From positions 29,930,186 through 29,994,185 of the forward strand of contig OZ034968.1 in assembly GCA_964030785.1 (NCBI GenBank): 64,000 bases of DNA, in the 5' to 3' direction. The notes beneath the pieces are model-generated. The model had not been told where the DNA came from and did not search any database. It worked only from the letters and a program-made list of their open reading frames with translations. This document shows, one piece after another, positions 1 to 64,000 of this stretch. Source of the DNA: Siderastrea siderea. Its lineage: Eukaryota; Cnidaria; Anthozoa; Scleractinia; Rhizangiidae. A program made the translations under genes and the position numbers. How positions within the stretch are numbered: the stretch's first letter is position 1; each line of letters begins with the position of its first letter.

Positions 1-958
1 ATTACGCAATATTAAATTACGCAATCGCTTGTTAGCGTCGCTGTTTAAATAACCCGTTAAGCCTAAGGTTTGCAGAGATTTATTACAGACTAACCGGTGA
101 TAAAAGAATCGAGATATCTTGAAATAATCCCTCATTTATCTACCTAAACTTGACCTTTTCGCTTCGTCATAATTTTCGCACGAAAAACCTAAATAAACAA
201 TTCAATGTCAAATTCAAGTTCTCAAAAAACCAAAACGCAAAATTTTATCTACAATAGCCTCCGTAAAGAACACTGTTAAAGCCGAAGCGAACGAACGAGC
301 TGTATAGCCGAGAGATCGAGATCGAACGTTGAAAAATTCGAAATTGAAACTGTATCCGTTCCGTTTCCGGTCAAATCCAACGGAGTGGACCCTCCCACCG
401 TACGGATCAACCCAGCGGTAATAGTACCGTCCCTCCCGTAGCCAGTGCTATTTTGTCGAGCGGACGCGGTCGCTAAGCTTGAGTATTCAAATCCCGTAGT
501 CTACCCGTCGGAGTCACGGTTCATGACGAAGCGAAAAGGTCAAGTTTAGGTAGATAAATGAGGGATTCTCGGGCAGTTGCGCTGGATTTTGAGAGCCAGC
601 GCGCAATATAAAGAAAACCACGTAATCCATGGTTCAGCTGATCGCAATTTGGAGCGGATCCGTCCATTATTCGGGAATTTATTGCGCTTCGCGTGAAGAT
701 GGTTCGTTGGCCGGGTCACCAGCCTTTAATTCTTCTTTAGTGGAAGCTACCTCCGATTGAAAAAAGCCACAAAATGTCATTTAAACCAGCCAGGACGAAC
801 AGGAGAACATTGCGCTGAAGGTAGGCACGATTTATTTCAAGATATCTCGATTCTTTTATCACCGGTTAGTCTGTAATAAATCTCTGCAAACCTTAGGCTT
901 AACGGGTTATTTAAACAGCGACGCTAACAAGCGATTGCGTAATTTAATATTGCATAAT
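1..958. mobile_element. Non-autonomous DNA element with ~126-bp terminal inverted repeats
   Basis: Bases 1-126 return as a near-perfect reverse complement at 832-958, including the segments AACCCGTTAAGCCTAAGG and ACTAACCGGTGATAAAAG. The interior has no convincing coding frame. The left end coincides with the window edge, so the true terminus and any target duplication cannot be seen. This is most likely a MITE-like or deleted DNA transposon. The superfamily is not assigned. Confidence 0.75.
127..567. repeat. Nested inverted repeat inside the first element
   Basis: Bases 127-170 are repeated in reverse complement at 523-567, with the core ACCTAAACTTGACCTTTTCG, so a second palindromic unit of about 440 bp lies directly inside the left arm of the outer element. 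This suggests one element inserted in another, or a compound terminal structure. The GC-richer interior (about 300-480) has no recognised domain. Confidence 0.65.
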
Positions 959-1174
959 TTAATAGAGCGGTGCAAGATTAACCGGAAATCAATTAAACAG
1001 GCCACAATAAGCAGAAGTAAAACAGATTTATTTTCGTGAAGTAAAGATTTATTTCGTGCTATTACATATATTTTCACCCTTTTCTATTTTTAAATGAACT
1101 CCACTTACAACGCGTCTGGACTGCCTGTGACATCACGTGCAAAATCGAGCCTGCTGGGCCACAGTTTAAAAGCA

Positions 1175-1224
1175 GGACTGGACCCTGGACTGGACCCTGG
1201 ACTGGACCCTGGACTCTGGACTCT
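1175..1224 (+). repeat. 12-bp tandem repeat
   Basis: The unit GGACTGGACCCT is repeated about three times, followed by two 7-bp GGACTCT-type partial units. It falls in a 73-codon open frame, but the peptide (GLDP repeats) shows no other sign of coding and is regarded as a minisatellite. Confidence 0.7.
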
Positions 1225-1505
1225 GCACCCTAGTATTAACGGTCTTTTCTTTACTATGACATTTACTATGGCGGGACTGAAAAGCGGGATATTGATTGAT
1301 GCTTTTGATTTTTAATATTTAGTAAAACGCAAAATAATATCATGGCAGGATAATTTTCAAATTACATTACTTTTTCCTAACTGAAATTATGAATGTATGA
1401 AATTCATATATTTGAACTGCGGAATGAAGAAATGAAATAAATGTTGCGACTTCTCGTTAGTTATTTTCAGCAAGGTCAACTATGTTCAAGCCGCAGGTCT
1501 ATGAC

Positions 1506-1538
1506 GGGGGTGAGGGGTAAGGGGTTAGGGGTGAAGGG
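1506..1538 (+). other. G-quadruplex-forming tract
   Basis: Five runs of three to five G are separated by 3-4 bases (GGGGGTGAGGGGTAAGGGG, then TTAGGGGTGAAGGG). The pattern matches the usual G4 consensus on the + strand. No gene start is recognised next to it. Confidence 0.6.
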
Positions 1539-2287
1539 TAAAAAAAGCGCCAAAATAATTGTTTATATCTGTATATTCTCTATTTCCGACTTTCGTATTT
1601 GCACGCAGGGAACAGATAAGTAACGGTATTGATAATAAGCATAGGGCACAGGTTAAGTGTACTATGAAAACTTAGACCGGTCTCACCTCTAATCAAACGT
1701 GTAACCCCTACGTTTTGTAGAAGAATGCACCCCCCCAAATGAAAGGGGGCGCAAAAAGTAATGGGATGTACGTTAGGGATTGTGGATACCCGGCACAGCG
1801 AGACGAGTTTTTGTAGCAGAGCTTCCGCGCGGGTTGCAGGCCCGCGCAATCGGAGCACCATACTTGTCTGAGCAGCATGCTGGTAATTTTTCATGGTCAT
1901 GGCAAGCGGAATGGCTCGCGAGCGCGTGCGCCGTACGAACGTACGTCGCATTACATGACATTCTTATATTAAGCAGTTTTCGCCCAGCTTGTAGCCAATG
2001 CGTAAGTCTTTTGACGTGGCAAACTGGACGTTGGTGTAATCAGTTTTGCTTTTTTTTCTTGACTTTTCATGTTAAGCCCATTTATATTTATTTACTAGGC
2101 GTAATCAATGATTATGAAGTGCGTTGGTCTATAGCGACGCAGTGAATAACTGAACATTGTAGGCTTTCCAAACACGTATGATTACAGTTTTATAATTATT
2201 AACCAGAAAACAACCTTAAAAACGAAACTTCCCGGACAATAATGAAAGCCGCTCGTATATCAAATTGGAACCCGCTTATGCAAATAA

Positions 2288-2796
2288 GGGGCTGATTACA
2301 TGAGGCAGGCTGGCCCGGTTAGCCGGGATCTCGGCACGTCGGTGAAACATGTTAAAAATCAACTTTGCAATTACATGGAAAAATCTCAGCCCGGCTAGCT
2401 GGGATCCCGGCATCGCGATGTCGGGATCTCGGCTAGCCGGGCTGAAAATTTACCATGTAATCGTGATTGCCGGGCTAACACTTTCTCGTCACTAAATTTC
2501 GCTTCAGAGCAAAATAGCTCACCAGAAGATCGATATTTCTCTTTCTATATAACACATAAAGGTTTATCAGACCATAAAGCTACGTAAAACTGAAAATGAT
2601 ACACCAAAATAATGGATTAGCGAAAGTAAAAACACTCGATTCATGCTCTTTGATGTAGCCATCTTTTCACACGACAGCTTCTAAATTTAGCCGCAGGCGG
2701 ACTGGCTCGCCTCATGTAATACCGGGCTGAGCAGTCATCTCGGTACACCGAGCCAGACCTGCTAACCGGGCCAGCCCGGCTCATGTAATCGGCCCC
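2288..2796. mobile_element. 509-bp MITE, PIF/Harbinger-like
   Basis: The left end GGGGCTGATTACATGAG and the right end CTCATGTAATCGGCCCC are inverted copies, continuing about 35 bp to the segment GGCTGGCCCGGTTAGC. Further inverted GGCTAGCCGGGCTGA-type segments lie inside. The element is flanked by TAA at 2285-2287 and TAA at 2797-2799. A 3-bp TWA duplication with G-rich termini is the pattern known for PIF/Harbinger elements. There is no coding capacity, so it would depend on a transposase encoded elsewhere. Confidence 0.75.
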
Positions 2797-2799
2797 TAA

Positions 2800-5700
2800 G
2801 TCCGTGTTTACAAAAGATATTTGCTCCCTGAACTCAACTATCGATTAAAACAAGCAGAATAATCCACAAAAAAGCTTTTCCAGCCAAAAATTTTGAGATA
2901 AACAATAAAATTGCTTTCAGAAGCAAAAAACGTTCAATTATATTGTGTGCGTATACACACACATGTAATTTTTGCAGACAAGCGATCGGTTTTGCGAGCA
3001 AAATTACAAAAAAATTAGAAGAATCAGAAGCAAACAATCCGTTAAACAATCGCAGGAATCTCAACGCGAAACGGCTAAATACCGTACTTTAATTACCTCC
3101 ATGTCCTCTTTCTCGACAGTCCATTATTCTTCAGGGTCATTCCTTTCCATTTTGAACTTCAAAAAAGAACTATCTTAATTTTAAGAGCAGAAAAATACAT
3201 CTTGAAACTGTATGACCAATCCGCGCGTGCCGCCATTTTCTCTGTTTTCAAAATCCCATGCGATAGGAGCGCTCGCGATATTGTTTACCCATATGACGTA
3301 ATCCAAGATGGTTTCGAAAAGGCAGACGTTAAAGGTCATCTCTTAGTATCACAGGAGACCCAAGTACCACAGAATGCCCAAGATTAGGAGTTGCCTTCTC
3401 CTAACGTCGAACGCAAAAAATGGGAAGAAAAAGATCAAAAGAATACTCAGTTGTCTTTGCGGTGGAAGGCAAAAGGTTCCTTCAAGTTACAAAAATTGCC
3501 TTCGAGGTCTTCATCCTTCTTTTCTTAATTAATGGCGGAAAGATTGTCTTGTTCTCTCACAGCCAAGTTGGTGAAGTTTTTAAAGCGGTTTAACGTACGT
3601 GATTTTGAGCATTACGGTCAAAGAAATTACGATTTGATATGGGAATTTAACTTATGCCACTAGATCTGTGTCATTTACTTTTTATTTATGTTGAAGTTGC
3701 AAAAAAAAAAAAAAAAACTAAGAAAACGCGCTCAGATTTGAGACAGATGTAATCTTTTCCTCTTTGCAATTCACAAAGGCACTGCAATATCTTCAAATTT
3801 AAGAGCGGTAGGACTGACCAGGACAAAAACGCATAACAATTCACGAGTAGAAAAATAAGAAAAATAAAGATAGCATGACCTTTCTCTCTCCTTTAGAATG
3901 CTTTTAAAATGAAAGTCATTTAAGTGTTTTTAGATTTTCAATACATATAAAGACACCGTGTAAAGGACAACGTTGATTACCTGTTTAGTCAGTTTAGATT
4001 TAGCCAATGCCTTACCTAACGTGAAACCGACAGTTTCAGTCAGACACTCGGGAGCAGTATTGTATACTGATCTTTTGCAGTAAAATAAAGTAATCCCTGC
4101 TATTTTTAACTTTATGTTGTCCTTTTCACATGTGGTATTTTCTTTTAGGGGGAAGGGAAACTGATGGAAAACCTTTCCCTTTCTTGCCCTTTGTATTTAT
4201 TTTGTCTTTCAGTGCCAAGTAGAAAAAGTAAACAAATTGTGCAGCAACTTCGTGGAAGAAAAACAAAAACGGCCGCACTTAATAACCCTGCCGATGGTCT
4301 ACAAAAATCGTAAAGAAAACCTTCTTCCTCTCGGTCTGGAAAATTGTCAGTAGCTGTTACAAACTGCAGCAACTGATGGATTGAAATTTGGGTCGACCAA
4401 ACTGGCACCGAAGCATTCGAGTAGCCGATTTTGACATAAGCGGCCAAGGGGCAATCTAGCCGAACGAAAAAGAACAAATGGAAAACATAACGCGAATCTT
4501 CGACTTTCGGTGAGGTCAGACAAATATATAAGGTAACTAGAAACAGTATTTTTGCAATTGGAGTTGACGATTTATTCCCCATGGAATCTATCTTGTCTTG
4601 AGGACTAGCGTACGCCATATTTAACGACTTCAGTGAGAGTATTTTCAAAGGTTAACAATTAGTAGCGAAAAAAATGTGGAGCTCCTCTTTTAGGCTAGGC
4701 TAAATCTATATATCAACTCTTATCAGATTGATAAAAGGTGTTAGACTGTTAGCGCAATCGGGACATTCAGACGTATGCGATAACAGCGATAAGGAAACAG
4801 ACCTATAACCTGGGTTTTTCTGCTTTTCCAACCTACGAGTTGTTTTATTGTTGGCCTGGACAGCTTCATTACACAGGAGTTAAAATGGTTTCTTTTACTT
4901 TGGAGATTGGACATTTTTCCAAGTTGTCTTATCCAAATTCTGCAGCAGTCAGCCAGCCACTTAGATTTCTTTAGGCTCATCCTTTTAAAGCACGAAAGGA
5001 ATGGGACTTTGGCGTGAAACTCAATTCAGCAAAATTTCCTCTCTTTTAACAAATTGTTTCCTATGCAAAACGTATTTGAAAATAGGAAATAGAATGAAAG
5101 ACTACGTACGTTTGACCAAAAAAAAAATGCCAAGCTGTGGTACTGTTTGGAGGATTTGACGTTCTTAGAGCCCCCTAAAATCTTCGTCCCATCGTGTGTG
5201 CTAGCTCTTTCTTGGCACACAGGCTTGCGCCCGCAGGTGCTAGCGGCAGTGAAAACCGAGTTTTCGTACGTCATTATCCGGATCATCCTTCATCACAACA
5301 TTGGGTACACTGCGAGAAGGATTACATGGTGTCATTTGCTAATTATCTAGTTTCCAGCTCGAGCTATAGGGCACGAAAGTAAGGGGGCGAGTTGCATAAA
5401 ACTTAACGTCTGGCAAAACTTATAACGCCTGACGTTCACTCCAGTCGAAGTCACTATTTTAACGTCTGTCGTTAGCTGTTACGTCTAGCGTTAGGTTTTT
5501 TGCAATGATAGATAACCAAAGAGGTGCATAGCGGCGAGTTGGTTATAATTATTTGATGTCCAGCAAGTCCGAGTAGAACAATTGTTTCATTAAAAACTCA
5601 ACCACTATAATTGTTATAAAATAAAGACAGAAAGAAAAAATGAGTAAGAGATAAAAAAGGGACAAGAATTGGTCACATGACTGAACGAAAAAGGCGCCAA

Positions 5701-8390
5701 AAGCTGCTAAGTGTGCAGTGTTTCTTTCCGAAGATGAATGAATCAAAATGAAACTGCTCTGAACCGAAGTGAACGAAGCGGCACTTTGGTTTCAGTGGGA
5801 GAAAATCTACTAATTTTTGGCTCCGAAATGTGGTACGTGTTTGCAATTATTCTTGAAATATTATTATAATCATCGTTCAAAGTGGATTGAAGCTGTACGA
5901 TTTTTCAGTATTAGCCGCGGGTCAAGTTGAAACGGAGCAAGATTGTAATCCGTTCGCACAACGGCGTCATCATGTGCTTGTTAAATGGAACTGACGACGG
6001 AATTTGAACTTGAACAGATAATTCCAGTGCAGCTCAGAAACAAGATTACTGTAGCGAGGAACGTCAGAATTCACCATCTTAGTTTGTTAAAGGCAAGGCA
6101 CAAAACGCGGTTGTTCTCAGTTTAGCGGATGCGGACGGAATGTTAAAAACAACACTCAAACAACTGAGAAGCGATTCAACTTCTTTTACATAGCATCCGA
6201 TTTGTATCAGAACATTTGGAACTTTGGAACAGAGAGCAACAACGAGTGCAGGTAAACCAGAGTCACTTTGCGTGGTATGACCAAAAAAATGTAGCCCTTC
6301 CTTCTTTCTTGGTAGTTTGTTCGGTACGTGTTTAGATTGCTTCTTGATTTTCGTACTGACTCGCCATGGATGTGTGACAGTTTTTACTAAGTGCTTCTCT
6401 CTCATTTTACTGTGTTTTGTTTTATGTCTTGTCTTGCTATTTCGGAGTGGAAAGCTTTCCTGATAAAACCTACTGCCTGTAAACTTTTTATGACCGGCGG
6501 GACGATGAAAGAAATTAATTGTAAACACAAAGCTAAATACTTAAAATTTTATTTCTACACAGTTTCTTGTCGTATTAAGAAATCAGACACTCCGGAACAA
6601 TTTTTATTTGTGTCTCAGTGACGCTGATTAATTTAAATTCGCTGCAAAGTGATATTTCGCATTCATTTTTCTCACCAGGTTGCTCGCGGGGAAAAACTTC
6701 CATCCTATATTAAAAGATAAAAAACAACAAGGGAAAACATGAAGGCAAAAACACAATGCGGACAGCTGAGGAAACAGAAAATTCGACTTATTTTTCTTCA
6801 AAAAGCAGACTTCAGCACAACTTTCACTGACAGCTCTTTTTGCAGCATTCTTTGGGAAGCTAATTAAGGTCAAGAAGGGTACTTGTGAAACTACAGTTGC
6901 TTTGATGAACTGACTTTACTTGCTCCCAGCAGCAACTCGACAGACTTTGCAATCCAAATACCGGTACGCATTTCTCACTGATTCGCACGCCCACTGGCTG
7001 TTTAGTTCTGTCAATCATCAAAAAACTTTGCTAAAATAAATAATACCGCCCAGGCATCAGGCCATTTACTGGGAAAAGTCACCTGAAAAAGGTTTTTTAA
7101 AGCTTCCAAGTATAATTATCGAGGGAAAATGGCACACGGCTTTTTCGCCCTCGAAGTAGTACTCGGGTGTTTTAAAAACACAAACCCTAAACTATTTTTA
7201 GAAGTTTTTAGAGTCTCTTTTTCACTTATAGTTGCTTGAATATCTTTTCATTTCGATCTCCAATTAGAGACACTCTGAAATGGCTTAGGGGTTAAAAACA
7301 AAACAAACACCAAAACCATGCTACACTGAACTCACTCACTGAATCGGCGATTCCGAGTTTATTTTAGTCGCTGAATTGGGACAGAAATGGCTTTCACTTC
7401 AAGTGAGGAAGCTGAAAAATATAACAAACAGAACAGGGAACTTATAAAACATTCCACAACTGAAAAAAACATATAGAGCTTTACACTTGACGACAGAGCG
7501 ACTCTTCAGTTTGTTGAATAATTAAATTAGCAATCAGTCAAAGCAACCCGATGTGCAGTGACGTATACTAAACTGAATTGAGAAAACAACACCGACCCAG
7601 TCTAAAATAGCCACGCTATCTAGTTTTAGAATAAAATGTAAACCAGTTGCGAAATGAGAATTGCTCAAAAAACGAACTTTAAAGAAAAAATCTCAAAAGA
7701 TTGCGCACTGAGCTGCAATATGAAATCGAACTTATATCGGATCGCTTATTTACGAAATTCCTTGAATGATTAAACGTAGAAAAAGGGACACCTGACTTTC
7801 ACAAATTAAACTAAAACTGAAACTGCGCATGCATTGAGACAAGCACTTGTTTGCCTGCATTAATAGCCTATATATGAACGCAAAACTAACTAGAGTCACT
7901 TAGGTGTGCTTCGCATTGCTGGTAACGAACAAGCTGAACAGGCGATAACCTCGTTCCCGGGGTACTATCTCCTTATGATGCAGGAAAACTCAGTTTGTCC
8001 CGCGTACTGAACTCTGATTGGGCAATTTTAATTTCAGTGACGTAGACCATACGGTAGGTTGCCAATAAGTTTGGATTTTGGGCTCTGTTGTGTTGCAAGA
8101 TTTCTAAAGCCGCTAAAAAGTGATGTTTTCTGAAAGGATCAGCAAGTTTCTTAGTTCCTGATTTGGCGTTTGCTTGCGGTTATCAACACCAGTTATCCAA
8201 AGCTAGAAAACGGCCTCTGATTGGTCTGTAATCCTCGAACGGATGCAGTCTTTCGTTTCGACAGACGTTCGTGGGGGAGGAACAGTTGGGGTCTTTTCCT
8301 TCACTCGATTTACTTCGTGTCTTTTAGGCGTCAAAGAAAATTAACTGCGCAAAACCAGACGTTGAGCATGTAAAAGACTCAGTAGTGACA
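2800..8390. other. Gene-poor stretch, unrecognised sequence
   Basis: No gene is recognised. It contains an A-rich run near 3700, a minus-strand fragment of the 1.65-kb repeat near 4620-4710 (the ATATATAGATTTAGCC end), and a short AACGTC-rich patch at 5400-5500. The open frames at 4145-4648 (167 codons, one hydrophobic stretch, minus) and 6079-6528 (149 codons, basic, minus) show no family signature and may be chance. Confidence 0.5.
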
Positions 8391-8427
8391 TTTGCGACCG
8401 CATCCACCTGTTATCCACTTTAATCAG

Positions 8428-8664
8428 ATGTTTTGCACAGTTTGTGGAAACGAGGTTTATAGAGGACAAAGTTTTTGTGGGATATATGGGACAAAACGTC
8501 CTCCTCTAGAGGAAATTGTCCACTATGTTTCAAAAAAGCAAACGAGAAATATCAACATTCGAAGACTTTTTGGAATTGTTCAAGATATATCGAAATCGAT
8601 TTCAGCTCATGATAAAAACGTTACGCAACATGGGAGTGGGGAGTGTACGGGAAACATTGCGTAA
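8428..8664 (+). CDS. Partial zinc-ribbon protein, probably a fragment
   Basis: The frame opens with ATG then FCTVCGNEV, followed by SFCGIYGTKRPPLEEIVHY. This matches the usual layout of a small zinc ribbon (CxxC, about 10 residues, CxxC), but the last cysteine is replaced by tyrosine (FCGIYG). The frame closes after about 78 codons, and the overlapping +1 frame stays open to 8710, so a frameshift or a splice site may lie near 8520. I know similar ribbons at the N-terminus of expanded, probably mobile-element-derived genes in cnidarians, but that link is from memory. The ATG at 8428 is chosen because the ribbon begins directly after it. It is probably a pseudogene fragment or first exon. Confidence 0.4.
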   Translation: MFCTVCGNEVYRGQSFCGIYGTKRPPLEEIVHYVSKKQTRNINIRRLFGIVQDISKSISAHDKNVTQHGSGECTGNIA

Positions 8665-9050
8665 TGTTACACAATCCAAAAAGCGCAAAGAGGCGACAGC
8701 CAAAAAATAGGGGTGGAAACTGGGACTAACGTGTACAGAGATAGAGATCAAGAGATCAAGCAAGGCACGATGTGTAGAAGGTACAAGCTGCCAGAATAAA
8801 TACATGACTCTCTGCTACACAGAGGCTCTGAGAGGATTTTGGGGAGGATATTCCGCTGGGCGAAGAAAAGGAACACGTAAAATTGTAAAAGGGGGAGAGT
8901 TCTCTGTGGTGAAACGCATAGAGCCACGTCACTTGTAGTTTTTCAGAGTCTTGAAGTTTGGATCAGCTCAAACGTTTTCGAGTGTGAAGTTCGTATGAAA
9001 AAGATGCCTAAAACGTCCCGACAGAAAACTAATTTCGCGCCGATATATCA

Positions 9051-9755
9051 ACTAAACTAAAGTAAACTAAACTAAACTAAACTAAACTAAACTAAACTAA
9101 ACTAAACTAAACTAAACTAAACTAAACTAAACTAAACTAAACTAAACTAAACTAAAACTAAACTAAACTAAACTAAACTAAACTAAACTAAACTAAAACT
9201 AAACTAAACTAAACTAAACTACACTACATTAATCCAAACTAAACTAAACTAATTAAACTAAACTAAACTAGAACTAAACTAAACTAAACTAAACTAAACT
9301 AATTAAACTAAACTAAACTAAAACTAAACTAAACTAAACTAAACTAAACTAAACTAAACTAAATTAAACTAAACTAAAGTAAACTAAACTTAACTAAACT
9401 AAACTAAATTAAACAAAAACTAAACTAAACTAAACTAAACTAAGCTAAACTAAACTAAACTAAACTAAACTAAACTAAACTAAACTAAACTAAACTAAAC
9501 TAAACTAAACTAAACTAAACTAAACTAAACTAAACTAAACTAAACTAAATAAACTAAACTAAATAAACTAAAACTAACCTAAACTGAACTAAACTAAACT
9601 AAACTAAACGAAACTAAACTAAATAAACTAAAACTAACCTAAACTGAACTAAACTAAACTAAACTAAACGAAACTAAACTAAACTAAACTAAATAAACTA
9701 AACTAAATAAACTAAAACTAACCTAAACTGAACTAAACTAAACTAAACTAAACTA
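9051..9755 (+). repeat. (ACTAA)n satellite, ~700 bp
   Basis: This is an almost uninterrupted array of the 5-bp unit AACTA, with scattered point changes. From about 9545 to 9735 the array gains a higher-order unit of roughly 60-70 bp (marked by CTAAATAAACTAAAACTAACC), repeated about three times. This implies local duplication after degeneration. It is not a recognised telomere sequence. Confidence 0.9.
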
Positions 9756-10844
9756 TGCACATAAGCTTATGCTTATGCCTTGGGGTTTGCCCAGGGGATG
9801 GGCATTGCTAAAAAATTGACTGATTAAAATTAAGACGATCAACATCTGTCACTTTTGCATGGGAGTTGACCGCTGGGATAGTGAACTGAAGAAGACGTAA
9901 AAGGGTATTTCGAGAACGTTTCATCTCTTTTTTCCGCATAGCGCTCCCTTCACCCAACATTCAGCCCTTGTTCTCTCTCCCAATATGGGCAAGGTTTTGG
10001 AACAGCCCTACCCCACAAAAAATAAAAGAAATCAATCAATATTAGTAAAACATAAACAAAGCAAGACATTAACTTGATTATATTTATTATCGATTCTTCG
10101 CTAGAATGACCGTTAGAGTTTTATGATTGCCTTTTTGAGTCCTTACACTACACTAATCATCACTGAGTCACTCCATTCAGTCTTATGGAGCAAACAGGAA
10201 TCAGAATCAGTAAATTTAGCTAACTGGCTCTCAAAAGCAAAAAAATAGTAACCATAACTCTAAATTCTCACTAAATTAAAAGCATTGAAAGCAGTGGCTA
10301 CACGATAACTTTCGGCTCGCTCCTAGAGTGAACAGCGATATAGGACTGTTGTGAGAACTGCATCGCTTGCTTATGTCATGCTGACGATTCCTCTGCAGTA
10401 CTAATATTTTTTGTTTTGTTGTTTGTTTGTCAGGATGAAGTATTATGGTAATCATCTTTTTCAAGCCCCACGGATTAACCAGTATATTTTGCGATCATTG
10501 AACTTAACCTTTATCCAAAGGAGATAATGCCCGCGACCATGCGTTATCACTCCACTGAAACGGCGGAGGTTTTAATTTGGGTATTTCTCTTCAGTTTGGC
10601 TATGCGTAGACGTAATGTTGTGGATAAACGTGCATACACTGCTTTCAATAGTTTTTGCTTTAACAATGTCTTATCTCTATCTAGGCGCCTCGATTAGCTT
10701 TTGGCAGTCTTTACTTTTGATTGTAGTAACTACTGGAACAATTGATAATGAATCTTGCTTGCTAAAACCTTATTAAAGAATGCTTTTCATTGAAAAACTG
10801 CTTGTGAACTGACAAATGGATCTTCTCCTTGAATGCTAATCGCC
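9756..10844. other. Intergenic, nothing recognised
   Basis: AT-rich DNA with no open frame of note and no inverted repeat that I could find. It lies downstream (3') of the minus-strand GPCR gene and may include its 3' untranslated region just below 10845. Confidence 0.4.
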
Positions 10845-11185
10845 TTATGACAATTCAAGTTCTTTCCTCTTTTCTCCTTCCTCAATAACGATCTTGTCTG
10901 GCAGTTGACGGTAACCCCATAGCCGTGCTGCAACAAGTTTGCTCCCTTGATAGAAGGTCGGAATGTGGTTGCCACACACTATAGTGAACATTATGGTCTG
11001 CCCATAGATCAGCAACCGAGGAACAAAGTAAAAGATGATTTGGCGTCCAGGCCAATTCTCGAAGTCTCCTCCCGATATCTTGGTAAGCCGAGCTGGACTG
11101 GTGCAGATGAAGAGGCCTGCTGCGAGTGCGAGGCACATTGAGCGCAGCTGTTTCCTGCTTGTACCCATGATCATGTCATCTGGAC
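10845..11185 (-). CDS. Class A GPCR, last exon (TM6-TM7 and tail)
   Basis: This is the C-terminal exon of a seven-helix receptor. TM6 reads RSMCLALAAGLFICTSPARL, with CTSP at the place of the family CWxP motif. TM7 follows with HIPTFY in place of NPxxY, then a basic cytoplasmic tail ending at the stop codon at 10845. The acceptor AG at 11187-11186 (minus) leaves two bases, GT, which join the single G left by exon 2 to give glycine: AAA GCT G|GT CCA GAT. The reading frame therefore continues, which strongly supports the exon pair. The replacement of the conserved Trp and Asn means it is a divergent rhodopsin-family receptor. The ligand cannot be told. Confidence 0.65.
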
Positions 11186-12033
11186 CTTGACAAAAACAAA
11201 TAGTATGAGCGCGTAATGGAAGGCCATCTATAGAACATTACAAAGATTAGTAGCGCACTAGAACAACGCACTTGTGGAACGTCGCGGAAGTCAGCGGTAG
11301 GGCCCAAAATGTTTTTGTGTGGTAAGGGAAGTAAAAACTATAAATGAGAGTTAGCGTCGTAAAAGAACAACATCTACTGAAATATCCACTAAGAGATCGT
11401 TAATCATATAATTTGACGCTCAAAATAAAATACGCGTATGAGTTTAAGACACCACCTTGAATTGAGAAAACGGACGGAAATTCTGCTGGCGTATCAGAAA
11501 GAATGCACCACCCCTCCCACCTTTAAATTACCCACCCTAAGAGGGAAAACAGGTTTCCAGGAACCGCGTTTGCTGGTGTCAGGCTGAGACTGCCTACATC
11601 AGTTTAGAAATCCAAGATAGCGGCCTTGAACATGTTGGATACACAAAAAAATTCAACGCACACTGATGAGAAGTCCTTGGGACATAGCTCAAACATGTTA
11701 AATTTTAAGACACTAAGAAAGAAATGTTACTTTTGCTCGAATGGAAAGATCTTGGTGTTTTTACTAACAAGAATTCTCCCTCTCCCCCGGAAACAATGCC
11801 GCCATGTGGGAAGTATTCTCGATTCATGGGCTCAACGTTGCGAAACCCTGCCTTCAGCAACCACTAAGGGCTTAATTTCTTTTAGCTTATACCAGCTGGT
11901 TTCGAGAGATGCCGTTCATCAGCAGAGAATCGACTATGCATAGCTGACAGCTGAGATTATGATGAGTGTCAAAGCAAAAACTAAGTAAATGTTAAAATTG
12001 TAGCCACAGGTGGACAATCCGGACTGTTTGAGG

Positions 12034-12464
12034 CAGCGTGACGTCACGACACGCTATTTGATCTCATACATTTACTGTAATTTCTATAACGGCTGCCTTC
12101 GGCTAGATTCAAGTGATCGGGAGAAATGCTCAATAAAATACTGATTTTTTTATCTTTCGATCCCAAATTGTGATACACTGCAAGCAAGATGAACAAAGTT
12201 AACTTACCTTGTGTCTTCTGTGCTGGGCTTCTGTGTGGACTTCTGCGATTCTATGGCGTTTTCTGTCGCTTGCCGCTGGCGCCCCCGTACAAAAGAACTC
12301 AAAAAGCCATAAAATCGAAAAAAAAAAACACAGAAGACATAAGATAAGTAAGGTAAGGTAAATAAGATCACTTGAATCTAGCCGAATTTAGCCAAATCTA
12401 GGCGAACGTTATGAAAATTACAGTAAATGTATGAGATCAAATAGCGTGTCGTGACGTCACGCTG
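12034..12464. mobile_element. 431-bp MITE in GPCR intron
   Basis: The left arm starting CAGCGTGACGTCACGACACG (12034-12119) returns in reverse complement at 12363-12464, giving inverted repeats of about 85-100 bp with a small insertion in the right arm. It lies in the receptor intron only about 30 bp beyond the exon 2 donor. I could not define a target duplication, so the superfamily is open. The termini carry the palindrome TGACGTCA, the CRE consensus. Confidence 0.65.
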
Positions 12465-12494
12465 CAACTGACAATTGAGCCTTGAGATGCTTAC

Positions 12495-12897
12495 CAGCTT
12501 TAGCTTGATTTTCGAAGTCAGGATGCTCGCCGTACTTGTTGTTGTAAAAAGCAATGGCCACCAAAGGCAAGACTGCCACATACAACTGCTCACTCCACTG
12601 GAAGATCCCCATTGTTGGAAAGCTGTTCTCCGCCAGCAAACACCGAGTGCACCCCTTCTTTGTATACAACAGCGAGGTTAATATCAGGGGGAACATGAAC
12701 ACCATCGAGATGAGCCAATTAGTTCCCACACTGGGGGGACGATTGGGGAAGCCAAATGGTTCGTACGCGTCGCGGATCATGTTAAGGAACTGTGTTGCTA
12801 TGACAAAGTACATGCTTCGCTCAACATAGAAATGCAACCTAACGTAAAATACAAGGGAGGTAAAAATCGTCAACAACACATTTAAGTTCTCAAACAT
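12495..12897 (-). CDS. Class A GPCR, middle exon (TM3-TM5)
   Basis: The translation runs MFENLNVLLTIFTSLVFYV (TM3), then YVERSM, where ERS stands at the DRY position; next GTNWLISMVFMFPLILTSLL (TM4 with the conserved Trp), a second extracellular loop with two cysteines, and QLYVAVLPLVAIAFY (TM5 with its proline). The exon ends in AAAGCTG|GTAAGC (donor at 12494-12493). On the 5' side the likeliest acceptor is CGACAG just before the first codon shown; it is phase 0, whereas the upstream exon at 15950 ends in phase 2. Either a small exon between them is missing from my model, or the true acceptor lies further upstream, where the frame stays open through a run encoding LYFGQDFF. The order of helices across the three exons argues that they form one gene. 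Confidence 0.65.
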
Positions 12898-13141
12898 CTG
12901 TCGATTAAAAAAATCCTGACCAAAATAAAGGGAAAATCTTTCTTCCGGCCCTATTTCAAAGGCTCAAAATATATTATTTTGTCAGTGTTCTAACCCCTGC
13001 CAGTTTAACAGCTAGAAATTTGTGTTTCGTGGGAAAAAAAGCACAGAAAATTATACCATGGAATAAATAAATTCGGCTTATTAGCTGTCCACACAAACTT
13101 ATTGCCTTGATGCTTTGTTTACGAAACCTTTCACTGAAGTA

Positions 13142-14790
13142 ATATATAGATTTAGCCAAGCGTAAAAGCGGAGCTCCACCTTTTTTCTCGTTGGTACTTA
13201 TTAATTTTCCCGCTATTGTTCTCCCTTACCTAATATAAGGGTGCAAAATATATTAAAGTCATTCGCTCAAAATACATGCCCTAGCCTGAGAAGCGAAAGA
13301 CACGACGAGTATTTGTTTGGCCAAGCGAAAACACGAGGTCTCGGGTAAGTGACCGCGAAAAAAAAAGAAGAACACGAAAGAAAAAAAAATTGAATGAGAC
13401 TGTGTGTTCTGCTGGTAGAGCCGTATCCACAGCGCTTAAAAGCAGATTCTTATTATTTTTTTTTTCATTTCAGAGGATGAAGGTTATTTTTGAATTGTTT
13501 CTTCATTATTGCTGTTAAATTCAACTTTGTTATTGGTCGTGAAAGGCGTAAGTACAAAAAAAAAAGACAAATACTTTTTCCTCCTTGGCATGGAGTCGAT
13601 CTCGGGTTATTTGCTTCACAAGCGGTTGCACTTCCTCGGACCTGTATGGTGACATCGGCGATCAAAGTCGGGTTAAGTTTTATATTTATAACTTTTGACG
13701 TGACAAAAGCGACTCGTTCGAGATAACATGATTGGTGTTTTTCTTGGGAAAATGTGTTCGGACCGCCGCAAAAACCATTATTGTGTACAGAAAAACCGGA
13801 AGGCACTAGCTCTGCTAACGTCGGGATTGTCGCCAAATGCTGCCAGTTCAAGTGATATGTACTTCGACTCGATTCGATGTTACGGAGCTAAGCGAGTTAC
13901 GCGCCGGTTACGCGAGTTAATAAACATGGGTGTTTTTCCTGGGAAAAAGTGTTCAGACCGTCGCAAAAACCATGGTTGTGGACATAAAAAAGAGGCACTA
14001 GCTCTGCTATGTTTGGGGTAGAGACCGCTGACAAATGTTGTGAACTTAAGCGATGCGCGGACCGAGTTCGCAGCAGAATTCAAAAAAGAGAAAGTTTTCA
14101 AAGACAAATTTCGGTTCGTAACTTGAACTTTTCGCCATCCACTTTTACGTTATAGATATTAGCTACTTTCACCGCGGTCAACGAGAAAAATAAGGAAAGT
14201 ACTTCAAAGATAAGGGAATTATTTTCACTGTTTAAAGTTTGATACTCTACCAGTATCCTGTTGATTTAATAAAATGTTTCGAACTTTACTAAAAAGGTTC
14301 TAAGTGTTTGAAAACGGGAAACAGACTTGTCGGCGCCATTTCTAAGAGTAATTTTACTCAGGTGCGGAACATTTAGATGGCAAAGAAACTCGTTTACCCA
14401 CTTATTTATTTATATATTCTTGCTCATGTTTTGACTGCATCGTGAATAAATCTTACGAATTAAAACGAAAAAACCGTCTCCGACGTTTGACTGCGGTGGA
14501 TTAGTTTCCTCTTGTTAAGTTTAAAACTGTCCGAACAATCGTTTTGCTAAATAAGCTTTTAAAGAAACCTCTTTTTTTGTAAAATGACATTCTCCTTCTC
14601 ACCGTCAAGTTGCCTTGGGACTCCTCTCCCTCCCCCAGAGTCTGGGTTGCCTCCTCCTCCCCCAGAGTCTGTACGGGCGGGCAGGAGGGCGTACACTGAC
14701 GTCACAACCAAAATTTCTCGGATCGATAGGTTACCAAATTTGCTTAGCAATAATGCTCCGTTGGCGGGCTACGCGCGCGGTCTCCGCTGT
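13142..14790 (+). mobile_element. 1.65-kb repeat element, copy in GPCR intron
   Basis: The left end is TA|ATATATAGATTTAGCC; the right end lies near GGTCTCCGCTGT|TA. The same two ends and similar internal landmarks (AACTTGAACTTTTCGCC, a CCCCCAGAGTCTG block, GACGTCACAACCAAAAT, CGGATCGATAGGTTACCAAA) occur in the same order in the copy at 20658-22308, which has practically the same length. Both copies seem flanked by TA. No transposase frame is seen. Inside, 13733-13870 and 13925-14060 are diverged direct repeats (GTGTTTTTC.TGGGAAAA and CGCAAAAACCAT) with a period of about 195 bp. Inverted termini were not found, so the class is unknown. Confidence 0.6.
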
Positions 14791-15949
14791 TAATTCAGGT
14801 ACCACCCGACATGTACGGCATTATAAACTTCGATTAAACCATTGAAAAGCAATATCTTTAGTAAAGCTCACTATGTATTCTTAACAAATTGACGAAACCT
14901 TTGTTATCACCGGCCACCTGTCCGCCCACCTCCTGCCGTCAAAAGTTGCTCTCGAATATTGAGTCTAGCTAATTTTTACAAGACATAAACGAAAGCTGTC
15001 ACTGATGCAAATGTTGAGATCTGCTGAAAAATTTTACTGTCTCGGTACATCTGCAGTTGTTTTATTAAAACTAGGTTGTTTTCAAGCGTTTTTTCTATTA
15101 CTTCGGGCAGGACGGTGGCCAATCTACCTTAACAACTCAGTTGATAAATCCAAAATTTCAGGGGCTTTTTTTGTTGAGGATTACTATCCATAACTATCCA
15201 TGTCTGAAAAGATGTTACTGTAAATGAAGAGTTAAAAAGAAAAATATAACTTAGGCAAACAGGACCACTCATCGACTTCACTTTTGCCCGCCCCTCAAGT
15301 GGGCGTAAAGATTTGTAGTAAGGAAAATACTTGTAACACCAAATATGTTTATTTTAAACCTGCCATAATTTTAGTAAGGTCTAGTAGGCAAGAAACTTAA
15401 ATCCTACAAAACCAACAGAGATAAAAAAATTCTTTACATTAGAAGGAAAAATTAGTCTTCTTAACTGTAGAATTCCTCAAATAAAAAATATCTTGCCAAA
15501 TAATCTCCGCATTCAAGCAAACGTTATCAATTTAAACGCTTTCGGTGTCGTGTAAGGAATACGGAATTGGCAAACAACTAAAGGAAATTCAAAGAAACAC
15601 TTTATAAAGCTTACCGTTCGTAGTGGTTCGATTTTTATAGTCGTACGCGTACATTGGAAAGATTTCCAAATAATTCTTTGAAAAGCTATCGGCCTTTTGT
15701 TACCTTAACAGGACCATTAAAACCCACAAAATTTTGGAGGAAATCTTCAAAAAGGCGAAGCATTTTTCCGATCCTCTGCTACAAAAGGTACGAAAACTCT
15801 AGGCATTGACTTAGTATAAAAAAAGTTAGTCGCAATTAAAAGCAGACGATTTATCTGAGGCGACTAATGCCTTCCGAGGCGATCATCTTTAAGTGTTCCT
15901 GTCATTTACGTGAGGCTAAGTAAAAAAAAAAAATGAAACTTCTCTTAAC
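14791..15949. other. GPCR intron remainder, nothing recognised
   Basis: AT-rich intron sequence between the 1.65-kb repeat and GPCR exon 1. No open frame with family features was found. A small receptor exon could be hidden here or within 12.9-13.1 kb, because the phases of the flanking exons do not match directly. Confidence 0.35.
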
Positions 15950-16257
15950 CTGCACAAATCCTCCCCGAAAAACCAAAATCCACTCGCTGAGAAGCTGATG
16001 ACATCGAATGGCATGTTGAAGACCAGCAGAATCAGATTGGCGATGCACCAGTGAACAAGATAAACGTTGGGCTTGTTAGAGTAGCCTTTCACATTCACCA
16101 TCCTCTTAAAGCTCACTGAAATAAATAGAACGTTGCTTACTAAACCAGCGAGGAATACAAAGAGAAAGATCGTGAATTCCACGGATAGGAATGGTCCACA
16201 CGTCGCAGAAGGCATCTCAGGCGACGTCGATGAGGGTGAAATGATTTCGGCTGACAT
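15950..16257 (-). CDS. Class A GPCR, first coding exon (TM1-TM2)
   Basis: The ATG at 16257 opens a frame with a Ser/Pro-rich extracellular start, then TM1 TIFLFVFLAGLVSNVLFISV (SN at the family GN position), a basic loop KRMVNVKGYSNKPN, TM2 VYLVHWCIANLILLVFNMPF, and the WFFGEDLC segment. This last matches the W-x-F-G...C signature before TM3 that carries the conserved disulfide cysteine. The exon ends TGCAG|GTTAAG (donor at 15949-15948), phase 2. The layout is typical of rhodopsin-family peptide or amine receptors. Ligand and G-protein coupling cannot be inferred. It would act at the plasma membrane. Confidence 0.65.
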
Positions 16258-18999
16258 TGCCCGGCAAATAGAAAAGGAAGCGGCAGCTGACTAGAAGAAA
16301 AAATATCGCTGTGTTCTTGTTAAATTGCCTCTAAAAAGCATGTGGTGGAATAAAATGGTCTGTTTTGCATATGGCCAATTTTCTGGTTGACGGCAGGGAT
16401 ACTGTCAAATTTATCATGGTTTCGTTGTTTTGTTTAACATCTGTTTTCACTTAAAACGATTAAGTATCCTGCACTCCTAACTCGCGCCCTTTTGCAGCTT
16501 TTTCCCGTCATCCTTCACTTGTTCAAAATTTCTGTCTCCCCAATCCCCTCTCCCAAAATGATTTCATGAAATATAACCATGTCTCCCGCTTGTATCTCCC
16601 ATCCAACCAAGTAGAAAAGAAACGAAAAAAATTGCAATGACGAAGAACAAGCGGAACAAAACCAAGAACTAGCCGAAACACCACTGAATCCATTTGGTAG
16701 GTTTTTTGAGCGTCCCAAATTGGGAAAATAGTTGTTGCGTGAGAAGTACGTTATATTAGAGTTACGGATGTTTTGAATCCCTTAACTGTTCTCATGTCAC
16801 GTCCACTAATAATAATAAAATCGCCCTTGATTATTATCTGGCCTTTAAAATGGAATACAGAATACACAGTGTGGCATCAGGCCGGCGTTGTAAAGTAGCG
16901 TAGTGTCAATCCATTAATAACGCCCAAGGGCTCTTCTAAACGGCTCAATCTGAATGTGTGGAGTCTTTGGTGATAGACTCATATTTTAATGATAACAGTT
17001 TTAAAATACAGCAAAGTGTGTCCTCGAAAGGTCTAGGGCGTAGCCCTTCGTCAGCGCAAAAATATTGTGCTGGAATAATGTTAATAATGTCCAAATGATA
17101 ATTGGAAAAAAAGTATTAAGCACGCTGAGGCTGGAGTTGTATAAAAGCGCCCCTAGTTTACAGGGAATAGAAGAAGTTGACCCTGTAGCACAGTCCCAAG
17201 CCTAAGGAGGATTTTCATTTCATAGCTATTTTCTTTGCAGGCTTTTCCTTCAGTTTCCCGACAAAGATGCTCGACACAGTGTGGCCGGCAGAATTGAAAC
17301 TGACGCTATTTTATTTACGTTTAATATATTTTGTAATTTTTAGCTTCAAATGCTCAACCAGTAACACTTTAAGGACGTTCGCACCCAAAATTTTCAGACG
17401 TTCAGTTTTTTTCCAAAGTTTCGCTGCAGTTAGATAATGACCAACTCATGTCAGAAAAGCAAAACATTGGGGGCTTACCGTGCTCGTTTCCGAGGTTTCA
17501 GCCTCACAGAAGGATAATTGTAAGTCATGTATACCGGCATTCGCAGAAAAATGCGATCATATTTAAGTAGAAATAGCAATAAAATTAAAACTTCTCACGT
17601 TCAGAATTTTTCTGTTTTTGGACAAAATGCAGAGAACCAGTAAAGGAAGGGATGGGTCACCGTGCATTTAAGAGAGTTAAGCACGTTTATAGGTGTAGAA
17701 ATACCCACCACCACTGTATTTGTCTATACTTCTAACTCAGCGCGCGCACTCGATGCATGACATGGCGTGACATTGTGACGTGAATGACGTCCACAGTAAG
17801 GATGCGCGCAAACAATTAGCGCGAACGTCCTTAAATCAGTTAAAACTATCATATTCATTTTGTATAGCAAGAGATTGCCTTACGCAAAGTGGCCTCTTGG
17901 TAGGGGGTTGGCTGAGGACAGCAAGAGAAAATACAAACTCTTATTTGAGGCCACTAAGGCCTCATTTGAAACATGAAAATTGACTTTCATCTCCTTTTTT
18001 CTTTGAAGAAACCTTATCATGAGAAGATGGCATCTACGGGCGTATAAGTCAGCAGTAAGACTCTGAATCCGAGGATTGCCTTAATTCGGGTAACCTCTGG
18101 CTAAAAAAAGCAAGTTTAAATGTTTGGTGGGGATTTGCTAAGGACTTCAGTGACCATGAGAAACAAGGTGACTGTAGAAACACACGAGCTTAAAGCACAA
18201 ATTATGACGCCATTTCTTGAAGACTGCGTTTCTTGCAGGGAAAGAAACAGGTAGATGATATACCTGTTGTTCATCAGGCGTGATTTGAACACAGGACATC
18301 AAGTATTGCTTGCATGCAGCATTAATGCATCGTGATTTCAGTGCATAGCTTTATAAACGAGTTTTTTTCAATCCCCGAAACGTTTTGAGACATGTTTTTC
18401 TATTAACAATCTATAGTAACGGTGCATTGATTTTCGTCTACACATTCACTGAGCATTTTGTTCATGACAGAATCAATTTCTCACAGCCACAAGAGGATTT
18501 GCATCCTTATTAGAATGAGTGGGTTAGGGAAAGTCTTAACCACCGAAATGAATTATGTGCCATTTGAACCTGTTTCTTAGAAAGACGGGACGCTATTCCC
18601 TGTATTCCACCTTGATGGTTTCAGAATTAAGTACATACCAAGGTCGCGACAAGCTTTTGCACGGAGATACACATACATTTATGTCAATAACACCACAAAT
18701 TTTATAGTTATATATATTGTTTTCACAAGCAATTCTTATCCATGTAAGATGGTATCTGCAGAGCACCGCTTTGCTTCATCTTAAACAAAGAGAAATTTAC
18801 GACTGCTGTAGGGAAAGTGTTCCAAACTCAAATTTCCACAATACCCAAAATCAGTCACTTGATTAGAAACGACTATTATTCATAGCTGGAAAATTAATGC
18901 GTTTTGTTATGCAATATTGATACTGTCTCAATTGCAATTCCTTCAAGGAAATATTTAGCCTTAACAGACACCTGAGGTTACTCCTGTCTATCGAACAAA
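16258..18999. other. Intergenic, one possible Penelope-type terminal relic
   Basis: No gene was recognised. At about 16990-17060 the minus strand reads CTGACGAAGGGCTACGCCCT followed by AGACCTTTCGAGG. This looks like the end of a Penelope-type retroelement, where a degenerate hammerhead fold is common, but the core is incomplete. The rest is unassigned AT-rich sequence. Confidence 0.35.
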
Positions 19000-19005
19000 C
19001 ACAAC

Positions 19006-19307
19006 CTAGAGTCCGAAAAAATACATGAAGCTTGCAATGACAATTAGGATAAGACCGCTGTCCTTAGGAATGGAGGCGTCATTGCATAGATCTGAGTAAC
19101 AGCAGTGTACTCGGCAGTCGACATTTCGGAGGTTGCATATCCAAATTTTTGACGCCACGCAGGTTGTAGTACATCCTTTAAAGTAATATTCCTCACTACT
19201 TGCTTTGACGCATGGCTGCCAATTTTTGCACTTGACCTTGAAGCGCCGTCGGTCACAGTTTTCAAAGGAGTGTCTGCTTAGGCACTGGTAACATACATGG
19301 GATGTCA
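19006..19307 (-). CDS. Ly6/uPAR gene 1, last LU-domain exon with GPI signal
   Basis: After the acceptor GAGTCAG|TG (19308-19309) the frame reads TSHVCYQCLSRHSFENC and continues through CKNWQPC, YYFKGCTTTC, DCRVHCCYSDLCND to a hydrophobic end LILIVIASFMYFFGL and stop. The cysteine spacing, with the closing CCxxDLCN, is the hallmark of the three-finger LU (Ly6/uPAR) domain. The hydrophobic tail after a small-residue patch predicts GPI anchoring at the cell surface. The start is phase 1, so the signal exon at 20478 could splice straight to it and give a one-domain protein of the same design as gene 3. This is the only domain of the locus that is fully open. Binding partners are unknown. Confidence 0.65.
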
Positions 19308-19370
19308 CTGACTCAGGAGGCTTAGGACGGGGTAGGGGTGTTGTCGGGATACTGGTAAGTGGCAAGTTAC

Positions 19371-19599
19371 CGTTGCAGTAATCTCACCTCACATTTGACA
19401 TTATGATGGTTGCAGATTGGGTCGTCGTATGCAGAGCAGGTTTTCGAACACCCTTTCGTGTAACCTACGTCTTTCTTGCCAGATGTGCCGTAAGCCATGG
19501 CTACGAGGCATGGACCACTGCACTTTATTTTGGTACGTTTGGCATCACAGTCCTGAAGCGATTGTGTACTCATGCAGTGGTAACATTCACGCACAGTCA
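19371..19599 (-). pseudogene. Ly6/uPAR gene 1, second LU domain (frameshifted)
   Basis: The domain begins VRECYHCMSTQSLQDCDAK and continues to CNHHNVKCEV with the normal LU cysteine pattern. It then loses 14 bases relative to the matching domain of gene 2: GTGAG is followed directly by ATTACTGC, where the relative has the CCSSD codons in between. The closing CC motif is lost and the frame shifts into a stop at 19367. It would yield a truncated, misfolded domain if included in the mRNA. A 63-base in-frame stretch with GT...AG ends separates it from the last domain. Confidence 0.6.
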
Positions 19600-19656
19600 C
19601 TGATGTAGGTTGGGTTAGTGGTGGCCTTGAAGCAGTACTTAATGAAACTGGGTCAC

Positions 19657-19906
19657 CATTGCAGTAGTCTGAAGAACAGCACGCCACGTCACACTTGTAG
19701 TTAGGTTTGCTGCTGGTTTGGCTGTCGGATGACGAGCAAGCTGCCGAGCAGCTTTAAGATATTCTTCATCCTTCACGCCAGAGAGGCTATAAGCTTTGAC
19801 TGTAAGGCAATACCGGGAAGAATGACAGGTGACTTTTACTCGCTTGGCGTCACAGTCTCCAAAAGAGTGTGGGCTTCTGCATGACTGTAGCAATCACGGG
19901 AAATCA
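19657..19906 (-). pseudogene. Ly6/uPAR gene 1, first LU domain (dead)
   Basis: Three independent defects are visible. The position matching the gene 3 acceptor (CTGCAG|TG) reads CTACGG|TG, so the AG is gone. Two extra bases separate the DCY and CRSPHSFGDC segments. A further frame change lies at 19751-19756 (CTTAAAGCTGC) between DEEYLK and the CSAACSSSD segment. The remainder reads normally to CCSSDYCNG. Domain 1 of gene 2 is broken at the same site and also lacks its acceptor AG. The domain is probably skipped by splicing. Confidence 0.6.
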
Positions 19907-20477
19907 CCGTAGTGGGAAAAAGGTACTCAAAATCACAAATGCGTAGTGGGGGCCGCCGAAACAGAGAGCTTTGACATATCGGAAGCGGTATGCACTCGGA
20001 AAGGAACTCGCCAGCTGAGGCACGATCAGAAAAACCTCAAGGTCATTTGGAACTTAGGACAATGAGAAACAAAAAATAAGGACACACCTCAGTAAAACCT
20101 AGGCAGATGAAGCAACAAACAATTAAGGTTGTTAAACAATCATTCTCGATTAATTTTTGTTAGGTGACGCAGGCATTGCAACTCAACCAAGAATACAGGC
20201 TGGTGTTTTATTTTCAAATCGATAGCTATAAGATGTGAGGTGCGCAACTCTGAAGTTGAGAAATTTTACTTAGTGAGGTTCAAAAGAGGACAGCTGTAAC
20301 TTGGTTCGTTTCCAAGCTGGTGAGAAAAGGGCCACCGTTTTCGAAATAGAAAAAAAAGCATGCATGGCATCTTTAGCTGTTCACAATGTCAAGGTAACTA
20401 TACGCTCTGAAGAAGGAAAACATTTCTGTCAAATAATTAACGTTAACCTGTAATAACCTGAATAAGTTCACTCTTAC

Positions 20478-20532
20478 CCATTGGCAGTGAGATCAGGAAC
20501 GCGAATACCGCCAAGTACTGCAAATTCGACAT
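20478..20532 (-). CDS. Ly6/uPAR gene 1, signal-peptide exon
   Basis: This 55-base exon encodes MSNLQYLAVFAFLISLPM plus one base, followed by the donor G|GTAAGAGTG. It is a short classical signal peptide for entry into the secretory pathway. Length, phase 1 end and sequence match the first exons of genes 2 and 3, which fixes the start codon. The gene reads toward lower coordinates, to the LU domains at 19-19.9 kb. Confidence 0.75.
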
Positions 20533-20657
20533 GCTGGTTCTTTTTTCTCTCCACCTTGTTTGATAAAGGAATCTAGTGGCCTTGGGAACGGACTGCGTTG
20601 GCTGGCTCGCTAGGACTTAAAATGACAAACTCGGCTGATTGAACAGAGACTTAACTA

Positions 20658-22308
20658 ATATATAGATTTAGCCACGCCTAAAAGCGGAGCCGCCAAGGAA
20701 TAAACTGGTGCTCGTTTTTCAAAAATAGTCGTGAAACTTTTCGGATTGAAATATATTTCGAGGCTTTCTTTGGCTCGTTCGCTTTCGAAAAGTGTCTCTC
20801 AAAAAGCCGGAACGGTGTTCCGAATTGTCCTCCAATATTTGAGGATCTGTTCTGTAAAACCAAGCTCGAAAGGTCATAATAGAGGCTAAGCACAGCTTGA
20901 TTTTTTTGGGGGCGTTAAACTGTACACATATTTTACTCAGGAGCCGTCTTACTTGGTTTTTGCGATGTTCCCATATCCTGTCATTAACTGTCAAGGCTTG
21001 TCAAATCTCCTTAGATTATTGGCTGTTCGCTTGAATGAACTTGAAACGGCGCTCATTTACAACAACAAAGTAAACTTACTCTGAAGTAAATGGGTTGTCT
21101 TCATCGCTTTCGGATGTTCAGTTAACAAATAACATGAACTGCCACTACTAGTCTGGTCAAAAAGTTATGCCATCTATGATGCCATCAAGATTGAAAACAA
21201 ACAAACACCAAACACACTTTAAATTATGACATAAGGTTTTGCGGATGCGAAGTAAGCCTATATAAACTTCGGCGCTTTGAGGAACTCAAAAAACTTTTTT
21301 CGGAAGCTTTTCGGATGAAATAGCTTTAAACCGACAACTGCTTCGCTTAAAAGATTATTACAATTGAAAACTTTTGGACAACAAAATCGACAGTTGCACA
21401 AACCGACCTGACAGTTGAAATTGAAAGCAATTATTCGCCGTAAGTGATGCTTGTGCAGTTGCCTTGCGACTGTGCTTTGACCGACTGTTATGAATAAACA
21501 AACACAAAATAAAAAACAGAGAAATCATTTTTGAAAAAGTTTATTCGAAAACCCGTAAGTTTATACTTAAATGCAATTCGCGTTACACTTCCAGTACGGC
21601 GGTGGGTCCGTCCACGCGAGTGAAATCGGCCGTGCATGTCAAAATATTCAAGACAACATCTGTCACAAATCTGAGCGCGTTTTCTAATAATGACACAGTT
21701 CTAATGACATAAATTACATTTCCATTTCAAAATCTAATTTCTTTGACCGTAATACTCAAAATCATGCACTTAAACCCTTTAAAAACTTCACTTACTCGGT
21801 TGTGTTTCAGAACAAGGCAAGCTCTCCGCCGTGAAGAAAACAAAGCGATAAAGTCCTTTGAAGGCAGCTTTCGTAACTTGAACTTTTCGCCTTCTACCAG
21901 TATTCTTTTGAACTTTTTCTTTCCATTTATAGATATAAGGTGTTTTTTCTCAAGTTTAAAACTACAGTACTGTCGAGCAATCGTTTTGCTAAATGAAATT
22001 AAGCTTTTTAAAGAAACCTCTTTTTGAAAAGCGACGATGGTCATGCGATTTCCCGCCAAGAAAACGCGGTTGCACAAAAGTACTGCACGATTTCCCGCCA
22101 AGAAAAATGGCATTCTCCACCCCCGGTCGGGTTGTCCTGGGACTTCCCTCCCCCTCCCCCAGAGTCTGTACGGACGGACGGACGGACGGACGGACGGACG
22201 GATGGACGGACGTACGCTGACGTCACAACCAAAATTTTTCGGATCGATAGGTTACCAAATTTGCTTAGCAATGGAGCTTCGCTGGCGGGCTTTGCCCGCA
22301 GGCCCCAC
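20658..22308 (+). mobile_element. 1.65-kb repeat element inserted between Ly6 gene 1 and its upstream block
   Basis: This is a second copy of the element at 13142-14790, flanked by TA on both sides (20656-20657, 22309-22310). In Ly6 gene 2 the flanks are continuous (CTTAACTAAAAATATAGC, near 26250-26268), whereas in gene 1 CTTAACTA and AAAATATTC are parted by this 1,651-bp sequence, which confirms the borders. It carries a (GGAC)n run at 22170-22210. No coding frame with a known domain was found; the minus frame 21727-22113 shows nothing recognisable. Confidence 0.7.
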
Positions 22309-22480
22309 TAAAAATATTCTATGCCTCAAATTATGTCAGAATAATATCTACTGAGTTTGCTGACGACATATGTCAAAACACTGCAATGTCATTGGTCACG
22401 TCAACAATTGTGATGCCTGCTGTCAATCTCTCTTCGTAGATTACGTTCTCTTCAGCTCCTAACATGGCGATGACCAAACC
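22309..22480 (-). promoter_or_regulatory. Upstream block of Ly6 gene 1 (displaced)
   Basis: This stretch matches the region just upstream of the signal exons of genes 2 and 3: ATTATGTCAGAATAATAT, CATATGTCAAAACA, CTGCAATGTCATTGG, then CAATTGTGATGCC and a TGTCAATCT segment. It contains inverted CCAAT-type motifs (ATTGGTC). Such sharing suggests promoter or 5' regulatory sequence, although plain duplication history would give the same picture. The 1.65-kb insertion now parts it from the first exon. Confidence 0.5.
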
Positions 22481-24236
22481 CTCCGGCTGACGTGAATTGT
22501 TTAAATTGTTATTAGTTTCAAGTATTGATATGTGTTTATTACAATAAAGCTTATTCGTGATGTTTACTTTTAGCAATTTCCCAGTGTCTAGGATTATAGA
22601 ATTCACGAGCTGTTGCTATATAGTTTATCGATGTCACTTTTTACCTGAGTTCCAAATTGTCACGATTTTTTTTTTGCCTGAGGGTCGATGTTTTCCAAAA
22701 AGGATCAACAGTCGTTAGCCACTACCTCTCAAGCGGCCACCTGTGGAAGATTCTAAAATTGACGTCTTCTTAACACAATTTGAAGTAACTTAAAGGGCAA
22801 TGACTTCATTAATTTGAAATGCATTTGAAAGTTTTTACCTGGGCAAGAATGGAACACAAAATTTACATTTTTGGCTCTCTTAGTTGTCGTTTTTTCGCAA
22901 ATTGCTGATCTTTTGTTTCCTTTCTGTCTGGCTTAAAGATTTCTCCTCATATTTGAGAAGAGACGAATTTTGTAACTAAAACGAGCAATAGTTCAGTTTC
23001 TTTCTTTGCTGTACCAGTGGTTTGTGAAAAACATCTTGTGTCGTTAAAACTGAATACTTTACAAATAGCACGATGTCCACCTTCCTGAAACGTGCAAAAA
23101 AGCGCTTTTTCGGGTCAAGGTATTGAAATTCAACTGGTATCACAAAGGAACGAACGCGACTTCCACCACGACCGCGCTTTCATCGAGGTAGAAACGTGAT
23201 TTTTAATGCTATGAGGTGGAGCGAAAATTTCCCCATGTTGACGCAATGTCTACTTAATTCTTGATATGCTTTAAAGGATGAAGAAGTAGTAGCAAGGTGC
23301 AGTCACTTGGGATCATTTAAACCCAAAGATGTCTATTGTTTTCCGGTCTCTGCATGCACCATCTTTGGTTTGCGTTTTTGTTTCAGAATTTTTTCCTATG
23401 ACCGAGCAGAGGAACTTTTGCAATGTGGATGTGGCAAAAGCTCTAAAATATAAGGAATACACTTTAAATTTGTAGTGACGTTCATCTACGGCTAAGGCGT
23501 CAACAACACAAAGCTGACCACTCAAGTGAATTTGATGCCCAGTTTTTTTAATTTTATTTTTATTCTTGTTCACTCTATTTTCTACATATCACTCTCTAGA
23601 AACAATAAAGAAACACAGAATGTCTAAAAGATACAAACTAAAGCAACTAAAAGTACGTCTAGTATTTCAAATTAGTTGGTTACGTGGGCACCACGGCCTT
23701 TTTTCTTGAAATCTATAAACGACAAGGCTTGCTACTGTATGCTTTAATCAGTAGAGTTAGCTTCTCTTCATTAACAAATTTTCCTGAAAAGTAACAGACA
23801 AAAACAACTATAATGGTTGCAAGCGTTGAACCGGGAAGGTGTTTATCTTAAACAGAGTTCCTCAATAAAAATTTTTTTTGTTTCAAGTCATCTGCTGGAT
23901 AAAGAAAGTTGGTGTGAAATTAGTTCACACACCCGTCCTTAAAACTCATGAAGTCCTTAACTAGGAGAAGTTGGAGTAGCTCTGTAATTTATTGACGAAA
24001 TCAAATCGTTTTTAGTATGAAGTGCATTCAGCTGAAACGGGTAGGGACTGGAAAACTGGCTATCAAGTGTAATTGCCGATACATTGATGGCTAAGGCAAT
24101 TAAGAAATAAATATTCCTCGTGTTTTTCTTCAGCTGAGAAAAGCGAGATAAAAACTTACACTTGCATAAGAAAATAGTTCCTAGTTTAATGTTCGGCCTT
24201 CTGCTATTACGGCACAGTCAGTCGGGGAAAAATATT
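22481..24236. other. Duplicated 5' flank of the Ly6 cluster, then unrecognised DNA
   Basis: To about 22760 the sequence parallels 32084-33030 and 39990-40295, with the shared marks GTTTTCCAAAAAG and CCACxxCTCAAGxGGCCAC. From 22760 to 24236, the 3' side of Ly6 gene 2, no gene or repeat was recognised. Confidence 0.45.
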
Positions 24237-24559
24237 CTAGAGACAGAAAAAATGCATGAGGCTTACAATGAAAATCAAGGTAACAGCGCTGACCACGTGA
24301 ATAGTGGCTTTATTGCACAAGTCTGAATGGCAGCAATCTATTCGACACTTGACGTTTGGGTGACTGCAGATTGGAACGTCTGACGCCACGCAGGTTGTAG
24401 CGCATCCCTTGTAGTAAAGTACCTCGTTGTCTTCAGGGATGCTGTGAGCGCTTGCATTGACGCACGGTTGCCCATATTTGCAAGTTATTTTGATTCGCTT
24501 TTTGTTACAGTCTTTCAAGGAGTCCGTGCTCAGGCACTGGTAACATAAACGGGAAACCC
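24237..24559 (-). CDS. Ly6/uPAR gene 2, last LU-domain exon with GPI signal
   Basis: From the acceptor GCTTAG|GG the frame reads VSRLCYQCLSTDSLKDC, then CKYGQPCVNAS, YYKGCATTC, PICSHPNVKC, IDCCHSDLCNKA and a hydrophobic C-terminus AVTLIFIVSLMHFFCL before the stop at 24237. Twelve cysteines and the CCxxDLCN end identify a three-finger LU domain; the tail predicts a GPI anchor. There is a likely N-glycosylation site at NAS. The phase 1 start fits the signal exon at 26098, so a secreted one-domain product is possible even though the upstream domains are broken. Confidence 0.65.
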
Positions 24560-24636
24560 CTAAGCCTGAGCGAGGAAACGATGGTTACTTGGTTTTGGGC
24601 GCCGAAAGGATGGCGACCAAACAGATGGTACGTTAC

Positions 24637-25003
24637 CGTTGCAGTAGTCTGAGGAACAGCAGCTCACATCACATTTGAAGTTATGATGGTTGCAGACTGA
24701 GACGTCAGATGCTGAGCAGGCCTTCGAACATCCTTTGTAGTAACCTGCGTCTTTGTTGCCAGATGAGCTGTAAGCCCTGGCTACTAGGCATGGATTTGTT
24801 CAGATTTGGATGTCAGATATTGAGCAAGTTGCTGAGCAGTTTTTCAGGTATTTTTCTTCCTTGAGGCCAGGGGTTGGGGGGGGGGGGCGTAAGATCGTAC
24901 TGTGAGGCAATAATGGGAAGACGGGCAGGCAACTTTAGCCCGCTTGGTGTCACAATCCTCCAAAGAATTTGTGCTCCTGCATCGCTAACCTCACGGGAAA
25001 TCA
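24637..25003 (-). pseudogene. Ly6/uPAR gene 2, hybrid middle LU domains (broken)
   Basis: The piece opens at CCTCAG|TG with VSRE, but the first CxxC is lost because a one-base deletion turns the codons into GAGGTTAGC. A run of 12 G (about 24880-24892) then replaces part of the loop. The front half of one domain (ending CSATCSISDIQI) meets the back half of another (NPCLVARAY to CCSSDYCNG) at an in-frame TGA near 24800. It looks like two former domains fused by a deletion. It cannot encode a normal LU fold. Confidence 0.6.
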
Positions 25004-25060
25004 CTGAGGTAGGCTGGGTTAGAGGTGGCTTCGAAGTATTTCTTGATGGAACTGTGTTAC

Positions 25061-25308
25061 CATTACAATAGTCTGAAGAACAGCAAGTCACGTCACACGT
25101 TGAATTGGGTTTGCTGAAGCTTTGGATGTCGGATGTTGAGCAAGTGGCTGAGCAGTTTTCAGGTATTCTTCATCCTTTACGCCGGAGAGGTTAGGAGCTA
25201 GTACTATAAGGCAATATTGGGAAGACGGACAAGATACTTTATCTCTCTTTGCGTCACAGTCTTCAAGCGAGTGTGTGCTCCTGCATCTGTAGCAATCACG
25301 GGAAATCA
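25061..25308 (-). pseudogene. Ly6/uPAR gene 2, first LU domain (frameshift, acceptor lost)
   Basis: The front half is perfect: SRDCYRCRSTHSLEDCDAK to LSGVKDEEYLK. The frame breaks at 25151-25160 (GAAAACTGC), where the second domain of the same gene has one more A (GAAAAACTGC) and stays in frame. The rear half reads NCSATCSTSD to CCSSDYCNG in the other frame. The acceptor position reads TTACAA|TG instead of CAG|TG. A 57-base spacer with GT...AG ends follows. Confidence 0.6.
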
Positions 25309-26097
25309 TTGTAATGAGAAAATTGTCAACTAAATCACAAATGGGTATAGTAGTGGAGGCCGCAAAACACAGAGTTGTGGCATACAGGAAGCGGTATCCG
25401 GCACTACGAAAGGAACGCGCTGAGGCACGATCAGGAAACCCCAAGGTCATTTTGAACTGAGGTCGCAACAAATATTACAGGGGAAACCAGTGACTCCTTG
25501 TGCTTTTTCTGCTTTTTAAATTACCACGCAGCTAGAGGAATAGTATGATAGTGTAGACTCGATTTCACTTTAAATAATATCTACTTATAACAAGTAAGAA
25601 AAACAGGTGAAAAGTCTCGCGTGCGTGGTGTAAAGAGTGGTTCATTTCTTGTGTTTTTCGAACGGTATTACATGTTTGGAGCTTTAGCACGGTGCAGGTT
25701 GCTTATGTTACGTGTATGTTCCCACATATGTAGGAGCACAAGGACAGAAAAGGCAAAAAGTGTAGCCCAGATTACTGAAGAAGTTTGAATGTAGGGAACT
25801 CAACAACTATTCTTGATGTTCTGATGTTATTTAAGGTATACCGAAAAAAAGAAACGGTAGTCGTTAACCTCCATTTGACTTCAGACTCTTGATCTAGTGA
25901 CAAGGAGATAAGTTAGATGTAAGCCAGGAGCCATTGCGTTAGTTTGACACACAAAAAAGAAAGAAGCATGCTCAGCTTGATAATATAAAGAAGCATACAT
26001 GGTCGACGACTACATCTTTACCTCCACGAACTCTGAAAGAATAAAACATTTGGAGAAGGGATTAAAAAATAAATAAATTAAGAGGGTTCACCCTTAC

Positions 26098-26152
26098 CTA
26101 TTGATATTGAGATCAGAAGCATGAATGTCATGAAGTACAGCAAATTCGTCAT
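26098..26152 (-). CDS. Ly6/uPAR gene 2, signal-peptide exon
   Basis: It encodes MTNLLYFMTFMLLISISI plus one base, then G|GTAAGGGTG. It is the same size and phase as the first exons of genes 1 and 3. The hydrophobic core predicts a cleaved signal peptide. Confidence 0.75.
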
Positions 26153-26257
26153 GTTTCCGTCTTGTTTGATGATCTAGCTAGTGGCCTTGAAAATCGACGA
26201 TTTCGTTGGATCGCTCGCTGTAACAAAATGGCGCGATGACAAACTCAGCTTAACTAA

Positions 26258-26412
26258 AAATATAGCAACCTCAAATTGCGTAAGAATATATTTGCACTGA
26301 CGTTGTGAACAATACTTGCCTTAACCAACTGTAATGTAATTGGTCAATGATAACAATAGTGATTCCGGCTGTCAGTCTTAATTTGTCGGTTACGCTTTTT
26401 TGAACCAAGCCC
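26258..26412 (-). promoter_or_regulatory. Upstream block of Ly6 gene 2
   Basis: It shares the order CTCAAATT, GTAAGAATATATTT, GTAATGTAATTGGTCAATG, CAATAGTGATTCCGGC and TGTCAGTCTTA with the equivalent blocks at 22309 and 39790. It begins about 105 bp upstream of the ATG. The TATAG at its start could serve as a TATA element. Transposon A is inserted at its far end. Confidence 0.5.
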
Positions 26413-26539
26413 TCTTAGTCCGGCAGATTGGTGCAAGAATTGTGGAATTTATGGTAAAAACACCACATTTTGCACAAAGATAGAGAATTACCTACTGAAC
26501 AATATTAGCTATGGACCCACCTGGGATCCATCCCATAAT

Positions 26540-27260
26540 TGTAATTATAACGGGTTTAAGGTGGCACACTACACTTCTAACATGGAAACAAGGCTGGGTG
26601 AATTATTTCTTTATTTTCAGCAAAGTGAAACAGTGTATCGGAAGAAATTAACAAGTTAAACCAAAAGATGAATTACAAAATGCATTCTGAGACATAATTG
26701 GCCTTCTTGTATGATCACGTGACTAACCACGTTTTCAAATACGCTTTTTAATACCAAGCAGGGGAGCGCTGTAATTGGCATAGCTGTAGCGTCTCCCCGG
26801 CCAGTGTTTTTGTATATTATGTCCTTTTCTTGCCTTGTGTAATATGTTTTTGGCCGAAGATAAATAAAAAAAAAAAAAAATTGTAATCTTACCCTGACTC
26901 TCTCAATTTGCATCTTAGTTATTTGGTCAAGTTCATACATAGAAACTACAAAAATGCTATGAACCCATTTGGGATCCATCCCATTAAGGTGGCTCACTGG
27001 AATTCTAACATGGAAACGAGGCTGGGTGAATTATCTATTTCCAGCAGTGTGAGACAGTGTTTCGTAAGAAATTAACAAGTTTAACCAAAAATAATTACAA
27101 AATGCACTCTTAGACGTTATTGGCCGTCTAGTGTGATCACTTGACCAACCACGTGATAAAGTACGCTTTTTATGCCTAGCTTTGGACATAATAATCTTAT
27201 CCCGGCTCTCTTAATTTCTATCTCAATTATTTGACCAAGTTCATACATAGAAACTACGAA
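26540..27260. repeat. Subterminal direct repeats of element A
   Basis: A block of about 220 bp beginning GGGATCCATCCCAT (26525 and 26970), with AACATGGAAACxAGGCTGGG, AAGAAATTAACAAGTT and TTACAAAATGCA, occurs twice in direct order with a period of roughly 440 bp. The same pair occurs in copy B (50150-50400 and 50490-50760). Repeated subterminal blocks often serve as transposase-binding arrays, which here is only inference. Confidence 0.65.
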
Positions 27261-27394
27261 ACAGTAAAATCTTTAAAACTTAAGCCCTAAAAACGTCAAA
27301 CCAACTTAAAAAAGCAAAACACAAATTCATAGGAATGTTGTTAATAATGCAAGCGATACGCAGATTTGTTCATTTGCATCCGGCATTCTGTTGT

Positions 27395-30300
27395 TCATTC
27401 TCGGTCGCACAGCCCAGCGCAATTGCACAGTGCTGTGCACGGCAGTTCGGCTTTAACGCATTTGCATCGTCCTGCACAGCCTCTTTCACTCCTGCAACCA
27501 CATTTCAATAGCTTCTGACAGCTCTGTGATGCCTGGGGAATTGTCATCCACAAGGGCGCCCACATATCATTAGCGACTTTCACCCAGCCCCATTCACTTG
27601 AACACGGAAGCGGAGGAGACGGCACCAAGGAATTGCCCCAGCAGTGGCCAGCCTGGCACGTGGACCTCTTTGCATGTTGATGTAAGGCATCTGAGGTGAA
27701 AGGAATGGCTTCAATATCTCTCCCTTTACGTGTAAATTGGTCCTTCCGCGCATCATTTACTTTCATGCAAGCGCTGGTACGATCATACATGATGGTGACG
27801 TATCGCTCAAGAATAGGCATCACCTCATCCACAACATCCACCGTTGGAGCATTGCTAAGAGCTTGGAAAGCTGCCGTCACCTCATTGAACGCGCCCCACG
27901 CTTCCAATGCTGTCTTTTTGCCATAGTGGGCAAAAGACGACGTTTGATCACAGCCTGTGAAGGCGTGAAATGGGAGGAGAGCCCGTGACGTTTCTTCGCC
28001 AATACTACAGGATATGTCGTGTGCTGGCAAATATTTCAGGTGTTTGCCAACACCAAACTCAATCTAAAGCTCGGATAAGGAAAGGTATTGGAATTTTGCA
28101 ACTGCGATGACTACAACATCCGTATCGACAGTGCGTACCATTACTTTAGTGTACCCACGTCTTGCAGCGTCAGCGGCATGTAGTAGGAGCCTCGTATCGG
28201 CTTCTTCGTACGTGCAAGGTGATAGATCTGCGGCGTCAGTTCTGTCATTGTTAAAGACTACTGACTCATGTTTAGTAGATACTACTTCTCCATGGTCAGT
28301 TCCAATTGTAATAAGCTGCTCGGCCAGGTAAAGGAAAAGCTCCTCTTTGTTCTCATCAACCCTCAAAAAGGCTGTCCAATTTCCTGGGATCCTGGTGTCT
28401 GGTCTGACGCGTCTACGGATACCGTTTCCTCTCTTGCTTCGTGCAGATCTTTAAGACTGCCCGGGAGATATCTGTCCCAAACCACATCCACCCTCTCGAC
28501 ATTCCTTAACTGGTTTGTTACGTATGGAAGGAAGACGGTCTCGCTGTACTCTTGAAATGTCTTGGAGGCTCCAGGCTTAAGCATGTTAACGATGGCTGCA
28601 CCATCTAGTAGCAGGGCTTCAACAGATGGCCTTTGTGCTTGCGCTGGTCCATTCTTCTCGAGACACGATAACAAATCCGATTTGGTACCAGATCTGAGCT
28701 TCCCATACTGAGATAACGAAGGGGGAAAACTCTGGTTCTCGTGACCAAGGAATCCTTCCAAATCACCATCCCTGACTGACCTGACATGAAATGTAAAGAC
28801 GTGAAAACAGAGAGCAGTTGCTTTTTAGTGATGCTATCTTGAGTTTATCGCTAGACTTCTCTTTTGTAGCGGGAGGACTGCTGATTAGTGGCAACTTGTT
28901 TTTCTGGATTGTGTCAAACAGTGGTGTTGTTCCCTCCTGCAGCCTTTTGGTAACAAACTGCTGATACTGATCCTTGCCTAGTTGCTTTACAGTTCTGACC
29001 GTTTCAACAACCTTGGAATCCGCAATGTCACGGGTGTGTAGCACAAGCAAATCTCCAGTTTGGTCTGCGAAGGGGTTGCCCATTTCTTCAATGGTGCTAC
29101 AAACTGCGTTCACTTGATTGCGGAAAGTGTTTTGGACCCCTTTCATTTGCTCGTGGTGGCGTAAATCTTCTTGCTCTACTTGTTTCGCTATATTCCTGAC
29201 CAATTCCTGGGACAACTCGAAATCGTTGATTATTCTTGACATTTCTGGTCCAGATACCATCCAGCGCAATAATTGAGTTGAACTCTCTCTTAAGCCAATA
29301 GCTCCTCCGTCACCTTTGACGATCTTGTTGTTTTGCTCATGCGCTTGATCAATGGGAAGCGAGGAAAATTGCACGGTTGGTTTTATTCACTACAAAATTA
29401 CTGTTCTTGAACTCTGCAGCTATTGCTGGAATTTCTGTTTCAAGACATTCCATATCGCGAACTGATGAACTGGACCGGACGAAAATCAGAATGGTGAGCT
29501 GGAAGTGAAGCGTAAGCGACCAGTAATGAAATTGTGAACTTTCTAGCTCTGCTTGCTTGCACCAGTCGCTGAATGACATGGGCTCTTCTCCTTCATCAAC
29601 ACCCTCCCGATAGCTCTTGTATGCCTTATCCTTAAGGATATACAGAGCAGCAGCAGTAACTTGATATGCGTGGCGGGTGCGTGAAACGTGCGAAGCTTTG
29701 AGAAAAGAATCAGCGGTACCTGGAGTTATCACGCCAGCTTGTACTAAAACGCTGGTCCAACCACTATCCTCTATCAAGCTTCCTAGTGCCTTGAGAGCCG
29801 CAAGCTCAATATGAAATCCACCAAACATTACCACCAGCTTTTTCTCACCAAACACTGTCGGAAAGTTCCATTGAATCTCCTTGGCAATGGTATAAAGTGG
29901 CTGATCGCAGGCGAGAACTGAAACCTGCCCTTGATTTAGGAATTTCACTGCTTTTGTGATTACGTCGATAGCATGGCAAATCATAGCCGCTTCTTCGTGA
30001 AATAAAGGTAGCAACGAGGTTCTACTCAACTGATTTTTTCGATTAGGAAGTAGCTTGTTTGCGTGGAACACTGCCCATGAGATTTGCAAGATATTTTGTG
30101 ATATTTCTCTGTTCAGCTCATCTCTTAAATGCTCTAGCCATTTATACTCTAAACTGAATGCTTCTTTCACTCCAGGGCAGATTCTCACAAACGGACCTTG
30201 AAGAGGAGGAACATCTGGCTCGTTCTTGGGAAGGATAACTGGTCTTACGGCTGTGTAAGAATCAGGAAGTCGAGCAAGACGATTTGTCTTCGAAGGCTGA

Positions 30301-31117
30301 TTGTCAATGCTCACCATCTCTCGCTCTTCTCCTGGAGCATAGGAAGTGGGATGTTGAAATAACGATATGCCAGTTCCATGGAAAGCACCTTGCGCAGTTA
30401 CAGAACTCTGGCTGTGGTCAATATTGTCCACGGCAGCAGTTGTGAAAACTCCTTTAAGAAGCTTAGGCGGACAAATGACTCCTTCTGATTCAAAGTGCGC
30501 GCAAACACTGTTTCCCATATCAGTCGATAATTCCAACACTCTATCATACGAGATCGACAATCCCAGATTGTAGAGCTTATCAACAAGTGTACGCTTTCGC
30601 CTTTCTGCGTGAGTCATGAGGCCTAGATAAATGGGCAGTGGCGGCTCGCGATCTCTGGAATGGTAATATGAAGCACCTGTTGTACCGTTGTCACGGCGCC
30701 TTTTGGTTGTACCAAAGGCGATACCTTGGAATCTCTTTTCATTTCCATTAATTGTACTCTGTTTCGACCTCTCTGCTTTGTTATAAAGTGCTACCAGGCA
30801 TTTCGCATGATAAACTGCTTCTTGAGAAATCATATCGCCTGCACTCAATTTCGCAATTAACGTCTTGTCTTGCAACTGATGCGCGCACTCGCGAACCCTT
30901 GTATCTATAAAGTCGAGGCTTCAAGAAGCGCTTCTGAGGAACGTCCACAGAAAAAGCAGCTTTTTTCGGCTTTTGAAGTGGTTGCACCAGAACATGCCCT
31001 TGTAAATTTAGAACGTTGAGGGAATTCAAGCTCTTCTTGTCTTTTCCGTTTGTCTGCTCTTTTCAGCTTCATGTTAGTAAATTTATTTCTACAGGATGTG
31101 TTCAATTGACTAACCAA
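27395..31117 (-). pseudogene. Academ-like transposase gene, copy A (degraded)
   Basis: Open pieces in order from the 5' side are: 30905-31117 (basic region and CFFCG), 29349-30875 (EAVYHAKC, PLPIYLG, DNIDHS, FHGTGISLFQHPT, ACDQPLY, FGGFHIELAALKALG), 28763-29374 (DQAHEQNNKIVKGDGGAIGL), 28363-28761, 28064-28366 (YEEADTRLLLHAADAARRG, VRTVDTDVVVIAV) and 27395-28030 (HAFTGCDQTSSF, then a C-x-C-rich end and stop). The N-terminal exon, about 150 central residues, and a segment after LTILIFVRS are deleted relative to copies B and C. The cysteine cluster CGCRSERGCAGRCKC is still whole. The copy cannot make a full protein. Confidence 0.75.
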
Positions 31118-32083
31118 ATCTTTACGAACTGCCTCTACACGTGTGTGGGAATAATAACCTGGCCAATTACGACACTTTGTTGGTTTCCTCAGGCACAGAA
31201 AAAAGGTTTAAAATTTGTGGTAGATGAACTTTATTGCATTTTCGGTTACACAGTTAGAGATATATGAATCGTATAAATTGTGGCTTTGAACCAATTTGGT
31301 GGAAAAGGTGAAATATGGATCTTTTTTTCCTTTCATCTCACTCTGCTTTCGGAAAAAAACCCATTGGATAGCCGTTTCAATTTGTTTTGCTAGCCTTCTA
31401 ACTCAAGAAGAAAAGAATTTAAAAAGAAGTACGAATAAAAATGAAAAAAAAAACAGGCAGGAAATATCGTTTTGACTAAAGATGTTCACGTTTAACAACC
31501 CGTGAATAGCCGGTACGATTTCTATTTTTATCAACAGCCTATTTTTCGTTATGTTAATTGCTTCAATCGAAATTTTTAGGGCAGCGTTACAGCCCTATAT
31601 TGACGAGGCTGAAAAAAAATATTATCACCGTATTGATCATCGTTTTCTTGTCTATTGTGAAATATATTTTCACCCCAAACCATCCATCAATATCAGTGCA
31701 GTATCGCCGTATCAAATTTTTATTAGTTATGTCACGATACTGTACGTGCAATCACGTGACCTGTCACGCGATCAACTGAAACGACTCCACGATCAAAGAA
31801 AAGGAAATATATTAAGTAATTCTCCACTTTGGAGGACTGTCGCTCTTTTGATGCAGGACTGTGGCTGCTACACGAGAAACAGAATACCAGCCTAGTTCCT
31901 ATGCTAGAATTTCACCAATTTGAGCCACCTTAAACCCGTTGAAACTGCAATTATGGGATACTTCCCAGGTGGGTCCATAGCTAATATTGTTTAGTAGGTA
32001 TGTCTCTATCTATGTGCCAAATTTGGTGCTTTTACCATAAATCCCACAATTCCGTCATATTTTTGCACCAATCTGCCGGACTA

Positions 32084-33030
32084 TCTGTCGTAAATTGTAT
32101 AAATTGCTTGTAGAAGGTTTCTTTCACAAAGGTTATTCTACATGTTTTCCTGTAACAAGTTTTTGCCTATGCCCAGGATTGCACGCAATTGCAAATTTTA
32201 CTGAAGTTAAGATTTTTTGTTGATGTGCTTTCTCCTTGTTAAGGTGATTCCATCGAAATGGAAGGAATATTCAAAATTTTCTAAGACTTGGTCCAATTGG
32301 TAATCATGTTTAGAACATTTCAAAAATGCAATAAAAACTAGGGGTCACCTAGCTTGTTTTGGCACAACATGGATAGCCATAGATAGCAACTATACGACCC
32401 GCAAGGTTTTCTGAGAAACCGTAGTAATCAGAAAAAAAGAACTATAATTGCCTTAAAAAGTCATTGCTTGTATTGAAATATTGGAGCAGTTCAACAAAAT
32501 AGACATTTATCTTGCATTGTATACTATTTTAGTTGAGCAGGAATTAAGAATATGAAAAAAAATTTAAGAATTTGCCGCGTGCGTACATACCCTGCTGTAC
32601 CCAAAGACGTGTTCTTTTCGGCATTTAAATAGAAATATCTCGAGGCAGAATTTTTAAATTTTCTTAAAATCGCTATATATTGTGCTCGACCTTCTGCCAT
32701 TTGAATTTATGTATTAAAAATGGGGGTTCACCGAGCTCGTTTAGGAGAAAACGACCAGTTATTTCTCTGAACTGCTCAGCTTTAATAGAAAACCTATCAA
32801 GTTCCGAAGGTGCGCGCGCTCGCGCGCGCGCTAATTACGCAAAAAAAAAAATGATGCGTGGAAAGCATGCGCAATGCAATTGAAGGGAATCACCTTAATA
32901 CACATTTTGTGATTTTGACCACATTCTACATACATTTCACGTTTTTTTGCCTTATTAGCCAATTTTTATTTAGGAAAGACCACCGGTCTATTAAGCGACC
33001 ACCTCTCAAGTGGCCACTTGTCTTTTAACT
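32084..33030. other. Continuation of Ly6 gene 2 upstream duplicate
   Basis: Directly beyond element A the sequence TCTGTCGTAAATTGTATAAATTG matches gene 1's flank at 22480-22520, and the CTATTAAGCGACCACCTCTCAAG motif near 32990 matches 40250-40280 and 22715-22735. The sequence is therefore one ancestral segment cut in two by the transposon. An alternating GC tract lies at 32811-32831. Confidence 0.5.
32811..32831. other. Alternating GC tract (Z-DNA-prone)
   Basis: The tract TGCGCGCGCTCGCGCGCGCG is a near-perfect alternating purine-pyrimidine run of about 20 bases and is also self-complementary. No gene start is seen nearby, so a role is speculative. Confidence 0.6.
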
Positions 33031-33229
33031 TTGAAACCGCCGTTCGACCGGTGTCGCCCATCGTAGGCGACTTCGTCCACCATAAACGCTTGTATTTTGT
33101 TTGCATTAACTTAATTCCGTGTTTGTTTGCATTAATTGTTTATGAGTGATAATTATACTGAATTTGGAGAATTCCTTATAATAAGTCTCAAACAAAGACG
33201 CAGTTGCTATATACAATTATTACTATTCG

Positions 33230-35620
33230 GCAACGTATTTATTGCTGGCCTCTCCGTGAAAACCGTAAACCAATCTCTGCCATTCGTTTTTGTCTCAAAT
33301 CTCTTTATCAGGAGGCCAATTGTCTGACAGATATACTGTGTTTAATTGCACCGTGTATTTTGGCTTTGATACTTTCCCTTCATCTGAAAGGTGGCAAAAG
33401 TAACTAAAATGGGAGGGGGGGATACAATTTTTTACCTGAACCCTCGGACGAACAAGGCAACGTATACCCCCATCGTGGTACAAGGGGTGAAACACGCATA
33501 GTGTTCAAAAACGGGTTGAACTCACGACCTTTTTGTGAGATTCTGCAAGGGCCAACGAACAATGTGTAAAGGCCCCGTATCCAGGTCGATGTAATCAAAT
33601 AAGTTTAACCAACGAGGCAAGGCTGGTTGTACAAATGCTTTGATATTTCATCACGCACGGTCTGACTTCTTTAGGAAATAAAATTTTACGAGAAAAATTC
33701 AGAACACCAAGCCTAACTTGAATTAAAGCACTATCATGGCAAGATGACGTCCGCATGCGGACATTTTAGTCAGTAGATCATCGATCTGCATACGAGACTA
33801 CTAACAGCGGCCGAGGAAAACATGGCCTGCATGCTGGGGAGCGAGTAAGGAGTCAGGACTTGGATAGAGAGAACGAAAAAGGTGGGGGACAAACCGGCAA
33901 GAGGGAAACCACAAATCGCGGCCATGATTCCATGCGCATGTATCTTAACACGAAAAGAAACAGGAAAATGTACATGTTTACCGTCATACCTGATTTGTAG
34001 CACGTGAGACGAGTAGTCTGATGTTTGATAAGGACAATCAGGTCTTAAAGCGGGCTGACCGCATCAATTACATATATCTCCTATTTCACAGAAAGAAGGA
34101 AGTTATTCCATTATCAAGCATCATTTGCTCCACTATGTATTGTTCCATGATTACAAGCTTATGTTACAGCGTCCCACCTCAGCAGTGGCGCGTCGTTCTT
34201 TTAACATATCTTAAAATCTATACCGGTCATTTAATGTACGAACTAAAATGTTTGGTTATAAGCGATGTTAAACCTTTCATGGTTTCCTGTGTACACATTC
34301 CTCGCGTAATTGCTTACAGTGTTTTAATTCATGGTCCAATCTTTCAGACCAAGAAGGAAGTGCAGAGGCTGACCACAACACTCATTTCCTATTATAACTT
34401 GTTTCCCAGAACGACAGGAAATTAATTAATCCAGACATTCCTTCAATACAATTAAGTAAGTCCTACTCAGACGAGGAAAACTTACTTTGACAATTTTTTT
34501 GCTCGACGTGTAGATTAGTCTGTCTGTCAATTTTTTTCTACAAAAAATGTCTTCTATGAGAAACTGGCGTGCTAAAGAAACAGAAAAATGTCGACAATCT
34601 AAATTTCATACTTGAACCTACAGAAACAAGGAAATTTATTCCATGCATGCATCACTAGCTCAACTGCGTTCCATAATAACCAGCCACTGTTACTGCCTCT
34701 TACTTCAAAGGGACACTACTACGGTGATTTGTACGTGGTTTGAAAAATGTGCTGAAAATTAAGTTTAAAATCAAATGAATACCCCAAGAACGTCTAGGGA
34801 AGGAAATCAAATGATTTTGCCAAAGGAAGAACAAACCATTGTCAGTTACCGGCGATTTTCAACAAAACAAAGGAAAAACTTGAAAACAGCAGCCACATAC
34901 TTAATTAGAGTAGAGTATTTTTAAGCGAAACTCAACCACTGAATTTTTGGGTCTCCTCTGATTAGAATTTTGCTTTTTAGCTTGTGAAAGTTACCCTAAA
35001 AATTGGTGACAGTATCCCTTCAACAATAATGCATTCAATTTTTGTTTTATGTTACAATATAAATCAATACTTCATGAACTGAAAAATTTGGTCTAGACAT
35101 ATTCATTTTATCAGCGACGCTATAAACCGTGTACAGTTTCCTGCCGGAGATTCACTTCCCCAGAGCTGCAACATGCATTCAAATGAAGGTCAGTGTTAAA
35201 GCTTACTCAAACAATTATATGCTTTTTTATTTGGTGCTGTTTCCCAGAAAGACAGGAAGTGATCCCATACATTTCCATTACGATTTTATAAAATTACAGA
35301 CCAATATCGATCACTATATATTTGGGATGCACTGAAACAAGAATATCGCTTCTTTATTCTACAGTACTGCAAAACCATTATCCTACCAACGTTTCAGTTT
35401 TTCTCAGTTAATCAATGTGAGTGTTCCAGAAAAACTCTGCTTTAAAGTGCAGTTAATTCCTTTCGTGTTACAGCGTTTCTGGTTTAATTTGAAATACCAT
35501 TTCCCAGAATGTCAGGAAGTAATTCCATGCGTTCCTCTACTATTGTTAAAAAACCACACACCAATATCAAGGCATGGCGTTGAGTCAACTTCACATTAGT
35601 AAGCTTCTGGAACGATAATT
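33230..35620. repeat. Segmental repeat with recurring CAGGAAGT motif
   Basis: A motif of roughly 35 bases (TTYCCMGAANGACAGGAAGT, then ATTCCATxCATTCC) recurs near 34084, 34401, 34616, 35240 and 35500, and again at 49212, 49551 and 63911. Longer stretches around 33236-33290 and 33880-34000 match 48890-48940 and 48960-49120 (AACACGAAAAGAAACAGGAA, AATGTACATG). The area is therefore both locally repetitive and duplicated beyond Ly6 gene 3. No coding frame was recognised. Confidence 0.55.
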
Positions 35621-36434
35621 CTACGTAGAAAAACGCTTTTTAACTTGTTTTACGCTTACGCGGCTTTGCAAGTTTACTGGTACAGCGTTTGAAATTTCAT
35701 GAATGTTGAGCTTAGCTTGTCTGAAATTAAGTTGTCGCAATACTCAATATGTTTCTTCAAAACGTTTAGCTTTTGTTAGTTTTTCTGTCTTTTAAGCTGA
35801 ATGCATACGACGATGCGTGAATTGTATACAAATATAACCGAATCCTTCGCAGACAAAGCAAATTGAGAGATTGTGTAAAGGTGGCTTGTCTTGTAACGAA
35901 CCAGTTATCGACTAATTTCGTGAATCTGATTGGCTATGGAGGTGACTAATGTTCCAGAAACCGCCTTGACAGCGCGAACATGGAAAATTTGCTGAAAGCA
36001 AAAATTAAGCAAAGCCACTGAGTACGTAAGTTGAACATTCCGTCACGTCAACCGGTTATTCTTAATGATATGCAGGGAGTGCTCGCTCTCTCATGACTTT
36101 AATAGTTGGCTCGGGGATGGCCAACTAGCTATCAGCCGATAGAAATCTCCTGGTAGATTGATAAGATATACATATATACTGCTCACCCTATTCTCTTGCC
36201 TTTAATAGTTGACATGGGGCTGACCGTTTATCAGTCCACTGAACGTGTAGCTTACAGTTTAGATCACTGCTAGTAACTAAAAAAATGAATCAGAGAAGCA
36301 TAGGGATCACTGAGGGAGGGAGACGAATTTGGTGAAGGTTGCAAAATGGTTCATTTACAGCAGACATCTTAGATATTGTTGTGTTGTTAGGACCGACCTG
36401 AGTACTTGACGTGGCTAAAGTGGTCGCAGACCTT
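35621..36434. other. Intergenic, nothing recognised
   Basis: AT-rich DNA without family-like open frames. A pair of short related blocks near 36100 and 36200 (CTTTAATAGTTG) is the only structure noticed. Confidence 0.35.
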
Positions 36435-38042
36435 AGTGGGAAGTAGCAAGAAGCGACAGGCCTGCACAACTTCTAACAACGGAACACTTATATGATGTTG
36501 CCTCTTAATCAGCGCCTCTTGTAAATCCGTCAAACCTTGCTAAACCCGAAAAAACTCACGGGAGCATTGCGCCAGAACAAGAGATAAATCCGGTTCAAAT
36601 TCCCCACCCCGCTTCGAAGGCAACGTTCAAATTCCTCCCTTCCCGGGCACAATGCACAGTCAAATGCTCGGGGTATGCCGGGGGGAGGGGAGATGTTGAA
36701 CTTTCGAATTGATCGGCGCATAATATGTATGTGATTTTTAAGAAAGGATATGAACAGTGGCTGTTAAAAGATTTGTCGTTGCAATGACTGTCTTTGTTTT
36801 ATAAAGTGCCATTTTTTCGTTAAAACGTGTATGAGGGTTGGCACGGTTTGTTGACATTGTGTTCAGTCAAATGTGGAACAAATAGCCCCTTTCGAAACTG
36901 TCAGTTTCGTGTCCATGGAGCTTGATATGTTTCCTCCTTTTGTAAGCAAGTCTTTCGACCGCCGATTTGTACAGGCAAGACCATGGTTTCGACCCTCCAC
37001 ATGGGTCTCATCAGTTGCCGGGATTGCTTTTGTGAGTTGCTCGTTATAGGCAAGCTCATGTACATTGTGAGAATGACATGACATTCTGTTTGGCATACCT
37101 GTCTTGAGGCTACATTAGATAAATGTTTCCACTGATAGAAGTTGAGCAGGCCTGTCGCTCCTTGCTACTTCCCAAATATGAAAGAAGAAAAAAAAGGTCG
37201 AAAGACCGAGATATAGAACGCGTGGCTAACAAATAGTAACACTACCGCCCAAATATAAACACATGTGTTAGACAATTGCATATCAGCACTCAGTAAACAT
37301 CACAGAGGAGCGGAAGAGCAATTTGCACCACATTTAAAGCAACTACACTGCAGCTATGCAAAATAACGTACGCTTCAAATCAGATAACGGTCAACTCCTC
37401 ATTTCAACCTGACACATAATGATAAAATGTCAAATAACGCAACATATACAAACACGCGTAAGCTTCAAACTGATAAGTATCGAAAACCACATTTGGCTAC
37501 CTTTGATTGACCAATGGAAATCCTGAATTTCCGATCCACACAGTGAGTATAAATACACAACGGAAAGCCTTTGCCAACAGAATGTCTTGTCATTCTCACA
37601 AAGTACGTGAGCTTGCTTATAACGAACAACTCACAAAACCAATCCCGGCAACTGACGAGTCCATGTGGAGGGTCGAAACTATGGTCTTGCCTGTACAAAT
37701 CGGCAGTCGAAAGACTTGCTTACAAAAAGAGGAAACATATTTATTATTATCAAGCTTCATAGACACGAAACTGACAGTTTCGATAGGGGCTGATTGTTAC
37801 ACATTTGACTGAACACAATGTCAACAAACGGTGCCAAACCTCATACACGTTTTAATGAAAAAATGGCACTTTATAAAACAGACAGTCATTGCAACGACAC
37901 ATCTTTTAACAGCCACTGTTTATATCCTTTCTTAAAAATCACATACTTGTCAGTGCAAAAATATTAAGAGGCTACATTAGATAAATGTTTCTATTGTTAG
38001 AAGTCGTGCAGGCCTGTCGCTCCTTGCTACTTCCCACTACTA
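36435..38042. mobile_element. 1.6-kb compound inverted-repeat element
   Basis: The outer ends are inverted copies: TAGTGGGAAGTAGCAAG at 36436 and its reverse complement ending at 38041, continuing through GCGACAGGCCTGCAC. Inside, 36725-37099 and 37561-37950 are inverted copies of each other over about 380 bp (AGAAAGGATATxAACAGTGGC, AGTGCCATTTTTTCxTTAAAACGTG). A second copy of the right end lies at 37107-37175 in direct orientation. A target duplication was not identified. No protein was recognised; the element is non-autonomous or a foldback structure. Confidence 0.65.
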
Positions 38043-38425
38043 TTGACGAATAATCATTTTCAAGGGAGTGTAAGGTTCTGATCAAACCGCGGGAACGTGC
38101 ATGTTCTGTAGATCTTTGGATGTTAGCCGAGTGTTTACTTTTTCATCGAGCCCGAGTTTCTTTCATCTCTGGCGTTTGCCAGAAGCGCTGATCACGAAAA
38201 TCTTGACGAGCTGACGCGGCTTCCGTAAGAATATGAGCACTGAAACGAAAGAAATGAAGCAACAAGGATTTTATTTTTATTATTATTGTTTTAGTGACAG
38301 TTTGATCGACTGGCATGGGTAGATCGAGTATATACTGTCGTTTTAAAGTTCTATTTCTTAACAAATCAGTTACTAAAATATTCTTCCCCGGTGTTCTTGA
38401 TCTTTAATCAGCCAGGCAAAACAGC

Positions 38426-38754
38426 TTAAAAACCAAGCAAGTGCACGACGTTAGCTGCGGCAACAAGGAGAAGACCACTGGCTACAGGACCGGAGGCGGC
38501 GTTGCAGAAGTCTGATGAACAGCAGTGCACTTCACATTTGACATGAGGATGGTTGCAGACTGGGATGTCGGACGCCTCGCAGGTTTTGGCGCATCCCTTA
38601 ACATAAACTTCTTGCTTTATGCCAGAGGTAGTGTAAGCACTGGCTTTAACGCAGTGTTGGGATGTCAAGCACGTGACTCTGTACCGCTTACTATCACAGC
38701 CTTCATAGGAATGTGTGCTCGCTGGATGACAAGTGTAACATTGTCGGGGAAACA
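38426..38754 (-). CDS. Ly6/uPAR gene 3, LU-domain exon with GPI signal (intact)
   Basis: The acceptor TTTTCACTGCAG|TG joins the single G of exon 1 to make valine. The frame then reads FPRQCYTCHPASTHSYEGC, CLTSQHCVKAS, YVKGCAKTCEAS, PVCNHPHVKC, VHCCSSDFCNAA and a hydrophobic end ASGLLLVAAANVVHLLGF with the stop at 38426. This is a complete one-domain three-finger protein of about 127 residues, predicted to be secreted and GPI-anchored. NAA/SG before the tail is a plausible anchor site. An AATAAA-like signal lies on the minus strand near 38270. It is the reference copy for judging damage in genes 1 and 2. It is a cell-surface Ly6-like protein; nothing indicates a toxin role. Confidence 0.8.
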
Positions 38755-39640
38755 CTGCAGTGAAAAACAAAAAAGGGAAACCAGCGTTACAAAGGCTTAC
38801 AAGGCCTAGATTACTTGATTCTTTCACATACTGCCGTAAATATTAAAATTTTTTTCGGAATTGCAATTTTACGATAACATATTGTGTTCTAGGTTATTCT
38901 TTTCAAGAATAATTACAGGGAAGCATAATAAAGGCTGGTCAAGCATAATATGATTTGAAGCATAATTTGTAAATCTGGCTAGTCAGAGCACCGAGGCACA
39001 CAACTCACTTGAATTAGTGCAGTTAGACCTTGTTGTTCTTCGAGAAATACACATAAAACTCCACATTAGGTAATGAATGTATTGCAGATTTCTGATTAGC
39101 TTAAAAAGAAAGCACCAAGCAATGTTGCAAGAACAAATAGAATAGTCTAAGATGTCCCAAATCTCTTGCTCTCAGTTGAATAAATAACACTTAGTTGTGA
39201 TCAAGAAAGAAACAATTTAGCTGGCTTAAAGCGAAGGGAATGTAAAAAAAAAAACAAGTTTTACATTCCATACATTTCTGGTCGCTCTTCCATCACTATT
39301 TAATAATACCACTGTCGAGGCAGCAAAGTAGCCTATTAGAAGTACCTTTCTTATACGCAATCTGTGGTATTTGAGTTCTGTGAGTGTGTAAGCAAAAAAG
39401 TTTAAATACTGTGAATATAGACTAGTATGCTCTTGCGCAACTCTGACGGTAGACAATTTTGATGAAGGGGTTGACTACCATTTGACCAATAACGCCTATT
39501 TTGGAGAGAACAGCTTTATCTTGCCATAATAGAAAGAATTATTTCTATTTTCTTAGCTCAGACTGGAACCACGCGACACTATGGGTCTGAAAGAATATAT
39601 CCTTTGTGGCAAATAATTGGGCTAAAAAAAACACCCTTAC

Positions 39641-39695
39641 CCATTGGCAGAGAGACAAGGAACACAAACATCGCCAAGTACATCAAATTCGACAT
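39641..39695 (-). CDS. Ly6/uPAR gene 3, signal-peptide exon
   Basis: It encodes MSNLMYLAMFVFLVSLPM plus one base, then the donor G|GTAAGGGTG. The intron to 38755 is 886 bp. It has the same 55-base length and phase as in genes 1 and 2. Confidence 0.8.
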
Positions 39696-39789
39696 GTTTC
39701 CACTTTGTTTGACGAACGAAACTGTAGGCTCAGGTGTTGATCAGCTCGCTAGGACTCCAAATTTAACAAACTTCCTTTAACGAACAGTC

Positions 39790-39990
39790 TTATTTAGATA
39801 ATATATGGCAGATGTCAATTATGTCAGAATAATATTTTACTAAAGTAGTCAACAATATATGTCAAAACAAACTGCAATGTCACTGGTCAATGTCGGCAAT
39901 TGTGTTGCCCACTGTCAATCTTACTTTGTCGGTTACACTTTCTTAGGTTCCTAATATGGCAATGGCTACGCCCCCTGAGAAAAAGTCGTG
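39790..39990 (-). promoter_or_regulatory. Upstream block of Ly6 gene 3
   Basis: It starts with AGATAATATATGGCAGATGT (TATA-like), then GTCAGAATAATATTTTACT, CAATATATGTCAAAACAA, CTGCAATGTCACTGGTCAATG and GGCAATTGTGTTGCC. The same order of blocks stands upstream of genes 1 and 2. It lies about 95 bp upstream of the ATG. Confidence 0.5.
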
Positions 39991-40559
39991 ATATTTGTTT
40001 ATAGAGTTGTTTTGTACATGTCTACTTTAAACTAGAAAACATGAGAATGCTGCTGTGAAGTAAGGTACGTCGTCCATTGTCTAAGATAGCACGCAACTGC
40101 TAATTCTGCAGAAGTTGCGATTCTTTGTTAAAGGTTTTCAATTTTAATATACATATTACGTTTCTTGGCGACATCCTGCGTGCAAAACTTCACGTCTGTT
40201 TGTTTGTTCTTTTTTGGCTCGAGGGTAGATCTTTTCCAAGAAGAGACAACCTCTATTAAGCGCCACCTCTCAAACGGTCTTTTGTCGAGAATCCTACACT
40301 TCTCTGAAGGCGTCACACTGCACGAAAAAACGGATTTACAAGGATAGCAAAATCGCAGCAAATATGAAGTAAATACCATAAATGATTAAATTTGATCATA
40401 TTTGGTCAAATTCAAATGTCATGTTTGCACCACATTTGCATGAAAAGCAAATATGGTAAATACCGCGTTTACTCGATATTTATGCAACGTAGCAAATGTG
40501 AACAGGAAGTACACATTTGAGACGGATTTACTCCTACAGTAATTATGAAGTGAAGTTAA

Positions 40560-41320
40560 ATATTTGCTGCCCCAAAAGATGGATTTGCATAGGTGGCAAA
40601 TATGAACCAAATACCATGTTTGCTGTACTTTGATAATATTTGCACATCAGTCAAATTTTGTGTTTGGAGCACATTTGCAAGCAAAGCAAAGTTGGTAAAT
40701 ACCGCGTTTACTCGATAGTTACCTGGACAGCAAATATGAAGCAAATGCCATGTTTGCTTTACTTTGGTCATATCTGCACGTAAATCAAATGACGTCTTTG
40801 CACCACATTACAAACAAAGCAAAGATGGTAAATACCGCGTTTACTCGATAGTTACCTGGACAGCAAATATGAAGCAAATACCATGTTTGCTTTACTTTGG
40901 CCATATCTGCACGTACATCAAATGACGTCTTTGCACCACATTTACAAACAAAGCAAAGATGGTAAATACCGCGTTTACTCGATGTTTACATGGATAGCAA
41001 ATATGAAGCAAATGCCATGTTTGCTTTACTTTGGCCATATTTGCACGTACGTCAAATGACGTGTTTGCACCACTTTTACAAACAAAGCAAAGATGGTAAA
41101 TACCGCGTTTACTCGATGTTTACATGGATAGCAAATATGAAGCAAATACCATGTTTGCTTTACTTTGGCCATATCTGCACATAAATCAAATGACGTGTTT
41201 GCACCACATTTATAAACAAAGCAAAGATGGTAAATACCGCTTTTACTCGATGTTTACATGGATAGCAAATATGAAGGAAATGCCATGTTAATTTTTTCTT
41301 TGGTCATATTTGCACATGAA
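40560..41320 (+). repeat. 134-bp tandem repeat in the CACTA-like element
   Basis: The landmark AAATACCGCGTTTACTCGAT recurs near 40698, 40831, 40965, 41099 and, slightly changed, 41233, a spacing of 133-134 bp; a diverged unit lies at about 40460. Each unit carries GCAAATATGAAGCAAATxCC, ATGTTTGCTTTACTTTGG and TTTGCACCACxTTTA. Tandem arrays near CACTA termini may act as transposase-binding regions. Confidence 0.8.
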
Positions 41321-42159
41321 TCAAATCTCGTGTTTGGGCCACATTTCCCAGTGAAGCAAAGAAGGTGAATACAGGTCTTTGCTCCATATTTACATACCGT
41401 AGCAAACGTGATAAATTTGTACACATTTAAGACAAATTCACTCCAAAAGTAATTATGAAGCACGGTCAAATACAGTGTATATACTGCACGAAAAGATGGT
41501 TTTACCTGAATAGGAAATATGACAAAAATGCAAGGTTTGCTTTCCGTTGGTCACATTTGCTTGCTCTTTTAGGCAAACCTTAACAATAACCTCGACAACA
41601 ACTGTACTCTAAAGCATGTTCAGCAAAATGCCAATATTTATTCTTATTTCAGGGAGTGTTAGTCTTTTTTGAAGCAACAGTTAATTTAGCTGACCGTAGA
41701 GATAATTTTAAGGGCTAAATACATGTATTATCACCAAAGTTTTTGTATATCAACTAATGCACCCAAGTTCCCTATTTCAAGTACAGTTCTACTTGCAATT
41801 ATTAATTCAAATGTACAATATCAAATCAATTTTTGTGGTCACAAAACTAACAGCACACTATATAGTCCAGCAATATGGTGAGATAATTGTGCACATTTGG
41901 TTAAAAGCATAAAACTTGGCATACTTATAGTATAGCACAAACAGATTAATTTCAGCTATGGGCCCACCTCGATTTCTTCCAGGGGGGTGCAAATTCGCTA
42001 CCTACAGGGGAGGGGTAGGGCAAATAACTGAAAAATCGTTAAAATTTGTTTATACCTAGTCAAATCAGCTCTTATCTTACAAAATTACGTCTCTAATAGC
42101 TTTATTATATTTCAAGCTTGAAATGATGCTGATTTCTTCAGGGGGGGACACTTTGGGAT

Positions 42160-42181
42160 ACTCAGGGGGGAGGGGAGGGGA
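42160..42181 (+). other. G-quadruplex-prone tract in left arm of element C
   Basis: Runs of 6, 4 and 4 G (GGGGGGAGGGGAGGGG) follow another G-run about 20 bases upstream, and a second cluster lies at 41982-42019. The right arm carries the complementary C-rich copies at 47590-47630, so both strands can form such structures at the two ends. Confidence 0.5.
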
Positions 42182-42381
42182 AGTAAACTTGTTTGTAATA
42201 TCTCTAAACGTATAACAATGAGAGTTTTATAAATATTTTTATGTTGACAATATTAAGTGGTGTTTACTTATCCTTCCTGATGCTCGTAGCTCGCACATCT
42301 GAAGGTTAAATAAATATGTTATCATTAAAAGCAATCTTTATTGACAAATTCCTTATTGCATTACTGTGGTTACCTGGACAG

Positions 42382-42624
42382 TCAATCACGTTGGCAATCG
42401 CCACCACATTTGCAGAGAGCGGTGCATTGCATCTCTGCTTTTCTGCACTTGCAGTGTCCTTTGCAGCCCTTTTCCATGCGGCAACCACATCGCAGAAGTT
42501 CTCTACAGGCCTTAGATGCTTCTGGGAGGGTCATCCATAGTGGTTTCCACAACTGGTCTTCAGACATGGTCCATCCCCATTCAGAGGGAGAGGGGATGAC
42601 AGGACATGGGATATCACATTGTCC
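42382..42624 (-). CDS. Academ-like protein C, C-terminal eight-cysteine cluster
   Basis: In frame with the main ORF, just after its TGA stop, the translation continues through EWGWTMSEDQLWKPLWMT to CGCRMEKGCKGHCKC and QCTALCKCGGDC, ending at 42382. Cysteine spacing is C-x-C-x6-C-x3-C-x-C-x6-C-x3-C-x-C, an eight-cysteine zinc-binding pattern. Copy A reads GHCWG across the junction in one open frame, so the TGA stands where TGG is expected. The cluster is therefore part of the same protein, cut off by a single nonsense change (or recoded, which is less likely). Confidence 0.65.
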   Translation of the reverse strand, partial: GQCDIPCPVIPSPSEWGWTMSEDQLWKPLWMTLPEASKACRELLRCGCRMEKGCKGHCKCRKAEMQCTALCKCGGDCQRD

Positions 42625-45600
42625 TCAACAATGGCCGGCTTGGTAGGCTACTCTCTTTGTGTGAAGCTGCAAGGCATCTGATGTGGGAGGGATATTCTCA
42701 ATAGATCTTCCTTTCTGGGTAAATAGGACTTTACGGGCCTTATTTACGTTCTCGCATGTACTTGTTCGGTCGTACATCAAAACCACAAATCTCTCCAGCC
42801 TTGGCATCGCACTAACAATATCTTGCTCAGTTGGCGACTGACTCAAAGACAAAAATGCGATAGTGACTTCTTCATATGCCATCCATGTTTCCCAGGCTGT
42901 AGTTTTACCTCGACCAAGAAAGGCGGACGTCTGATCGCATCCAGTAAATGCATGGAAAACATGGAGAGTACTGGATTTCTGAGGACCAAGAGCTCGTACA
43001 ATGGAATGCACAGCAATGTATTTAAAATACTTGCCCACGCCAAATGCAATCCACAGTTCATCAAGATTCAGTCTGCTGAATACAGAAACGGCTATCACAA
43101 CAACATCAGTGTCTACTGTTCTTATCAGGACTTTTTTGAGTCCTTGTCTGGCACAGTCTGCTGCGTGCAAAAGAAGTCTCGTGTCAGCTTCTTCATGTGT
43201 ACAGGGGGAGATGTTGTCCGTTATCTGTGCAGATGAGGAAAGCACCAGACTGTCCTTTGTAACCAGCACACACTTCCCTTCATACTGGGCCAAACCTGTC
43301 TGCTCAGCGAGGTAGTGGAATAGCTCAACCTTGTTGGAATCTACTTTGAGGAACTGGGGCCAGTTCTTTGGAAGCTTGACACCAGGTTCTACCCTTTGTC
43401 GGATACCTGTCCCTCGCTTACTTCGAGTTGAGGCTTTCAAACTGTTGTCGACATAAATATCCCATATAATGTCAACTCTCTGAACACTTAGCAGCTGTGC
43501 TTCAATGTATGGCAAGTATGTTACATTTACATAATCTGTAAATGTCCTGGATTCCTTGCTTGGTTTTAGCATATTCACCAACGCTGCACCATCAATAAGT
43601 GTAGCATCTACTGTTGGGTGCCTTTGACATCCCGGAGATAGCTTCTCCAAGCACTTCATTAAATCAGATTTGACACCTAGTTTCAAATCTCCAAACTGAG
43701 AAATAGATGGTGGATACGCTTGGTTCTCGTGAGTAAAGAACTCGTCAAGATTTCCCTGTCGAACCTGGCAAGACACATACAACTGCGAAAATAGAGAGCA
43801 GTTTTGCTTTAGGGAAACCACTCCTTGTTTTTCTTTGGAAGGCGGCTTTTGTGGATTGCTGAACAAGGCCAACTTGTTGCGCTTTATGACATCCATTACT
43901 CCTTTTTCTTTCTTTATAAGGCGTTCCTCCACGAACGAATGAAATTGCTGCAAACCGACTTTCTCTATTTCTTTTACTGTTGTTATGACCTTTTCACTTG
44001 CAATTTCTTTGGTATCAAGAACCAGCAGGTCATTGCTTTCCTCTTTGAATGGGTTTCCCATGCCTTCTATAACCTCTATAAGCGCTTGAACTTGCCTCTT
44101 GAAGTTCGTCTGAACACTGCTCACTTGGTCATGATGACGCATATCTGGACCTTTGCTTTGGTTGGATTTGATAACATCAAGTTGGGCCTCAAATGTGACT
44201 GCAGCACGAGCAACTTCTGGCCCTGATACCATCCATCTTAATAGCTGCGACGAGTTCTCTGTCAAACCAACTGCTCCGCCATCTCCTTTGACTAGTTTGT
44301 TGTTTTGTTCATGAGCTTGATCAAGTGATATTCCAGAGAACACTCTCTGGGTCTTGTTGACGACGAAATGTCCTTGTTGAAACTTTCCTTCAACGTTTGG
44401 ATGGGATTCGCTCAATTTCACCATATCATGTATATGGATTGGTAGCCATCGGGCGTAGTGGAAATGGTCGAGCGCAAAATGCAATGGGACCAGTTGCTTC
44501 AAAGATTCTTGGTAGAGGTTAAAATTGCCTTCCCGCAACGACTGGACAAACATCAGAACTAGGAGCTCAAACTTAAGTGTCAAAGCCCAATACAAGAATT
44601 GAGGACTTTCTGATGACTTCAGGTGATGCCACTGCCAGAAGTCGAGTTGCTGATCCTCTTCAGTTAACGCTTGGGAGAACTCCAGGTATGCTCTATACAT
44701 AAGAACATAAAGGCTGCTTGCTGTAACTTCATGGGCATGCCATGTTCGTGATATATGTGACGCTTTTAGAAACGACTCTGCAGTGCCAGGTGATGCTATG
44801 TTGGCTTGAACTATTGCGCTAGTCCAGCCACTACCACCAAGCCAATCCCCCAAAGCTCGAAGAGTTGCTGCTTCAACGTGCAATCCTCCAAGTATGATAA
44901 TGAACTTCGATTCTCCATGGGTCTCAGGCCAGTGCCATTGGATTCTTTTGGCGATCGCATAGAGTGGTTGGTCGCATGCAATTACAGGAATCTGGCCTGG
45001 ATTTAACACTTGCACTGACTTGTTGACTATATTCATTGCATGGAGTATCATCGCGACTGAATGAGCTTCCTCTTGAAAAAGTGGCAACAATGAGTTGATA
45101 TCCGTCAACCTGATTGTATTCTGAGGGATTCTACTTGCATAGAATGCTGCCCATGACAAAGACATGATTTGAATTTCATCATTGCTTTCGTTCCCGTCTA
45201 GCTCATCTTTGACGTGATTCAGCCATTCGTACTGTGCTGTAATGTCGACAGTCTGCTCTTTAAACTGATCCAGAGAAACGCTGGTTTCAGGAAACGATGG
45301 CTCTTTTGCCCAAGGATCTACGGGGGGGACGCTTGAATAGTCCTGTGGAAGTGGTGTGATTGACTTGGTAGACTCAAATGCAATGGTTGGTGTGAATTCT
45401 CGCTCTTGGCCTGGATTATCAGGAGTCGGATGCTGAAAAAGTGAAATTCCTGTACCATGTAGCGATCCAGTAGCTGTAGTGGAACTGGGATTGTGATCGA
45501 TGTTGTCAAGTGCACTTGTGGTGAACAAACCAGTTCGGAGATTTATCGGACAGACTGCATTTTCCTCCTCAAATTGTGCACAAACTCTGTTTCCCATTGC

Positions 45601-46374
45601 TGTAGAAATCTCCAGAACTCTGTTATAAGATATGGAAAGTCCAAGGTCATACAATTTGTCAACTAAACCTCTTTTCCTGGTTTCAGCGTGTACCATGACA
45701 CCAAGATAGATGGGCAGTGGTGTCTCTCGAGCTTTAGCATGGTATGCGGCTACTGAATTTTTACGACGTCGAACAATACAGTTGTACCTAATTAGCTGCG
45801 ATGTGCTCAGAGCGGCTTGGATTTCAACAACATTGCTTGATTGATCTTCAATATTTGTACCACCCGTTATCATCTCTACTAGGGACAGCAACGATGGTGG
45901 GACAGAATTCTCTTGGCATTCTGTCTCGAATGTTCCAGAAAACTCATTGTTTTCCATAGCAAGAATATCTCGACGAACGATTTTAGCTGCTTTAGAAAGA
46001 ATCATTGCATCGCAATCATAACTTATTTCTGCTGATTTCTTCAGGAGTTGCCCGACGTCTTCGTCGAATGCCAAAATTACATCACGACCATCTTTATACT
46101 CTTTCAGACCAGGGCAGTAAGCTAGGATGCGTTCCTTTAGCCTTGTGCTGTGAATGCGTTTTGAAACATCAACATGAAGTTGTTTGAGCCTTGTTTCATA
46201 CATTTTGGTGATATTTGCTAATTTAAACACTGGACTAACATTTGAATCTCCACGACTGTCCTCTATGAATGATATGAGCTCTGCTAGCGCTATACCTTCC
46301 TGAACTGCCTCATACGTGGTATCTTCAGATCCCTGTTCAACATTGCAGCTTTTTTGTAGAGCGTTGCTAGACAT
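42625..46374 (-). CDS. Academ-like transposase with XPG/FEN-like nuclease module, copy C
   Basis: This uninterrupted frame of 1,249 codons is the longest in the window. Motifs in order are: KERILAYCPGLKEYKDG, ETPLPIYLGVMVHAETRKRG, TSALDNIDHNPSSTTATG, GTGISLFQHPT, VIACDQPLYAIAKRIQW, ILGGLHVEAATLRALGDWLG, HFALDHFHYARWLPIH and DQAHEQNNKLVKGDGGAVGL. Near the end come HEEADTRLLLHAADCARQG, IRTVDTDVVVIAV and HAFTGCDQTSAF with GRGKTTAW. The E-x-x-D, D-T-D and GCD series matches the metal-binding order of XPG/FEN-type PIN nucleases. The DQPLY aspartate and the DQAHEQ glutamate are candidates for a DDE-type transposase core, but that is inference. It is expected to act in the nucleus on the element's ends. 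The listed ATG at 46374 is not the real start: the protein continues upstream in another frame. Confidence 0.75.
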   Translation of the reverse strand: MSSNALQKSCNVEQGSEDTTYEAVQEGIALAELISFIEDSRGDSNVSPVFKLANITKMYETRLKQLHVDVSKRIHSTRLKERILAYCPGLKEYKDGRDVILAFDEDVGQLLKKSAEISYDCDAMILSKAAKIVRRDILAMENNEFSGTFETECQENSVPPSLLSLVEMITGGTNIEDQSSNVVEIQAALSTSQLIRYNCIVRRRKNSVAAYHAKARETPLPIYLGVMVHAETRKRGLVDKLYDLGLSISYNRVLEISTAMGNRVCAQFEEENAVCPINLRTGLFTTSALDNIDHNPSSTTATGSLHGTGISLFQHPTPDNPGQEREFTPTIAFESTKSITPLPQDYSSVPPVDPWAKEPSFPETSVSLDQFKEQTVDITAQYEWLNHVKDELDGNESNDEIQIMSLSWAAFYASRIPQNTIRLTDINSLLPLFQEEAHSVAMILHAMNIVNKSVQVLNPGQIPVIACDQPLYAIAKRIQWHWPETHGESKFIIILGGLHVEAATLRALGDWLGGSGWTSAIVQANIASPGTAESFLKASHISRTWHAHEVTASSLYVLMYRAYLEFSQALTEEDQQLDFWQWHHLKSSESPQFLYWALTLKFELLVLMFVQSLREGNFNLYQESLKQLVPLHFALDHFHYARWLPIHIHDMVKLSESHPNVEGKFQQGHFVVNKTQRVFSGISLDQAHEQNNKLVKGDGGAVGLTENSSQLLRWMVSGPEVARAAVTFEAQLDVIKSNQSKGPDMRHHDQVSSVQTNFKRQVQALIEVIEGMGNPFKEESNDLLVLDTKEIASEKVITTVKEIEKVGLQQFHSFVEERLIKKEKGVMDVIKRNKLALFSNPQKPPSKEKQGVVSLKQNCSLFSQLYVSCQVRQGNLDEFFTHENQAYPPSISQFGDLKLGVKSDLMKCLEKLSPGCQRHPTVDATLIDGAALVNMLKPSKESRTFTDYVNVTYLPYIEAQLLSVQRVDIIWDIYVDNSLKASTRSKRGTGIRQRVEPGVKLPKNWPQFLKVDSNKVELFHYLAEQTGLAQYEGKCVLVTKDSLVLSSSAQITDNISPCTHEEADTRLLLHAADCARQGLKKVLIRTVDTDVVVIAVSVFSRLNLDELWIAFGVGKYFKYIAVHSIVRALGPQKSSTLHVFHAFTGCDQTSAFLGRGKTTAWETWMAYEEVTIAFLSLSQSPTEQDIVSAMPRLERFVVLMYDRTSTCENVNKARKVLFTQKGRSIENIPPTSDALQLHTKRVAYQAGHC

Positions 46375-46909
46375 TTGGTATGATACGTTGCATCTAGAGC
46401 TGGCATATCGCCAGCACTGAGCTTAGCCAACAACATAGTATCATTTAGTTTCAGGGCACATTCTCTAACTTTGGAATCTACATTCAGAGTTGAAACTCTG
46501 TGAAGTTCCCCTGACTCTTTTTCACAGAAAAAACAAGACTTGACATTTGTTGCAGATGTAATACGGCGCATCTTTTTACTGTCCTCAAATTTATTGTCTG
46601 ATGCGGGATCTGCCGATCTTTTTTCAGCTCTCTCTAGTTTAAGGTTGCTAAATCTATCCCTACAGGATTTGTGCCACTTAGCCTTGTTAGTATTCAGTGC
46701 TCCTGCCAAGGTATTATCTTGAGAGGAAAGACCTGCCACATTAACCTCGATAGGCATACGACCAAGATCGTGAAATCGTTGTATGTTAGCAGCAAGGTTC
46801 TCATACCATGATTCAACTCCTGCTTGTTTGGAATCATACGGACAGCGCAGCCTCTCTGCTGTTTCTTTCTGACACAATATACATCTCTTCCAGTCAATAG
46901 GATTGTTTT
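46290..46909 (-). CDS. Academ-like protein C, N-terminal Cys/His region (exon 2)
   Basis: From the acceptor AAAG at 46910 the frame reads ENNPIDWKRCILCQKE, later KWHKSCRDRFSNLKLER, SCFFCEKESGELH, and DATYHTKCLATLYKKA. The repeated C-x2-C and H-x3-C pairs suggest DNA-binding zinc modules. The frame ends at 46290, while the main ORF starts 85 bases earlier in the -1 frame. The two meet at TACAAAAAAGCTGC (around 46350). Copy B passes the matching place (LYNKAERSK) without a shift, so C has lost or gained a base, or uses -1 slippage on the A6 run. Confidence 0.65.
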
Positions 46910-47037
46910 CTTTAAAATAATATTTTCAAATTGTCTTTAATTTTGGTGATTTATTATATTTTGAGCACTATCTAAAATCATGTAATTGTAAACATATTAT
47001 AAAGATTGCCATTGTGTACTGCACATAATAATCTTAC

Positions 47038-47056
47038 CTTTTGAATTGGTAGCCAT
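47038..47056 (-). CDS. Academ-like protein C, first exon (MATNSK)
   Basis: The ATG at 47056 encodes MATNSK plus one G, followed by the donor G|GTAAGATT. Joining to the acceptor at 46910 gives MATNSKENNPIDWKRC in frame, with a 128-bp intron. ATG context AACAACAATGG is good. This explains why no ATG precedes the zinc region in exon 2. Confidence 0.55.
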
Positions 47057-48683
47057 TGTTGTTACTTGTAATTACTTGCTAAATTTGTATATTTTTACCT
47101 TATGAAATCAATAAAATCAAATAAAGTCTCAATAAAATAGTCAAAAGAAGATATTTAACACAAAAGTAAACCACATTTTGAAGATGTTCTTGCTATTATC
47201 AAATTCGAAAAGAAGAAAATACCTGATGGATTTTTACTCAAATGAAAGAACTTTTTAATAATTACAGCTAAGATATAGAGTGTAAATTAATAAAAATACA
47301 ATATTCTCTTGCTAATATCAATAAGAGTTAATAGAAAGAATATAAACGTACCTCAAACCTTACAGAGCTTCTAGAAATGGCGACCATGGGGGCCGCCATC
47401 TTTAAGACCTTTGTAACCGAGCCTTCTCGTTCCCAGTCCTTTTTATACCGGTTGTCCCACAATTTAACTTAAATAATTTTTGGTTAAACTAAAATTGCAT
47501 AGGAACGCTGAATTTATATTGTCAACATAAAAATATTTATAAAACTCTCATTGTTATACGTTTAGAGGTATTACAAACAAGTTTACTTCCCCTCCCCTCC
47601 CCCCTGAGTATCCCAAAGTGTCCCCCCTGAAGAAATCAGCATCATTTCAAGCTTGAAATATAATAAAGCTATTAGAGACGTAATTTTGTAAGATAAGAGC
47701 TGATTTGACTAGGTATAAACAAATTTTAACGATTTTTCAGTTATTTGCCCTACCCCTCCCCTGTAGGTAGCGAATTTGCACCCCCCTGGAAGAAATCGAG
47801 GTGGGCCCATAGCTGAAATTAATCTGTTTGTGCTATACTATAAGTATGCCAAGTTTTATGCTTTTAACCAAATGTGCACAATAATGGTCTTTTTGTGCAC
47901 CATATTGCTGGACGAATAACACAAAACGATCAGTTTCTTGAATTGCAATCAGTGGTGACCAACAAATTCTTATTTTTTCATTACTAGGTAAAAGTGTCAT
48001 AACTAATCAATTTCTCTTTTGTAAAAACTGCCACCTTAAGTGTAAGAATACTAAAATTGCAATTGGTGTAAAGTTGGTGCAAATAAACAGAATTGCCATA
48101 ATGATAGCAAATGTAAGGGTAAGATATCCCATTTTGTTTATTTGCTACTCAAGTAAATGTGACAGTACTTTGATTTACGCCACTTGTTTGCGTGTTCGGA
48201 GATGAGTATGTTTGCTCCTTTAGTAAATATGGGGTAAATAAACCTAAATTTCCTGATTTGACCTTGGCGTAACGTTGGTGCAAATAGGCACAATTGCTAT
48301 AATAGTAAATGTGAGAGTAAGTAATGCAAATTTGTTTATTTGCCACTCAAGTAAAAGTGATGGTAATTTGATGCAAATAAGTTGATTTTCACCGCGTTTG
48401 CTTAGATTTACGGACTCCGTAAAAGTATTAATTTTTAAGGGTAGCAAAACTACAGCAAATAAATGTGAAATTTGAAAATTTACCTTGGTGGCAAAACTGA
48501 CACAAATCTGATGCAAACTTCGTGTTTACGTTACATTTGCGCTTATTTTCTGCAGGAGCAAGTGTGTGTCTTTGCTTCGACAATGCCGTCTGTGCAAATT
48601 TGTGACAAATTTAGAGCCCTAAATTTGCTACATATTTACTTCAGTTGCAAAGCTCGGTAAATCCGTCTTTTCGTGCAGTGTCA

Positions 48684-50034
48684 ACTGTCGCAAGGGGCCG
48701 CGGCCACTATAAACTCTCAAGGTTTGTTTATATTAAAAAAAACACTTGAGGCTGTTGTAGACTGGAAGTCTTGGTATAACATTATACTTACTGAAACAGA
48801 AAGGGTTCTTAAAAATGAAAAGGACAAAGAAGCTAAGTAGCAATGAGGCTTTAACGGTATTTTTCATTATTAGTGTTGGCAAAGGATTTGTGTTGCTGGC
48901 CTTGCATAAAAACCGTGCATCAATTCTCAGGTAAACGGCTGGGCACTAGAAAACAAGGGCTGTTTATTTGGGACCGGCTAAAGATTTGAAGAGACACATG
49001 AATAAATCTAGAGAAAAACCACAAATCATAGACACAATGCCACGAAGATTCGTGCATTTCAGCACGAAAAGAAACAGGAAAATGTACATGGCGTTCGTCA
49101 GGCATGACTTGAAGCATGTCTTGATAGTGCAATATATGAGCAACAGCCAAATAAACAAGGAAGGTCAGGTTTTAAAAGACTGACCACATCAATTATTTCC
49201 TACTTGGACCAATTTCACAGAAAGACGGATAGTTAAATTTCATGCAGTGCATTCCTAACTCCACTTCAAAGTAATGTTACTGTCTTCTATCTCAGCAGTA
49301 GCGCATCGTAATTTATCATAATTATGTTAAAATGATAACCTAATAACCACTTCATGAATTACAATGTTAGGTTTGGAGATAATCATTTTATTACTGATGC
49401 TAAACCGTGTATAGTTTCTTGTACATGTACGCATATTACCCGAGCAACTGCTTCCACGGTTTGATTTCTAATTCGTGGCTTATAGAGTGACCCAGATCAT
49501 TTAAGGGAAGGCCAGGACATGGTGACCTCAACAATCTTTTCTTATACCGAGCTATTTCCTAGTTCGACAGGAAATCTTTCCATCCATTCCTTTGCAAAAA
49601 ATTTCATAAAATTAGAGACCAGTATTGTGAAATGGACCTCATGCATTGTTCTATTCAAATTAAATCTAGTGGATATAGTGACCACGACCTTCATTTCTTG
49701 TTAGAATTTTAACCTGTGTCCTAGAACGGCAGGAGAAAAAATTCTCGGAGTCTGTGCAAGTAGCTGCCACTTGGAATGACTTCCGTACGCGTGTTAACAT
49801 ATTGTCCGCTTACTATGCATCATCTTGGTGTACTCATCGGATCTCTTCCTGAAAATATTAACTTACAGCAAATAGATGGTGGTCAGTACTCTTGTTTAGG
49901 ATAAAACGACCATTCCCAGATGAGCTTAGCCTTAATCAAATCCCGCAATCTTATGTCTATGCTCCCGCTGGTGCGTGCGGTAATGAGGCGAGCTAAGTTA
50001 GATGACACTTACTTATTATTCTAGCGGCTCTGAC
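48684..50034. other. Segmental duplicate beyond Ly6 gene 3, no gene
   Basis: 48890-49120 parallels 33236-34000, and the CAGGAAGT-type motif recurs at 49212 and 49551. No open frame of note was found. Together with the shared flanks nearer the genes, this indicates that the duplicated unit around gene 2 and gene 3 extended roughly 2 kb upstream before the transposons entered. Confidence 0.45.
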
Positions 50035-50901
50035 TGGTAGTCCGGCAGATTGGTGCAAGAATTGTGGAATTTATGGTAAAAGCACAAAATTTTGCACAAA
50101 GATAGAGAATTACCTACTGAACAATGTTAGCTACAGACCCACCTGGGAACTACCCCATCATTGTAATTATAACGGGTTTAAGGTGGCACACTACACTTTT
50201 AACATGGAAACGAGGCCGGGTGAATTGTTTCTTTATTTTCAGCAAAGTGAGACAATGTATCGAAAGAAATTAACAAGTTAAACCAAAAATGAATTACAAA
50301 ATGCATTCTGAGACATAATTGGCCTTCTTGTATGTTCACGTGACTAACCACGTGACCAAATACGCTTTTTAATACCAAGCATTGGTCTTTGTAATCTTAC
50401 CCTGACTCTCTCAATTTGCATCTTAGTTATTTGGTCAAGTTCATATATAGAAACTACGAAAATGCTATGAATCCATTTGGGATCCATCCCATTAAGATGG
50501 CTCACTGGACTTCTAACATGGAAACGAGGCTGGGTGAATTATCTATTTCCAGCAGAGTGAGACAATGTTCCGGAAGAAATTAACAAGTTTAACCAAAAAA
50601 TAATTACAAAATGCACTCTTAGACATTATTGGCCGTCTAGTGTGATCACGTGATCAACCACGTGATTAAATACGCTTTTTATGCCTAGCTTTGGACATAA
50701 TAAGCTTATCCCGGCTCTCTTAATTTTTATCTCAATTATTTGACCAAGTCCATATATAAAAACTACGAAACAGTAAAATCTTTGAAAATTAAGCCTAAAA
50801 ACGTCAAACCAACTTGCAAAAGCTAAAGACAAATTCATAGTTCATTGTTAATAATGCAAGCGATACGCATATTTGTTCATTTGCATCCGGCATTCTGTTG
50901 T

Positions 50902-53900
50902 TCATTCTCGGTCGCACAGCCCAGCGCAATCGCACGGCGCTGTGCACGGCAGTTCGGCTCTAATGCATTTGCAGCGTCCTGCTCAACCTCTTTCACTCTT
51001 GCGACGACATTCTTGGGGAATTGTCATCCACAAGGGCGCCCACATATCATTAGCGACTTTCACCCAGCCCCATTCACTTAGACACGGAAACGGAGGAGAG
51101 GGCACCAAGGCATTGCCCCAGCAGTGGCCAGCCTGGTACGTGGACCTCTTTGCATGTTGACGTAATGCATCTAAGGTGGGAGGAATGGCTTCAATATCTC
51201 TCCCTTTACGTGACAAAAGGTCCCTTCGCGCATCATTTACTTTCATGCAAGTGCTGGTACGATCATACATGATGGTGACGTATTGCTCAAGAATAGGCAT
51301 CACCTGATCCACAAGATCCACCGTTGGAGCATTGCTAAGAGCTTGGAAAGCTGCCGTCCCCTCATTGAACGCGCCCCACGCTTCCCATGCTGTCTTTTTG
51401 CCATAGTGGGCAAAAGACGACGTTTGATCACAGCCTGTGAAGACGTGAAATGCGAGGAGAGCTTGTGACTTTTCTTGGCCAATACTACGGGATATGTCGT
51501 GTACTGGCAAATATTTCAGGTGTTTTCTAACACTTGGACAAGGAAAGGTATTAGAATTTTGCAACTGCGATGACTACAACATCCGTATCGACAGTGCGTA
51601 CCATTACTTTAGTGTATCCACGTCTTGCAGCGTCAGCGGTATGTAGTAGGAGCGTCGTTTCGGCTTCTTCGTGCATGCAAGGTGATAGATCTGCGGCGTC
51701 AGTTCTGTCATTGTTAAAGACTACTGACTCATGTTTAGTAGATACTACTTCTCCATGGTCAGTTCCAATTGTAGTAAGCTGTTCAGCCAGGAAAAGGAAA
51801 AGTTCCTCTTTGTTCTCATCAACCCTCAAGAAGGCTGTCCAATTTCCTTGGATCCTGGTGCCGGTCTGACGCGTCTACGGATACCCTTTCCTCTCTTGCT
51901 TCGTGCAGAATCTTTAAGACTACCCGGGAGGTATCTGTCCCATTCCACATCCACCCTCACGACATTCCTTAACTGGTTTGTTACGTATGGAAGGAAGACG
52001 GTCTTGCTGTACTCTTGAAATGTCTTGGAGACTCCAGGCTTAAGCATGTTAACGATGGCTGCACCATCTAGTAGCAGAGCTTCAACAGATAACCTTTGTG
52101 CTTGCGCTGGTCCATTCTTCTCGAGACACGATAACAAATCCCATTTGATACCAGATCTGAGCTTCCCATACTGAGATAACGAAGGGGGGAAACTCTGGTT
52201 CTCGTGACCAAAGAATCCTTCTAAATCACCATCCCTGACCTGACATGAAACGTAAGGACGTGAAAACAGAGAGCAGTTGCTTTTTAGTGATCATATCTTG
52301 AGTTTATCGCTAGACCTCTCTTTTGTAGCGGGAGGACTGCTGGATAGTGGCAACTTGTTTTTCTGGATTTCATCAAACAGTGGTGTTGTTCTCTCCTGCA
52401 GCCTTTTGGTAACAAACTGCTGATACTGATCCTTGCCTAGTTGCTAAACAGTTCTGACCGTTTCAACAATCTTGGAATCCACAATGTCACGGGTGTCTGG
52501 CACAAGCAAATCTCCAGTTTGGTCTGCGAAGGGGTTGCCCATTTCTTCAATGGCGCTACAAACTGCGTTCACTTGATTCTGGAAAGTGTTTTGGACCCCT
52601 TTCACTTGCTCGTGGTGGCGTAAATTATCTTGCTCTTCTTGTTTCGCTATATTCCTGACCAATTCCTTTGACGATCTTGTTATTTTGCTCATGCGCTTGA
52701 TCAATGGGCAGCGAGGAAAATGCACGGTTGGTTTTCTTCACTACAAAATTACCGTTCTTGAACTCTGCAGCTATTTCTGGAATTTCTGTTTCAAGACATT
52801 CCATATCGCGAATATGAACTGGCAGCCATCTCAAGTAGTGGGTGCGGTCTAAAGCAAAAATCCACGGCACTAGCGATTTGCAGGCATCCTTGTAAAGTCG
52901 AAAGTTCCCTAACCTCAAAGACCGGACGAATATCAGAATGGTGAGCTGGAAGTGAAGTGTAAGCGACCCGTAATGAAATTGTGGACTTTCTAGCTCTGCT
53001 TGCTTGCGCCAGTCGCTGAATGACTTGGGCTCTTCTCCTTCATCAACACCCTCCCGATAGGTCTTGTATGCCTTATCCATAAGGATATACAGAGCAGCAG
53101 CAGTAACTTGATGTGCGTGGCGGGTGCGTGAAACGTGCGAAGCTTTGAGAAAAGAATCAGCGGTACCTGAAGTTGTCACGCCAGCCTGTACTAAAACGCT
53201 GGTCCAACCACTATCCTCTATCCAGCTTCCTAGTGCTTTGAGAGCTGGAAGCTCAGTATGAAATCCACTGAACATTACCACCGGCTTTTTCTCACCGTAC
53301 ACTGTCAGAAAGTTCCATTGAATCTTCTTGGAAATGGCATAAAGTGGCTGGTCGCAGGCGACAACTGGAACCTGCCCTTGATTTAGAAAGTTCACTGCTT
53401 TTGTGATGACGCCGATAGCATGGCAAATCATAGCCGCTGAAGCTGCTTCTTCTTGAAATAAAGGTAGCAACGAGCTTCTACTCAACTGGTTTTCTCCATT
53501 AGGAAGTAGCTTGTTTGCGAGGAACGCTGCCGATGAGATTTGCAAGACATTTTGTGATATTTCTCTGTTCAGCTCATCTCTTACATGCTCTAGCCATTTA
53601 TACTCTAAACTGAATGCTTCTTTTATTCCAGGGCAGATTCGTACAAACGGACCTTGAAGAGGAGGAACATCTGGTTCGTTCTTGGGAAGGATAACTGGTC
53701 TTACGGTTGTGTAAGAATCAGGACGTCGAGCAAGACGCTTTGTCTTCGAAGGCTGATTGTCAATGCTCACCACCTCTCACTCTTCTCCTGGGGCATCGGA
53801 AGTGGGATGTTGAAATAACGATATGCCAGTTCCATGGAAAGCACCTCGGGTTGTGGTCAATATTGTCCACAGCAGCAGTTGTGAAAACTCCTTTAAGAAG

Positions 53901-55301
53901 CTTAGGTGGACAAACGACTCCTTCTGATTCAAAGCGCCCGCAAACACTGTTTCCCATATCAGTCGATAATTCCAACACTCTATCATACGAGAGCGACAAT
54001 CCCAGACAATCCCAGATTGTAAAAGCTTATCACCAAGAGTCACGAGGTCTAGATAAGTGGGCAGTGGCGGTTCGCGATCTCTGGAATAGTAATATGAAGC
54101 ACCTGTTGTACCGCTGTCACGGCGCCTTTTGGTTGCATTGAAAAGCATCAGTTGAGAAATACTTAGACTTGTCTGCGCTTCCGTCATATCGCTTGACTGG
54201 GTCTTGATATCTGGTCCCCCCAAAATCATTCCAGTTAATGTTTTCAGAGACTCTGGGACAGATTCCTGCTGACAACTGTTATTAAATGTGCCGTTGAACT
54301 TAGATTTCGTGTCCAACATATCCCTACGAATTATCCTCGTTGCCTTAAGAAGGGTCATCGCCTCATTGTCAAAATCGCGTTCGCAAGCCTGTTGAAGCGC
54401 AGTAGCAACTTCGTCATTGAATGCTAAAAAAAATGTCTCGCCCTTTCTTATGAGCTTGAGGACCTGGAACATTTGCTAAGAGCCTTTCTTTAAGATCAGT
54501 AGAGTGAACTCGGCCAGACACCTCCACTCCAGGTTGTGCCAGACGGTTAGAATACATATCCGTAAGTTCTGCTAGCCTAAACACTGTCGGAGCGCTACCC
54601 TTTGTCTCGGCGCGCGTTTCATCTATATATGCAACTAGTTGTGCTAAGGCGATACCTTGGATTTTCTTTTCATTTCCATTAATTGTACTCTGTTTCGACC
54701 TCTCCGCTTTGTTATAAAGTGCTACCAGGCAATTCGCATGATAAAACTGCCTCTTGAGAAATCATATCGCCTGCACTCAATTCCGCAATTAACACCTTGT
54801 CTTGCAACTGATGCGCGCACTCGTGAACCCTTGTATCTATATTAAAAATCGAGGCTTCATGAAGCGTTTCCGAGGAACTTTCACAGAAAAAGCAGCTTTT
54901 TTCGGCTTTGGAAGTGGGTGCGCCAGAACACGCCCTTGTGAATTTAGAACGTTGAGGGGATTCAGGCTCTTCTTGTCTTTTCCGTTTGTCTCCACTTTTC
55001 AGCTTCATGTTACTGCAGGATTTTTGCAGGATTTCTGCAATTTTGCTTTGCTTGCTTTGCTTCTGCATAAGCGTTTCTGCAATCCCTCCACCCTCATCTA
55101 GCTTCTCAACATTTATGGGTATGAGCAAGCTTCGAATTTCACTAAATTGAAGAATGTTACTAGCCAAGGTGTGGTAGCCTGTTCCACACTCTATATCCGA
55201 TCTTCGGGAGATTCCTGGGCATTGGAGCGGTTCTGATGTTGTTTCCTGACACAAATTACATTTGTCCAGTCCACGCTACTACCATCATCTTGTTCAGTCA
55301 T
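50902..55301 (-). pseudogene. Academ-like transposase gene, copy B (degraded)
   Basis: The ATG at 55301 opens with MTEQDDGSSVDW and then needs a one-base correction to reach KCNLCQETTSEPLQC. Open pieces follow at 54712-55254, 53777-54472 (matching the C segment up to TKRRRDSGTTG), 52625-53773 (ACDQPLY, SGFHTELPALKALG, LRWLPVHIRDMECLE), 52444-52725, 51826-52137, 51551-51829 (HEEAETTLLLHTADAARRG, TVDTDVVVIAV) and 50983-51564 (HVFTGCDQTSSF). A deletion between IVKG and LVRNIAKQ has the short homology AGG at its borders. The EEAD aspartate is changed to E, and the cysteine cluster is shortened and ends in TGA. It is non-functional. Confidence 0.75.
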
Positions 55302-55659
55302 CGCAGTTATGTGCGATACATTGAAAACAAGGATTATCAGAAGGAACTTCAGATACATCACATAACGGGAAGCTGTATGGTCAAACGAAATACGGATAGG
55401 TGAGGGTCATGTCAAACGGTTGGCCTTTTAATAGCGGTGGAATAGACTGCGCTGATTAAATAATTTCAAAACAACTACCCTCAAAAATCTATTTCATGGG
55501 TTTTAAGTGATAATTTATCATGAAAACTGTTTTGAATATAAGAGAAGTGTAGAGCTGATTTAAGCTTATGGCGATCAGAAAAGCGAAGGACAAAATTGGC
55601 TAGTGAAAAAGACACATTGTTTGCTACTAGTACATTTTATCTACTAGTATTAATGTTTT

Positions 55660-55747
55660 ATTTACACACGACCCCACAAGCTATGTAGCTTTTTTTACCC
55701 CATCGTGTCTAAATAAAGGTTTTGTTGTTGTTGTTGTTGTTGTTGTT
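55660..55747 (+). repeat. Possible LINE/SINE 3' end with (GTT)n tail
   Basis: ACACGACCCCACAAG and CCCCATCGTGTC can pair around a short loop; AATAAAGG and then a (TTG)n run to 55747 follow. A terminal hairpin followed by a microsatellite tail is typical of CR1/L2-type LINE 3' ends. It lies in the leader of element B and is absent from A. The reverse transcriptase part is not present. Confidence 0.35.
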
Positions 55748-57138
55748 TGCCAAATCAGCAAAGCAAACGATGAAATGTAAATTTGATGAATGAAATTACA
55801 AAGGTGCACAGCCAATCACCAAGAAATTGCTTGCTTTGAAAAATGAGTAAAGGAGGTTTCGCTTCTAACTTTTCCCCTATCAAATAGCAGTTTTCATGTC
55901 CAGAAAGCAAACAGAGTACTTCGTTTAAGACTTAGCGAGATGTAAAATGGCTGCCAGGGATAGCCGAAGGTTTTCCCGCGCTGGCGCGATTTTTGTACAT
56001 TTATAATCTTAGCCTTTGTTTTCACTAAACATGGCAATAATTCAAACAAACTTCGTGAATTCAAATGTTAAAAAGTTCTTACCTTCATATGGTACTCCAA
56101 CCAAGTAATGAGTGCTATTAGCGATAATACAGTCGAAAACTAACTGAGCGATGTGTTCAATTGACTAAAAAAATCTTTGCGAACCGCCTCTACATGTGTG
56201 TGGGAATAGTAACCTGGCCAATTACGACACTTTGTTGGTTTCCTCAGGCACAGAAAAAAAGTTTAAAATTTGTGGTAGATTAACTTTATTGTATTTTCGG
56301 TTACACAGTTAGAGATATATGAATCGTATAAATTGTGGCTTTGAACCAATTCGGTGGAAAAGGTGAAATATGGATCTTTATTTTCTTTCATCTCACTCTG
56401 CTTTCGGAAAAAAACCCATTCGATAGCTGTCTCAATTTGTTTTGCTAGCCTTCTAACTCGAGAAGAAAAGAATTTAAAAAGAAGTACGAATAAAAAAGAA
56501 AAAACAGGCAGCAAAAGGAAATATCGTTTTGACTAAAGATGTTCACGTTTAACAACCCGTGAATAGCCGGTACGATTTTTTTTTTATCAACAGCCTATTT
56601 TTCGTTATGTTAATTGCTTCAATCGAAATTTATAGGGCAGCGTTACAGCCCTATATTGACGACGACGAAAGAAAATATTATCATCGTATTGGTCATCGTT
56701 TCCTTGTCTATTCTGAAATATATTTTCACCCCAAACCATCCATCAATATCAGCGCAGTATCGCCGTCTCAAATTGTTATTAGTTATGTCACGATACTGTA
56801 CGCGCAATCACGTGACCTGTCACGTGATCAACTGTACCGACTCCATGATCAAAGAAAAGCAAATATTTTAAGTAATTCTCTACTTTTGGAGGACTGTCGC
56901 TCTTTTGATGCAGGACTGTGGCTGCTACACGAGAAACAGAATCCCAGCCTCGTTTCCATGCTAGAATTTCAGTGAGCCACCTTAAACCCGTTGAAACTGC
57001 AATTATGGGATACTTCCCAGGTGGGTCCAGAGCTAACATTGTTTAGTAGGTATGTCTCTATCTATGTGCCAAATTTGGTTCTTTTACCATAAATCCCACA
57101 ATTCTGTCATATTTTTGCACCAATCTGCCGGACTATGG

Positions 57139-59200
57139 GGGAGGGGTGAGGAGGAAGGCCCAACGTTTCCTTATTGTCCGGAAGCACACATCAGTTCAGA
57201 ACTTGGGAAGTGAAGCGTGTTTGAAACTGACACCTTCAAAGTGTCCACAGTGGACAATGCAATTACAAACATATTTAGGAAAACATGTTTTATTTAAACA
57301 TATGTCAGTGCTAGTGTGAACGCAGCTTTCTTCTTGCTTAAGAATACTCGTAAACAAGATTAAAATGTCGAAAACACCGGTCGAGCCATCCAATGTTTTA
57401 CAGTTTCATAGTTACTTAAGAAAACTGAAACTATACCTCGTCAGGTAGAGGATTTCAAATGAATTTGAGAAAAATCATGCCAGGTGGGAGGCTTTCGAAG
57501 ACTTCCCTTTCGAGAGAAAAAGGTCTCAAAAATATGCGTTTTCAAAATAAGCCAGATAGCAAACTTCCAATCTTTCTGGTTCTCCCCTTCCCCTTACTAA
57601 ATGAAACACTAACTCTAGCGGCATGTCTCTACCAATGCCTTCCACAGATGTGATAATGTACTGTTTTTCTCTATATAGCAAGAGAAGGCTTGAGTATTTC
57701 AATGTGATGAGTTATTATGTAGAAAAATATATGAATACTTAAAATAATCAGAGCATCTTTTAAACACTGATTCGTATTAATACAACAGGCAATGCATTTC
57801 CGAGGTAAAGCGCATAACAACCTTGCTTGATTGACAAAGTGCGCCATTTCTACAACTTAATGTTATTTTACTTCCGCCGGGAAACCTGCCAGTTTCGTGC
57901 CATCGTGAAAAATGTCAGTGTGCTAGCAGGCATTCAGTGACAGCCAGCGATGCCAATCCGGTTCATAAGCTATGAGCTGAGCGGGTCCAGATGGATGAAT
58001 GCAGCGAAATAGATAATGGGCAAACAGTTTCAACAGGAACACTAGTCTAGATCAAAACGGAAAGAGGCACTCCCATATATATGCTATATGGTTACGTGTC
58101 GCTGTAAAGGGTATGGTTTTCAACCATTTTAGTCTGGGCTAGAGAGTTTTGGTCTTTGAAATAGGGTATCATTTATCGGGAACTGACCATTCCTGTGAAG
58201 AATTTAGTTCAGCATTAAAATTGACCCTCGGCAAGTCGGGGATAGGGTAGGGATATTTTGTGACTAGACTAGAATGGAGTGGCGAAATGCAGCTAAGCAC
58301 GGTATGGTAAGTGTCCCATCGGCACACCCCCACCCAAAAATTCACACAGTCCCCCCACCTCCCCCTAGGTGTTAGACCCAGGATAGGTATGTATTGTTGG
58401 ATGTAAAGTTAAGGTATCAGGGTACCCCAAATGACAACATTGCGTTATCACCGTCTGAGCGTCAGGCGTTTCACAAAAACCCAGACAAACTATATATTTT
58501 CTGAAAGCTTAATAACTCAAGATTACGAAAACGCATTTACATAAAGAAAACAGACAATTCTGTTGAAAATATAGCTAACGTTTTTCAAAAGTACATCGTT
58601 CACAGAATCGGTTCCGCTCCACTCAAAAATGGTCTGGAGAGTAAGGCAAACATCGCGCCGAATTTTTCACACCTTTGTCTCAAAAACTGTGTCTCGGAAT
58701 CTTTTTTTCTAGCCTGGTTTGTTTTCTGCGCTCAGTTTAACTTTGAAGTTTAAAAAAACACCCCTTCTCTTTCTTTAACGGATCATAAGTTTTGAATGAA
58801 CGCAAAAAATGAAATTCGGAGATACAGGTTTTGTGTCAAATTATCTGGCAACATTCTCGCCAAATTTGAGCAAAATTGGTTGAAAACTCGCTGAACGCGA
58901 ACTTCAAACGTGCCCTCAATTTCTTGAAAAACTGGTTTCGAGAAAAAAGGCAAAATAGATGTGGAGGCTTTTTCCGGCCAGATGAGATTAAAACACCTAG
59001 GTGTCAGGATAATTACCTGCGGTTTGATAGAGGGGAGGCTCAACTTACCTTATAACAATAGCGCAAACATGCCGCCAAGAATGATGTCATATTTTTATCG
59101 GACTGAGCGACTTTCGTTCGGGTTCTGTGTACGCGTGCCGTTCAAAGGGCCTTAAGCACTGGCAATTTTACCCTCATAATTTTACGTCGGCTGTACAATA
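57139..59200. other. Intergenic, nothing recognised
   Basis: No open frame with a family signature and no clear inverted repeat was found. Short runs of C (58320-58370) and GGTATxAGGGTACC-like text are present, but were not assigned. Confidence 0.35.
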
Positions 59201-59387
59201 ATGCCGAAGACATCAACAAGAAGAAAGGGTAAGACTAATCAAGCTGCCGTGACCCCAAAGACAAAAGCAAATGCGAAAGTAAAGCACGTTGAAACCCGCG
59301 AAGAAGCCGCCGCGTGCTCGGCTCAAGAACTAAGAGAGAACGTCCTGTCACAAATGCAAGCAATTGGCCAGGGTAACAAAAAACGTC
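59201..59387 (+). CDS. Possible first exon, basic N-terminus (unrecognised)
   Basis: The ATG at 59201 opens MPKTSTRRKGKTNQAAVTPK, a Lys/Thr-rich stretch, then REEAAACSAQELRENVLSQM and QAIGQG. A donor-like CCAGG|GTAACA follows near 59378. The context AATAATGCC and the biased composition look like a genuine exon start, but no family is recognised, and the frame beyond the donor is not convincing. Confidence 0.3.
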
Positions 59388-59427
59388 TTTATTACTTGAG
59401 ACAGGACTTTTGCAATTTACGTTTTCG

Positions 59428-59802
59428 AGGAAGGTCACGTCCGGGTGACAAACGCGACAACAAACCGCTTCACCGAGCTTTTCTACGAGCGTTTCGCCTG
59501 ACATGATTGTTCTTCCTTTCAATCGTTGCCACGATTCTTCACAGTATTCTCCATCATCTTCTCTTTCCGCGTCTTGCAACGACTCTGTCGTAATCTTTAA
59601 GCTGCTCGCAGACACGGCGTTCTCGTTCTTCCATCCACATTTCTTGATTATAAATATACCAGCTTTTGTCGCTTGCGCAAAGTTTTTCGGCCCACACCGA
59701 GCAAAATTCTTTTGTATGATTACGTTTTGCCGTACTTTTTTTTTGGTAGAGCCAAACAGGCAGGATCTCTTCCTTCTTTAGCTCATGTTTTCCACGCAAC
59801 AT
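59428..59802 (-). CDS. Possible coding fragment with Cys-rich segment (unrecognised)
   Basis: Two overlapping frames read WYIYNQEMWMEERERR and then, shifted, GEYCEESWQRLKGRTIMSGE and GEAVCCRVCHPDVTFLEN, before a donor-like GAAAAC|GTAAAT. The CCxxC plus GRxxM segment faintly resembles the zinc-binding N-terminus of Mutator-like transposases in invertebrates, from memory only. It may be a relic. Confidence 0.25.
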
Positions 59803-60224
59803 ACCCTTCGATAACGCGGAAATTGGTACGCAATCGATCTATATCTCATGTGGAAACATCAGGGCCCTCTTATGTCACATGATATTTTCGGCAATGTTGA
59901 CAGATGACTGTCAACACATAATTAGAGGAAGTTAATGGCTCTCACCTTTTTTCGTCCATAACTTTGCGTAGAAACAATCTTTTTTTCTGAAACTTTTTGT
60001 AAAGGAGAGGTTTGAATAATATCTATCTGAAAATGACAAAAGCGTAGTTTTTTGCAAAAGTGGTCAATTTTGGGGCCTGACCATGATACCTTAAGGTTTT
60101 AAACCGCTGCAAAAGCCGTGTACGATCAACCTTGCCCAACGTCGGATCAAAAAAGGCCGTGATCAGTCAAAATTTATTTTAAAAAAGTCACTATAAATCA
60201 TGATTGTCAAAAGAATCCTGTAGG

Positions 60225-60870
60225 GACTGATCAAACAACGTGAAAAGGCTTGAGTTGCGATATTTCGACTGGCCAACACTAGTCTTCATCAGGTTTATTA
60301 GGAAAAAATCACGAAAAAAATCACGAAATTTATGTTGTAAAACAATGAGCGGAAGTTATACACGTGGTATGGTGTGACCACTTAGAAAAGAAAAGATAAT
60401 AGAAAAAGCAAATGAAAATTTGTGTTATATAATAGTTACAGATTACAGTTCATCACGTTTGTTCATGACTATAGGCTCAAGGGTCTTAGCTTTGTGAATA
60501 ATGTGTGCTTCACGTGCCCTCCTGAAAGAAGCACTTTCATTTTTAAGTTTTTCGATTTGAATGAGTAGCCGCATATGGGTGTCGGAATGATTATTGCTAA
60601 GTTCTAGAAAGTGTTCTGAAACCGCTGTATGGATATAAATACAAGTAGGGTTGCGTACTGGTCCATATTCGTTAAAACGTTCTTTGAGGCGACGTTTAGC
60701 TTCATCAACGTATTGCAAATTGCATAGGAGACATTGAATTATATAGATAACAATGAAAGGAGTACAAGTTATATGAGGTTTGATTCAGTACGTCTCACCT
60801 GTGGAATGAAAAGTATATTGATTTCGGCCATGTTCAATGTAGGGACAGGCGGTACAATTTCTGATTTTGC
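60225..60870 (-). mobile_element. Penelope-like element 3' fragment with GIY-YIG relic
   Basis: The minus strand reads CNLQYVDEAKRRLKERFNEY, then HTAVSEHFLELS, MRLLIQIEKLKNE, SFRRAREAHIIHKAKTLEP and a stop at 60443. This order (YVGExxRRLKxR, SEHF, RxxREAHxIHKxxTLxP) is that of the GIY-YIG endonuclease at the C-terminus of Penelope-like retroelements. The G of YVG is replaced by D. Below it lies a hammerhead-like motif (60245-60293). The reverse transcriptase domain is absent. Confidence 0.6.
60250..60293 (-). ncRNA. Hammerhead-ribozyme-like motif
   Basis: The minus strand reads CCTGATGAAGACT, a loop, then GGCCAGTCGAAATATCGC. CTGATGA, a GACT/AGTC stem with loop, and GAAA are the conserved core of a minimal hammerhead; such motifs are established in Penelope-like elements. 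Stems I and III are not clear by eye, so activity is unproven. Confidence 0.45.
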
Positions 60871-61374
60871 ACCAAAAAGAACTGGGACCGGCCAGGGAGT
60901 TATTACTATCGACACATTATGCATGTCTATCTTATGCCGTCGAAACGAACAGTCCCTTGTTCATTACAGCTCCCGTCCTTCGGTTGCCCCACTTCAATGT
61001 TGCAGTGTTGTCAAGGGCGCCTCCTCTGAAGTCCAAACCTTCCACGCAACTACTTCTTCTCGTCCAGAAACAAGTCCTTTACAGACAGCGAGAGAAGCCG
61101 CAGCACCATTCTTCTAGGCCGGATTGCATCATTGTATGTATTCAAAATGTGCAACTGGTCTTGAATTCTCCGGAAAAATGCCCCCACTTCAAGTAACTCA
61201 TTTGTAAATTACAACGTTTTTGGGTGCTTCTTTGGCTTATTTATATGCTATTCTGTTTTCTTTCTTAAGCCTTTTGATGCAGTTATGAACATTTCGTATT
61301 TCAGCCGTAAACTGCAAAGTGTCAATTCTGTTGTCATAGTTCGTGCCTGGCCGATGCGGGTACTATATGGCCCA

Positions 61375-61791
61375 TAACCCCAATTTGTTTTGAGGCGGTG
61401 TCTTTTGAGGTCGAAGCCTTCGGGCTTTGCTTCCTTGAAGAATCTCTCTTTTTCTTCGTGTTTTCCTCGTCCGCACTTCCGTTGGGGCAAGAGCTGGAGC
61501 TTTCGCTAGCATCGCTTCCACCATCACTTTGATCTCAATGTGTGCATCGTTTTCGCTCCTTTCATCGTCGCTCCCGGTCACACTTTGTGCTTTATCTTCC
61601 TCACTGTAAGTAGATCAGAACTTTCAGGTTCACTGTTCAAATAGCCATCAGATCTGTCCTGTAAGTGAAACCAGGAAGCGATTCCAGCGACGTCACCCTG
61701 ACGTGTCTGGGACAGAAACTTCGTTAAATTCGCGTTCGTCCACAAAGCGTATGCTCAACGCGAGATCTCGACTCTCCGCGTCGTCCGCCAT
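61375..61791 (-). pseudogene. Possible acidic Ser-rich gene start (unrecognised)
   Basis: The ATG at 61791 (context AACAAAATGG) opens MADDAESRDLALSIRFVDER and stays open to PDTSG. Beyond a CTTACAG, other frames give SDGYLNSEPESSDL, EEDKAQSVTGSDDERSEND and DASESSSSCPNGSADEENTK. The consistent acidic, Ser-rich composition across shifting frames suggests one coding sequence with small frameshifts or very short introns. Family unknown. Confidence 0.3.
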
Positions 61792-62049
61792 TTTGTTACA
61801 CGAAGAAAGCGTGGCTCTTCGCGAGGGTTATCCACACGGAAAACATTCTCCTCATATGATTGGCTATTGTCTAACCCTCTTGAGACTCCACGATCTGTGG
61901 GTCGATCACAAAATAACCTGAGAGGCATTACCTATGGAATAAGGCTTGTATGGGGGATATACCCTTTCACTTGAAAATCTCTTGCAATGACTTATTTCAA
62001 TGAAAATTAATGTCTGTAGAAAAAGAGTGAAATTTGTATGTGAAAAGAT

Positions 62050-62230
62050 ATGGTAAACGCCACAGCTGTGCAATCATCGAGTTATGGATGCACTTGGGAG
62101 GTTTACTAAGCACTCAAGAAGCTAGAGTTTCTCTCGGCAAACGCCTCGAGCAACTCTTACGCTTCTTTTGTGCTTAGCAACCTCCGGCATGCATCCATAA
62201 CTCGATGATTGCACGCTGCACGTTTACCAT
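62050..62230. mobile_element. ~180-bp hairpin MITE
   Basis: The two halves are inverted copies: TGGTAAACGCCACAGCTGTG with CAATCATCGAGTTATGGATG on the left, and the reverse on the right ending GCACGTTTACCA. Nearly the whole length folds into one hairpin. No target duplication was recognised. Confidence 0.6.
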
Positions 62231-62232
62231 TT

Positions 62233-62640
62233 CTTAAACATCGTGCGCACCATTCACACGCATTCTATCGTCCTCTACTCTTGAGATCGCTGTAGAAATG
62301 TTTTAAAAACCTTCCGTTAGTAGCTTACCGCCGTTGTAAAAATATGAGTGACATTCTTGTTAGAGCCCAGTGAACGGAAACTCCCAATTGTAATATCTCC
62401 CGGGTCACTCCCGGTTTCTTCGTTATTCCATATTATCCAGCATTACCTACCATCACGCGAATCATTCACAAGCATTCTAACGTCCTCTACTCTTCAGATC
62501 GGTGTAGAAATGACTTTAAAAAACCTTCAGTTAGTAGCTTAACGCCGTTGTAAAAATACGAGTGACATTCTTGTTAGAGCCCAGTTAACGGAAACTCCCG
62601 ATCGTAATATCTCTCGGGCCACTCCCGGTTCCTTTCGGTG
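62233..62640 (+). repeat. ~210-bp tandem duplication
   Basis: The blocks starting near 62250 and 62460 are diverged direct copies: CATTCACAxGCATTCTA, CGTCCTCTACTCTT, TGTAGAAATG, GACATTCTTGTTAGAGCCCAG, and a CTCGGGxCACTCCCGGTT end. No coding frame was found. Confidence 0.7.
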
Positions 62641-63556
62641 CGATAGCAGGAATTGTACCACCTGTCCCTACATTGAGCATGGCCGAAATCAATATATACT
62701 TTTCATTCCACAGGTGAGACCTACCGCATCAAATCTCATATAACTTGTACTCCTTTTAATGTTAGAGCGGTTTTCAATTGAGTGTCGAAAGTAATTCGTG
62801 TTTTGCTTTGGTTTTGCTTTACTTCGCTCTGTGATTGGTTAAAAAATCTCGCGCCACTTTCTCGACCAATCAGGAGTAAAATTCAAACCAATCAGTCGCG
62901 ACTTGCTCGCGCTCGCACGTTTTTTCCCGCGCTTGACGCCAGTAACATGTACTTGCTTCGAGTTCTGATTGGTTCATTGGATAATTTGTGTCTGTTGTGA
63001 TTGGCTGGGGTAATTACTTTGGTTTTGGTTTTACGACACTCATTTGAAAAGCGCTCTATCTACATGATTCACAGTCGCCTATGTAATTTACAATACATCT
63101 GGGAAACTAAACGTCGCCTCAAAGAACGCTTAATGAACATAGACGACCAGTACGCAACTGTACTTGTAATTTTCTTAGCAATAACCATTCCGACACCTTC
63201 CAATTGAAAAACTTAAAAATGAACGTGCTTCTTTCAGGAAGGCACGTGAAGTCCATATTTTTCACAAAGCTAAGACCCTTGAGCCGCCAGGCATCATTAA
63301 ACTTGATGAACCGTGATCTGTAACTATATATAGTACACAAATTTTTATTTGTTTTTTCTGTTATCTTTTCTTTTCTAAGCTAGTAGTCACACCATACCAA
63401 GTGTATAACGTCCGCTTATTGTTTTACAACATATATATTTCTGTAAATTCGTGATTTGTCCTAATAGACCTGATGAAGACTGGTTGGTATTGGCCAGTCG
63501 ACATATCGCAACTCAAGTCTTTTTACATTGTTTGATCAGTCCCTGCAGTAGTCTTT
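62640..63556 (+). mobile_element. Second Penelope-like fragment, inverted relative to the first
   Basis: 62640-62755 is the reverse complement of 60760-60870 (GTCCCTACATTGAxCATGGC, TTTTCATTCCACAGGTGAGA). Beyond a MITE, 63061-63310 gives the same GIY-YIG relic (CNLQYIWETKRRLKER, later SFRKAREVHIFHKAKTLEP in a shifted frame). 63465-63550 repeats the hammerhead-like end, with GACA instead of GAAA. The two copies thus face each other across about 1.8 kb. Confidence 0.55.
62765..63056. mobile_element. 292-bp TA-flanked MITE with CCAAT boxes
   Basis: The termini GAGCGGTTTTCAATTGAGTG and its approximate inverse CACTCATTTGAAAAGCGCTC are flanked by TA on both sides (62763-62764, 63057-63058), the target duplication of Tc1/mariner-type elements. 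Five ATTGG/CCAAT motifs in both orientations lie inside. It is inserted in the Penelope-like fragment. Confidence 0.7.
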
Positions 63557-64000
63557 TTGTCAATCATTTATATGTGTTGTTGGGTTAATCGAACAAATTT
63601 TTGCACTTTGCGCAGCAGAAATACTTGTAATTATGAATAATGAATACGATTTAGTGCACGATCGCCCATAATCGCCAGAAATTAACGCCGGCCTTTCGCA
63701 CGGGATTGATAGAGGACTGAGTGCGATAACAAATTCGGTTCTGGAGAAGTAGCAAAGGATGAAGAAGATGAAAGAACTATTTTAACGCTCAAAGCATCCT
63801 TCAGTTTAAGCCTGTTTACTGATACTTGATTATCATGCGCACTCTGTCCAATTAGAAAATAAAAGGCCAGCGAAGAAAGCGCAATTTCTATTCATGATCA
63901 GTGAACCTTTTCCGCGCAGAGACAGGAAGTCATTTCATACATTTCTCCACTATGATTTCATAACCACAAATATCATTGCATGCTTAGAGGCAACACAACT
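63557..64000. other. Window end, copy of the CAGGAAGT repeat
   Basis: At 63911-63960 the text CGCAGAGACAGGAAGTCATT and TCATACATTTCTCCACTATG repeats the motif family of 33.9-35.5 kb and 49.2-49.6 kb. Nothing else was recognised. Confidence 0.4.

Follow-up and report, generated by a model that had tools for sequence, protein, structure and literature searches.

Element B, a 6,053-bp DNA transposon at 41863-47915 in the 64-kb stretch of DNA analyzed here (the window), carries its gene on the minus strand between two ends that share their parts but differ in spacing. Each end consists of an 18-bp tip, then a spacer of 5 nt (gene-3' end) or 15 nt (gene-5' end), and then a conserved box. The same arrangement, 5 plus 15 in the same polarity, was found in 22 of the 22 elements of this genome with both ends (15 B-family copies, the related elements A and C of the window, and elements a, g1, h, i and k), which rules out a reading of the ends as symmetric terminal inverted repeats. 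The ends thus follow a 12/23-like rule, in which every element has one short and one long spacer that differ by a helical turn, and the rule would act in synapsis. Overall, we consider it likely that B is an AcademX-like cut-and-paste transposon and that its fixed end inequality serves the pairing of a short end with a long one.

Re-measurement reproduced exactly the boundaries assigned to B in a preliminary description of this DNA, together with the ATA target duplication at 41860-41862 and 47916-47918. The arms were 100% complementary over 41883-42146/47622-47885 and 98% complementary over 42142-42256/47513-47627, and a gapped alignment of the whole arms (~395 bp) gave 388 identical columns out of 402, with 11 gap positions. 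The inverted arms of about 390 bp noted earlier are therefore nearly identical, as described, but they are not fully symmetrical, since in every copy one end is 10 bp longer, always at the same position. A tip pattern built from the ends of B (≤3 mismatches) matched six sites in the window, each an end of A, B or C, whereas shuffles predict 0.49; the complementarity of the arms and these matches exclude a chance origin of the arms. The features of the two ends are as follows.

41860-41862, no strand: left copy of the B target duplication (ATA), exact 3 bp
41863-42256, plus strand: left terminal arm of B (gene-3' side), from the arm alignment
41863-41880, plus strand: left tip box of B, 18 bp, from the tip pattern
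41881-41885, plus strand: left spacer of B, 5 nt, between tip and box 2
41886-41891, plus strand: left box 2 of B (ATTGTG), from end comparison
47513-47915, minus strand: right terminal arm of B (gene-5' side), with the 10 extra bp, from the arm alignment
47877-47882, minus strand: right box 2 of B (ATTGTG), from end comparison
47883-47897, minus strand: right spacer of B, 15 nt, exceeding the left spacer by one helical turn, between tip and box 2
47898-47915, minus strand: right tip box of B, 18 bp, one mismatch relative to the left tip, from the tip pattern
47916-47918, no strand: right copy of the B target duplication (ATA), exact 3 bp

The surroundings of B are repetitive DNA: diverged tandem repeats of ~134 bp lie to its left (41000-41400), and a repeat with a spacing of ~200 bp lies to its right (48063-48372). 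Two related elements, identified by end comparison, lie in the same window.

26416-32083, minus strand: related element A, decayed, target duplication TCT, spacers 5 and 15
50038-57135, minus strand: related element C, decayed, target duplication TGG, spacers 5 and 15

A and C belong to a second family; both are decayed, lie on the same strand as B and match each other at ~90 to 94% along most of their extent. Measured from the tip, ATTGTG lies at 23 nt on the gene-3' side and at 33 nt on the gene-5' side in all three elements of the window (A, B and C), with another inner box at 91 and 101 nt, respectively. The presence of three such elements within 31 kb suggests an insertion-rich stretch. 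Other structures were also seen in the window. Long inverted arms (90 to 96%) at 36434-38039 have the outer letters TAGTGGGAAGTAGCAAG, a tip that is not Academ-like, and a large fold-back-like structure at 60209-63557 contains several nested inverted arms (81 to 92%). A small inverted-repeat element at 12033-12465 (66-bp arms, 92%, CAGCGTGACGTCACGACACGC near its ends) adjoins the edge of an open frame at 12457-12963 that, by eye, possibly encodes a host membrane protein. At 1-958, inverted arms of 127 bp that are 99% alike lie 704 nt apart and perhaps belong to another young element that the window edge truncates.

When the 831-Mb assembly, which includes at least 14 contigs above 40 Mb, was searched with the left arm of B, 31 places were found, namely 15 inverted pairs on nine large contigs and one partial match on a tenth contig. 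This count rules out an assembly artefact as the source of the arms; the arms are real and B is young, in agreement with the preliminary description. The 15 B-family copies were 98.95 to 99.57% identical in pairwise comparisons (mean, 99.3%, gaps excluded), and the main frame was uninterrupted in two of them (1,511 and 1,514 codons); intact B-family copies therefore exist. Given both the similarity of the copies and these uninterrupted frames, the burst was recent and genome-wide, and B is a young copy derived from it.

Two anchors were used to score the ends. By one or both of them, each of the 15 copies combined a short end with a long one, and the long end was invariably on the gene-5' side. 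For the copy at L013, whose long end has no exact box 2, and the copy at L015, with no exact inner box at one end, the remaining anchor was used. Differences between the consensus left and right arms of the family were confined to columns 19 to 33, column 291 and the columns past 408, where the arms end; the difference at column 291 lies in a G run, with one G more in 9 of 15 left arms. In the copy at L021, two private changes (columns 69 and 217) are common to both arms, as arm-to-arm conversion predicts, and its spacers are still unequal.

The inequality extended to other families of the genome. A protein search that scored the top 31 of its 2,763 candidates yielded 18 places of other families, and flanks were fetched for 7 of these 18, chosen mainly for long matches. 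Both ends were found for a, k, g1, h and i, each with a 15-nt spacer on the gene-5' side, a 5-nt spacer on the gene-3' side and exact 3-bp duplications; for b and g4 the gene-3' end alone was seen, with a 5-nt spacer, and the second anchor of g4 was at 39 rather than 40. Across the 22 elements with both ends, the target duplications were exact 3-bp repeats in 18, one base off in 3, and without a match in 1, whose tip was mutated. On the gene-3' side of g1 and h (L030 and L034), a second, inner copy of the end lies ~350 nt inside the first (tip-like letters starting with AAGTC, a 5-nt spacer and the box), a duplication confined to this type of end.

Pattern searches of the genome gave a similar picture. 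The pattern GGCAGATTGGTG-(0 to 17 nt)-ATTGTG, which represents the ends of one family, matched at least 85 genomic ends, compared with 0 for a reversed control, and the spacer was 15 nt in 45 of these ends and 5 nt in 40. Convergent neighbors within 10 kb were of the 5-plus-15 type in 31 of 31 cases, and 23 ends had no such partner. The ends of one pair (C13:41806853-41807739) are ~0.9 kb apart, and this pair is probably a non-autonomous copy. The pattern GGCGGATATGTG-(0 to 17 nt)-ATTGTG matched at least seven ends, with spacers of 15 nt in five, 5 nt in one and 3 nt in one lone end. This last end, of the a type (G000:C2:27022689-27022709), is the only one of the 92 ends from the two patterns whose spacer is neither 5 nor 15 nt.

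The six families are far apart, with nuclease regions only 34 to 54% identical between families; within families, A and C were 73% identical in this region and g1 and h were 91% identical. Over the six families, the mean pairwise identity of the two tips was 0.66 and 0.69, that of the long spacers was 0.39 (0.31 when shuffled) and that of the short spacers was 0.52 (0.44 when shuffled). Since spacer identity is slightly above that of shuffles and spacer lengths are constant across these families, the length of the spacer has been kept far better than its letters.

The coding region of B has two lesions, the same number that had been noticed at first sight: the reading frame changes somewhere in 46290-46422, and an in-frame TGA lies at 42625-42627. 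After the TGA, the tail continues for 80 codons with no frame shift. A short intron may follow the first exon and extend to about 46910, judging from the DNA letters.

47038-47056, minus strand: proposed first coding exon of B, ATG at 47056, from splice-site-like letters alone
46290-46909, minus strand: N-terminal coding frame of B with two CxxC...HxxC zinc-finger-like motifs; frame change within 46290-46422
42625-46422, minus strand: main open frame of B, 1265 codons, ending at the in-frame TGA 42625-42627
44023-45525, minus strand: modelled RNase-H-type transposase core of B with helical insertion, from predicted structure
45505-45507, 44971-44973 and 44308-44310, minus strand: proposed catalytic acids of B, D306, D484 and E705, respectively
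42628-43674, minus strand: XPG/FEN-type nuclease domain of B, acids D944, D988, E1077, E1078, D1080, D1104, D1106 and D1163
42382-42624, minus strand: C-terminal tail of B in the same frame past the TGA, nine-cysteine CXC cluster at 42394-42489

The main frame of B matched no Pfam family and no PDB chain by sequence. Structure prediction indicated a DDE/RNase-H transposase core in B, and the core model was nearest to Hermes, HzTransib and RAG1, with Hermes giving the best Z score (8.6). A Foldseek search of the core against the PDB returned no row at an E value of ≤0.001, an absence that is uninformative by itself. The XPG/FEN-like nuclease module proposed earlier was borne out: within the same chain as the core, the model has the EXO1/FEN1/XPG fold, and the expected nuclease acids are intact in B and invariant in 61 aligned sequences. 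The cysteine cluster of the tail was also recovered, although it contains nine cysteines rather than the eight first reported, in a spacing that we take to be of the CXC (tesmin/TSO1) type.

A protein database search scored 7,986 candidates, of which 285 passed an E value of 1e-3 as relatives; the 120 best of them made up the list used here. The first of these is 99% identical to B over 81% of the query and has the tail. Judging from genus names, the hosts of relatives among the best 120 presumably include a coral, a sea anemone, an annelid, amphioxus, a fish, a beetle and a crab. Searches of viral contigs, prokaryote genomes and plasmids gave no relative with DNA context. The alignments A2 and A3 contained 60 and 59 of the 120 listed relatives, respectively; P0113, which lacks the core region, was omitted from A3. 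In a tree of 125 sequences (117 of the 120 listed proteins, with at least 380 columns covered, and eight elements of this genome), the families of the genome were scattered, with {i, g1, h} apart from k and both apart from {a, B, A/C}, on a backbone of uneven support. Family a grouped with Nematostella and Oculina proteins (clade support, 0.91); this grouping, along with the size and large contigs of the assembly, would tentatively fit an anthozoan host. Since B is 41 to 53% identical to named proteins of other phyla in the tree, the families within this genome are about as distant from one another as families of different phyla. The 5/15 rule, its ends compared in one genome, is likely to be of old origin.

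We propose that the transposase would bind one face of the DNA at two sites, namely the 18-bp tip and the inner box. The 10-bp difference, being one helical turn, would leave both contacts in phase and render the ends non-equivalent, and the protein would join a short-spacer end to a long-spacer end, in the way that RAG pairs 12/23 signals. The DDE core, whose model resembles Hermes, HzTransib and RAG1, would then cut, probably by forming a hairpin on the flank. With less certainty, the XPG-type nuclease of the same protein may process the branched or hairpinned DNA left by the core; the main alternative for this domain would be second-strand cutting. RAG and hAT leave the processing of branched or hairpin DNA to host enzymes, and Artemis is the hairpin opener for RAG. 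If the Academ core makes flank hairpins, as both Hermes and RAG are described as doing (PMC6900584), the XPG-type nuclease, in the same chain, would be a natural candidate for a hairpin opener or trimmer. A more far-reaching form of this proposal is a self-contained V(D)J-like reaction, in which a RAG/hAT-type core would pair a short-spacer with a long-spacer end under the 5/15 rule and make flank hairpins that its own nuclease would open in the manner of Artemis, and in which a rule of the 12/23 kind would be old and widespread among such cores rather than a RAG speciality. We put this forward tentatively and think it rather improbable as a whole.

The extra 10 bp could instead serve transcription or repression of the gene, by setting promoter spacing or a transposase-bound operator, and play no part in end pairing. 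The long spacer does always lie on the gene-5' side (15 of 15 B-family copies, A, C and five other elements), as such a role would have it, but in B the extra 10 bp are ~0.86 kb away from the start codon proposed at 47056, amid the end boxes, and the interval between the gene-5' tip and the first matched codons differs by several hundred bp among a, g1, h, i and k while the 10-bp step is constant. We regard this explanation as unlikely. We give less credence still to the idea that the inequality is a functionless accident inherited from one ancestor. All of the elements do share ancestry, and the spacers retain the slight similarity of letters over the six families noted above for the long spacer. 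However, all families with both ends show a step of exactly 10 bp, with the spacer letters largely lost and the B-family arms otherwise identical, and indels or arm-to-arm conversion would be expected to erase it.

The pairing of unlike ends remains, in our view, the likely explanation, and we judge it jointly with the assignment of B to Academ of the nuclease (AcademX) type. To our knowledge, Academ is a little-studied superfamily of eukaryotic transposons; its nuclease is of the XPG type. The Academ-like reading in the preliminary description is supported by the 3-bp duplication, the predicted DDE core and the XPG-type nuclease. The part of PMC10045372 that characterizes these lineages gives AcademX 3- to 4-bp duplications and an encoded nuclease, both of which B resembles by that description, whereas AcademH shares the superfamily name but has a helicase in place of the nuclease and 9- to 10-bp duplications. 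No helicase was found in Pfam scans of the three frames of B (E values up to 1) or of six relatives (E values up to 0.5), and this absence, together with the 3-bp duplication, rules out AcademH. The 6-kb length of B is also near the mean of 5,565 bp given for curated bivalve Academ elements (PMC10294476). These same likenesses in duplication, nuclease and length argue against B forming a separate superfamily near hAT/Transib or the Pfam DUF6589 group that merely resembles Academ, which we consider very improbable. In favor of that view, B was assigned to Academ by description, and, as noted above, its modelled core lies closest to Hermes, HzTransib and RAG1. A precomputed DUF6589 domain occurs in 7 of the 120 listed relatives, the DUF6589 cutoff was passed by three of six scanned relatives (four of the six had been chosen for that mark), and a literature search met no paper naming DUF6589. 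B itself is an ordinary, if young, Academ member.

A literature search that left the AcademH paper and the founding Repbase report outside its scope met no description of unequal Academ ends, which we provisionally regard as new, and no Academ transposition mechanism. Strict inequality of the ends by one turn, across distant families of this genome, is a concrete and testable rule. It would add a kind of transposon to the short list with reported unlike ends (RAG, ProtoRAG, some Transib elements, P element and Hermes), and a RAG1/Hermes-like core with a nuclease in the same chain may exemplify transposition with element-supplied processing of DNA ends.

Members of this list resemble B to different degrees. 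RAG/Transib ends carry a CAC-type heptamer at the tip, hAT elements have an 8-bp duplication and no XPG domain, and the P element transposase is a THAP-domain, GTP-using enzyme. In contrast, the tip of B is TAGTC and its duplication is 3 bp, unlike either RAG/Transib or hAT. Hermes shares the closest core (Z score, 8.6) and asymmetric ends with B, and its asymmetry, called a requirement for activity in the account of PMC10368747, is one of subterminal repeat layout. P element ends are likewise unequal and have been likened to 12/23 signals, but the duplication is 8 bp (PMC7776569) rather than 3 bp. Unequal pairing of two-spacer signals is described for RAG and some Transib elements, with 12/23 ends (PMC8355894), and for ProtoRAG, which depends on 27/31 ends and makes a 5-bp duplication (PMC8289069). 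B is like these systems in having two boxes parted by two spacer lengths that are paired unequally and an RNase-H core whose predicted fold may be similar, and differs from them in its end letters, its 5/15 spacers and its 3-bp rather than 5-bp duplication. Unlike the RAG system, B showed no RAG2 and has its nuclease and transposase in one chain, although the one-turn difference between its ends resembles the pairing rule of antibody-gene shuffling.
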